Positions 1-40,781 of a DNA stretch of 40,781 bases are shown here, piece after piece. A model generated the notes under the pieces. The model searched no databases. It saw only the letters and a program-made list of their open reading frames with translations, and had not been told where the DNA came from. Both the position numbers and the translations under genes were made by a program. Source of the stretch: Lachnospiraceae bacterium (lineage in GTDB: Bacteria > Bacillota > Clostridia > Lachnospirales > Lachnospiraceae). Position 1 is the stretch's first letter. Each line of letters starts with the position of its first letter. The stretch covers positions 1 to 40,781 of the forward strand of contig JAQXFO010000051.1 of the NCBI GenBank assembly GCA_029005135.1. Reading direction: 5' to 3'.

Positions 1-75
1 ATATCATAGCGCGAGAAGCCGTCCGCGGCAACTTGTGGTACAATTTTCTAAAAGACTGAGTATACAGGAGGCGCC

Positions 76-513
76 ATGACACAGGTAAGAATTGTCAGCA
101 AGCATGACGAAGCTTCGCCGGAATACGAGGTGGGCGGTATCTATACGCAGGAGGGAACCTGGTACGGCGGCTGCTATATCACGGGCCGCAGCGGGATCAG
201 CGTCCCGCTGGATAAGGACGAGTATGTTGTCTGTGATGATACGCCGGCAGCGGAAGACAGGGACTTAAGACCGGGAGATATCGTGCGTCATTTTAAGCGC
301 GAGACGGTGACGGACGGCAGCAATCGCTGGCTTTATCAGATCCTGGCCTTTGCCAGGCACACGGAGACGGGAGAAAAGCTGGTAGTCTATCAGGCCCTTT
401 ACGCGCCCTTCGACATCTTTGCGCGTCCCTATGACATGTTTATGAGCCGGGTGGATCAGAATAAGTATCCGTCGATCCGGCAGGTCTATCGTTTTGAAAA
501 GGAAAATATATGA
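76..513 (+). CDS. DUF1653 domain protein with N-terminal extension
   Basis: The last two thirds (about residues 65-142) match the short DUF1653 family: RPGDIVRHFKRE, then a YQIL...HTETGEKLVVYQALY stretch and RPYDMFMSRVD near the end. The family has no firmly established biochemical role and usually forms a compact domain of about 70 residues. Here it is preceded by about 55 residues, rich in Gly, Tyr and Asp, that I do not recognise. The start is well supported by AGGAGG at 66-71, four bases before the ATG. A possible -10 (TACAAT, 39-44) lies upstream but no good -35 is visible. The gene stands alone and is followed at once by a hairpin terminator. Confidence is high for the domain; the function is unknown. 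Confidence 0.85.
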   Translation: MTQVRIVSKHDEASPEYEVGGIYTQEGTWYGGCYITGRSGISVPLDKDEYVVCDDTPAAEDRDLRPGDIVRHFKRETVTDGSNRWLYQILAFARHTETGEKLVVYQALYAPFDIFARPYDMFMSRVDQNKYPSIRQVYRFEKENI

Positions 514-514
514 A

Positions 515-547
515 AAAAAGCAGCGCCTTGACGGGCTGCTTCTTTTC
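515..547 (+). terminator. Intrinsic terminator after the DUF1653 gene
   Basis: A seven-base stem (AAGCAGC at 518-524, GCTGCTT at 535-541) with a ten-base loop is followed by a T-rich stretch and preceded by an A-run, starting right after the stop codon. Confidence 0.75.
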
Positions 548-550
548 ATT

Positions 551-1012
551 ATGGAGTGAGTGAGGGAGAGAATGGAACAGTTGTTAACAGATACTCTTAA
601 GAGGCTGTCTCTTGAAGCGCCGTCTTAAGATGATTCTATTGTGCCTGAATTATGTGAACAAATCGTGTGCAATTTATTGTATAAAAATAAAAAAGCATAA
701 AGCGCCGATAAAGAATGACTTCAGGCGGTGAGGGAGCGGCTTTATGCCGGCTTACTCCGGCTGCTGTCAGGAGAGAATTTGAATGTAAGATAAAATAACC
801 AGTTAAATGAATGGATTATTGGTAAATATGATGGAAATAACAGGTGATGTATTAAAAAAACCGGCGTAATGTGGAATTTGTTGATGAGCTGTTGACGCTG
901 AACTATCCGGATGTTATGATACGAACCATCGAACGAAGGCGTTGCGGAAAGAGAATCATCCGTGACGCCTTTCTTTATTTCTTCTACCTCATCTCTGAAT
1001 AAAAAGGCAAAG
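551..1012 (+). other. Low-GC gap with decayed short reading frames
   Basis: This stretch of about 460 bases is visibly more AT-rich than its neighbours and has no intact gene of normal size. Two suggestive relics can be read. A frame from 572 codes MEQLLTDTLKRLSLEAPS, hits one TAA at 626-628, and continues in frame for 23 more codons to a second stop. A second frame from about 829 (MMEITGDVLKK) ends soon after a run of seven A's near 854-860. Removing one A would join it to a frame reading VEFVDELLTLNYPDV and give about 59 residues ending in TAA. I recognise neither product. The simplest reading is small genes broken by a nonsense change and a frameshift; the alternative is chance reading frames. 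Confidence 0.4.
936..985 (+). terminator. Hairpin terminator in the gene-poor gap
   Basis: A twelve-base stem with two G-U pairs (936-947 with 960-971) and a twelve-base loop is followed by TTCTTTATTTCTT. It lies at the end of the second decayed frame, as expected for a gene remnant. Confidence 0.65.
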
Positions 1013-1050
1013 ATGCTTGAGACGGCAGCGTCTCAGGCATTTTTGTTTTT
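1013..1050 (+). terminator. Strong intrinsic terminator
   Basis: A twelve-base stem (ATGCTTGAGACG at 1013-1024, pairing with 1029-1040, one G-U) has a four-base loop GCAG and is followed by TTTTGTTTTT. No intact gene lies immediately upstream, so it terminates either the decayed region or an unannotated short transcript. Confidence 0.85.
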
Positions 1051-1100
1051 CCCGGGATAATCCGCTTTATATCATAAGGTGGTGCCGTTTCTCCATGAAA

Positions 1101-1132
1101 CAAGACCCGCTCCGTTCCCGGAGCGGGTCTTG
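1101..1132 (-). terminator. Terminator of hsp20
   Basis: A perfect 13-base inverted repeat (CAAGACCCGCTCC at 1101-1113 and its complement at 1120-1132) with a six-base loop lies just past the hsp20 stop codon. On the minus strand only a short T-run (TTTC) follows. Confidence 0.8.
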
Positions 1133-1147
1133 TCAGTGACAGCGTGA

Positions 1148-1588
1148 TCAGCCTTCAATGGCAATCAGATGGTCGTCTTCTTCAATGGCGGCTTCTTCTT
1201 TCGGCACCGAGAAGGAGAGGATACCATTCTCGAAGGTCGGGTGGATATCGTCTTTCTTCACCGCATTGCCGACATAGAAGCTCCGGCTGATGCTGCCGGC
1301 GTAACGTTCACGGCGGACATAGTGACCTTTTTTGTCCTTGCTGTCCTTGTCGAGGCCCTTGGCGGCACTGATGGTCAGATACCCGTTTTCAAGCTGGAGA
1401 CGGATCTCGTCTTTTTTGAAGCCGGGCAGGTCGATATCGACCTCGTAATGACCGTCCTTATCACGGACATCCGTTTTCATCAGGTTGGCGGCGTGTTTGC
1501 CGTACAGCTCCTTGTCGATAGACGGGAAGGTCATGTCGTTCATGAATTCATCAAATAAGTTCTCTCTGAAAAGACTGGGTGTAAACAT
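1148..1588 (-). CDS. Hsp20/alpha-crystallin small heat-shock protein
   Basis: This is an ATP-independent holdase chaperone that binds unfolding proteins in the cytoplasm. The 146 residues are normal for bacterial Hsp20. The N-terminal arm (MFTPSLFRENLFDEF) is followed by the alpha-crystallin domain from about residue 37, with VDIDLPGFKKDEIRLQLENG and the closing FENGILSFSVPKEE segment. The C-terminal tail ends DDHLIAIEG, without a clear IXI motif. AAAGGAG lies about nine bases before the ATG. Control is clear: a perfect CIRCE element sits on the promoter about 110 bases upstream, so HrcA should repress the gene. Direct HrcA control of an hsp20 gene, rather than only groESL or dnaK, is less usual but known. 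Confidence 0.95.
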   Translation of the reverse strand: MFTPSLFRENLFDEFMNDMTFPSIDKELYGKHAANLMKTDVRDKDGHYEVDIDLPGFKKDEIRLQLENGYLTISAAKGLDKDSKDKKGHYVRRERYAGSISRSFYVGNAVKKDDIHPTFENGILSFSVPKEEAAIEEDDHLIAIEG

Positions 1589-1684
1589 AAGGCTTTCTCC
1601 TTTCCTATTTATGTGGTGTGCCAGGAAAGTTTTCTTAGAAAGAAGTTATCTTAGGTAAGAAGGCTTTTCTTTTGTTACACTTGC

Positions 1685-1725
1685 AGTATAACACAAAATT
1701 AGCACTCGTCAATAGAGAGTGCTAA
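1685..1725 (-). promoter_or_regulatory. CIRCE operator (HrcA) over the hsp20 promoter
   Basis: TTAGCACTC (1699-1707), nine bases, then GAGTGCTAA (1717-1725) is a perfect CIRCE inverted repeat. On the minus strand a promoter overlaps it: -35 TTGACG (1707-1712), 16 bases, -10 TATACT (1685-1690). Bound HrcA would cover the -35. Transcription would start near 1678, giving an untranslated leader of about 90 bases. Confidence 0.96.
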
Positions 1726-1757
1726 TTTTTCTGTGAAATAAATGTGTTTTTTCAGAT

Positions 1758-1791
1758 ATAAAAACACCCGGCGGAAAACGTCCGTCGGGTG
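1758..1791 (-). terminator. Terminator of the 82-aa gene
   Basis: Stem CACCCGGCGG (1765-1774) pairs with 1782-1791, with one mismatch-type wobble and a seven-base loop. On the minus strand TTTTT follows the stem. It also separates the small gene from the hsp20 promoter. Confidence 0.8.
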
Positions 1792-1828
1792 CGTGATTGT
1801 CTTATACGGGCAGAGAGCCTGTTGAGAA

Positions 1829-2077
1829 TCAGTTGTTCTCGGCTTTCTTGGTGCTGGCAATCCAGTTGTAGAGGCGAACTTCATCTTCGCGATCTTCGGC
1901 GAAAAGTTCCAGTTCGTCGCCGTGTTCGCCGAGCATGGCACCGATGGCCAGATACTGAGACAAGGATGAGTTCAGGTTGTATTTGTCACCGTAAACAGAG
2001 GTCAGCCAGACTTTGCCGGTGCACTGGGACAGCACTTCCATAAAACTTTTGATTTCATCGGCGTTCTTGAATTTCAT
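1829..2077 (-). CDS. Conserved small acidic protein, function unknown
   Basis: This codes 82 residues, MKFKNADEIKSFMEVLSQ onward. The text contains KVWLTSVYGDKYNLNSSLSQY and IGAMLGEHGDELELFAEDREDE, a pattern I associate with small conserved Lachnospiraceae proteins that databases label inconsistently. I cannot assign a function. There is no signal peptide, membrane segment or metal motif. I chose ATG 2077 because GGAG lies nine bases upstream; a longer reading from a TTG at 2104 lacks a ribosome site and would contain the Shine-Dalgarno inside the gene. It is a single-gene unit with its own terminator. Confidence 0.75.
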   Translation of the reverse strand: MKFKNADEIKSFMEVLSQCTGKVWLTSVYGDKYNLNSSLSQYLAIGAMLGEHGDELELFAEDREDEVRLYNWIASTKKAENN

Positions 2078-2214
2078 AATCGTTTTCTCCTGTTCTTTTG
2101 TCAATCATTCTTATTCACACTGGTTCGAGATTATAGCAGGTGCTGCAGGAAAAAGCAAGAAGATTCTATGGTAAATGGCGGCGGAAACCGCCCCGGCAGC
2201 CGTTTCTTCACGGT

Positions 2215-2802
2215 TTACAGTGACGTGTATCTGTCTGTGTTGTTCTTGCAGGCTTCGATGGCTCTGTTGATGGAGTCTCTGAAATTACTGAGATCCGGGC
2301 GGATGTTGTCCGGGCAGACGATCGTGTTCAGTTCCTCCGCCAGTTTGTAGGCGGTCTCGATGCCGCAGGCATTGTTAATGCGAAAACTCATCGGGCTGTG
2401 CAGGTGGCAGAGCAGCAGCTGCAGGATGGCATGAGGAGAACTGCCGTGTGCCCCGTTATACAGATAGAGGAGCGCCCGCTTGTCGTCCATAGCAATGCTG
2501 CGGATCAGGGCTTCAAAAGCCCTGTCGATCTTCTCGTCATCATCGGTGGGTTTGATGTGCAGCAGCTCTTCGGGGTAGAGGATGCTCATATAATAAGGAT
2601 AGGGATTGATGCCGATGACGCGGAACCATTCAAGGCTTTGGAAGAAAGAGGGGGATGAGACGCCCTTCTCCCAGTTCTGAACGGTCTTTTTGGCGACGCC
2701 CAATTCCAATGCCATGTATTCCTGGGATTTGCCGGCACGGAGTCTGGCTTCATAATGGATTTCGGCAAAACGTCGGACTCGGTCATAGCGTGAACTGTTC
2801 AT
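2215..2802 (-). CDS. XRE-family helix-turn-helix regulator
   Basis: The N-terminal 60 residues form a Cro/C1-type helix-turn-helix: ARLRAGKSQEYMALELGV, then AKKTVQNWEKGVSSPS. The remaining 130 residues start with EWFRVIGINPYPYYMSILYPEEL and then appear helical, matching a chromosomal clostridial regulator type rather than a phage repressor. No sensory or catalytic motif is visible. The start has a very strong AAAGGAGG about 15 bases upstream with a second GGAGG nearer. It faces the SSB-like gene across 179 bases and may control that shared region; this is inference only. A five-base hairpin after the stop (2180-2192) is too weak to call a terminator. Confidence 0.85.
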   Translation of the reverse strand: MNSSRYDRVRRFAEIHYEARLRAGKSQEYMALELGVAKKTVQNWEKGVSSPSFFQSLEWFRVIGINPYPYYMSILYPEELLHIKPTDDDEKIDRAFEALIRSIAMDDKRALLYLYNGAHGSSPHAILQLLLCHLHSPMSFRINNACGIETAYKLAEELNTIVCPDNIRPDLSNFRDSINRAIEACKNNTDRYTSL

Positions 2803-2981
2803 GTGGAAATATCCTCCCTCCTTTTTTTCTGTTTTGGCGTAAAAAAAAGAATACTGACATTATCATACTTCGGCGAGCCTTTGTGCGCCACTTTTTTTTA
2901 TAATCGAGTGTTGTCAGATATCTCGACAGCTGTGGTTCGGCGTCATAGAGTAATCTTACAGGTATGAGCAAGGAGGCAGCG

Positions 2982-3572
2982 ATGGTTAACAATAAGATCG
3001 AGATCGCTGGTGTGATAGAAACCGGATTTATGTGGGATCATGACAGCGGCGATGAATGTTTTTACCAGTTTCTTCTCCGCATAAGACGGAAGAATCGCGA
3101 CAGTGACATTATCCCGGTGATCATTTCTGATAAGCTCATCGATGTGTCGACAGATATGACCGGCCGCAGCATTTTTATCGATGGTGAATTGAGATCTTTT
3201 ATTCACCGCGACAGGAACGGCAGTATCCGGCTGTTTCTCTATGCTTTCCCCCAAAAAGCGTCCTTCCTGAAGCGTCCGGCTGATATTAACCTGATCTTCC
3301 TCCAGGGCACCGTCTGTCAGAAGCCGGAATACCGCAGAACCCCTCAGGGCCGGTGGTCGACCGACGTTATGCTGGCAGTCGAGCGCGGCGCAGCGCTTTG
3401 TGATTATATCCCTTGTTCAGGACAGAATCACCAGGCCGGGTATCTGTCTGTGCTGCCGGTGGGCAGCCGGATCCGCACCATTGGCAGTCTCCAGAGCCGC
3501 CGGTATCATGAAAACGGCCGTATGAACACCGGCTTTGAACTGTCTCTGACATCGGTTGAGTCTGTCGTTTAA
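2982..3572 (+). CDS. Single-stranded DNA-binding-like protein with two OB-like halves
   Basis: This 196-residue protein fits a clostridial SSB-like family. The first half (NKIEIAGVIETGF... IIPVIISDKLID... GRSIFIDGELRSF) and second half (NLIFLQGTVCQKPEYRRTPQGRWSTDVMLAVER... DYIPCSGQ... GSRIRTIGSLQSRRY) each have an OB-fold strand pattern. The second half most resembles classic SSB, including the KPEYRRTP and DYIP segments. It lacks the acidic DDDIPF tail that normal SSB uses to recruit partners, so it is probably an accessory SSB. ATG 2982 is chosen over an upstream in-frame ATG at 2964 because AAGGAGG (2970-2976) is correctly spaced only for 2982. Confidence 0.8.
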   Translation: MVNNKIEIAGVIETGFMWDHDSGDECFYQFLLRIRRKNRDSDIIPVIISDKLIDVSTDMTGRSIFIDGELRSFIHRDRNGSIRLFLYAFPQKASFLKRPADINLIFLQGTVCQKPEYRRTPQGRWSTDVMLAVERGAALCDYIPCSGQNHQAGYLSVLPVGSRIRTIGSLQSRRYHENGRMNTGFELSLTSVESVV

Positions 3573-3602
3573 CGACGAAATGATCACCCCTTTCCCGCCC
3601 GT

Positions 3603-3632
3603 GCGGCCCGGTTCTTTCCTTGACCGGGCCGC
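3603..3632 (+). terminator. GC-rich hairpin after the SSB-like gene
   Basis: A perfect ten-base stem (GCGGCCCGGT at 3603-3612 with 3623-3632) has a ten-base loop. There is no T-run directly after it, so termination is likely but not certain. Confidence 0.5.
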
Positions 3633-3665
3633 TGATATAGCTGTCGGAAGGGCAACTTTTTTTTA

Positions 3666-3694
3666 TTGATGCCGGTGTTGTGAATCGGTATAAT
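3666..3694 (+). promoter_or_regulatory. Sigma-A-type promoter of the SDR gene
   Basis: -35 TTGATG (3666-3671), a 17-base spacer and a perfect -10 TATAAT (3689-3694) lie about 45 bases before the start codon. Confidence 0.8.
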
Positions 3695-3738
3695 ACTGTT
3701 AGCGTTTGATAAATAACGACAATCAGGAGGATAAAAAC

Positions 3739-4503
3739 ATGGGCAGATTAGAGGGTAAAGTAGCCGTGATTACCGGCGGCAATTCGGGTGTCGGCGCGGC
3801 AACGGCGAAGCTGTTTGCCAGAGAAGGTGCCAAGGTGGTCATTACCGCCAGAAGAGAAGCGCCGCTGGAAGCGGTAGCGGCTGAGATCCGCGAAGCCGGC
3901 GGCGAGGTCCTGCCGGTCGCCACGGATATTTCCAGAAGAGGCGATGCTGACAAGCTGGTGGCCAGGGCTGTGGAAACCTACGGCAAGCTGGATATCTTTG
4001 TGAATAATGCCGGTGTCCTGGAAGAAGGCCTGAAGCCGATCGATCGCTTCCTGGATGAGGATCTTGACCGCATCGTTGAGATCAATGAGAAGGGAACGAT
4101 GTTCTGCATGCGTGCCGCTTCCGCTGAGATGGCCAAAACCGGTTACGGTTCCATCGTTAACGTGGCTTCTATTGCCGGTGTTATGGGCTGCGGCGGTGCC
4201 GCTTATGTAGCCTCCAAGGCGGCGGTCATCGGCGTCACACGCCACACCGCTCTGCGTTTTGCCGGTACCAATATCCGCTGCAACGCGGTCTGCCCGGGAA
4301 CGATCGTCACACCGATGGTGGCCGGCATGAAGGACAGTCCGCTGGATCCGGATATGATGGGCCAGATGGCAAAGCACAGCGATTTGAGAGTGCAGCCCTG
4401 TATGCCGGAAGACGTGGCCAATATCCTGTTATTCCTGGCCAGCGATGAATCCCGTGCTATCACAGGTCAGGCTCTCTGCACTGATTTTGGCGGCACCTTA
4501 TAA
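3739..4503 (+). CDS. Short-chain dehydrogenase/reductase (SDR)
   Basis: This is a 254-residue classical SDR, an NAD(P)-dependent oxidoreductase of unknown substrate. It shows the cofactor motif TGGNSGVG (12-19), NNAG (89-92), catalytic Ser144 (NVAS), Tyr156 and Lys160 (YVASK), and the PGTIVTPM segment after the active site. TDI rather than an Arg-rich signature gives no clear cofactor choice. Length and motifs fit the FabG-like group, but there is no fatty-acid gene nearby, so I do not call it fabG. AGGAGG at 3725-3730 sets the start at ATG 3739, not 33 bases earlier. It has its own promoter and terminator, so it is monocistronic. Confidence 0.92.
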   Translation: MGRLEGKVAVITGGNSGVGAATAKLFAREGAKVVITARREAPLEAVAAEIREAGGEVLPVATDISRRGDADKLVARAVETYGKLDIFVNNAGVLEEGLKPIDRFLDEDLDRIVEINEKGTMFCMRAASAEMAKTGYGSIVNVASIAGVMGCGGAAYVASKAAVIGVTRHTALRFAGTNIRCNAVCPGTIVTPMVAGMKDSPLDPDMMGQMAKHSDLRVQPCMPEDVANILLFLASDESRAITGQALCTDFGGTL

Positions 4504-4547
4504 TTAGCAGGAATCGCAGAATCCGGGTTTTCTTAATGTCAATGAAG

Positions 4548-4580
4548 AAAGGTCACACCGCGGAAACCGGTGTGACCTTT
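4548..4580 (+). terminator. Terminator of the SDR gene
   Basis: A perfect 13-base stem (AAAGGTCACACCG at 4548-4560 with 4568-4580) has a seven-base loop. The following bases are CCGGTT rather than a long T-run. Confidence 0.75.
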
Positions 4581-4614
4581 CCGGTTATCCCATGATCGTC
4601 TTTCCGGGAGTGTT

Positions 4615-6345
4615 ATGCTGAAACTGCTGCTTTATCTGTTGTCTTGCTTCGGCTATGTGGAATGTCTCCGCCGGTGGACAAAGGTTAGCGTCTACTATCT
4701 GCCGGGGCTGACGATCGCTCTCCAGACATCGCTGCTTTTTCTGGCCGGGCTGTGCGGGCAGCTGGCCAGGATGACGTATCTGCTCTTTTTTGTCGGCCTG
4801 CTGGGACTGGGGTATGGTTGTGTCAGGGCGATTCAAAACAGGAATGCCGCTTTTTTGGGAGGATATCTTGACAGCGGCTATATCAGCTTTGCGGTCATTA
4901 TCGCCGTGATGGCTGTCTTTGTCAGGGGTAAGGTCTTTACACATTATGACAATTTCAACCATTGGGCCGTGATAATCAGGACGATGCTGACCTATGACCG
5001 TTTTCCGAACGCCGCCGACACGCTGATCCGATACCGGACCTATCCGCCGGGCAGTGCCGTCTATCTATACTATTTCGGACGCCTTGTCTCAGAGGGAGAA
5101 GCCTGGCTGATGCTGGCTCAGATCATTATGATGACAGCGGCGATCCTGCCGCTTTTCAGCCTGGCGAAGCGGCATAAGCCGGTCATCGCCGTGCTGGTGA
5201 TCGGTCTGACGCATTTCTTCTTTACTTATAATGTGCTGGTCAATAATCTTCTTGTCGATACCCTTCTTCCTCTTGTCGGCATGAGTGCCCTTCTGTATCT
5301 GTGGGAATACGGCAGGACCATACGCAGTTGGCCGGCCTTATTCCTGTCGGCGGTTTACCTGATCCAGATCGTTCTTATCAAAAATTCCGGTCTTTTTTTC
5401 GCGGCAGCGGCAGTGGTTTGTCTTATCATCGGGGCGAGAAGGGATCATCGTTATGCGGCAAGACTCCCGGTCGTCGTGCTTCCGTTGTTGTCAAACCGGC
5501 TCTGGAGCCTCCATTGCGCGCATACCTTTGCGGATGCGTCTTCGTCGGCCCATACCATGTCCTTGGATTATTATGCTTCGGTGCTGTCACAGAAAAGCGG
5601 CGCCGATATCCTTCAGATCAGCCGGCTGTTTCTGAAGACGCTGATCACCGATAAGAGCCTGTGGTTTCTGGCCGGCATGTTTGTTGCTGTCGGTGCGCTG
5701 ATCGGTTTCCTGAATCGCCGTGCCCTGCCGCTCTGGAAGAAGACGGCGCTGGCGGCGGGACTTCTGGCTGCCGGCTATGAGATCGGCCTTCTGGGGATGT
5801 ATCTGTTTTCCATGCCCCTGGAGGAGGCCGTCAATCTGGCCTCCTACGGCCGGTACTCGCGGTCTTTGATTATCGCGCTGGTGTATCTTCTGATGGTGCC
5901 GGTAATCAAAGCTGTTGCCGATGACGGGTTTTCTCTGCCGAAGGCCTGGGCGGTGAGCGCGGTGATTCTGCTGATGACAGGGGGCCTTTCCCTGGTGACC
6001 TTCGGCACCGTCCGTTATATCACACAACCCTCCCTTTACCATGATCCGACGTCCGAGAAGCGTTACTGGCTGGATCGGGTTATCGCCGACTATCAGGTGC
6101 CGGCGGGCAGCACGTATTGCGTTCTGAAGAAATATCCATCGGTATACTATCGGAATCTCGGCCGCTATCTCTATCAGACGACGGCCTTCGATGATGCCCT
6201 CATCGAGAACGAAGAGCAGCTGGATGAGCTTGAGGCAAGGTATCTTTTCGTGGAAGACGGCGAGAATCCTGTTATTCAGGCGTGGATCGAGAAAAACTAT
6301 CCGGACCAGGCGGGCCGGGAGGTGATTATCTGTGATGAACGATAA
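4615..6345 (+). CDS. Polytopic membrane protein, probable GT-C glycosyltransferase
   Basis: This codes 576 residues with about eleven or twelve hydrophobic segments and a soluble C-terminal tail of about 110 residues. After the first membrane segments comes a loop HYDNFNHWAVIIRTML followed by RYRTYPPGSAVYLYYF; acidic and aromatic residues in such an external loop are typical of GT-C enzymes that use polyprenyl-phosphate sugars outside the membrane. No closer family can be named. GGGAG lies four bases before ATG 4615. The next gene, a GT2-GtrA fusion, overlaps its end, so the pair probably form one system: the fusion would load and flip a lipid-linked sugar and this protein would transfer it. 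The acceptor is unknown. Confidence 0.7.
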   Translation: MLKLLLYLLSCFGYVECLRRWTKVSVYYLPGLTIALQTSLLFLAGLCGQLARMTYLLFFVGLLGLGYGCVRAIQNRNAAFLGGYLDSGYISFAVIIAVMAVFVRGKVFTHYDNFNHWAVIIRTMLTYDRFPNAADTLIRYRTYPPGSAVYLYYFGRLVSEGEAWLMLAQIIMMTAAILPLFSLAKRHKPVIAVLVIGLTHFFFTYNVLVNNLLVDTLLPLVGMSALLYLWEYGRTIRSWPALFLSAVYLIQIVLIKNSGLFFAAAAVVCLIIGARRDHRYAARLPVVVLPLLSNRLWSLHCAHTFADASSSAHTMSLDYYASVLSQKSGADILQISRLFLKTLITDKSLWFLAGMFVAVGALIGFLNRRALPLWKKTALAAGLLAAGYEIGLLGMYLFSMPLEEAVNLASYGRYSRSLIIALVYLLMVPVIKAVADDGFSLPKAWAVSAVILLMTGGLSLVTFGTVRYITQPSLYHDPTSEKRYWLDRVIADYQVPAGSTYCVLKKYPSVYYRNLGRYLYQTTAFDDALIENEEQLDELEARYLFVEDGENPVIQAWIEKNYPDQAGREVIICDER

Positions 6346-7411
6346 GACGGGGACGATCGCGGTGGTCATACCGGCCTATGAGCCGGATGACAGGCTTCCG
6401 GCCTTTCTTCGGGAATTGTCGGAACGGGGAATTGGTCCCATCGTGCTGGTGAATGACGGCAGCGGAGAAGACTGCGGTACCGTCTTTGCGGAGGCGGCTT
6501 CCTATGTGGAAAAAAGCGGGGGGGTTCTGCTGACCCATGAGGTCAACCGGGGAAAGGGCTGTGCCCTGAAAACGGCGTTTTCCTATCTTCTTGGGCATGA
6601 TGAAGACCTGACCGGCGTTATCACAGCCGACGCCGACGGTCAGCACTCCGCCGAAGATATCGGGAAGGTACGGAAGGCCATGACGGCACATCCCGGGACA
6701 CTGGTTCTCGGCGTGAGAAACTTTGACGGCGATGATGTGCCTTGGAAGAGCCGTTTCGGCAACAAGTTGACAGAAGCGCTTTTTGCCTATGTCTCAGGCC
6801 TTCATGTGACGGACACCCAGACAGGGCTGCGCGGTATTCCGAAGGGATTCCTGCGTGAATTGACGGCGGTGGAAGGCGAACGCTTTGAATATGAAATGCG
6901 GATGCTTCTGGCTGCGGCAGGGCACTGCCCGATTACGGAAGTGCCCATCGAGACGATCTATGACTCAAAGGAGGATCACCGGACGCATTTCGACCCGATC
7001 AGGGATTCGATCCGCATCTACCGGATCCTGGGCGAACGTTTCTTTCGTTTTCTGTTTTCTTCACTGGCTTCCTGTGTCCTGGATCTGATTCTGTTTTCGG
7101 TATTCTGTTTTCTGCTGAAGGGCCGGTTCCCGGTCTTTTATGCCGGTATAGCCACGGCGGCAGCGCGGATCCTGTCTGCCTCTGCCAATTATCTGATCAA
7201 TTATCGGCTGGTTTTTGCCAGCCGGGAAAACCGGGGCAAAGCCGGTATGCGCTACGCACTCCTTGCCGCCGCGCAGATGGGACTCAGTGCCCTGGCGATC
7301 ACCGGTCTTCTCAGACTTATGCCGGGAGGTCCGGAACTCGTATTCAAGATCGTGATCGATACGATCCTTTTCCTGATAAGCTATAAGATCCAGCAGAAAT
7401 ACGTTTTCTGA
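6332..7411 (+). CDS. GT2 polyprenyl-phosphate glycosyltransferase fused to GtrA domain
   Basis: The first 215 residues are a family-2 glycosyltransferase of the DPM1/GtrB type: VVIPAYEPDDRLPAFL, VNDGSGEDC, the ITADADGQHS metal-binding stretch and DTQTGLRG. The last 130 residues carry four hydrophobic segments typical of GtrA, a proposed lipid-sugar flippase (ARILSASANYLINYRLVF). Established Gtr systems encode GtrA and GtrB separately; here they are one 359-residue chain. It should make a polyprenyl-phosphate sugar at the inner face and move it out. GTG 6332 is nine bases after GGAGGTGAT; ATG 6335 is the only near alternative. It overlaps the preceding gene by 14 bases, indicating translational coupling. 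Confidence 0.88.
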   Translation: MMNDKTGTIAVVIPAYEPDDRLPAFLRELSERGIGPIVLVNDGSGEDCGTVFAEAASYVEKSGGVLLTHEVNRGKGCALKTAFSYLLGHDEDLTGVITADADGQHSAEDIGKVRKAMTAHPGTLVLGVRNFDGDDVPWKSRFGNKLTEALFAYVSGLHVTDTQTGLRGIPKGFLRELTAVEGERFEYEMRMLLAAAGHCPITEVPIETIYDSKEDHRTHFDPIRDSIRIYRILGERFFRFLFSSLASCVLDLILFSVFCFLLKGRFPVFYAGIATAAARILSASANYLINYRLVFASRENRGKAGMRYALLAAAQMGLSALAITGLLRLMPGGPELVFKIVIDTILFLISYKIQQKYVF

Positions 7412-7430
7412 TTCTTCCGTGAAGACAATA

Positions 7431-7482
7431 AAACACCGTGTGTCACCTGTTCTGCGGGCAGGTTTCACACGGTGTTTTTTTA
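7431..7482. terminator. Bidirectional terminator between convergent genes
   Basis: A perfect twelve-base outer stem (AAACACCGTGTG at 7431-7442 with 7466-7477) holds an inner ACCTG/CAGGT stem, is flanked by A's on the left and followed by T's on the right. It serves both the GT2-GtrA gene and dapA. Confidence 0.88.
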
Positions 7483-7492
7483 AAGCATTCCC

Positions 7493-8377
7493 TTACAGAC
7501 AGCCAAAATCGATCATGGCTTGTTTCAGGGAGGCTTTATGACCTTCTTCAAGTTCCGTCAGCGGGAGCCGCGGGGCTCCGGCGCGGAAGCCCTGGAAATT
7601 GAGGGCTGCTTTTACGGGAATGGGGTTTACTTCTGAGAAAAGCTCCGCTATCAGCGGCATGGCTTTTAGCTGGATGGTACGAGCTTTTTCATAGCAGCCC
7701 TCAAGACAATAAGCCACCATGTCATGCGTTACACGCGGGGCTACATTTGACAGAACGGAGATAACACCCTTGCCGCCGAGGGAGCAGACAGGCACGATCT
7801 GGTCGTCGTTGCCGGAATAGATCGCGAAATCATCGCCGGTCAGAGCGGCCAGGTGAGCGATCTGGCTGATATTGCCGGAGGCTTCTTTGATACCGACAAT
7901 ATTTTCCTGCATTTGGCTCAGGGCAAGAACGGTTTCCGGAAGCAGATTGACCCCGCATCGGGAAGGGACGTTGTATAGGAGACAGGGTATATCAACCGAA
8001 GAGGCTATCGCCGAAAAGTGCGCGATGAGACCTTTCTGGGTGGCTTTATTGTAATAAGGAGTGACCAGCAGAAGACCGTCGGCACCGGCCTTTTGCGCTT
8101 TGCGTGACAGTGCGGCGGCGTAAACGGTGTCGTTGGAGCCTGTGCCGGCGATGACGGGAACACGGCCGTGAACCGTTTCAACGGTAAAACGGATGGCTTC
8201 CACATGCTCCTCGTCGGTCAGGGTAGAGGCCTCCCCGGAGGTGCCGACGGTGACGATGGCGTCGATGCCGTTCCGGATCTGGTCGTTGATCAGATCCTCA
8301 AAGGCGGCGTAGTTGATGCTGCCGTCCTCGTGCATGGGTGTGACGATCGCCGTGCCGGCGCCTGTAAAAATCGGCAT
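7493..8377 (-). CDS. dapA: 4-Hydroxy-tetrahydrodipicolinate synthase
   Basis: DapA condenses pyruvate with aspartate semialdehyde, the first committed step to lysine and meso-DAP. The 294 residues match the family along their length: GTSGE (45-49), TPYYN (106-110), YNVPSRCG with catalytic Tyr135 and Arg140, and the Schiff-base Lys164 in GIKEASG. Lineage features include SGNDDQIVP and SEVNPIPVK. GGAGGT lies five bases before the ATG. It lies 72 bases downstream of mmsA on the same strand and is probably cotranscribed with it, an unusual partner. A specialised family member (another keto-acid aldolase) cannot be fully excluded, but the close match to clostridial DapA and the presence of ddh in the window support lysine synthesis. 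Confidence 0.92.
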   Translation of the reverse strand: MPIFTGAGTAIVTPMHEDGSINYAAFEDLINDQIRNGIDAIVTVGTSGEASTLTDEEHVEAIRFTVETVHGRVPVIAGTGSNDTVYAAALSRKAQKAGADGLLLVTPYYNKATQKGLIAHFSAIASSVDIPCLLYNVPSRCGVNLLPETVLALSQMQENIVGIKEASGNISQIAHLAALTGDDFAIYSGNDDQIVPVCSLGGKGVISVLSNVAPRVTHDMVAYCLEGCYEKARTIQLKAMPLIAELFSEVNPIPVKAALNFQGFRAGAPRLPLTELEEGHKASLKQAMIDFGCL

Positions 8378-8449
8378 AGAGTACCTCCGGGGTTATGTCA
8401 TACTTATATAAGGAGTGGCTTCATGGGCCTGGTTCCGGCAGTCGGGAAC

Positions 8450-9967
8450 TTAGCGTTCCACGGTGCCTTCCCAGGTATCCATGGCTTTTTTGCGGGAATT
8501 CTCATCGTACCAGTGCTTGGTGACGGTTTTGGCTCTGGTGTAGAAACGGACACCGTCGAGGCCGAGGACGTGCTGATCGCCGAAGAAGGATTCCTTATTG
8601 CCTGAGAACGGGAAGTAGGCTGACGGTACCGGGATACCGACGTTGATGCCGACCATGCCGCCGTCGGACAGCAGCTCGAACTGGCGGGCATAGTAGCCGT
8701 TCTGCGTAAAGATGGCGGAGCCGTTGGCGAACGGGTTGGCGTTCATCAGGGCCAGACCTTCTTCGAAGGTTTGGACACGCTTGATCAGTGTGACCGGGCC
8801 AAAGATCTCGCGATTGCCGATCTCCATCTCCGGTGTGACATGATCGAAGATCGTCGGGCCGACGAAATAGCCGTTTTCATAGCCCGGCACCACGATGTCG
8901 CGGCCGTCGAGGATAAGTTCGGCTCCCTCATCAATACCCTTCTGGATCCAGTTCAGGATGGACTCCTTGTGTTTGGCGTTGACGACCGGACCCAGCTTGG
9001 TCTCCGGGTCGTAGGCGCAGCCAACCTTCATGGCCTGGGCTTTTTTCTTCAGCAGGGCGACGAACCTGTCGGCGATGCTTTCCTGTACCACAATGACCGG
9101 GAGCGCCATGCAGCGCATGCCGGCGCAGCCGTAGGTGGAGTTAATAATGGCGTTGGTGGTGCTTTCAAGGTCACAGTCTTCCAGAACCAGGGCGTGGTTC
9201 TTGGCCTCTGTCTGCGCCTGGACACGTTTGCCGTGGGCGGCAGCGACGGAGTAGATGTGCTTGCCGACACCGGTGGTGCCGACGAAAGTAACCGCCTTGA
9301 TGCGCGGATCTGTCAGGAACATCTCGGATTCGTTGCGGCTGCAGGTGACAAGGTTGACAACACCCTTCGGGAAACCGCCTTCTTCATAGAAGAGTTCCAT
9401 GATACGCATGGATGTCAGCGGTGTGAAGGAGGCCGCCTTCAGAACCACGGTATTGCCGGTGGCAATGGCCAGCGGAACCATCCAGCCCCACGGGATCATG
9501 GCCGGGAAGTTAAAGGGGACGATACCGGCGACAACGCCGAGCGGCATGCGGTATGTGGAAGTATCGAAGCCAGTTGTGACCTGCATGGAGCAGCTGCCCT
9601 GGGACAGATAGGAAACACTGCAGGCCAGCTCGGTCGGCTCGATGGCTTTGAGGATGTCGCCGCGGGCTTCGTTCAGTGTCTTGCCGAGCTCCTTGGAGCA
9701 CAGAAGCGTCAGCTCGTCCAGATGATTGACCAGGACGTTGCGCCAGTGGAATAAGTACTGGGTTCTCTTGCTGAGGGACAGAAGAGACCAGCTCTTGAAA
9801 GCTTCATCGGCGGCTGTGATGGCTTCGTCGACTTCTTCGGCCGTGCAGCACGGGACTTCGGCGATGACTTCACCGGTGCTGGAGTCTGTGACGGGCATCC
9901 ATTTGTCAGTTTTGGATTCTTTCCATTCGCCGTTCACGCAGTATTTTTTTCTGATGACTTCGCTCAT
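8450..9967 (-). CDS. mmsA: CoA-acylating methylmalonate-semialdehyde dehydrogenase-type ALDH
   Basis: This 505-residue aldehyde dehydrogenase belongs to the MmsA/IolA group, which oxidises malonate or methylmalonate semialdehyde to acetyl- or propionyl-CoA with NAD and CoA. Visible landmarks are NGEWKES near the N-terminus, PFNFP (151-155), the cofactor loop GTTGVGK (230-236), AKNHALVLEDCD, and catalytic Cys286 in GMRCMAL. The N-terminal half lacks the Glu general base expected of ordinary ALDHs, as in MMSDHs. ATG 9967 is chosen because AAAGGA precedes it and family proteins start here; an upstream in-frame start at 10024 would read through the control region. Repression by the divergent IclR protein is strongly suggested by operators at its promoter. 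Confidence 0.88.
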   Translation of the reverse strand: MSEVIRKKYCVNGEWKESKTDKWMPVTDSSTGEVIAEVPCCTAEEVDEAITAADEAFKSWSLLSLSKRTQYLFHWRNVLVNHLDELTLLCSKELGKTLNEARGDILKAIEPTELACSVSYLSQGSCSMQVTTGFDTSTYRMPLGVVAGIVPFNFPAMIPWGWMVPLAIATGNTVVLKAASFTPLTSMRIMELFYEEGGFPKGVVNLVTCSRNESEMFLTDPRIKAVTFVGTTGVGKHIYSVAAAHGKRVQAQTEAKNHALVLEDCDLESTTNAIINSTYGCAGMRCMALPVIVVQESIADRFVALLKKKAQAMKVGCAYDPETKLGPVVNAKHKESILNWIQKGIDEGAELILDGRDIVVPGYENGYFVGPTIFDHVTPEMEIGNREIFGPVTLIKRVQTFEEGLALMNANPFANGSAIFTQNGYYARQFELLSDGGMVGINVGIPVPSAYFPFSGNKESFFGDQHVLGLDGVRFYTRAKTVTKHWYDENSRKKAMDTWEGTVER

Positions 9968-10030
9968 AACGGGGTTCCTTTCTGATGATGGGGTTGAGTG
10001 TTTGATTTCTTTGATTGAGGACAATAAACA

Positions 10031-10198
10031 AAATCAAATTTCAATTATTAAAATTTGATTTACAATAATATGATATAATCGAAAATTCATTCTGTCAATA
10101 GAAGTACTGTTTTAATTATTAAAATTATGTTTTAGAAATCTATCGCCTCTCTGTTGACATTTCCGCCGGTATCTGTAGTATAATTTTAATAATTAAAA
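10031..10198. promoter_or_regulatory. Triple-operator control region between mmsA and the IclR gene
   Basis: Three near-identical palindromes TTTTAAT-N-ATTAAAA occur: 10039-10053 (one mismatch, inside a larger perfect repeat with 11-base arms at 10031-10041 and 10051-10061), 10110-10124 (perfect) and 10184-10198 (perfect, 19 bases with flanks). Their centres are 71 and 74 bases apart, close to seven helical turns. The mmsA promoter on the minus strand is TTGACA (10093-10098), 17 bases, TATCAT (10070-10075), so the first site lies just past its start point. The regulator's promoter is TTGACA (10154-10159), 19 bases, TATAAT (10179-10184), overlapped by the third site. Confidence 0.85.
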
Positions 10199-10216
10199 TT
10201 TGTGAAAGGCGCAGTT

Positions 10217-11014
10217 ATGGCATCTCAGGATAATAAGCACCAGAGTCTGTCTTCGGTCAGACTTCTCAAAATAATAGAATGTATGGCAGATAAGACGGAG
10301 CCGATGAGGCTGACGGATCTGGCAGCTGAACTTGCGATGACGCAGCCGACGCTGCTTCGCTATCTGAATGCCCTGTATACGGAGGGGTATATTTATCAGG
10401 ATATGGCTACCGGCAATTATGCGCTGACCTGGAAAATCTGCGGTCTTGGGGAACGCCTGAGATCCAACGTCAGCCTGCGGACGATGGTGTCACCTTATCT
10501 GGCCAAGCTGTCCCGGGCCCTGGATGTGGGGCTTCTGCTGGCAGTGGAGCATGAAGGCGATATTCTCTATCTCGATATGGTGGGTAATCCCAATAATTCC
10601 ATGGGAGCCCTGCTGCGTATCGGCAAGGACGCACCGATCCACACTACCGGGTCGGGCAAGATCATGCTGAGCTCTCTGCCCAATGCTCAGGTGCTGCGTA
10701 TCCTGGAAGCGAAGGGAATGCCGGCCCTGACACGCTTTACGATCACGGATCAGGCCGCTTTTATGGAAGAGCTGGCAAAGGTAAGGGAGCAGGGCTATGC
10801 TCTTGATAATGAAGAGTGTGAGATCGGTCACAAGTGTCTCTCGGTACCGGTGCGTGATTTCAGCGGGCGCATTGCTGCGGCCATCAGCGCTTTTGACGAT
10901 GCGGACCGCCTGACGGAGGAGCGGATGACGAAAAAGATCCTGCCGGCACTGAGGGAAGCCGCGGGAGAGATCTCGTATCGTCTGGGTTATACGCCCTTTT
11001 ATGGAGAACGATGA
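10217..11014 (+). CDS. IclR-family transcriptional regulator
   Basis: The 265-residue protein has an N-terminal winged helix (SVRLLKIIECMADKTEPMRL, then TDLAAELAMTQPTLLRYLNALYTEG) and a C-terminal effector-binding domain ending in LSVPVRDFSGRIAAAISAF, the classic IclR layout. IclR proteins bind small metabolites and repress or activate adjacent catabolic genes. ATG 10217 is chosen because GAAAGG lies seven bases upstream; a GTG at 10202 is at the edge of an operator and lacks a ribosome site. It is divergent from mmsA-dapA and very likely controls both that operon and itself through three palindromes between them. The effector may be an intermediate of the mmsA pathway; this is inference. Confidence 0.93.
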   Translation: MASQDNKHQSLSSVRLLKIIECMADKTEPMRLTDLAAELAMTQPTLLRYLNALYTEGYIYQDMATGNYALTWKICGLGERLRSNVSLRTMVSPYLAKLSRALDVGLLLAVEHEGDILYLDMVGNPNNSMGALLRIGKDAPIHTTGSGKIMLSSLPNAQVLRILEAKGMPALTRFTITDQAAFMEELAKVREQGYALDNEECEIGHKCLSVPVRDFSGRIAAAISAFDDADRLTEERMTKKILPALREAAGEISYRLGYTPFYGER

Positions 11015-12063
11015 CGGAGGGGAACCTTAGACAGGGCGGGATCGAATTACTGAGGCTCGTGCTGATGCTGATGATCTGTCTGCTTCATGTTCTGGGAAAG
11101 GGAGGTGTCCTGGCGGCGGCCGGGCCGGGCACTGTGCCGTACGGCGTGTACTGGTTTTTGGAATGCGGCGCCTACTATGCCGCGGATGCGTTCATGCTTA
11201 TCAGCGGCTATATGGTGACGGATAAGCCGGTAAAAGCCGGCAGAATTCTGACGATGTGGTGTCAGGTATTCTTTTATTCCTTTATCCTGACGGCACTTCT
11301 GACGGCGGTTGACAGCCATGAGGGCTGGCAGCTGTCGGCTCTGATACGCTGGGCAATGCCGCTTACCTTCAACCGGTACTGGTATTTTAACGGTTATTGT
11401 CTCCTGTTCCTGGCAAGGCCGGCGCTGAACCGGTTCCTTTTCAGTATCGACGAGACGGCAGCCCGCCGGGCCTTCGTCCTGATCTTCGGGCTGTTTTCCG
11501 TCATCGGGACATGGTATAACAGCTTCCATACCGAACGCGGCTATGCGGCTGTCTGGATCCCTGTTCTGTATTGTCTGGGCGTCCTGGCCCGGCGAGGGCG
11601 GATTTTTGAGACGAGACCAGGGTACACCCTCGCTTTGACGGCGGCAGTCTGTATTATGATCACATGGGGCATGAGAATGGCGGGCTTTGCCGGCCTGGTG
11701 GATTACACAGCGCCGACACAGGTCCTGGCGGCGCTGATGATCGTGATCCTTTTCTCCCGGCTGCCGATCAGGGCCCGATGGGTTTTCTGCCTGTCGCCTC
11801 TGGCCTTCGGCGTCTACCTCTTCCAGCTGAATGTCGTTATCTGGAACCGACTTGACGGGGCCTTTGCTTTTGTGCCGGCCATGACTCTTCCGGCCGGGCT
11901 GGCGGTGGTGACGGGCGCGGCGGTGCTGATCTTTGCCGGCGGCCTTCTTGTGGAAGGACTCCGCCGCTGTTTTTCGAAACGTCTTCAGATCCCGCAGCTC
12001 TGCGACAGGGCCGCTGCAGCGGCAGAACGCCTGATTGTCAGAGTCGGGGAGGCTTTGCAATAG
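11011..12063 (+). CDS. Acyltransferase-3 family membrane protein
   Basis: The 350 residues form about ten membrane segments and match the acyltransferase-3 (OafA-like) fold that O-acylates cell-surface sugars. The early GIELLRLVLMLMICLLHVLGKGG segment carries the family His in the first helix, followed by ADAFMLISGYMV, a typical second-helix signature. The acceptor is unknown. The ATG overlaps the IclR gene's TGA (ATGA at 11011-11014), so it is translated from the same message and may share its autoregulation. No function links it clearly to mmsA-dapA; surface glycan modification is the default reading. Confidence 0.8.
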   Translation: MTEGNLRQGGIELLRLVLMLMICLLHVLGKGGVLAAAGPGTVPYGVYWFLECGAYYAADAFMLISGYMVTDKPVKAGRILTMWCQVFFYSFILTALLTAVDSHEGWQLSALIRWAMPLTFNRYWYFNGYCLLFLARPALNRFLFSIDETAARRAFVLIFGLFSVIGTWYNSFHTERGYAAVWIPVLYCLGVLARRGRIFETRPGYTLALTAAVCIMITWGMRMAGFAGLVDYTAPTQVLAALMIVILFSRLPIRARWVFCLSPLAFGVYLFQLNVVIWNRLDGAFAFVPAMTLPAGLAVVTGAAVLIFAGGLLVEGLRRCFSKRLQIPQLCDRAAAAAERLIVRVGEALQ

Positions 12064-12075
12064 GCTGTCAGAATG

Positions 12076-12606
12076 TCAGAAAAGTACGATGCGGTCCGCC
12101 CGGCCGGAGACCCGATGCCAGATAAGGCAGGTACTGCCCGGGGTGATGTCTTCAAGCGTCACGCGGATGCGGCGCAGATGGGGAATGATGGGACAGTCCG
12201 CAGGAATATGATAGGTCAATACGCCCGATGTCAGCCGATAGCTGCCGTCGGGCATTTTTTCGAAGCGACGGACGGTCACGTATTCCGGAAGGCGCCAATC
12301 GGCGGGAAGATCGCAGAGGATCATCGGGGCGTAGACACGGGGAGGCAGGGACAGTGTCATGGCCGGACTGATGTAGGCGCAGACCGGCGTATCCGGACTC
12401 AGTGACGCAATCGAAACGGGAAGACCGTCGCCGGCTGAGAGCAGGCGGCTGCCGGCGTCGAGAAGCAGGACCACAGGCCCGCGGCAGCTCAGGTCGGCGC
12501 GGTTATCGATGGTGAGGTAATCCGGGCCGGCTTCAAGCACGGGACCCCAGAGGCGAAGGCTTGCCGGGTCTGTGTCAGAGGCTGACGGGCGGGTATTGTC
12601 AAGCAT
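12076..12606 (-). CDS. Conserved clostridial protein of unknown function
   Basis: The 176 residues read as a beta-rich soluble domain: GPVLEAGPDYLTIDNRAD, then AYISPAMTLSLPPRVYAPMIL, CDLPADWRLPEYVTV and a closing VPADCPIIPHLRRIRVTLEDI. I recall this pattern from uncharacterised clostridial proteins, sometimes attached to secreted repeat proteins; here there is no signal peptide or membrane segment, so the domain would be cytoplasmic. AAAGGAG lies eight bases before the ATG. It converges on the acyltransferase gene with only twelve bases between the stops and no visible terminator. No function can be assigned. Confidence 0.7.
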   Translation of the reverse strand: MLDNTRPSASDTDPASLRLWGPVLEAGPDYLTIDNRADLSCRGPVVLLLDAGSRLLSAGDGLPVSIASLSPDTPVCAYISPAMTLSLPPRVYAPMILCDLPADWRLPEYVTVRRFEKMPDGSYRLTSGVLTYHIPADCPIIPHLRRIRVTLEDITPGSTCLIWHRVSGRADRIVLF

Positions 12607-12957
12607 GGATCAATCTCCTTTCGAATAGGTTTTCAGCTCTTTTTATAATAAGAAAAGACCAAACGCTTTTGGCATGCGTCGGACGACAACATAAATCCAA
12701 GTCTATCGTCCGCCGTGTCCCTTACTTCAGCGCCATCATACAATACTATTATGCTCACATTGACAATAATAGTCAAAAGGAACACAGGCCGGTTCTCCCC
12801 TGTGCCCCAAAACCTTCGCTGAGTTATAAGCCGAGAGTCGAAAGCCTTCCAACGGCTGCTTTTCTCGTGTTTATAAGTCATATAAAAAGGCTATGAAGAT
12901 GACACAAAATCGGATTTGAAAAACGATGCCTTCTCGTTATAATGAATCTAACTGCAG
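12607..12957. other. Divergent intergenic region with inverted repeats
   Basis: This 351-base gap separates two divergent genes and contains no coding sequence I accept. On the minus strand a candidate promoter TTGACT (12771-12776), 17 bases, CATAAT (12748-12753) could serve the unknown gene, leaving a leader of about 135 bases. An eight-base inverted repeat ACTATTAT/ATAATAGT (12745-12752 and 12766-12773) overlaps both promoter boxes, as an operator would. A seven-base repeat CGGACGA/TCGTCCG (12680-12686, 12706-12712) lies in the leader, and CACAGG/CCTGTG forms a weak hairpin at 12784-12804. Confidence 0.5.
12916..12943 (+). promoter_or_regulatory. nadE promoter
   Basis: -35 TTGAAA (12916-12921), a 16-base spacer and -10 TATAAT (12938-12943) lie 42 bases before the nadE start. 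Confidence 0.75.
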
Positions 12958-12984
12958 ATGCTTCATTTTCAGGAAGGATTTTTT

Positions 12985-13773
12985 ATGAGTACAGAATATC
13001 GCTTTGATGCTGTGAAGACAAAAGACGCTGTGGTGGCCTGGATCCGGGATTTTTTTGAAAAAAACGGTCCCGGCTGTCAGGCGGTGCTCGGTATTTCCGG
13101 CGGCAAGGACAGCTCGGTCTGCGCGGCACTCTGTGCCGAAGCTCTCGGCAGAGACCGGGTGGTGGGCGTGCTGATGCCGAACGGCGAGCAGGCAGATATC
13201 GATATGTCGCGGCTTCTGGTGTCACATCTGGGCATCAAATCCGTCGTTGTGAATATCAAAGAGGCCGTTGACGGCGTGCTCAATGCTATCAATGCCGGCG
13301 AAAAGAACGGGACAGAGCTCTCGATCTCCCGTCAGACTGTCATCAATCTGCCGCCGCGTATCCGCATGGCTGCGGTCTATGCCGTCAGCCAGAGTCTGAA
13401 CGGCCGTGTTGTCAATACCTGCAATCAGTCCGAGGATTGGGTGGGTTATTCCACACGCTACGGCGATGCCGCCGGTGATTTCAGCCCGCTGGGTCATCTG
13501 ACGGTTCAGGAGGTCAAAGCCATCGGCCGTGTGCTGGGGCTGCCGGAGGTTCTTGTGGATAAGGCGCCCTCCGACGGGCTGTGCGGCAAGACGGATGAAG
13601 ATAACCTCGGCTTTACCTATGCCATGCTGGACCGCTATCTGAGAGAGGGGATCATCGAGGATCCCGAAAAAAAGGAACTGATCGACAACAAGAGACGCTG
13701 GAATCGCTTCAAGCTGGAACTGATGCCGATGTTTGACCCGGGATTCCCGATTCTGGCAGAGGACAAGCACTGA
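12985..13773 (+). CDS. nadE: Ammonia-dependent NAD+ synthetase
   Basis: NadE amidates deamido-NAD+ to NAD+ using ATP and ammonia, the last step of NAD formation. The 262 residues contain the P-loop SGGKDS (38-43) of N-type ATP pyrophosphatases and family segments INLPPRIRMAAVYAVSQ, NTCNQSEDWVGYSTRYGDAAGDFSPLGHLT, DKAPSDGLCGKTDEDNLGFTY and the closing RRWNRFKLELMP. There is no glutaminase domain, so free ammonia is the nitrogen donor. GGAAGGA sits six bases before ATG 12985; a longer reading from 12958 would hide this site inside the gene. A nearby pncB supports a salvage role. Confidence 0.97.
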   Translation: MSTEYRFDAVKTKDAVVAWIRDFFEKNGPGCQAVLGISGGKDSSVCAALCAEALGRDRVVGVLMPNGEQADIDMSRLLVSHLGIKSVVVNIKEAVDGVLNAINAGEKNGTELSISRQTVINLPPRIRMAAVYAVSQSLNGRVVNTCNQSEDWVGYSTRYGDAAGDFSPLGHLTVQEVKAIGRVLGLPEVLVDKAPSDGLCGKTDEDNLGFTYAMLDRYLREGIIEDPEKKELIDNKRRWNRFKLELMPMFDPGFPILAEDKH

Positions 13774-13776
13774 CTT

Positions 13777-14286
13777 ATGATCAATTTGTGGCTGAAGGCT
13801 TTCGAAGAACGCCGGGAATGCGATATCAGCTGTCTGGCAGGCTGTGACGAGGCGGCGGCCGTGACGCGCCTTGGCCGCCTTCTTGACGGTATTGATGCGT
13901 CAGTTTCCTGTTATCTCATAGCGGAGACAGTGACTGATGACCGGATCATCGGAGCGGCCGTCGGCGGGATCCTTGACCGCGGCTGCCGGGTTCTGGTCAT
14001 CGGCGGCCGTCAGGCCGGCAGATGGGCCGAAGCGGCCGGTATCTGGTGCCGGAAACACGGCACTGCCTGCTGTCATCGGGCGGATCCGCCGCGGAAAAGC
14101 GTGAAGACGGTCGGTATTCTGCCGGAGACGGGGGTGCTGGAACTGGTGACGGTGAGCGGTTCTGCCGCTGATATCGCCGACTATGTTACACAGCTGTCGA
14201 CGGCCCGGATGGCCGTCCTCTGGGATGATGCGCATCTTGGCAATATGACGGCGGATATTATGGAACAGATCGTCAGAGAGATATAG
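13777..14286 (+). CDS. Unknown protein coupled to nadE
   Basis: This 169-residue gene starts three bases after the nadE stop, so it is surely cotranscribed. Only a weak GAGGA lies upstream, and translation may rely on coupling. The protein seems to have alternating helix and strand: an LIAETVTDDRIIGAAVGGILDRGCRVLVIGG region followed by an AVLWDDAHLGNMTADIMEQ end, with an RKHGTACCHRADPP stretch holding Cys and His. It could be a small Rossmann-like domain, but no cofactor motif is convincing. No signal peptide or membrane segment. I do not recognise a family; position suggests, but does not show, a link to NAD metabolism. Confidence 0.6.
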   Translation: MINLWLKAFEERRECDISCLAGCDEAAAVTRLGRLLDGIDASVSCYLIAETVTDDRIIGAAVGGILDRGCRVLVIGGRQAGRWAEAAGIWCRKHGTACCHRADPPRKSVKTVGILPETGVLELVTVSGSAADIADYVTQLSTARMAVLWDDAHLGNMTADIMEQIVREI

Positions 14287-14348
14287 AAGAACATAGGCCT
14301 ATCGTGAATGGGGTCAGAAAGACCGGATGAGGACAAGGAGGTACTCGG

Positions 14349-16073
14349 ATGACAGGAAAAGGCGCACGTGCAGCCGCGGCTGCTCTGGTGATGGTGCTGT
14401 GCCTGACCGCTTGCGGAAAGAGCGCGTCGGCGGGCGGCGGAAACGTTGGCGGTGACAAGAGCACAGACTCGGCGTCTGTGCCGGCCGGGAGTGTCTTCTC
14501 TGATGAGACGCCGGCGGAAAACGCCGGGGAGGCGCAGCAGGAGGAGACTCTGCCGGAACTGCGGCCTCTGACGGTGACGATCGAGTCTGCCTACACATCC
14601 TCCTACGATCAGGACAACAGCTGCCTGAGGGCGATAAGTCAGGTGGAGACGGTTTCCCTCAGTGAGGAGGACAGTCAGGCCTTCCCGGCACTGGCGTCAG
14701 CTCTTGCCGCGGAAAACGACATTGTCAGGGCAGCCCATGACGAGACCTTCCGCAGCTTTATTGCGGATTATGAATCCGGCGGTATTCCGGATGCGGATAT
14801 GTATCGGCAGGATTCGGGCACTCTGTCCGTGATGAGGGCCGACAGTCGTGTGCTGAGCTATGTCAGTGATTATTACTGGTTCGGCGGCGGTGTGCATCCG
14901 GATGTCTATTACGAATGTGCCAACTTTGATACGGCTTCGGGAAAAGCGCTGGATTTCTTCGATGTGGTCACCGATGTGCCGGGCTTTTTCGATCTGATGG
15001 AAATAAAACTTGAAGAGGAGTATCCCGGGCTTCTGGATCTCATGGACGATTTTGATGCTTACCGTCAGGAACTGGAAGACGGCAGGAGTGAGATCCGGTG
15101 GACCATCGACAGTGAAGGCGTGACGGTGTATTTCAACACCTATATTCTGGGACCTTATGCCGCGGGCCGGCAGGTGATCCGCATCGGCTTTGATGAGGCG
15201 GCGGTATTTGATCCGTATTATACCGAAACGCCGGAGGCCTATATTATCCCGTTCCTTGCCGATACCCCCCTTTATGCCGATATCGACGGTGACGGTCAGA
15301 GGGAGAAGCTCGCCCTTCTGGCGGATTATTCTGATCCTTACCATGTGGAGTATGCCGTTGCCTGCGGCGAAAAAACCGTGCCGCTGGACGGCGGCGGCTA
15401 CGATGCGGAACTGTATCTCGTGTATGACGGCGGCTGTTATTATGTGTATGCCTTTGTTACCGGGGAAAACGACTACAGCGTGCTGCATGCGGTCGACGCG
15501 GCAGCGGGGAGGGTGGCCGGTGATGACAGAAGGAATCTGTATCCCGGTGCCTATACGAACCACTGGGAAGACACGGAGACCGGTTATATATCCTGCCATC
15601 TTCGCGAGGCCCTGACGAATCCGGCCGCCATGCTCCTGATGTCCCGCACCGATATGATGGGAACTCAGGAGGTTATGGGCCGCTATGCTGTCGGCACTGA
15701 CGGGGCGGCAGAGGCTCTGGAAGACTGGTACCGCTACGGCAGCACCCGTGTGCTGACGGCCCGGACGGATATCCCCTGCATCATGGTGGATGCCGACGGC
15801 CGGGAGACGGGATCGGCGGTCATTCCCGCGGGCACGACGCTGGCTTATGCCCGTACGGATAACGAAAGCTGGGTCGATTTTGCCGAAACGTCCATGGATG
15901 ATGTCACGACCTACGGGGAAGGTGATTACGTCTCTTACGAAAAAAGCACGCCCCCGGATCTCTCCGGTGTGACGGTGTTTTACCGTCTGACCTATGACAG
16001 CCTCACGTATCCGCGGACCATCGGCGGCGTGGAAGAGACGACCCTTCTTGGCGGCCTGATGTACGCCGGGTAA
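14349..16073 (+). CDS. Surface lipoprotein with DUF3298/RsiV-like domain
   Basis: The signal peptide ends in the lipobox LTAC with lipidation at Cys22, followed by a low-complexity Gly/Ser/Glu linker to about residue 70. Residues 75-300 resemble the DUF4163-DUF3298 pair found in RsiV and PdaC: LTVTIESAYTSS at the start, YYWFGGGVHPDVYYECANFD and then GKALDFFDVV. The last 270 residues are an unrecognised beta-rich part with DIDGDGQREKLALL, a repeat-like calcium-style loop. RsiV uses this fold to bind lysozyme, so binding a cell-wall ligand is possible but unproven. AAGGAGGT precedes ATG 14349 by six bases. It lies 62 bases after the unknown nadE partner. Confidence 0.75.
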   Translation: MTGKGARAAAAALVMVLCLTACGKSASAGGGNVGGDKSTDSASVPAGSVFSDETPAENAGEAQQEETLPELRPLTVTIESAYTSSYDQDNSCLRAISQVETVSLSEEDSQAFPALASALAAENDIVRAAHDETFRSFIADYESGGIPDADMYRQDSGTLSVMRADSRVLSYVSDYYWFGGGVHPDVYYECANFDTASGKALDFFDVVTDVPGFFDLMEIKLEEEYPGLLDLMDDFDAYRQELEDGRSEIRWTIDSEGVTVYFNTYILGPYAAGRQVIRIGFDEAAVFDPYYTETPEAYIIPFLADTPLYADIDGDGQREKLALLADYSDPYHVEYAVACGEKTVPLDGGGYDAELYLVYDGGCYYVYAFVTGENDYSVLHAVDAAAGRVAGDDRRNLYPGAYTNHWEDTETGYISCHLREALTNPAAMLLMSRTDMMGTQEVMGRYAVGTDGAAEALEDWYRYGSTRVLTARTDIPCIMVDADGRETGSAVIPAGTTLAYARTDNESWVDFAETSMDDVTTYGEGDYVSYEKSTPPDLSGVTVFYRLTYDSLTYPRTIGGVEETTLLGGLMYAG

Positions 16074-16146
16074 TATAACGCTGTTGATCAGCTCTTTCGC
16101 GTTTTTGCGTCAATTTTTGGGGAAAGTGCCAAAATCGTCCTGGAAA

Positions 16147-16197
16147 TGTCGGAAATATTCATCTTTTCCGACACAAAAACGGTTTTCGCGCTACAAT
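16147..16197 (+). promoter_or_regulatory. Perfect inverted repeat over the pncB promoter
   Basis: TGTCGGAAA (16147-16155) and its exact complement TTTCCGACA (16165-16173) are separated by nine bases. A candidate promoter overlaps the right arm: -35-like CCGACA (16168-16173), 18 bases, -10 TACAAT (16192-16197). Placement suggests an operator for a NAD- or niacin-responsive repressor; a terminator for the lipoprotein gene is the alternative, but no T-run follows. Downstream, in the leader, TGCCCGA/TCGGGCA (16212-16227) and GCGGG/CCCGC (16233-16249) form two small hairpins. Confidence 0.55.
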
Positions 16198-16271
16198 AGA
16201 GAGCACAACGATGCCCGATGTCGGGCAAATACGCGGGCAGCAGACCCGCAGGAAAAGAGACGACGATTCCC

Positions 16272-17495
16272 ATGAAACAGATCATCAACAGCCTGCTGGA
16301 AACCGATGCTTACAAATTTTCCATGGGGCAGGCTATCTATCATCAATTCAGTGATTACAAGACCACCTGGGCTTTTAAATGCCGCAATGAGGATGTGCAT
16401 TTCACACCGGAGATGGTCGAGGAGATCAAGCATCAGATTCGTCTGTACTGCGGTCTGCGTTTTCATGAAGACGAACTGACCTATCTCCACAATATCCGCT
16501 GGATCAAGGGGTCTTACTGTGATTTCCTCCGGCTGTGGGAGCCGCGCTATGAGGATTTCACCATCGGGACGGACGATCCCTGCGGCCTGACGATTGAGAC
16601 CCGCGGTACCTGGCTCAATACGTCGATGTATGAGATCCCGACGCTGGCGATCGTCAATGAAGTGTATTTCCGCATGGCTTATCACTATGATGAGCTGTTG
16701 GAAAGCTTCAAAAGGCGTATGAACGCCAAGCTGGCCCGTCTGGAAAACGGCGAGTACGAGCTGGGGCAGTTTTCGGAGTTCGGTATCCGCCGCCGTCTCT
16801 CGGCCGAAGCTCAGGAAATGGTCGTGGAAGCTCTGAAAGACGGCACCTTCCCGCATTCGCATTTTGTGGGCACCTCGAATGTGTATCTGGCCAAAAAGTT
16901 CGGCATCACACCGGTGGGCACCATGGCCCATGAATGGATCATGTGCGTGGGCCAGGGCAACCATAAGCACAACCCGGCTTTCTCCAACTGGTACGCGCTG
17001 GATGCCTGGGTGAAGGAATACGGTGTCCTTAACGGTATCGCCCTGACGGATGCCATCACTACCGACTGCTTCCTGAAGGATTTCCAGCTGACGTACGCCA
17101 CGCTTTTCTCCGGCGTCCGACACGACAGCGGTGATCCGTTGGCCTGGGGTGATAAGATGATTGCACACTATAAGTCCCTGGGCATTGATCCTCTGATGAA
17201 GACGCTGCTTTTCAGCGACAGCCTCGATTTTGAACGCGCGACGAAGATCAAGCGCTACCTGGAGGGACGCTGCAAAACCGCCTTCGGCATCGGTACCTAC
17301 CTGGCCAATGACACGGATGTGCCGCCGCTGAATATCGTCATGAAGACAACGGCCTGCAACGGCATGGATGTGGCCAAGATCTCCGATGTGGAGGGAAAAG
17401 GCGTCTGCCGCAATCCGGAATATGTCCATTATCTCAACCGCTGCATTCGCTGGCGTATGGAACATGAGACGGGAAACAATTCCCTTCATGTCTGA
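16272..17495 (+). CDS. pncB: Nicotinate phosphoribosyltransferase
   Basis: PncB joins nicotinate and PRPP to give nicotinate mononucleotide, the entry step of niacin salvage. The 407 residues fit the E. coli PncB length class: SLLETDAYKFSMGQAIYH at the start, TRGTWLNTSMYEIPTLAIVNE, SEFGIRRRLS, the GTSNVYLAKKFGITPVGTMAHEW block, and SGVRHDSGDPLAWGDK. ATG 16272 is chosen by alignment with family starts; the upstream in-frame start at 16218 lies in a leader hairpin, and the ribosome site here is weak (AGGAAAAGAG about 12 bases away). A promoter with an inverted repeat precedes it, so it is likely a separately regulated single gene. Confidence 0.95.
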   Translation: MKQIINSLLETDAYKFSMGQAIYHQFSDYKTTWAFKCRNEDVHFTPEMVEEIKHQIRLYCGLRFHEDELTYLHNIRWIKGSYCDFLRLWEPRYEDFTIGTDDPCGLTIETRGTWLNTSMYEIPTLAIVNEVYFRMAYHYDELLESFKRRMNAKLARLENGEYELGQFSEFGIRRRLSAEAQEMVVEALKDGTFPHSHFVGTSNVYLAKKFGITPVGTMAHEWIMCVGQGNHKHNPAFSNWYALDAWVKEYGVLNGIALTDAITTDCFLKDFQLTYATLFSGVRHDSGDPLAWGDKMIAHYKSLGIDPLMKTLLFSDSLDFERATKIKRYLEGRCKTAFGIGTYLANDTDVPPLNIVMKTTACNGMDVAKISDVEGKGVCRNPEYVHYLNRCIRWRMEHETGNNSLHV

Positions 17496-17516
17496 TAGCG
17501 GCACTTTCTAAAAAAA

Positions 17517-17557
17517 TAAAACGGCTGTCCTCTTGCGGAAGGGGGCAGCCGTTTTTT
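17517..17557. terminator. Bidirectional terminator, pncB / bioB
   Basis: A stem of about 15 pairs (17518-17532 with 17541-17555, two G-U) has an eight-base loop, an A-rich left flank and six T's on the right. It lies between convergent genes. Confidence 0.88.
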
Positions 17558-17586
17558 GGGATGAAGGTATCAATGAAAAGGGTTAG

Positions 17587-18573
17587 TCAGCGGTAGTGAG
17601 GCGTCGTGTCACGCCCCATGGCGGCCAGCATGGCCATATCCGATCGGATTGTGGCACCGCAGGTCGTCAGCATATTGCCGGTCAGGGCAGCACTGGCGCC
17701 GGAACAGAAGGCCCGGATGCCGTCTTTTTCCATCAGGCGGCGTCCGCCGGCCAGACGAATATGGGCCTCCGGTACGATAAAGCGAAAGAGGGCGAAGGTT
17801 CTCAGAATCTCATCTTCGGAGAGCGGCGGCATCGCCTCAAGAGGGGTACCGGGAATTGCCATCAGAACATTGATCGGGATAGAGCGGATCTCCAGCTCAG
17901 CCAGCGTGAGGGCCATATCGATGCGGTCTTCGAAGGTCTCGCCCAGACCGATGATGCCTCCGGAACAGACTTCAAGGCCGGCTCTTTTGGCCGCACGGAT
18001 GGTCTCAAGCTTCTGATCAAAGGTATGGGTGGTACAGATCTCCGGGAAAAAACGCCGGGAGGTCTCAATATTATCATGGTATCGGGTGACGCCGGCCGCC
18101 TTCAGTTTCCGGAACTGTTCCTCAGTGAGGAAGCCGTGGGAGGCGCACAGCTCTATGGAAAGCTCTTCATGCATCCTCCGATAGGCGCTGAGGGCCCGGT
18201 TGAATTCGTCACCGGACAGTGCCCTGCCCGAGGTGACGATGGAAAAGCGGCCGACGTGCTCTTTCTGGTTGGCACGGGCTTCGGCGACGATGGTGTCTTC
18301 GTCAAGGAACGCGTACGTCTTGCAGTCGGTATGATAATGAGACGATTGGGCACAGTAACGGCAATCCTCGCTGCAGCGTCCGCTGCGGCCGTTGATAATG
18401 GAACACAGTTCTACGGTATCTCCGATAAAGTGAGCCCTCAGGCGGTCGGCCTCGCGGCAAAGCCCGTCAAGGGGGCAGTCAATAAGAAAGGAAAGGTCAT
18501 CCTCCCGGGTCAGGCGGCGGCCGTCGATAAGGGCATCGGCCAGGGCCGTCAGATCAGCATAGTCAGACATCAT
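17587..18573 (-). CDS. bioB: Biotin synthase (radical SAM)
   Basis: BioB inserts sulfur into dethiobiotin to make biotin, using two iron-sulfur clusters and SAM. The 328 residues carry the CX3CX2C motif at Cys67, Cys71 and Cys74 (CSEDCRYCAQS), then SIVTSGRALS, ELCASHGFLT, YHDNIETSRRFFPEICTTHTF, GGIIGLGET and RLAGGRR with the second-cluster Arg. ATG 18573 follows AAGGAG by five bases (ATG 18570 is equally possible); the longer TTG reading at 18591 overlaps the ribosome site. It is divergent from bioY, and no bioADF gene is in the window, so either import of a precursor or genes elsewhere supply dethiobiotin. Confidence 0.96.
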   Translation of the reverse strand: MMSDYADLTALADALIDGRRLTREDDLSFLIDCPLDGLCREADRLRAHFIGDTVELCSIINGRSGRCSEDCRYCAQSSHYHTDCKTYAFLDEDTIVAEARANQKEHVGRFSIVTSGRALSGDEFNRALSAYRRMHEELSIELCASHGFLTEEQFRKLKAAGVTRYHDNIETSRRFFPEICTTHTFDQKLETIRAAKRAGLEVCSGGIIGLGETFEDRIDMALTLAELEIRSIPINVLMAIPGTPLEAMPPLSEDEILRTFALFRFIVPEAHIRLAGGRRLMEKDGIRAFCSGASAALTGNMLTTCGATIRSDMAMLAAMGRDTTPHYR

Positions 18574-18651
18574 GGACACTCCTTGTATCAAAACTGAGAA
18601 TTAAGACCGGGCGGCAGGCACGGTATCGGTCACCTCCGGCTCTTCTGAGAT

Positions 18652-18725
18652 AGTATCACACACACGGATTTATTGTAAACATTAAAATGTGAAAGGTTGA
18701 CAATGAAATGCTTCTGATTTACAAT
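18652..18725. promoter_or_regulatory. Single BirA operator controlling bioB and bioY
   Basis: TTGTAAAC (18673-18680), 15 bases, GTTGACAA (18696-18703) matches the Firmicute BirA operator pattern of half-sites like TTGTWAAC around a 15-base spacer. Both promoters run from it. For bioY: -35 TTGACA (18697-18702), 17 bases, -10 TACAAT (18720-18725). For bioB on the minus strand: -35 TTTACA (18674-18679), 16 bases, -10 GATACT (18652-18657). Biotin-loaded BirA would therefore cover both -35 boxes at once. Confidence 0.88.
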
Positions 18726-18795
18726 TAACGGCGTTGATCCCTAAGGCACGGTATTGATTGTAAAAGGGGGTTAACGAAGGAGAGTGAAAAGTATT

Positions 18796-19335
18796 ATGTC
18801 AACCAATGTTAAAAATCTTACCCGTATTGCCATCATGACCGCTGTTATCTGCGTGCTCGGTCCGCTGTCTCTGCCGATTGGTCCGGTGCCGATCTCACTG
18901 ACACCCCTGGCCTGCTTCCTGGCCGTCTATATTCTCGGGACAGCCCGCGGTACGCTGGCTTATGTGATCTACCTTCTGATCGGTCTTGCCGGTGTTCCGG
19001 TTCTGTCCGGCTTTTCCGGCGGCCCGGGCAAGCTGTTCGGCCCGACCGGCGGTTATCTGATCGGCTTTATTCCGATGGCGGTTATCGGCGGTATCTTTAT
19101 CCATCGTTTTTATCAGAAGCTCTATCTGCAGGCTGCCGGTATGATTCTCGGCCTTGCGGTCTGCTACCTTTTTGGTACTGCCTGGCTGGCTTATCAGGCA
19201 AATATGGACTTCGCGGCGGCAGCGGCGGTGGGTGTCTATCCCTTCGTGATCCTGGATCTTATCAAGATCGCGGTGGCCATTCTTCTGGGCCGCGCCGTGA
19301 GAAATGCGCTGGTGAAGGCGAATCTGCTGAATTAA
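18796..19335 (+). CDS. bioY: Biotin transporter BioY (ECF S component)
   Basis: BioY is the membrane protein that captures biotin for an energy-coupling factor transporter. The 179 residues contain about six membrane segments and the family marks SLPIGPVPISLTPLACFLAV, GLAGVPVLSGFSGGPGKLFGPTGGYLIGF and the VYPFVILDLIKIAVA end. ATG 18796 is used; AAGGAG lies 13 bases upstream, slightly far, while the GTG at 18784 is one base from it, too close. No EcfA/T genes are adjacent; BioY may use a shared housekeeping ECF module. Biotin controls it through the BirA site upstream, and a terminator follows directly. Confidence 0.95.
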   Translation: MSTNVKNLTRIAIMTAVICVLGPLSLPIGPVPISLTPLACFLAVYILGTARGTLAYVIYLLIGLAGVPVLSGFSGGPGKLFGPTGGYLIGFIPMAVIGGIFIHRFYQKLYLQAAGMILGLAVCYLFGTAWLAYQANMDFAAAAAVGVYPFVILDLIKIAVAILLGRAVRNALVKANLLN

Positions 19336-19369
19336 CAGGGCATTTTCAGGAAGATAACAACACAGCAAG

Positions 19370-19423
19370 GCAGGCGTTTCGATTCCGGGTATTCCGCTTC
19401 GGGATCCGGCGCCTGCTTTTTTT
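19370..19423 (+). terminator. Terminator of bioY
   Basis: GCAGGCG (19370-19376) pairs with CGCCTGC (19410-19416) around a structured 33-base loop, followed by seven T's. Confidence 0.8.
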
Positions 19424-19508
19424 GCGTCTTGGCCGGTTATGCGGTATTATAAGATAAAATAGTCCGGCTATTTCTGTCTGACACTACCCGCATCAGGAGG
19501 GCATGAGG

Positions 19509-21311
19509 ATGAGTTTTTATTGGAAGACACTGGCGATGGCGGCACTGATCGCCGCTGCGGCCTTTGTACTGACGGGCTGCCGCGAGCCGGAAGCACAGGC
19601 GGATAATACCTGCGGACCATCGCTGTCCTGGCAGTACGACGAGAAGACCGGCGCCCTGACCATCAGCGGCACCGGTGAGATGACGGAGGCACCCTGGAAG
19701 GATCGGGAGATCCGCTCTCTGACTATCGAAGAGGGCTGTACGTCGATCTGTGAGAGCGCCTTTTCCTGGCACCCGGAGCTGGCGGGCGATATTATCATCC
19801 CGGACAGCGTCAGGACGATCGGCAGCTTTGCCTTCGGCTTCAGCGCGGCGTCACCCGGGACGCTGACACTGCCGGCCTCCCTTGAGCGCATCGAGGACTA
19901 CGCCTTCTGCCGCTGTGCCTTCACCGGAACCCTGACGATTCCGGACAGCGTGACCTATATCGGCGAGAGCGCCTTTGAGGAGGCGGCCTTTACCGGCGAA
20001 CTTGTGTTGCCGTCGTCTCTTGAGACCATCGGCGCGATGGCCTTTTATAAAAATGCTTCCCTTGAAGGCAGTCTTGTGATTCCCGACGGGGTGACGCAGA
20101 TCGGCCGCTATGCCTTTGCCGGCTGCGGTTTTGACGGTACACTGACACTGCCGGACAGTGTGACCGGGATCGGTCAGAACGCTTTCGGTCAGAACTCTTT
20201 TACCGGAGATCTTTGTCTGCCGAAGACGCTTGAGGTGATCGAGAGGGAGACTTTCAGAAATGCCGGCTTTGACGGCACCCTGACATTGCCGGACAGCCTT
20301 GAGACGATCGAGGCCTATGCCTTCTCAGGCTGTGGTTTTGGCGGCAGCCTGACCCTGCCGGCCTCTGTGCGGCATATCGGGACGGCGGCCTTTTCGGACT
20401 GCAGCGGCCTTGCGGAACTGGTATTCCATGAGGGACTCGAAGCCGTGGGCGATGAAGCCTTCATCGGCTGCCGCGGTCTTGCCGGCACACTGATGCTGCC
20501 CGAAAGCCTTCGGGTGATCGGAGCCCGGGCTTTCCGCTCCTGCGTGTCCCTTGAAGGCGAACTGGTGCTGCCCGCGTCCATGAAAGCCGTCAGCGATGAG
20601 GCTTTTGCCTACAGCGGCATTACGGCGGTGACTTTCCCGGCGGCGCTGCAGGCGATCGGCGAAAAGGCCTTTGCCGAGACAGCTCTTCAGGGAAAACTGA
20701 GACTGCCGGAGGAACTGGTGGTTGTCAGTCCCGGCGCCTTCATGGCCTGCGAAGGTCTTACCGGTGTCTCGGGCGGCCGCAGGCTGCGGAGCGTGGCGGA
20801 GGATGCCTTCGCCCTGACCGATGTCAGCACATCTTCCCTTAAGGTGAAGCCTTATGATCCGGACGAGGCTCTGACGGCGGAAAGCGAAGCGGGGACTGCC
20901 GGGGGCAGCGCGGCATCGGATTCCGGGAACGGCACGGCCGGTATTGAGATATATGACTGGACGACGGAACTGTATGATGATTACCGCGGTATCTATGACC
21001 TGGCCGATGTGAGTCTGACCTTTGAGTCGGGCCGTGTCTCGGTATCGGTCAACGGCGAAGATACGGGGAATTCGGCGGCGTATGCCGCGGATCCCTATGA
21101 TGACGAACGTATCGTTTCCTTTGATGAGCCGCTGGTACTGCCCGATCTTGGGGTGACGCGACTCAGGCTGGCAGTGAGCGGTGAAGGCGCCCGCCTCCTG
21201 TACGGCACGGCCGACGGCGGCGACGGTGAGACGATCACGGTCATTTTCGGCACGACCGAGGGAAGCCCGGAATACGCGGCTTACCTGGCAGGACTCCTGC
21301 CGGAATCGTAA
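19509..21311 (+). CDS. BspA-type leucine-rich repeat lipoprotein
   Basis: The signal peptide ends VLTGC with lipidation at Cys24. Residues 40-70 (SWQYDEKTGALTISGTGEM) match the short beta segment often preceding these repeats. From about residue 75 to 430 there are some fourteen to sixteen LRR_5/BspA repeats of about 23 residues, built on the pattern LTLPDSVTxIGxxAFxxC with alternating GxLTLP lines. The last 150 residues form an acidic, unrecognised C-terminal domain. These repeats mediate binding in surface proteins of gut and oral bacteria; the ligand is unknown. ATG 19509 is preferred because AGGAGG lies eight bases upstream, versus two for ATG 19503. The lipid anchor instead of an LPXTG or export module is notable. 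Confidence 0.88.
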   Translation: MSFYWKTLAMAALIAAAAFVLTGCREPEAQADNTCGPSLSWQYDEKTGALTISGTGEMTEAPWKDREIRSLTIEEGCTSICESAFSWHPELAGDIIIPDSVRTIGSFAFGFSAASPGTLTLPASLERIEDYAFCRCAFTGTLTIPDSVTYIGESAFEEAAFTGELVLPSSLETIGAMAFYKNASLEGSLVIPDGVTQIGRYAFAGCGFDGTLTLPDSVTGIGQNAFGQNSFTGDLCLPKTLEVIERETFRNAGFDGTLTLPDSLETIEAYAFSGCGFGGSLTLPASVRHIGTAAFSDCSGLAELVFHEGLEAVGDEAFIGCRGLAGTLMLPESLRVIGARAFRSCVSLEGELVLPASMKAVSDEAFAYSGITAVTFPAALQAIGEKAFAETALQGKLRLPEELVVVSPGAFMACEGLTGVSGGRRLRSVAEDAFALTDVSTSSLKVKPYDPDEALTAESEAGTAGGSAASDSGNGTAGIEIYDWTTELYDDYRGIYDLADVSLTFESGRVSVSVNGEDTGNSAAYAADPYDDERIVSFDEPLVLPDLGVTRLRLAVSGEGARLLYGTADGGDGETITVIFGTTEGSPEYAAYLAGLLPES

Positions 21312-21347
21312 ACAACGGATAAGGCAATGAAGATAACGGGAGAGATG

Positions 21348-22316
21348 ATGCAAAAACAGTATGATGTGACGGCGATCGGTGAATTGCTGATCGATTTTAC
21401 GGAAAACGGCCTCAGTTCCCAGGGGAACCCTTTGATGGAGGCGAATCCCGGCGGTGCGCCCTGCAACGTGCTGGCGATGCTGCAGAAGCTCGGTCACAGG
21501 ACCGCTTTCATCGGCCGTGTGGGTGATGATATGTTTGGCCGCCGCCTGAAGACGGCAGTGGAAGAGATCGGTATCGATACGGACGGCCTGGTTCTGGACC
21601 GCGAGGTGAATACTACCCTGGCCTTTGTCCACACGGCACCGGACGGTGACCGCGATTTTTCCTTCTACCGGAATCCGGGAGCGGATATGCGCTTATGTGT
21701 CGAGGATATCAGAAAGGAACAGACCGACAACTGTGCGATCTTTCATTTCGGCACCCTTTCCTCGACGCATGAAGGCTGCCGGGCTGCGACGCGTCTGGCG
21801 GTGGAGAGGGCAAAAAGAGCCGGGGCGGTCATTTCCTTTGACCCGAATATCCGGGAGCCGCTGTGGCGCTCCCTGGACGATGCCCGCCGCGAGACGGCCT
21901 GGGGGCTCAGTATGTGTGATATTCTGAAGATCTCCGATAATGAGATCCTCTGGTTTACCGAAAAGGATAATTATGATGACGCTATTGCCTTCCTTCAGGA
22001 GACATATCATGTGCCGCTGATCCTTCTGTCCATGGGACGGGAGGGCAGCCGGGCCTGTCAGGGCAGCCGGTCGGTGACGGTGCCGGCGCTGCTGCGCGAA
22101 GATACCGTCGAGACGACCGGGGCCGGTGATACCTTCTGTGCCTGTGTGCTGCACTATGTGCTGACCCACGGTCTGCGCGATTTCAGCGGCGAAGAGCTGA
22201 CAGCCATGCTGACTTATGCCAACACGGCCGCTTCCCTGATCACGACCCGCAAAGGCGCTCTTCGCGTCATGCCGTCGCCGGAGGAGATCGAAAACGCAAT
22301 GAAAGCACTCGGTTAA
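21348..22316 (+). CDS. PfkB-family carbohydrate kinase, fructokinase-like
   Basis: The 322-residue protein phosphorylates a sugar with ATP. It shows the family N-terminus YDVTAIGELLIDFTENG, the NPGGAPCNVLAMLQKLG substrate loop, VGDDMFG, FDPNIREPLW and the catalytic TTGAGDTFCACVL block with the base Asp. The overall look is that of fructokinases, but no sugar transporter or hydrolase is near, so the sugar is not certain. ATG 21348 is taken since GGGAG (21338-21342) is five bases upstream; ATG 21327 is possible. It begins a run of tightly spaced genes, with hflX 18 bases after its stop. Confidence 0.85.
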   Translation: MQKQYDVTAIGELLIDFTENGLSSQGNPLMEANPGGAPCNVLAMLQKLGHRTAFIGRVGDDMFGRRLKTAVEEIGIDTDGLVLDREVNTTLAFVHTAPDGDRDFSFYRNPGADMRLCVEDIRKEQTDNCAIFHFGTLSSTHEGCRAATRLAVERAKRAGAVISFDPNIREPLWRSLDDARRETAWGLSMCDILKISDNEILWFTEKDNYDDAIAFLQETYHVPLILLSMGREGSRACQGSRSVTVPALLREDTVETTGAGDTFCACVLHYVLTHGLRDFSGEELTAMLTYANTAASLITTRKGALRVMPSPEEIENAMKALG

Positions 22317-22334
22317 AGGGAGGAACGACTGGTT

Positions 22335-23723
22335 ATGGCTGCATTTTTTGGCGCTGACGATATCTGGAGCCGCCGCAATATCAGTGATGAGAAGGAGCCT
22401 GTCCTCCTGGCAGGGGTCTGGGAGACTTCCGGCAAGGCCTATGCGTCTGAGGAGGAGTTCCGGCATTCCCTGGACGAACTGGCGGAACTGGCCGGAGCCT
22501 GCCTCATGGAGGTACGGGGGACGGTGGCCCAGCAGCTTCCGAAGGTCAATAACGCCCTTTATGTCGGCTCCGGTAAGGCGGAGGAGATCCGGGATCTGGC
22601 TCAGATCCGCGAGGTGAGACGCATCATTTTCAACGATACGCTGTCCCCGTCGCAGATCCGCAATCTTCAGAAATTCTTTAAACTCCCGGTGATGGACCGC
22701 ACCGGCCTTATCCTTGAGATCTTTGAGCGCCGGGCGCGGACCCGCGAGGCCAAGCTCCAGGTGGAACTGGCCAAGCTCCAGTATCTGAAACCGCGGCTCA
22801 TCGGTCTGTGGGAGACCCAGAACCGTCAGGGCGGCACTTCCGGTGCGATGTCCTCGAAGGGTGAAGGCGAGACTCAGCTTGAGATCGACCGCCGTACCGT
22901 CGATCATCGTCTGAGCGAACTTCGGCGGGAGATACGGGAGGTGAGTCGGGAACGCGAGACCCAGCGCAGTAAACGCCGCGGCTCGGGTCTGCCCCTGGTG
23001 GCCCTCATCGGCTACACCAATGCCGGCAAATCCACCATTATGAACGCGATGCTGGATGCCTGGTGCCCTGAGACCGTCCGGGAAGACCGTAAGGTCTTTG
23101 AAGCCGATATGCTGTTCGCAACCCTCGACACGACGATCCGCCGAATCGAGGTTGAGCGGGGACGGGAGTTTCTCCTGTCGGATACGGTCGGCTTTATCCA
23201 CAAGCTGCCCACAGCGCTGGTCGAAGCCTTCAAATCGACGCTGGAAGAGGTCAAGGAGGCGGATCTTCTGCTCCAGGTGGTGGATGCCTCCGATCCCCAC
23301 TGCCGCGATCATATCGAGGTGACGCGGCGGACCGTGCAGGAACTGGGCGCCGGACATATTCCGATGCTGACGGTCTACAACAAATCCGACCTTCTGGAGG
23401 GGGCGTCGTATCCGCGGCGGGGCATGAAAGAGAGTGATGCCGGCGGTGACCACAACGAGAATGTGCATATCTCGGCCCGGGATGCGGACTCGATCACCCT
23501 GCTGACGGAGACGATCCTGGAGAAGCTCGACGACGGCCTGGTTGTCAGGGAGTTTCTTGTCCCTTATGATAAAGGCAGCGTGACGGCATTTCTTATGGAA
23601 AATGCCCGCACCGACAGTGTTGATTATACCGACAGCGGCACGTTTCTTCGGGTGACCTGCCCCAAGGCTGTGGCAGACAAGGCGGCCGGTATGCTCGGCA
23701 TGGGAAAGGAGAGGCGGTCATGA
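22335..23723 (+). CDS. hflX: Ribosome-associated GTPase HflX
   Basis: HflX binds the 50S subunit and splits or rescues stalled ribosomes, notably under stress. The 462 residues contain the N-terminal HflX domain (YVGSGKAEEIRDL, FNDTLSPSQIRNL, DRTGLILEIFERRA), the Gly-rich linker WETQNRQGGTSGAMSSKGEGETQLE, and a GTPase domain with Walker A GYTNAGKS (226-233), DTVGF for G3 and NKSD for G4. GGGAGG lies eleven bases before the ATG. The stop overlaps the next start (ATGA at 23720-23723), so the acyltransferase is translationally coupled. Confidence 0.95.
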   Translation: MAAFFGADDIWSRRNISDEKEPVLLAGVWETSGKAYASEEEFRHSLDELAELAGACLMEVRGTVAQQLPKVNNALYVGSGKAEEIRDLAQIREVRRIIFNDTLSPSQIRNLQKFFKLPVMDRTGLILEIFERRARTREAKLQVELAKLQYLKPRLIGLWETQNRQGGTSGAMSSKGEGETQLEIDRRTVDHRLSELRREIREVSRERETQRSKRRGSGLPLVALIGYTNAGKSTIMNAMLDAWCPETVREDRKVFEADMLFATLDTTIRRIEVERGREFLLSDTVGFIHKLPTALVEAFKSTLEEVKEADLLLQVVDASDPHCRDHIEVTRRTVQELGAGHIPMLTVYNKSDLLEGASYPRRGMKESDAGGDHNENVHISARDADSITLLTETILEKLDDGLVVREFLVPYDKGSVTAFLMENARTDSVDYTDSGTFLRVTCPKAVADKAAGMLGMGKERRS

Positions 23724-24796
23724 ACGGGGCCTTTTCCGTGAAGGACAGCACCGTGGGTAAGGGAATCGCGATCCTTCTGATGCTGTTTCATCATCTTTTT
23801 AATGATTACGAAGAATACGCCGGTTATGCGGTCAGTTATTTTCCTTTCAGCGGCGATCGCCTGACGTATCTGGCGGTTCTGTCGAAGATCTGCGTGGCGG
23901 TCTTTGTGTTTATCAGCGGCTATGGCATCGCCGCCTCCTTCGGCGGACTGTGCCGGGACGGCCGGCTTCCCGGAGCGGGAGAGGTGGGCCGTTTTGTCCG
24001 CCGACGCTATGTCAGACTGATGGCCGCCTACTGGTTTGCCTTTGCCCTGACACTGGTGTGCCAGCCACTGGGGCGGACGATCTTTGACGCCTACGGAACG
24101 GGTCTGCGCGTGATCCTGGCCTGCGGTGCCATCGATGTGCTGGGCCTGTCCTTTATCTGCGGCACTCCGACGCTTAACCCCACCTGGTGGTACATGAGTG
24201 TGGCTCTGTTTGTCTGCGCGGCGGCGCCGCTTATCGTGATGCTGATGAAAAAGGTCGGCAGCACCGCTGCCGCGGCGGCCCTCTTCCTGACGGCGGCGTC
24301 CTTTTTCACTGAGGGCATCATGGTCAGCTATTTCGTCGTGATGCTGGCGGGCATCTGGTGCTGCGAGACAGATCTTTTTGGCCGTGTGGAGACTCTTCGT
24401 CAAAGTTCGCCGGCGGCACGCCGGCTGGTGCCGGCCGCGGAGGCGGTTCTTCTGGCGGTGGTGATGCTTCTGTGGCATGATTACAACCGTTTCGGTCTGG
24501 CGGATGCCCTGGCGGCGCTTCTTCTGTTGCTGCTGGCGGCGCAGGTGATCGTGAAGATACCGGTCGTGTCATCGCTTCTGGGTCTTCTGGGCAGGCATTC
24601 GGGCAACATGTTCCTGATGCATAATCAACTGTATTCCTTCTATTTCCTCGGCTTCTTCTACAGTTTCCGCCACTGGGCCCTTATCCTTCTGGTGCTGACA
24701 GCGGTATCCCTGGCTGTCTCCGTACTGATGGAGTATCTGAAGAAGCTGACACATTACAACGTTTTGACAGCGCACCTTGAGGGGCGCACGTCCTGA
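23720..24796 (+). CDS. Acyltransferase-3 family membrane protein
   Basis: The 358 residues have about ten membrane segments with family marks: GKGIAILLMLFHHLF with tandem His in the first helix, VAVFVFISGYGIA and RRYVRLMAAYWFAF. This is the fold of enzymes that O-acylate surface polysaccharides. Substrate unknown. The start codon overlaps the hflX stop, and AAAGGAG precedes it. It is a second, divergent copy of this family in the window (the other is at 11011-12063); they share the fold but not close sequence. Coupling to hflX probably reflects operon packing rather than a shared task. Confidence 0.82.
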   Translation: MNGAFSVKDSTVGKGIAILLMLFHHLFNDYEEYAGYAVSYFPFSGDRLTYLAVLSKICVAVFVFISGYGIAASFGGLCRDGRLPGAGEVGRFVRRRYVRLMAAYWFAFALTLVCQPLGRTIFDAYGTGLRVILACGAIDVLGLSFICGTPTLNPTWWYMSVALFVCAAAPLIVMLMKKVGSTAAAAALFLTAASFFTEGIMVSYFVVMLAGIWCCETDLFGRVETLRQSSPAARRLVPAAEAVLLAVVMLLWHDYNRFGLADALAALLLLLLAAQVIVKIPVVSSLLGLLGRHSGNMFLMHNQLYSFYFLGFFYSFRHWALILLVLTAVSLAVSVLMEYLKKLTHYNVLTAHLEGRTS

Positions 24797-24811
24797 AAGA
24801 GGAGCAGCGGA

Positions 24812-25348
24812 ATGGGAAAAATATTGCTGGTTCGCCACGGCGAGACCGACTGGAATAAGACGGATCTGGTGATTGGCCGGAGGACGGATATGGATCTTAA
24901 TGAGACGGGGCGTGCTCAGGCTGAGGCCCTGGCGGCATCGCTCCGTGACGAGCCTCTGGATGCGGTCTATGTCTCGCCGATGAAGCGGGCGGTCCAGACG
25001 GCCCGGCCGACGGCTGAGGACCATGGACTGCCGCTTATCACGGCGCCGGCCCTTATCGAGATGGATTACGGCATTTTCGAGGGCAGGCCGCGCCTGGATC
25101 CGGTGTATCAGAAGGAAAAGCTGGAGTTTTTTGCCCGTTATCCGGAAGGGGAATCTTATCTGGATCTGGCGGCCCGTGTGTATCCGTTTCTTAAGGAGAT
25201 TACGGAAAAGCATGCCGGTGAGACCGTGATGCTGGTGACGCATGCCCTGATCTGCCGCATCGTCTGGACGTATTTCCATGAGGTGAGGCTGGAGAACTTT
25301 TCCGGCTTCCCGATGGCCAATACGCAGGTGCGGCGCATTGAATTTTAG
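24812..25348 (+). CDS. Histidine phosphatase family protein
   Basis: This 178-residue protein belongs to the branch-2-lacking phosphoglycerate mutase-like superfamily: catalytic RHGETDWN with His9, the second arm GRRTDMDLNETGRAQAEALA, YVSPMKRAVQTA, a Glu region EMDYGIFEGR and the second His in MLVTHALICR. Members dephosphorylate varied small metabolites or, rarely, act as mutases. The length is short for a glycolytic mutase, so a general phosphatase is likely. GAGGAG is ten bases before the ATG, and the gene lies 15 bases after the acyltransferase. Confidence 0.88.
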   Translation: MGKILLVRHGETDWNKTDLVIGRRTDMDLNETGRAQAEALAASLRDEPLDAVYVSPMKRAVQTARPTAEDHGLPLITAPALIEMDYGIFEGRPRLDPVYQKEKLEFFARYPEGESYLDLAARVYPFLKEITEKHAGETVMLVTHALICRIVWTYFHEVRLENFSGFPMANTQVRRIEF

Positions 25349-25398
25349 GTAATAACTGATCCATGATCAGAAATATAAGTGAATGAGGGAAAAGAAAA

Positions 25399-26379
25399 AT
25401 GAGAATTGGAATTTTAGGTTACGGTAATCTGGGCCGCGGCATTGAATGTGCCGTCAGACAGAACGAGGATATGACGCTGGCCGCCGTTTTTACACGGCGC
25501 GACCCGGCCTCCCTTAAGCTTCAGACACCGGGGGTGCCGGTCTACAGCGCCTCTGAGGCAGCGGCCCATAAGGATGAGATCGATGTGCTGATCATCTGCG
25601 GCGGCAGTGCCACCGATCTGCCGGAGCAGACACCGCTTTATGCCGCCGACTTCAACGTCGTGGACAGCTTTGATACCCACGCGGCGATCCCGGCCCATTT
25701 TGCCAATGTGGATAAAGCCGCCCGGGAATCGGGACATACGGCGATGATCTCCGTCGGCTGGGATCCGGGCATGTTCTCGCTGAACCGGTTGTATGCCAGC
25801 TGCATTCTGCCGGAAGGCCGGGATTATACCTTCTGGGGCCGCGGTGTCAGCCAGGGTCATTCCGACGCGATCCGCCGCATTGAGGGGGTCAGGGATGCCA
25901 GACAGTACACGGTGCCGGTGGAAGCGGCTCTGGAATCTGTCAGAGCCGGTGAAAATCCTGAGCTGACGACCCGCCAGAAGCACATCCGCGAATGCTACGT
26001 CGTGGCGGAAGAGGGCGCGGACAAAGCCCGCATCGAGCATGAGATCGTGACGATGCCGAACTATTTTGCCGATTACGATACGACGGTGCATTTTATCACC
26101 GAAGATGAACTTCAGAGAGAGCATAAGGGCATTCCCCACGGCGGCTTTGTGATCCGGACGGGCTGCACCGGTCGTGAGGGTGAGAACCGCCATGTCATCG
26201 AATACCGTCTGAAGCTGGATTCCAATCCGGAATTCACCGCCTCTGTGCTGGCGGCTTATGCCCGGGCTGTCTATCGTCTGAATGGTGAGGGCTGTGTCGG
26301 CTGCAAGACGGTCTTTGATATCGCCCCGGCTTACCTGAGCCCGAAGAGCGGTGAGGAACTGAGAGCCCACCTGCTTTAA
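25399..26379 (+). CDS. ddh: meso-Diaminopimelate dehydrogenase
   Basis: Ddh makes meso-diaminopimelate from tetrahydrodipicolinate in one step with NADPH and ammonia, replacing four steps of the succinylase or acetylase routes. The 326 residues show the N-terminal Rossmann motif GILGYGNLGRG, DVLIICGGSATDLP, the DSFDTHAAIPAHF signature, and the SVGWDPGMFSLNR substrate segment, all characteristic of the family. A six-base-arm palindrome CTGATC/GATCAG (25356-25370) and a ribosome site GAGGG lie in the 50 bases before the ATG, which may hold a promoter. Together with dapA, this indicates the dehydrogenase variant of lysine synthesis. Confidence 0.96.
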   Translation: MRIGILGYGNLGRGIECAVRQNEDMTLAAVFTRRDPASLKLQTPGVPVYSASEAAAHKDEIDVLIICGGSATDLPEQTPLYAADFNVVDSFDTHAAIPAHFANVDKAARESGHTAMISVGWDPGMFSLNRLYASCILPEGRDYTFWGRGVSQGHSDAIRRIEGVRDARQYTVPVEAALESVRAGENPELTTRQKHIRECYVVAEEGADKARIEHEIVTMPNYFADYDTTVHFITEDELQREHKGIPHGGFVIRTGCTGREGENRHVIEYRLKLDSNPEFTASVLAAYARAVYRLNGEGCVGCKTVFDIAPAYLSPKSGEELRAHLL

Positions 26380-26431
26380 AGCCCGCCCCGCCGGCCAGTC
26401 CTGACGATCCGTCCGTAAAGGAGAGAGCGAT

Positions 26432-27919
26432 ATGGATGAAGAAAGCAGAAAACAGGAAAGAATCCGCCGCAAACGTGCCGAGATGAGAAGACGGCGCCGC
26501 CGTGCCCTGATGATTCGACGGGCCGTGTTCGCCCTGGCAGTCCTTATGGTTCTGGCGGGCTTTATCGCCCTGGTGACCGCCGGTGTCCGTGCCGTTAAGA
26601 AAAACCGTGAGGCGAAGGGAGCCGCCGAGGCTGCCGTCATCGCCTCACAGGAGGCCGAAAGAGAAGAGGCTGTCAATGACCTGATAGCCGAGGCAGACCG
26701 TCTGGCTTCCATGTATGACTATGATGCCGCTGCGGCACTTCTCAGGAGCGACGATGCTTACGCGGAGACGCCGGCTCTGACGGCTGCCGTGAAAGCCTAT
26801 GAGGATCGGAAAGCGGCTTGTGTGCCCCTTGATGTGTCCACGGTGCCCCATGTCTTCTTCCATTCACTCATCAATGACAGCCGGGGTTTTGACCCGGCCG
26901 TCAACGGCGATTTTGTGGCGATGGACAACGGCTGCTGGATGTGCTCGACTTCGGAATTCCAGGCAATGCTGCAGCAGATGTATGAAGCCGGTTATGTGCT
27001 GGTGCGTCTGAGGGACCTGGTGGTGGAGACCGTCGACGGCGAAGGCCGGGTGCATTATACACCCAACACCTCCCTGATGCTGCCGCCGGACAAGAAAGGG
27101 CTCGTCCTCTCGGAGGATGACCTGAGCTACTATCACGCCTATGATAATCAGGGCATCGCCTCGCGGCTGGTGCTGGATGCCGACGGCCGCGTTGTCTGCG
27201 AGTATACCGATGCCGACGGCGTTATGCATACCGGAAGCTACGATGTGGTGCCGATTCTGAATGATTTTATCGACGAGCACCCGGATTTTTCCTATCATAA
27301 TGCCCGGGGAATGATCGCCCTGACCGGGTATAACGGAGTATTCGGCTACCGTACCGATTCGGTTTATCTGACACGGGATGCGGAAAGGCTCGATCCTGAC
27401 CAGATCGTGTTCCTGGAAGCGCATCCCGACTTTGATTATGACGCTGAAGTGGCCGCGGCCGGGACCATCGCCGAAGCCCTGAAGGCGGAGGGATGGGAAT
27501 TTGCCAGCCATACCTGGGGGCACCGCCACGCGGATACCGCCTCCCTGGAAGCCCTGAAGAGCGATAATGAAAAATGGGTCGCTACCGTCGAGCCCATCGT
27601 CGGAAAGACCGATACGATCATCTTTGCCCACGGCAGCGATATAGCCGGCATAGAGGCTTACACGGCCGACAATGAAAAATACGCCTACTTCAATGAAGCG
27701 GGCTATCATTTCTACTGCAATGTGGACGGCTCAACCGCTGTATGGCAGCAGATCGGGGACGGCTATGTCCGTTCGGGACGGGTCAACCTGGACGGCTATC
27801 GCCTGTATCAGACCATGACCGGCAACGAACGGTCGTCTGAGGTCATGGCTTACCTGGGTATCCATGATGTGGCGGAGTTTTTTGACAATAACCGCGTGAC
27901 GCCGGTGACGATCCCGTAA
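26432..27919 (+). CDS. Membrane-anchored polysaccharide deacetylase-like protein
   Basis: A highly basic 30-residue start (RRKRAEMRRRRRRA) leads into one membrane segment at about 28-52; residues 55-130 are helical and probably coiled, and the rest is an external catalytic-like domain. It has features of the NodB/CE4 fold: VLSEDDLSYY in place of the usual TFDDG motif 1, a conserved FASHTWGHRHAD in place of HSxxH motif 2, and FAHGSDIAG later. The family removes acetyl groups from peptidoglycan or glycans. The His pair and Asp pair could bind metal, but activity is unproven. GGAGAG precedes the ATG by seven bases. Confidence 0.78.
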   Translation: MDEESRKQERIRRKRAEMRRRRRRALMIRRAVFALAVLMVLAGFIALVTAGVRAVKKNREAKGAAEAAVIASQEAEREEAVNDLIAEADRLASMYDYDAAAALLRSDDAYAETPALTAAVKAYEDRKAACVPLDVSTVPHVFFHSLINDSRGFDPAVNGDFVAMDNGCWMCSTSEFQAMLQQMYEAGYVLVRLRDLVVETVDGEGRVHYTPNTSLMLPPDKKGLVLSEDDLSYYHAYDNQGIASRLVLDADGRVVCEYTDADGVMHTGSYDVVPILNDFIDEHPDFSYHNARGMIALTGYNGVFGYRTDSVYLTRDAERLDPDQIVFLEAHPDFDYDAEVAAAGTIAEALKAEGWEFASHTWGHRHADTASLEALKSDNEKWVATVEPIVGKTDTIIFAHGSDIAGIEAYTADNEKYAYFNEAGYHFYCNVDGSTAVWQQIGDGYVRSGRVNLDGYRLYQTMTGNERSSEVMAYLGIHDVAEFFDNNRVTPVTIP

Positions 27920-27943
27920 CGGCGGACAGACAGGAGTAAAGTT

Positions 27944-28747
27944 ATGGCAGAGTTTCGGAAAAAGTATTTCTTTTTTGATATCGATGGGACATTGACGGAC
28001 AAGGCCACGGGGCAGATGGTGCCTTCGGCCCGGGAGGCGGTGCACCGTCTGGAGGAGGCCGGGCATTTTGTTTCCATTGCGACGGGACGTGCCTATTATA
28101 AGGCCGAGAAGTTCCGGTCCCTTGAGAATTTCCATCATATGGTCTGCAACGGCGGCCACGGCATCTATTTCGACGATCAGCTTCGGGAAAACCGCCCGAT
28201 CGATTATGACAAGGCGCTGGCGGTCTACCGTCAGGCCAGAAGCCTGGGTTATGGCGTCTATGCGGCGCTGGATGATTCCGAGAAGGTGTATGCCTGTGAT
28301 TTTCGTTTCCACGAGCAGGCCGGCGAGCGGCGTGAACCGACGATCTATATCATCGACCCGGATTTTGATCCGGCTGATTACGATGCGATCTTCAAGCTGT
28401 ATATTTCCATCCCGGAGGAGGACGAACCATCCCTGACGCTGATGAACACCCTGGGCCACCTGCGCTTTGAGAAGCCCTATCTGATGTTCCAGCCTGATGA
28501 GAAGCACGAGGGGATCCTGCGGATGCTGACCTATGCCGGCGGCGTGCCGGAGGATGTGGTCGTCTTCGGCGATGATTACAATGATTGCGCCATGTTTACG
28601 GATCCCTTCTTCAAGGTGGCCGTCGGCAATGCCTGCGATTACCTGAAGAGTCTGGCGGATTACGTCTCGGAGCCCAATGTGGAAGACGGTATTTACAAGA
28701 CCTGCGAGAAATTCGGCTGGTTCAACAAGGTCGGCAGCGAAGGATGA
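27944..28747 (+). CDS. HAD-IIB (Cof-type) phosphatase
   Basis: A Cof-like sugar-phosphate phosphatase of 267 residues. Motif I DIDGTLTD has nucleophile Asp12 and Asp14, SIATGRAYYK is motif II, and motif IV VFGDDYNDCAMF carries the metal-binding Asp residues; the C2B cap lies between. These enzymes hydrolyse sugar phosphates, flavins or pyridoxal phosphate with low specificity, so the true substrate cannot be read. CAGGAG precedes the ATG. It lies 24 bases after the deacetylase-like gene. Confidence 0.9.
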   Translation: MAEFRKKYFFFDIDGTLTDKATGQMVPSAREAVHRLEEAGHFVSIATGRAYYKAEKFRSLENFHHMVCNGGHGIYFDDQLRENRPIDYDKALAVYRQARSLGYGVYAALDDSEKVYACDFRFHEQAGERREPTIYIIDPDFDPADYDAIFKLYISIPEEDEPSLTLMNTLGHLRFEKPYLMFQPDEKHEGILRMLTYAGGVPEDVVVFGDDYNDCAMFTDPFFKVAVGNACDYLKSLADYVSEPNVEDGIYKTCEKFGWFNKVGSEG

Positions 28748-28807
28748 GAACGGGCCGGACAGGCGTACCTGACGGCGAACGGCTTCGCCGGGAAAGGAGG
28801 GGCGGTC

Positions 28808-29992
28808 ATGATGACGATCATGGATTATCTTGTGTGGCGCGGCGATGTGGATTTTCACGGCGCCCCCTTTAACGAGATTGACAACCTGATCCTGAGCCAG
28901 ATTGTGTATCTTCATATGGAAGGCATCGTTCCGCCGCCGGGCGGGGGCGGCCTGCCTCTCTACGCTGTCTGGCAGGCGTATCTGAAGGCCCGTCCCGACT
29001 GCCGCTCGGAGTCTGCTGATTATCTGGAGCGGGACAGCGCGAAGCTGATGGAGGCGATGGCCGGAAGTCGTCGTTTCGGCGGCTGTCTCCTGTCGGCCTT
29101 TGATCATGAGGTGAACCGGGAGAGCGAAATCCAGTTCGCAGCGCTGACCGTGACGCTTGATGACGGCAGCACCTACATTGCCTACAGCGGGACCGATACG
29201 TCGATGGTCGGCTGGAAGGAAAACTTCAATATGAGTTTTCTGGAGGAGATACCGTCGCAGGAGAGAGCTCTTCGGTATCTGCGGGACCGCCTCGGTGAAG
29301 TCCGGGGGCCGCTCTATGTCGGCGGCCATTCCAAGGGCGGCAATCTGGCTGTCTACGCGGCGATGCATCTGGAGGCGGCAGAGCAGGAACGTCTGACGCT
29401 GATCTTCAATAATGACGGCCCGGGCTTCACCGAGAAAATGATCTCCCGCCGGGGCTATCAGGCCATCCGGCCAAAGCTTCGTACCTTCCTGCCCCAGTCC
29501 TCGATCGTCGGGCTTCTGATGACCCACGATGAGGATTACCGCGTGGTACACAGCTCATCCATCGGGCCTTTTCAACATGATGCCTTCACCTGGGAGGTCT
29601 GCGGGCCCGCCTTTGTGTACCGGGAGGAACTGAGCCGGTCCAGTCTGGTGCTCGACAAGGCGCTAAAGGTCTGGCTTGACGAGATTGACGACGACCGCCG
29701 GCGTCAGTTCGTGGACGCTCTTTTTTCCATTGTGGATAAGGCGGAGATCGAGGACACTGACATTCTGAACCATCTGACCTGGGCCAAATTCACGGAGCTG
29801 ATCAAGGCTGCCGATTCCCTGAGTCAGGAGGATAAAGATGTGCTGACAGGAACTGTCCGCAAGCTGATCCATGTCTATCTGCACAGCGATCAGGTGGTGG
29901 AGCAGCTGGAAAAGCAGATACGCCGCCTGCCGGTCGGCAAATTCAAAAAGCTGCAAATGTCAAAAAAAGATACTAAAAAGGGTAATGAGTGA
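28808..29992 (+). CDS. DUF2974-like alpha/beta hydrolase (Mbeg1-like)
   Basis: The 394 residues match a Firmicute family of lipase-like proteins: AFDHEVNRESEIQFAALTV, YIAYSGTDTSMVGWKENFNMSF, then the nucleophile elbow GGHSKGGNLAVYAA with Ser175, NNDGPGF and a His-containing VHSSSIGPFQHDAF region that could complete the triad. The last 70 residues are helical and lysine-rich. No signal peptide, so it acts inside the cell. Substrate unknown. AAGGAGG lies seven bases before ATG 28808. It closes the long same-strand run, and an AT-rich gap follows. Confidence 0.8.
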   Translation: MMTIMDYLVWRGDVDFHGAPFNEIDNLILSQIVYLHMEGIVPPPGGGGLPLYAVWQAYLKARPDCRSESADYLERDSAKLMEAMAGSRRFGGCLLSAFDHEVNRESEIQFAALTVTLDDGSTYIAYSGTDTSMVGWKENFNMSFLEEIPSQERALRYLRDRLGEVRGPLYVGGHSKGGNLAVYAAMHLEAAEQERLTLIFNNDGPGFTEKMISRRGYQAIRPKLRTFLPQSSIVGLLMTHDEDYRVVHSSSIGPFQHDAFTWEVCGPAFVYREELSRSSLVLDKALKVWLDEIDDDRRRQFVDALFSIVDKAEIEDTDILNHLTWAKFTELIKAADSLSQEDKDVLTGTVRKLIHVYLHSDQVVEQLEKQIRRLPVGKFKKLQMSKKDTKKGNE

Positions 29993-30246
29993 ATAATATT
30001 TGACGGAGAAAAATAATTAAAAAAATATTTCATTTTTATTACAGGGCGGGCGCGTTAGCGCCCGCTTACCATATGTAGGGATCTTTGGCGCGGCAGGACT
30101 AAATCCTGTGCAAAAAGATGAAAAAAGGCCGTTTTCAGGGGAAAACAGAGCCATTTTTCAGATGAGTCGGGAAAAATATTCCTATTGTCCCCGCAAGATT
30201 CTCTGGTTATAATGAATATGTTCGCATTATGTTAATCTGAGGAGTC
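29993..30246 (+). other. AT-rich gap with stable hairpins; possible small RNA
   Basis: This 254-base gap holds no protein gene. A promoter-like TTGACG (30000-30005) with a weak -10 near 30023-30031 precedes a perfect eight-base stem GCGGGCGC/GCGCCCGC (about 30047-30066, loop GTTA). A CAGGA/TCCTG hairpin lies at 30094-30108. Then comes a terminator-like hairpin at 30127-30158: GTTTTC/GAAAAC with loop AGGG, outer GGC/GCC pairs and five T's. Together these could be a short noncoding RNA or a structured 3' end of the DUF2974-like gene. No known riboswitch consensus fits. Confidence 0.45.
30185..30213 (+). promoter_or_regulatory. Promoter of the methyltransferase-GH3-HD-GYP operon
   Basis: -35 TTGTCC (30185-30190), a 17-base spacer and a perfect -10 TATAAT (30208-30213) lie about 50 bases before the first gene. 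Confidence 0.75.
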
Positions 30247-30261
30247 GTGTCGGAAGCGATA

Positions 30262-30825
30262 ATGGTTTACATAATCCTAGGTACTGCCGCCTTCGTTTGT
30301 TACATTTTTTTTGATCTGAATACGGTATATTTCAGAACAAAAGGCGGCCGCTGTCTGTTCTGGCTGGGATGTCTTCTCCTGGTGCCGGCGACGGCCGGTA
30401 TCATCATAAGACAGCTGCGCGAGGGGGCCGCTCATGCGCTGAGTCCCTTGTGGTGCCTGGCTTCTCTGATTATGCTTGGTTTGCTGATCTACACCCTGTT
30501 TTTTGCCCTGCCGGCGGCAGAGGCCTACAGCGGTGAGAGTGATATCCGGCGTCCTGTGTGCCGCAGCGGTATGTATGCCCTGTGCCGGCACCCCGGCGTC
30601 TTATGGCTGGGCGGTCTGTATGCCGGCCTCTTCCTGGCTTTGCCGGGATGGCTCAGTGCAGCGGCAGGGATCGTCTTTTTTATCCTGGATGTGGTGTATG
30701 TGGTAATCCAGGACAGCGTCATTTTTCCTCAGCAGTTTTCCGATTACGGGGATTATCGGAAGACGACGCCGTTTCTGATACCGACGGCGGCCAGTCTGAG
30801 ACGCTGCTTATCGCACTTGAAATGA
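30262..30825 (+). CDS. Isoprenylcysteine/phospholipid methyltransferase-like membrane protein
   Basis: The 187 residues have five hydrophobic segments and a C-terminal signature of the ICMT/PEMT-type membrane methyltransferases: SGMYALCRHPGVLWLGGLY, with RHP, and later FSDYGDYRKTTPFLIP. Bacterial members methylate lipids or small hydrophobic compounds using SAM; the substrate is unknown. I prefer ATG 30262, which has GGAAG five bases upstream; GTG 30247 is only two bases from GAGGAG. It heads a three-gene unit with the GH3 gene 13 bases downstream. Confidence 0.72.
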   Translation: MVYIILGTAAFVCYIFFDLNTVYFRTKGGRCLFWLGCLLLVPATAGIIIRQLREGAAHALSPLWCLASLIMLGLLIYTLFFALPAAEAYSGESDIRRPVCRSGMYALCRHPGVLWLGGLYAGLFLALPGWLSAAAGIVFFILDVVYVVIQDSVIFPQQFSDYGDYRKTTPFLIPTAASLRRCLSHLK

Positions 30826-30838
30826 GGGGTCAGGGACG

Positions 30839-32461
30839 TTGAAGTTTGAGCGCAAACTCAAGGAACTGAATAAGGAAGAGGTCTGGAGCGATTACTGCGG
30901 TTTCCTGGATCTGTCAGTGGAAGATTTTATGCTGATCCAGAATCGTCTGATGGCGGAACAGATCGATCTGTGGAGTCACTCCCGTCTGGGGCAGTCGCTG
31001 CTGGACGGCAGGGACTGTTCTTCCGTTGAGTCTTTCCGCCGCACCTTCCCTCTGACGACCTATGAAGATTACGCCGATGTGCTCCTGATGAAGCGCGGCG
31101 ATATGCTGCCCGATCAGCCCATCGTCTGGATTCAGACGACCTGGGAAGGCGGGCGTCACCCTGTCAAGCTGGCTCCTTATTCGCGCAGCATGCTGGAGAC
31201 CTACAAGGATAATGTCATCAGCTGTCTTATCCTGTCCACCAGCACCGGCAAGGGTGAATTTGATGTCAATACGGGAGATACGATGCTCTATGGTCTGGCA
31301 CCGCTGCCATACGCCACAGGGCTTCTTCCCCTGCTTCTCGACGATGAGATCCATCTGGAATTTCTGCCGCCTGTCAAGGAAGCGGAGAAGATGTCCTTCT
31401 CGGAGCGCAATAAGAAGGGCTTTAAGCTCGGTATGAAAAAGGGCATCGACCTGTTCTTTGCCGTGGGCTCCGTGACCTATTATATCAGCAAGAGCTTCGG
31501 CGCCATGGCCGGCAAAAGCGGCAGCAAGCTGAAGGCCATGACGAAGTTCTCACCGCTTATCCTGATGCGTTATCTGCAGGCCAGGAGCCTCTGCCGCAGG
31601 GAGAAGCGTGAGCTGATTCCGAAGGATCTGTTCCGTCTCAAGGGCTTTATGTGCGCCGGCACGGATAACCGCTGCTACAAGGATGATCTGGAAAAGCTCT
31701 GGGGCATCCGGCCTGTGGAGGTTTTCGCCGGGACGGAACCGGGCTGTATGGGCTGCGAGACCTGGGCCCGGAACGGTCTGTATTTCTATCCGGATTCCAA
31801 TTTCTTTGAGTTTATTCCTTTCCGTGAGATGGAAAAGAATGAAGAAGACCCGACCTATCAGCCCCGGACGCTTCTGATGGACGAAGTCAAGGAAGGGGAG
31901 ATGTACGAGCTCGTGATCTCGGTTCTGAAGGGCGGGGCGTTCATGCGTTACCGCGTGGGCGATGTCTACCGCTGTCTCGGCTTCGGCAGCCGGGAAGAGG
32001 GGACGGTCCTGCCGCGCTTCGAATACCTTGACCGTGTGCCGTCGATCATCGATATTGCCGGCTTTACCCGCATCACCGAGAATTCCATTAATACCGTGAT
32101 CGACCTGGCCGGCATTCCCGTCGAGGACTGGTTTGCCTGCAAGGAGTTTTCCGATGACAACCGGCCTTATATGCATCTTTACATTGAGCTGAAGGCCGAG
32201 AGCATCAAGCACAGTGCCATGACCTGTGAGCTTCTGCGCGAGCATTTCAGCGTCTATTTCAAATACCTGGATAACGACTATCAGGACCTCAAGAAGATCC
32301 TGGGCATCGATCCGCTCAAGATCACGATCCTGATGACAGGATCTTTCAAAAAGTATTATGAGACAGGCGCCGGCCGGATGAGGAAGATCAATCCCTCTTC
32401 CCATGATAAGCGGATTTTCCTGAAATTCTGTGAGCTGCCCTACAGAGGAGGTGTGTATTGA
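30839..32461 (+). CDS. GH3 auxin-responsive promoter superfamily protein
   Basis: The 540 residues match the GH3 superfamily, ATP-dependent acyl-adenylate-forming enzymes that in plants conjugate hormones to amino acids. Visible marks are FPLTTYEDYADVLL near the N-terminus, LSTSTGKGEFDVN and MLYGLAPLPYATGL in the nucleotide region, FAGTEPGCMGCETWA, MYELVISVLKGGAFMRYRVGDVYRC and the late GAGRMRKINPS. Bacterial members are largely uncharacterised; the acyl and amine partners are unknown. It starts with TTG 30839, with GAGGGG ten bases upstream; no nearby ATG is in frame. Its TGA overlaps the ATG of the HD-GYP gene, indicating translational coupling. Confidence 0.85.
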   Translation: MKFERKLKELNKEEVWSDYCGFLDLSVEDFMLIQNRLMAEQIDLWSHSRLGQSLLDGRDCSSVESFRRTFPLTTYEDYADVLLMKRGDMLPDQPIVWIQTTWEGGRHPVKLAPYSRSMLETYKDNVISCLILSTSTGKGEFDVNTGDTMLYGLAPLPYATGLLPLLLDDEIHLEFLPPVKEAEKMSFSERNKKGFKLGMKKGIDLFFAVGSVTYYISKSFGAMAGKSGSKLKAMTKFSPLILMRYLQARSLCRREKRELIPKDLFRLKGFMCAGTDNRCYKDDLEKLWGIRPVEVFAGTEPGCMGCETWARNGLYFYPDSNFFEFIPFREMEKNEEDPTYQPRTLLMDEVKEGEMYELVISVLKGGAFMRYRVGDVYRCLGFGSREEGTVLPRFEYLDRVPSIIDIAGFTRITENSINTVIDLAGIPVEDWFACKEFSDDNRPYMHLYIELKAESIKHSAMTCELLREHFSVYFKYLDNDYQDLKKILGIDPLKITILMTGSFKKYYETGAGRMRKINPSSHDKRIFLKFCELPYRGGVY

Positions 32462-35004
32462 TGAGTTCGTATGCACCGATTTCCATGGTAGCCCTGTTTT
32501 GCTACATCTGCCTTCTGATGGCATTCCTGGCCTCGAAGAAGACGCGCCTGATCCGGAGCTTTATATTCCTGCTGGCGGTGCTGAGTCTCTGGACTCTCGG
32601 CTCGCTGGGGCTCAGAACGGGATTCCTTGATCTGCCGGGCTTCTGGTTCTATATGTCCATCGATGCGCTGTTTTTCCTGTGCTTTGCCTATTTCCGGTTC
32701 ATCAGTGAATATACGGGCATCAAGGCACCGGCCCCGGGGCGTCTCTGGCTGATCGGCACCGTTATTATCGTTATCGTGAATACCGTGACCCAAGGCCTCT
32801 TCATCGGGACTCCCGATATCATCAAGACGGCCGAGGGCGCTTCGTATGTCTATCATACCAGCTGGCCCATCATCATCCCGCTGGTTTTCTGTGCCATTAT
32901 CGTCGCTCATTGCATCTGGCTTCTGATCGCCTACAGCCGTGACAATACCGCCGTGGGACGTCAGATCGCGCCGATTGTGATCGGCATGCTGTGTCTGCTT
33001 TTCGGCAATGCGGCGGCGTCGCTGCCGGTATTCAGGGCTTTTCCCATCGACATTATCTCCGGCGTCGTCAATGCCGTCATGATCTTCATCGCTCTTTATA
33101 AACGGCGCCTGTTCAAGCTGACGCTTCTGGTATCGCGCAATGTCTGCTACCTGATCTCGATTGTCTTTACCGCCCTGGCTTTTACCATGGCGGTGGATCG
33201 CTTTGAGGCGCCGCTTATCCGTGCCCTCGGCGGACTTGGCCGGTACTACGTCGTCTTTGCCGCCCTGGCCTTCCTTCTGGCGGTCCTGGCGGTGAATTTC
33301 CTTATCAGCCGCTTTGTTAATCATGTCTTTATCCGGAGTGAGCTGGCCCAGGCCGATGATCTCAGTGATTTCAGCCAGAATATATCCAAGACACTCAATG
33401 CCGACGAAATCCTGATACAGCTGACCCGTATCATTGAGAAGACAATGCATACGGAGAAGGTCTATATCTGCCTGAAGGACAGTGAGACCGGGGACTTCCC
33501 CATTGCGCAAAGCAGCAGTCCGCTGGATGAGCGCACGATCCTTCTGTCGAAGGACAATCCTCTGGTGCTCTGGATGGGCCGCAATAAGGACTGCATCCTG
33601 ATGAACCAGCTGAAGAAGCTGCCCATTTACAAGGCTATGTGGGAGAAGGAGAAAAATCAGATCGCCCAGATGCAGGTCGAATGCCTCCTGCCGCTGGTTG
33701 ACGAGCAGAGCCTTATCGGCCTTGTCCTTCTGACCGGCAAAGTGAAGAAGGGACAGTATACGATTCAGGATCAGACGTATCTGCAGCAGCTGGCGTCCAT
33801 GAGCTCCATGGCCATCAAGAATTCCCGGATGTACGAAAAAGCCTACCGGGAAGCCAGAACCGACAGTCTGACGGGACTTCTCAACCGGAATTATTTCCTG
33901 GAGACACTCAAGGAAGAATACGGCAGGCGCGGGGATCGGGAACTGACCCTGATCTTCATCGATCTCGACGATTTCAGCCTTTACAACCAGCTGTACGGAT
34001 CGCAGGAGGGCGATGTGGCCCTGCAGAGAGCCGCCGGCATCATCACGGCTTCGGTGGGAGCCAACGGACATGTGGCCCGCTATGAAGGCAAGATCTTCGC
34101 GGTCATCCTGCCCGGCTACGATACCCGCATGGCCTGTAATCTGGCGGAGACGATCCGGGTCCAGATCAAGGATATGAACAGCCGTGCCCGCGATTACGCC
34201 ATCAAGACGCTGACCTGCAGCTGCGGCATCTGCACGATTCCGCTGGGGGCTTCCAATGTGCGTCAGCTGATCAGCAACACCAATCTGGCTGTCTATAACG
34301 CCAAGCGCAATGGCAAGAACTGCACGCGCACCTACAGCGAAGGTCCTGTCGATCAGCCGACGACGGCCGATCCGTCGGCGACAAAGCGTCACAAAGCCGG
34401 TATCTATCAGGCCTACGCCGATACGGTCTATGCCCTGACGGCGGCCATCGATACCAAGGATCATTACACCTTCCAGCATTCCCAGAATGTCTGCTACTAC
34501 GCGACGGCGCTGGCCAAGGCCTACGGTCAGGATGAGGACTGCGTTGAGATCGTCAAGGAGGCCGCTCTTCTCCACGACATCGGCAAAATCGGTGTGCCGG
34601 AGAATATCCTCGGCAAAAAGGGACGCCTTACGCAGGAAGAATTCGACATCATCAAGAAGCATGTGGAGCAGTCCATCAATATCATCCGTTACCTGCCGTC
34701 GCTGGATTATGTTATTCCGGCGGTGCTGGGGCATCACGAACGCTACGACGGCACCGGTTATCCCCGCGGTCTGAAGGGCGAGGAGATCCCGCTTCAGGCC
34801 CGGATCCTGTGTGTGGCCGATTCCTTTGATGCGATGATGACCAAGCGCTCCTACAAGGATCCCTATCCGCTGGATTATGCCATCAGCCAGCTGGACCAGT
34901 GTGCCGGCAAGCAGTTTGACCCGGTGCTGGCCAGGGTTTTCATCGGCTTGCTGCGCGATGGTACCGTGGAGATCAAGCCCGGCAGCTTTGAGGAGAAAAG
35001 TTGA
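32461..35004 (+). CDS. Membrane HD-GYP protein with GAF and degenerate GGDEF domains
   Basis: The 847-residue sensor has about eight N-terminal membrane segments (1-290, a histidine-kinase 7TM-like module), a GAF-type domain (about 305-460), a GGDEF domain (465-625) and a C-terminal HD-GYP domain (650-847). The GGDEF active-site motif is changed to EGKIF (542-546), although DSLTGLLNRNYF and the IDLDDF metal loop remain, so cyclase activity is probably lost. The HD-GYP half keeps HDIGK (705-709), HHE and RYDGTGYP, so it should cleave c-di-GMP. The degenerate GGDEF may bind GTP or c-di-GMP for regulation. Coupled to the GH3 gene; GAGGAGGTG precedes the ATG. Confidence 0.92.
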   Translation: MSSYAPISMVALFCYICLLMAFLASKKTRLIRSFIFLLAVLSLWTLGSLGLRTGFLDLPGFWFYMSIDALFFLCFAYFRFISEYTGIKAPAPGRLWLIGTVIIVIVNTVTQGLFIGTPDIIKTAEGASYVYHTSWPIIIPLVFCAIIVAHCIWLLIAYSRDNTAVGRQIAPIVIGMLCLLFGNAAASLPVFRAFPIDIISGVVNAVMIFIALYKRRLFKLTLLVSRNVCYLISIVFTALAFTMAVDRFEAPLIRALGGLGRYYVVFAALAFLLAVLAVNFLISRFVNHVFIRSELAQADDLSDFSQNISKTLNADEILIQLTRIIEKTMHTEKVYICLKDSETGDFPIAQSSSPLDERTILLSKDNPLVLWMGRNKDCILMNQLKKLPIYKAMWEKEKNQIAQMQVECLLPLVDEQSLIGLVLLTGKVKKGQYTIQDQTYLQQLASMSSMAIKNSRMYEKAYREARTDSLTGLLNRNYFLETLKEEYGRRGDRELTLIFIDLDDFSLYNQLYGSQEGDVALQRAAGIITASVGANGHVARYEGKIFAVILPGYDTRMACNLAETIRVQIKDMNSRARDYAIKTLTCSCGICTIPLGASNVRQLISNTNLAVYNAKRNGKNCTRTYSEGPVDQPTTADPSATKRHKAGIYQAYADTVYALTAAIDTKDHYTFQHSQNVCYYATALAKAYGQDEDCVEIVKEAALLHDIGKIGVPENILGKKGRLTQEEFDIIKKHVEQSINIIRYLPSLDYVIPAVLGHHERYDGTGYPRGLKGEEIPLQARILCVADSFDAMMTKRSYKDPYPLDYAISQLDQCAGKQFDPVLARVFIGLLRDGTVEIKPGSFEEKS

Positions 35005-35012
35005 TGGCGGTA

Positions 35013-35040
35013 TTGACTTTTCGGAGTCAGGGACTATAAT
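35013..35040 (+). promoter_or_regulatory. Promoter of the TPP-controlled operon
   Basis: -35 TTGACT (35013-35018), 16 bases, -10 TATAAT (35035-35040). Transcription would start about 15 bases before the TPP aptamer. Confidence 0.8.
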
Positions 35041-35057
35041 AGCAATCGTTGATAACT

Positions 35058-35158
35058 GAACAGAGCCCGCTGGGGGAGCTTACGCTGAGAGTGCAGAGCC
35101 GCAAGGCCTGCAGACCCTTATCACCTGATCCGGATAATGCCGGCGCAGGGAAGTGTAC
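35058..35158 (+). ncRNA. TPP riboswitch (THI element)
   Basis: The conserved aptamer cores are all present: GGGGGAGC near 35072, CTGAGAG (35085-35091), ACCCTTATCACCTGATC (35114-35130) and GGATAATGCCGGCG (35132-35145) closing with AGGGAAG. It binds thiamine pyrophosphate. Past the aptamer, CGGGAG (35176-35181) can pair with CTCCCG (35224-35229) of the terminator's left arm, a likely antiterminator, and can also fold with TCCCGG (35186-35191). Thiamine pyrophosphate should therefore stop transcription before the operon. Confidence 0.97.
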
Positions 35159-35223
35159 AAGGACGGACATAAGACCGGGAGTGTATCCCGGGTGAGCGTG
35201 TCTGCCGATTGAGGATCATCGAT

Positions 35224-35255
35224 CTCCCGCAGAGTGTTTCTGCGGGAGTTTTTTT
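35224..35255 (+). terminator. TPP riboswitch terminator
   Basis: A perfect ten-base stem (CTCCCGCAGA at 35224-35233 with 35239-35248) with a five-base loop is followed by seven T's, about 77 bases before the first gene of the operon. Confidence 0.93.
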
Positions 35256-35331
35256 ATGTCTCCGCTGAAGTTGTCAGCCGGATCATCATCACACAGCCGT
35301 GCCGGTCGGCGCGGCAGAAAGAGGCAGCGCT

Positions 35332-36579
35332 ATGGCAGGAACGATCTGCCCGAAAAAAGAAGAGTGCGAGGCCCTGTGCCTCCGTTATCCGGCAGTGCCG
35401 GTCTATGTCATCCTGAAGCTCAGTATGATCCGTTACGGCGCAGTCCTGACGCCGGCGGCGGATAAGCGTCTCCGGGAAAAGGATCTGAGTTTCAACACAT
35501 CGGAAGCCTTCGGCCTGTCCTACGGCAGCGGCCCCGGAACCGATAACGCCATGCCGGGCCCGGTGCTTCTCAGGGACGCCTCCTTTGTCTATATCAACTG
35601 GGGTGAGGCTTATGAAGATCCCTATGTGATCGATTACGATCCGGAGACCGGAGACTTTTATCTTAAGGAAAGGGATATCGTCATCGACACGGTCAGTTTT
35701 GTGGAGAGACCGGCCTTCTTTGATAAGAAGACACGCCGGGGCATCCCGATGGCGTCCCTGGCGGATGTCCGGGCGCAGAAGCTGATCATGACGACCTGGC
35801 GGAAATGCATTTTCAGGGATCTGGGAATGGCCTGCCGGTTCTGTGCCTTTTTCTCCAGCGGCAGCGGCGAGATCGAGGTGGATCCCGAGGATCTCTACGA
35901 TGTGGTCAGCGAAGCTATTAAGGAAAGGGGCCGCTTTTCGGAGATCGCTCTATCCGGCGGCACGGATCTGACGGGAAGGCCGCCCTTTACGCAGGAGTCT
36001 GATCGCTACATCCGACAGTGGCAGGCCATCGGGCGTCTCTTCCGGGATCGTTTTCCGGCCCAGCTTATGGCGCCGGCCTATCCGAAGGCCATGCTCCGGC
36101 GGATCTATGATAATACCGGCATCACGTCCTACAGTGCCAATCTGGAGATAGCCGATCGAGAGCGTTTTGCAGCCTACTGTCCGGGAAAGGCGCATTTCGT
36201 GGGGTATGATACCTGGCTTGGCCGCCTGGAGGAGGCTGTCGAGGTCTTCGGCCCCGGCAATGTCTGCACTCAGATAGTGGCCGGCGCCGAATTGGCAGGA
36301 AGGGATGCTTTTTCGTCGATCGAGGAGGCACTGGAGTCCAACTTCCGGGTCTGTGAACGGCTGGCGTCCAACGGTGTCGTCTTCCTGTCAACGATCTGGC
36401 GGCCCCATGCGGCCTGCGATCTGGGTTATGTCCCGGTGCCGCCTCTGGAATATTACGTCCGGTTGGCGGAGGGCCTGCACGCGATACGCGCCTCCTACGG
36501 GCTGCATTCCTTTGATGACGATTACCGTCACTGCGGCAACCATCCCGACAGCGACATGGAAAGGACGGATTACCTATGA
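35332..36579 (+). CDS. Atypical radical SAM protein, first gene of the TPP-controlled operon
   Basis: The 415-residue protein has a radical SAM core, but the cluster motif is spaced CX8CX2C (Cys159, Cys168, Cys171: CIFRDLGMACRFC) rather than CX3CX2C. It continues with EIALSGGTDLTG (SAM-binding Gly motif, about 204-215) and a TIM-barrel pattern. From memory, extended spacing occurs in BioB-related radical SAM groups such as MSMEG_0568-type proteins; the closest family cannot be confirmed here. Three more cysteines (6, 12, 16) lie in an unusual CPKKEECEALC N-terminus and may hold another metal. AAAGAGG is seven bases before ATG 35332; a GTG at 35299 is less likely. TPP control suggests thiamine-related chemistry. 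Confidence 0.82.
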   Translation: MAGTICPKKEECEALCLRYPAVPVYVILKLSMIRYGAVLTPAADKRLREKDLSFNTSEAFGLSYGSGPGTDNAMPGPVLLRDASFVYINWGEAYEDPYVIDYDPETGDFYLKERDIVIDTVSFVERPAFFDKKTRRGIPMASLADVRAQKLIMTTWRKCIFRDLGMACRFCAFFSSGSGEIEVDPEDLYDVVSEAIKERGRFSEIALSGGTDLTGRPPFTQESDRYIRQWQAIGRLFRDRFPAQLMAPAYPKAMLRRIYDNTGITSYSANLEIADRERFAAYCPGKAHFVGYDTWLGRLEEAVEVFGPGNVCTQIVAGAELAGRDAFSSIEEALESNFRVCERLASNGVVFLSTIWRPHAACDLGYVPVPPLEYYVRLAEGLHAIRASYGLHSFDDDYRHCGNHPDSDMERTDYL

Positions 36580-37046
36580 TAAGACAGATCCGAAAGCAAA
36601 CGATCAGCGAAGCTGTCCGTGAGACGGTGACCGGCGCCGCAGCTGTGGGCGTGATCGTCGGGAATACGATCCACGGCTGTGCCGCCGTCGACATCGAAGG
36701 CGACAGCCTTTACCTGTCGATCCCGTCCGAGAGGAACGCGGGCGCTGCCGCCGTCACGAAAGCCCTCTGGGAGGGAACCGATGTGCCTCTGGCGCTGACG
36801 GCAGAGGACGGATCCCTGAAGATCCTCCGTGCGCTGCCCGATCGCTGTCATATATCGGGCAAAGTCTTCGCCCGTTTTTATATGAAGAGACGCCATGAGG
36901 CGCCCGGCGGCGATATCAGCTGCGTCTGGGAAATGACTCCCGATGGGCTGACGGCGCCTGACCCGGCGGTGGTCTACAGCCGGCAGGAGACGGCGGCCTC
37001 CCTGGAGGACCGTCATCTGGATCATGAGGACTTAAGAGCCCTTTAA
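36576..37046 (+). CDS. Unknown 156-aa partner of the radical SAM protein
   Basis: The start codon overlaps the radical SAM stop (ATGA at 36576-36579), so the two are made together. The protein opens with an amphipathic helix (IRQIRKQTISEAVRETV), then a beta-rich section: AVGVIVGNTIHGCAAVDIEG, DSLYLSIPSERN, VPLALTAEDGSLKILRAL, CHISGKVFARFYM and SCVWEMTPDGL. The strand order faintly recalls split-barrel flavin (PNPOx-like) folds, but no phosphate-binding motif is convincing. No signal peptide or membrane segment. I do not recognise a family. Being locked between the radical SAM gene and ykoF points to a specific role in the same thiamine-linked process. Confidence 0.65.
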   Translation: MIRQIRKQTISEAVRETVTGAAAVGVIVGNTIHGCAAVDIEGDSLYLSIPSERNAGAAAVTKALWEGTDVPLALTAEDGSLKILRALPDRCHISGKVFARFYMKRRHEAPGGDISCVWEMTPDGLTAPDPAVVYSRQETAASLEDRHLDHEDLRAL

Positions 37047-37084
37047 GCCATACCCCTTCAAAAACAGCGAAAAGGAGATCCTAT

Positions 37085-37675
37085 ATGGAAAAGACAATGA
37101 AACCGACCCTTTGCCGCTTCAGTCTGGCCCCCATGAGCGACAGCTTTATCGAGATCATCCTGGGCGCCATCGCCAAAGTGGATACCTCCCGGGTCAGCGC
37201 GGTGACCGATGAGTTTTCGACGACCTACCGCGGCGGCCGCCGCCAGGTCCTGGATGCGCTGAAGGCCTGCTTTGCGTATTCGTACCGCGAGGGTGTTCAT
37301 ATGGCCCTCAACGCGGTGCTGGAAGCGGGCTGCCCCTGCCGTGCGGAGGAAGACGCCCGTGTCTGCCCGGCTGCCTCAGCGGATGAGACGCTTGTCAATG
37401 AAGCCGGAACGGCCTCTCTTCATTTTAAAACAGCGGTTAAGTTTTCCCTGTATTCGATGGGAGACGAGGACTACCTTGACCGGATAGCGCCGGTCATCGC
37501 CATTGTGAAGGACGCCGGCCTGTTTGTCCGGAGTGATCCGGGCGCCACGGTGATGCAGGGTGACGTCGGGGACATTTTCAACTGTCTCGAAGCCGTCGCC
37601 GCGCACTGCGAGGCCAACCTGAAACACTATGTTATCCAGCTGACTCTGGCGGTCAATCTGCCGGAGGAGGCATAG
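37085..37675 (+). CDS. ykoF: Thiamine/HMP-binding protein YkoF
   Basis: YkoF of Bacillus subtilis is a soluble protein with two tandem ACT-like domains that binds thiamine and HMP and works with the YkoEDC transporter. This 196-residue protein has the same length and shape: RFSLAPMSDSFIEIILGAI, then SAVTDEFSTTYRGGRRQVLDALKACFAYSY for the first domain, and KTAVKFSLYSMGDEDYLDRIAPVIAIVKDAG and DIFNCLEAVAAH for the second. AAGGAG lies eight bases before the ATG. It sits 38 bases after the 156-aa gene, within the TPP-controlled operon, in the same order as in B. subtilis (F, E, D, C). Confidence 0.88.
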   Translation: MEKTMKPTLCRFSLAPMSDSFIEIILGAIAKVDTSRVSAVTDEFSTTYRGGRRQVLDALKACFAYSYREGVHMALNAVLEAGCPCRAEEDARVCPAASADETLVNEAGTASLHFKTAVKFSLYSMGDEDYLDRIAPVIAIVKDAGLFVRSDPGATVMQGDVGDIFNCLEAVAAHCEANLKHYVIQLTLAVNLPEEA

Positions 37676-37721
37676 ATATAGCTGCAAAGTCATGACATCA
37701 AAGAAACGAGAGGGAATAACA

Positions 37722-38342
37722 ATGACAGAAAACAAACAGTCCATGGTGTGGAAAACGAAAGATATCCTGATGGTCGCCATCATCGGCGTCCTCTGCTCCT
37801 TCCTGTATCTGGGGAACGTCTATCTGGGTCTGGCTATTACCACCGCGTTGACCCCCGCCGGCTGGGGAGTGATCGGCTACGAGCCCTTATACGGCATTTT
37901 CTTCATGGCAGCATCTCTGGCTGTTTTCATCATCCAGAAGCCGGGTGTGGGCATCGTCGCCGAAGTCATCGCCGCGACGCTGGAAGTCCTGATGGGCAAC
38001 TGGTTCGGCCCGGGCGTTATTCTGACCGGTCTGATCCAGGGCGCTTCCGTTGAACTGGTCTTCTTCCTGACACGCTACAAGAAGTTCAATCTGAAGACCA
38101 TGATGGCCAGCGGTGTCTCCGTGGCCCTGATCAGCTATGCCTATCATCTCTTTGAATCCCAGTACTATCTGCTGGAGCTGAAGTTTATCCTGGCCATGGT
38201 GGTGACACGTACCGTCAGCGCCGTCATTATCACCGGTATCGTCGCCTACGGCATCGGCACCGGTCTGGCCAAAGCCGGTGTACTCAATGCGTATCCGCTG
38301 GGTCAGAAGCTGAATCATAAGGAAAGCTACGAAGTTGACTGA
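37722..38342 (+). CDS. ykoE: HMP/thiamine ECF S component YkoE
   Basis: YkoE is the substrate-capturing membrane subunit of the YkoEDC importer for HMP and related thiamine precursors. The 206 residues have about six membrane segments: TKDILMVAIIGVLCSFLYLG, the GYEPLYGIFFMAASLAVFII segment, and GNWFGPGVILTGLIQGASVELVFFL, which match the family's conserved region. ATG 37722 is preferred as GAGAGGGA lies six bases upstream. Its stop overlaps the ykoD start by eight bases. The binding pocket cannot be resolved, so HMP, thiamine or a degradation product remain possible. Confidence 0.9.
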   Translation: MTENKQSMVWKTKDILMVAIIGVLCSFLYLGNVYLGLAITTALTPAGWGVIGYEPLYGIFFMAASLAVFIIQKPGVGIVAEVIAATLEVLMGNWFGPGVILTGLIQGASVELVFFLTRYKKFNLKTMMASGVSVALISYAYHLFESQYYLLELKFILAMVVTRTVSAVIITGIVAYGIGTGLAKAGVLNAYPLGQKLNHKESYEVD

Positions 38343-39840
38343 TAGAACGGAGGGGACAGCGCTGCAGGCTGACGGCATCACCTTCCGCTACATCGAGCAG
38401 AACAAAAGAAATGTCCTGGATAATGTCAGCATCGGCTTTCCGGCAGGCCGGATCACGGTCCTGATGGGCTCGAGCGGCAGCGGCAAAAGCACGCTGGCCG
38501 CCGTGCTGGCCGGTCTGTATCCCGAAAATGCGGGCATTCTCGTATCCGGCACCGTCTCGGTATTCGGACAGCCCCTGGAGGCCCTGCCGCCGTCGCGGCG
38601 GGCCCTTCAGGTGTCGATGATGTTCCAGAACGCGGATCTGCAGTTCTGCATGAAGACACTGCGGGATGAGATGCTTTTCTGCCTGGAGAACATTTCCTGT
38701 CCGCCGGAGGCCATGGACGCACGCATCAGCGAGGCGGCCCGGACGATGGGGATGACGGACTGTCTTGATCGTCCCTTTGCCGTGCTGTCCGGCGGAGAAA
38801 AGCAGAAGGCGGCACTGACCTGCCTGTTCCTTCTGAAGTCGAAGATTATTCTGCTCGATGAGCCCTTTGCCAACATCGATTCCGCCTGGACCGGTGTCAT
38901 CATCGGCATGCTGAAGGAAATGAACCGCCGCTATGGCACCACGGTCATCGCCATCGACCATGTGCTGGATGACTGGATGGAGGCCGTCGATGAGATACAG
39001 ATCCTCTGCCGTGACGGTGAGGTTGTGAGCGGTATCCGCCCTTCGGATCTGGCGGCACATCGGGAGTTATTTCACCGGGAAGGCCTGCGCCTGCCGGGAG
39101 AGATAGCCGATAAGGTGCGGGGCGAAATAACGGAAGGCCGTATCACGGTCGCAGCGGAAGCTCTGACGATGCGCCGCCCCGGGAGGCGGGGCAAAACGGG
39201 ACCGGTGCTCCTTGACGGGGCCGATGCCGGTTTTGCCGAGAACAGCATCACGGCTTTGCTGGGACCCTCGGGCTGCGGCAAAACGACCTTTTTCCGCACG
39301 CTGCTGGGACAGGAGCGCTATGAGGGAAGCCTTCGGGTGACGGACGACGAGGTAAGGCGCCTGAAAAGCCGGAGCCTGCTTTCCCGCGTCGGTATCGTTT
39401 TCCAGAATCCGTCGCACCAGTTTGTCTCCCAGAACGTGCTGACGGAGGTAGAGACGGGGATCCTCGGCCGTCTTCCCCATAAGGGAGAATGCGAGGGGAC
39501 GGAGACAGAAGAGAAGGCTCTGGCCCTTCTCAGACGCTTTCATCTGGATAAGTATCGCCGCTATTCGCCCTTTATGCTCAGTCAGGGGCAGCAGAGGCGC
39601 CTGGCGGTCCTGTCGGTGCTGGCAGGCCCCCAGAGTATCCTGCTTCTGGATGAGCCGACCTACGGTCAGGACGACGCGATGACGCAGGAGATCATGCGTC
39701 TGCTGCAGGATGTGATGACGGAGAGGCCGATGACGGTGATCATGACAAGTCATGACCGGCGGCTTGTCCGGGAGTGGGCCGACCGTGTCTATGTGTTCAG
39801 GGAGGGAGGGCTATCTCTTGAAGATCATGGAAAGATTTAA
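38335..39840 (+). CDS. ykoD: Double ATP-binding subunit YkoD
   Basis: This 501-residue protein fuses two ECF-type ABC ATPases. The first has Walker A GSSGSGKST (45-53), signature LSGGEKQKA and Walker B IILLDEPFANID; the second has GPSGCGKTT (310-318), signature LSQGQQRRLA (415-424) and ILLLDEPTYGQDD. YkoD has the same fused form in B. subtilis and powers YkoE and YkoC. It begins with TTG 38335: AAGGAAAG lies eight bases upstream, and no in-frame ATG fits. It overlaps ykoE by eight bases and ykoC by 23, so the ABC subunits are translationally coupled. Confidence 0.95.
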   Translation: MTDRTEGTALQADGITFRYIEQNKRNVLDNVSIGFPAGRITVLMGSSGSGKSTLAAVLAGLYPENAGILVSGTVSVFGQPLEALPPSRRALQVSMMFQNADLQFCMKTLRDEMLFCLENISCPPEAMDARISEAARTMGMTDCLDRPFAVLSGGEKQKAALTCLFLLKSKIILLDEPFANIDSAWTGVIIGMLKEMNRRYGTTVIAIDHVLDDWMEAVDEIQILCRDGEVVSGIRPSDLAAHRELFHREGLRLPGEIADKVRGEITEGRITVAAEALTMRRPGRRGKTGPVLLDGADAGFAENSITALLGPSGCGKTTFFRTLLGQERYEGSLRVTDDEVRRLKSRSLLSRVGIVFQNPSHQFVSQNVLTEVETGILGRLPHKGECEGTETEEKALALLRRFHLDKYRRYSPFMLSQGQQRRLAVLSVLAGPQSILLLDEPTYGQDDAMTQEIMRLLQDVMTERPMTVIMTSHDRRLVREWADRVYVFREGGLSLEDHGKI

Positions 39841-40552
39841 CCCGGTCCTGAAAATGGGCACCATGCTGGTCTCGGCGGTCCTTCTTATGTTCAACCAGGC
39901 GATCCTGCTGAATCTGATCGTCTTTGCGGTGAGCCTTGTTCTGCTCCTCTTTTTTTCAAAGGCGGAGAAAAAACGTATCGTCACGATACTTTGCCCGATC
40001 GTGGTCGTGGTGGCGGCGCTTTTCATGGCCGGCTATAAGAACGCCGGTCAGGGGGCGATGATGGCCTATGCCATCGGCCGCCATGACATCGCCTCCATCG
40101 GTATCGAGGCACCGGTCTACACGGGGCTTAAGCTGGCTTCCCGTGTCCTCGGCTATGTGGGCCTGGGACTTCTGGCCGGGTTGACGACGCCGCCGGAGGA
40201 TCTGGCTCTCAGCCTGATGCATCAGCTGAAAGTCAAGCCGAAATTCGCCTACGGCGTCCTGGCAGCCTATCACCTGATCCCGACAGTGGGGCAGGAACTG
40301 GAGGATGCCCGTCTCGCCTATAAGGTCAGAGGCCTGCCCGGCAGCCGATGGTCTCTGAGGCCCTTCTTCGCGGCCATGGTGAACTGCATCCGCTGGTCGG
40401 AGAATCTGGCCATGGCGATGGAATCCAAGGGTTTTGACGGGGACGGTGCCCGGACGGCCTGCCGGACGATGACGGTGCGGGGGACGGATATCCTCTGTGC
40501 CGTACTGGTGATCGTCCTGATGGCGGCAGGGATGGTTTTCCTGCCGCTCTGA
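39818..40552 (+). CDS. ykoC: ECF transmembrane subunit YkoC
   Basis: YkoC is the EcfT-type coupling subunit linking YkoD to YkoE. The 244 residues carry about five membrane segments and the EcfT signature region KVRGLPGSRWS with a following AMVNCIRWSENLAMAMESKGFDG; the Ala-Arg-Gly-type coupling helices interact with the ATPase. TTG 39818 is chosen because GGGAGGG ends seven bases before it; ATG 39827 would be 16 bases away. It overlaps the end of ykoD. It ends the TPP-regulated operon; no strong terminator is visible, only a weak GCGGC/GCCGC hairpin (40563-40577). Confidence 0.92.
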   Translation: MKIMERFNPVLKMGTMLVSAVLLMFNQAILLNLIVFAVSLVLLLFFSKAEKKRIVTILCPIVVVVAALFMAGYKNAGQGAMMAYAIGRHDIASIGIEAPVYTGLKLASRVLGYVGLGLLAGLTTPPEDLALSLMHQLKVKPKFAYGVLAAYHLIPTVGQELEDARLAYKVRGLPGSRWSLRPFFAAMVNCIRWSENLAMAMESKGFDGDGARTACRTMTVRGTDILCAVLVIVLMAAGMVFLPL

Positions 40553-40600
40553 GGTAAGGTCAGCGGCCCATCGCCGCGGCTCTGTTTACCGAATCTTTAC

Positions 40601-40629
40601 TTGACAAAGGAGGCCGCTGCCCTTATCCT
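40601..40629 (+). promoter_or_regulatory. Promoter before the NiCo-type riboswitch
   Basis: -35 TTGACA (40601-40606), a 17-base spacer and -10 TATCCT (40624-40629) would start transcription about 25 bases before the aptamer. Confidence 0.8.
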
Positions 40630-40654
40630 GTCAATAATAAACGGATAAAGCCAT

Positions 40655-40740
40655 AGGCTATCTGAACAGGCGCCGGCATAGCCGGAGCGGCCGGGTCATT
40701 TATGAGACAGCGGAGATCAGCATCCGCGGGACAGATATCG
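40655..40740 (+). ncRNA. NiCo-type (czcD) metal riboswitch
   Basis: The layout matches the known NiCo aptamer. P1 is TATCTG (40659-40664) with CAGATA (40732-40737). AACAGGC follows P1, and GGGA (40728-40731) precedes its 3' strand, as in the NiCo consensus. P2 is CCGGC/GCCGG (40673-40677, 40681-40685), followed by AGCGGCCGGG. P3 is TCAT/ATGA (40696-40705), and P4 is GCGGA/TCCGC (40710-40714, 40723-40727). NiCo RNAs bind cobalt, nickel or iron-type ions and turn on metal exporters. The P1 and P4 3' strands lie inside the terminator, so ligand should favour readthrough. Confidence 0.8.
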
Positions 40741-40761
40741 TCCTGCGGATGCTGTTTTTTT
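40718..40761 (+). terminator. Riboswitch terminator overlapping P4 and P1
   Basis: CAGCATCCGC (40718-40727) pairs with GCGGATGCTG (40745-40754), extended by GGAC/GTCC inside (40729-40732, 40740-40743), then seven T's. It uses bases required for P4 and P1, so the folds exclude each other. Confidence 0.93.
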
Positions 40762-40773
40762 GCTTTCCGGCGT

Positions 40774-40781
40774 AAGGAGGT
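40774..40781 (+). promoter_or_regulatory. Ribosome binding site of a gene beyond the window
   Basis: AAGGAGGT occupies the last eight bases, an ideal Shine-Dalgarno. The start codon should lie just past 40781. Given the riboswitch, a metal exporter is expected, but no coding base of it is visible. Confidence 0.7.

Follow-up and report, generated by a model that had tools for sequence, protein, structure and literature searches.

The TPP riboswitch-controlled ykoFEDC operon of a Lachnospiraceae bacterium contains two additional genes, which encode a radical SAM (rSAM) protein and a small partner, and the same pair is found together with ykoFEDC genes in a range of other genomes. We are highly confident that the pair is linked to vitamin B1. 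It is a recurrent addition to TPP-controlled salvage and, to judge from our searches, an undescribed one; among the titles and abstract beginnings covered, with most subscription papers outside reach, no description of such a pair was found. Regarding its role, we tentatively favour a reading that we consider quite possible: a thiamine-type compound enters through YkoFEDC and is converted to thiamine by the two proteins.

The stretch analysed here, the window, comprises the 40,781 nucleotides of a contig from a 2.15 Mb genome assembly that is 100% complete, and all features described for it lie on the forward strand. A sigma-70-like promoter, assigned by consensus match only (35013..35040; TTGACT-16-TATAAT, 11/12), precedes a TPP riboswitch aptamer at 35062..35168, which matched the full RF00059 model (positions 1-105 of 105) with 61.9 bits, above the gathering score of 54.3. 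Between the aptamer and the first gene lies an intrinsic terminator (35224..35255), composed of an 11-pair stem (35224-35248) and a subsequent T-run, with a folding energy of -19 kcal/mol (z -5.5). The importer genes follow further downstream and match their families in order: ykoF (37085..37675; PF07615, 129 bits), encoding a two-domain thiamine/HMP-binding protein, ykoE (37722..38342; ECF S component, PF09819, 107 bits), ykoD (38335..39840; fused ECF ATPases, PF00005 in two stretches) and ykoC (39818..40552; CbiQ-type ECF T component, PF02361, 66 bits). The aptamer, the terminator and the four yko genes of the original prediction are thus all borne out by the covariance model, the stem with its T-run and the Pfam matches. 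The same is true of the two genes it had placed between the switch and ykoF, the rSAM gene (35332..36579; 415 aa), with an ATG start at 35332 and an alternative GTG at 35299, and the partner gene (36576..37046; 156 aa), coupled to it by an ATGA overlap. The B. subtilis ykoFEDC operon, which encodes a THI-box-controlled ECF importer, has the TPP riboswitch, YkoF, YkoE, YkoD and YkoC in common with the window and differs from it by the absence of these two genes. Directly 3' of ykoC, at 40653-40736, the window also holds a NiCo riboswitch (RF02683, 48 bits), shortly before the contig ends at 40781.

The rSAM protein carries the cluster motif C159-x8-C168-x2-C171. This CX8CX2C spacing is present in 16 of 16 rows of the TPP-linked subfamily, and CX8-9CX2C in 24 of 24 aligned rows, across which only C159, C168, C171 and C283 are invariant. 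In the tree, two sister groups of the linked rSAMs are well supported (group B 99/100, group C 100/100), whereas the TPP-linked set formed one clade in 24% of bootstraps; 'linked subfamily' is therefore a working name only. The window protein scored above the cut-off for NF045502 variant_rSAM (160.4 bits, cut-off 125), under the curated cut-off for Pfam PF04055 (27.1 versus 29.5 bits) and far below that for TIGR04043, the MSMEG_0568 family (70.6 versus 303.7 bits). All 24 aligned members matched both NF045502 and TIGR04043 at E<=0.001, and the model lines of both state no function. The closest solved folds to its AlphaFold model (pLDDT 89.7) are LipA, HydE, MqnE, BioB and ThiH, but identity to LipA, HydE, BioB and ThiH is as low as 11-17%. 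In contrast to the sulphur-insertion enzymes LipA and BioB, the 24 rows of the family show no further set of conserved cysteines that could hold an auxiliary cluster, and a LipA/BioB-type sulphur insertion is disfavoured because of these missing extra cysteines. Comparison of both proteins with the sequences of solved structures returned no relevant match, the antibody rows and one kinase row being taken as chance, and six peptide patterns found no relatives in viral contigs. No profile search placed the rSAM protein in a solved pathway.

Taken alone, the window partner showed no direct family match, PF01243 (PNPOx_N) included, and a weak DsbD_TM line below the cut-off was taken as chance. Its relatives were more informative. 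A profile of three TPP-linked partners aligned in hhalign with one of eight sister-rSAM partners at E 2.5e-10 (probability 96.8), and with the best single PF01243-matching partner at E 5.4e-6; PF01243 itself was matched at E<=0.05 by 5 of 22 pooled partner rows, at best with 2.4e-6. The sister partner set also weakly matched HupZ and PNPOx structures, with HutZ in three of its eight members, and 22/22 partner rows share an H-[LIM]-D motif close to the C-terminus. By homology to the PF01243-matching partners, rather than by a profile match of its own, the window protein is most likely a divergent PNPOx-like split-barrel protein, judging from sequence comparison. In anaerobic haem use, the rSAM protein HutW/ChuW pairs with a HutZ-type split barrel. 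That system likewise combines an rSAM and a split-barrel-like protein tied to cofactor import; its ligand differs, and we note a likeness to the window pair, not membership.

We scanned one genome per species with two peptide patterns, and since both came from three TPP-linked rows (window, G015 and G596), the scan favours near kin. Seventy-eight stretches matched and 16 loci were confirmed (L058-L073), labelled Lachnospiraceae, Pseudoflavonifractor, Tissierellia, Synergistaceae or unplaced Clostridia; two of them (L062 = G015, L070 = G596) are query rows met again. YkoF was recognised by Pfam, and YkoE by Pfam at L058, L059, L062, L066 and L071 and by eye at the rest. The rSAM gene lies inside a ykoFEDC operon at 13 of the 16 loci, and a TPP riboswitch was found at 12, all of them among these 13; without the two query rows, operon and riboswitch each count 11 of 14. 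The linked loci span Bacillota and Synergistota. The connection with TPP control and ykoFEDC drawn in the original prediction is supported by this recurrence, together with the gene fusions described below.

Gene order varies between these loci. In the window and at L058 the pair stands between riboswitch and importer (TPP-rSAM-partner-ykoFEDC), while it follows the importer (TPP-ykoFEDC-rSAM-partner) at L059, L061, L062, L063, L065, L066, L068 and L073. L071 reads TPP-ykoEDC-ykoF-rSAM/partner, and L070 reads ykoFEDC-rSAM/partner on a contig that ends just before ykoF, so that a riboswitch could not be seen. At L069 (Synergistaceae) and L072 the order is TPP-ykoFEDC-rSAM; no partner was seen beside the former rSAM gene, and the contig of the latter ends inside the rSAM gene, with no visible partner. 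Alignment A7 accordingly leaves out L072, which is cut by the contig end, and alignment A8 leaves out L069, L072 and L073 (partner present by eye). Three solo loci (L060, L064, L067) have no adjoining ykoFEDC; their genomes carry TPP-controlled yko genes elsewhere, comprising ykoF-ykoE-ykoD (L137) or ykoF-ykoE (L136) as far as the loci reach. In the genome of L067, a relic of the rSAM C-terminus lies between a TPP riboswitch and ykoE-ykoD (L152, reverse complement, approximately 1859-2128), alongside an intact rSAM and partner elsewhere.

At 14 of the 16 loci the partner either adjoins the rSAM gene or forms part of a fusion. Partner and rSAM form a single ORF at L065 (717 aa), L070 (597 aa) and L071 (579 aa); the fused proteins of the latter two lack the rSAM C401 motif and the partner's RC[HL] cysteine, which is present in 12/14 linked-subfamily partners. 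At L058, partner and YkoF instead make up one protein of 363 aa, in which the best PF07615 stretch is 173-251; nothing else hints so directly that the partner handles a YkoF ligand. Relatives are scattered: any homolog, with the window's own genome included and most matches distant, was found in 14/200 genomes of the family, 14/391 of the class and 3/41 of the genus. The class sample has PF07615 in 14/391 genomes and a two-domain YkoF in four, of which only the window's carries the rSAM, the other three having no match. ykoFEDC-type operons thus exist without the rSAM/partner pair.

Thiamine synthesis genes were compared between 14 linked genomes (the window's and 13 others), three solo genomes and seven sister-group genomes. 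ThiC is present in 0/14, 2/3 and 6/7 of these, respectively, and PF01964 gave no match at E<=0.001 in the window's genome (G000). Three linked genomes, those of L059, L069 and L072, exceed the curated cut-offs for both ThiE and ThiD; the other 11, the window's included, have neither. The two solo genomes with ThiC, G625 and G629, possess ThiD and ThiE as well, and thiamine pyrophosphokinase (TPK) exceeded its cut-off in 17/17 genomes, the solo three included. Weak matches below the cut-offs, ThiE-like in four linked genomes (about 20 bits) and ThiD-like kinases in nine, the window's among them (up to 67 versus 205 bits), make a divergent ThiE or ThiD enzyme possible. In a family sample, ThiC was over its cut-off in 82/200 and ThiE in 120/200 genomes, and both are rarer in the linked set (Fisher p 0.0011 and 0.0093), in tests that treat related genomes as independent, set a collection from several families with many MAGs of untold completeness against a single family, and count G000 and G015 (the genome of L062) on both sides.

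Among the 13 named linked genomes, six or more have, as read by eye, a second TPP riboswitch ahead of a ThiT-like ORF, as does one solo genome; this lower bound covers only TPP riboswitches with a locus. PF09515 was run on L159 and L160 and confirmed ThiT in both. Since such genomes already have a ThiT-like importer, the additional one and its enzymes may be there for a compound different from plain thiamine. The clearest case is Diplocloster agilis, with ThiT, TPK and the operon and without ThiC, ThiD or ThiE over cut-off. For the window's genome, a genome-wide search in which 150 of 174 first-look candidates were scored listed no second TPP riboswitch; with only one found, YkoFEDC may be its main thiamine importer.

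Ligands of such importers have been described. YkoE of B. subtilis was crystallised with thiamine, which it binds at approximately 4.5 nM with the pyrimidine at the pocket bottom; conservation is stronger for the residues that hold the pyrimidine than for those that hold the thiazole (PMC5037267, in the part available), leaving room for thiazole-altered ligands. In YkoF the HMP moiety is held in place, whereas the thiazole does not seem to be anchored (PMC5627462, in part). Published listings give YkoEDC as an importer of HMP (PMC6593275 Table 1; PMC5627462, as far as covered) and YkoEDC2 as one of B1 (PMC6593275); the passages of the latter survey that were covered mention no rSAM alongside YkoEDC. 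With regard to HMP, the linked genomes stand in contrast to B. subtilis: 11 of the 14 have neither ThiD nor ThiE over cut-off and hence no known way of using HMP, and its salvage is unlikely in most of them. As TPK is present throughout, the compound fed to it should then be thiamine, and we accordingly regard thiamine as the probable product, in preference to HMP. From TPP control together with an HMP-type importer the original prediction had inferred that the pair makes, repairs or dismantles a piece of thiamine; the connection to B1 has held, while the HMP step has become doubtful, and an intact two-ring compound is in our view a better guess than a piece. Salvage of base-degraded thiamine through TenA, YlmB and ThiXYZ offers a familiar comparison. 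It, too, couples the import of a thiamine product to its processing, yet it yields HMP, depends on ThiD/ThiE and uses no radical enzyme (PMC5627462, in part), unlike the window pair.

The sister rSAMs hint at what kind of chemistry might be involved. Group B comprises eight rows from seven genomes, in which no TPP riboswitch was found at the pairs in the stretches searched; the linked subfamily, with its 13 of 16 loci in ykoFEDC operons, does not lie mainly away from thiamine genes. metK adjoins group B pairs at four of seven loci (L020, L021, L023, L052; by eye) and an NMT1/THI5-type ABC importer at six of seven (by Pfam at L020, L021 and L022, the rest by eye); L053 has instead MetH and a Cys/Met-type enzyme nearby. 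The L052 cluster (1800-13520), with sulphite reductase, a Cys/Met PLP enzyme, ThiF, metK and a phosphorylase-superfamily gene, suggests anaerobic organosulphur use. S-box riboswitches near the L051 and L053 pairs lie downstream of the rSAM-partner genes or point away from them, and SAM control of the sister pairs by these elements was dropped. Two further features were noted at sister loci: a GA-cis RNA (L022 12257-12352, equivalent to L006 2691-2786; RF02987, 68.7 bits), which sits where one sister rSAM gene has its 3' end, ahead of the partner, and a DUF1254/DUF1214 protein beside the rSAM/importer cluster of L021 (2279-3565, reverse strand).

Group C rSAMs adjoin nifH-like (L051) or nifH/D/K-like genes (L055, L056, L057; names by eye), possibly as part of a system unlike the known MarBHDK. 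Their loci also have NMT1-type ABC importers and, at L055 and L057, metK (both named by eye), with a phosphorylase-superfamily gene at L057; L056 and L057 each contain two or more distant variant rSAMs. Group B and the window's group follow a common plan of importer, rSAM and split-barrel-like protein, and given the methionine and sulphur genes around group B, one may fairly guess, though no more than guess, that the window's group performs C-S chemistry on the thiazole half.

We infer that the two proteins work on the compound that is imported and turn it into thiamine. In the course of events that we envisage, low TPP would let transcription through the riboswitch, as its class and the terminator suggest, and YkoFEDC would import thiamine-family compounds. 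A compound with the pyrimidine half, yet not usable as thiamine, would be passed to the rSAM protein and its split-barrel partner; the former would attack it with a 5'-deoxyadenosyl radical, while the latter, perhaps binding flavin or substrate, might join the electron or product step. The resulting thiamine would be converted to TPP by TPK. The altered part could, as a guess, be the thiazole half with its sulphur, changed by oxidation, by ring opening or by substitution at S or C2. A more specific version, in which the pair regenerates B1 from thiazole-damaged or S-/C2-substituted thiamine and so provides a ThiC/ThiD/ThiE-free TPP route, recruited into a TPP riboswitch operon from a family in which other members possibly act on sulphur compounds, is conceivable but doubtful. 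Several observations speak against import-coupled conversion in general: three of the 14 linked genomes keep ThiD and ThiE, two of the three solo genomes have ThiC, ThiD and ThiE, ykoFEDC-type operons occur without the pair, L069 shows no partner, the weak ThiE- and ThiD-like matches allow for a divergent enzyme, the window's genome may rely mainly on YkoFEDC for thiamine, and the tight binding of thiamine by YkoE fits plain import, for which no enzyme is needed.

Other roles would account for parts of the same picture. The pair could serve in detoxification, if a broad YkoFEDC also brought in thiamine antivitamins that the two proteins inactivate or convert; the shared operon and the fusions would fit this equally, as would the importer proteins' hold on mainly the pyrimidine half (PMC5627462 and PMC5037267, in part), but control by TPP shortage would suit supply better than defence, and we consider this reading unlikely. 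A role in place of ThiC or in pyrimidine salvage, with HMP or HMP-P as the product, would explain why no linked genome has ThiC and would agree with the listing of YkoEDC as an HMP importer. It is nevertheless rather improbable, and was set back as the first choice, as its product would lack a known use in the 11 genomes in which ThiD and ThiE were not found over cut-off, and as G625 and G629 have the rSAM together with ThiC.

metE under B12 riboswitch control is the model for a cofactor-sparing isozyme. A corresponding role, in which the pair would replace a TPP-dependent enzyme when TPP is short, follows the logic of the riboswitch and of a pair that comes first in the operon in the window and at L058; its recurrent place in the operon, now ahead of ykoFEDC and now behind it, and the partner-YkoF fusion point to a transported ligand instead, and make this role very unlikely. 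Thiamine catabolism, for example for sulphur, draws on the sister pairs beside metK, NMT1-type importers and, once, sulphite reductase, which may treat other compounds in this way. However, a TPP-repressed operon would then degrade thiamine just when it is scarce, and such a function appears highly improbable.

Conversion of an imported compound to thiamine, our preferred reading, would bear on how vitamin requirements are predicted from genomes. In one survey, about one in two gut genomes was rated auxotrophic for B1 (PMC6593275, in part); should the pair produce thiamine from some other compound, genomes regarded as strict thiamine auxotrophs would have a hidden source. The proposal is testable in operon carriers whose records are not labelled MAG, namely Diplocloster agilis, D. 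modestus and Lachnoclostridium sp. An138. If it is true, a new radical reaction on thiamine exists, and the sister groups offer a handle on an uncharacterised rSAM family.
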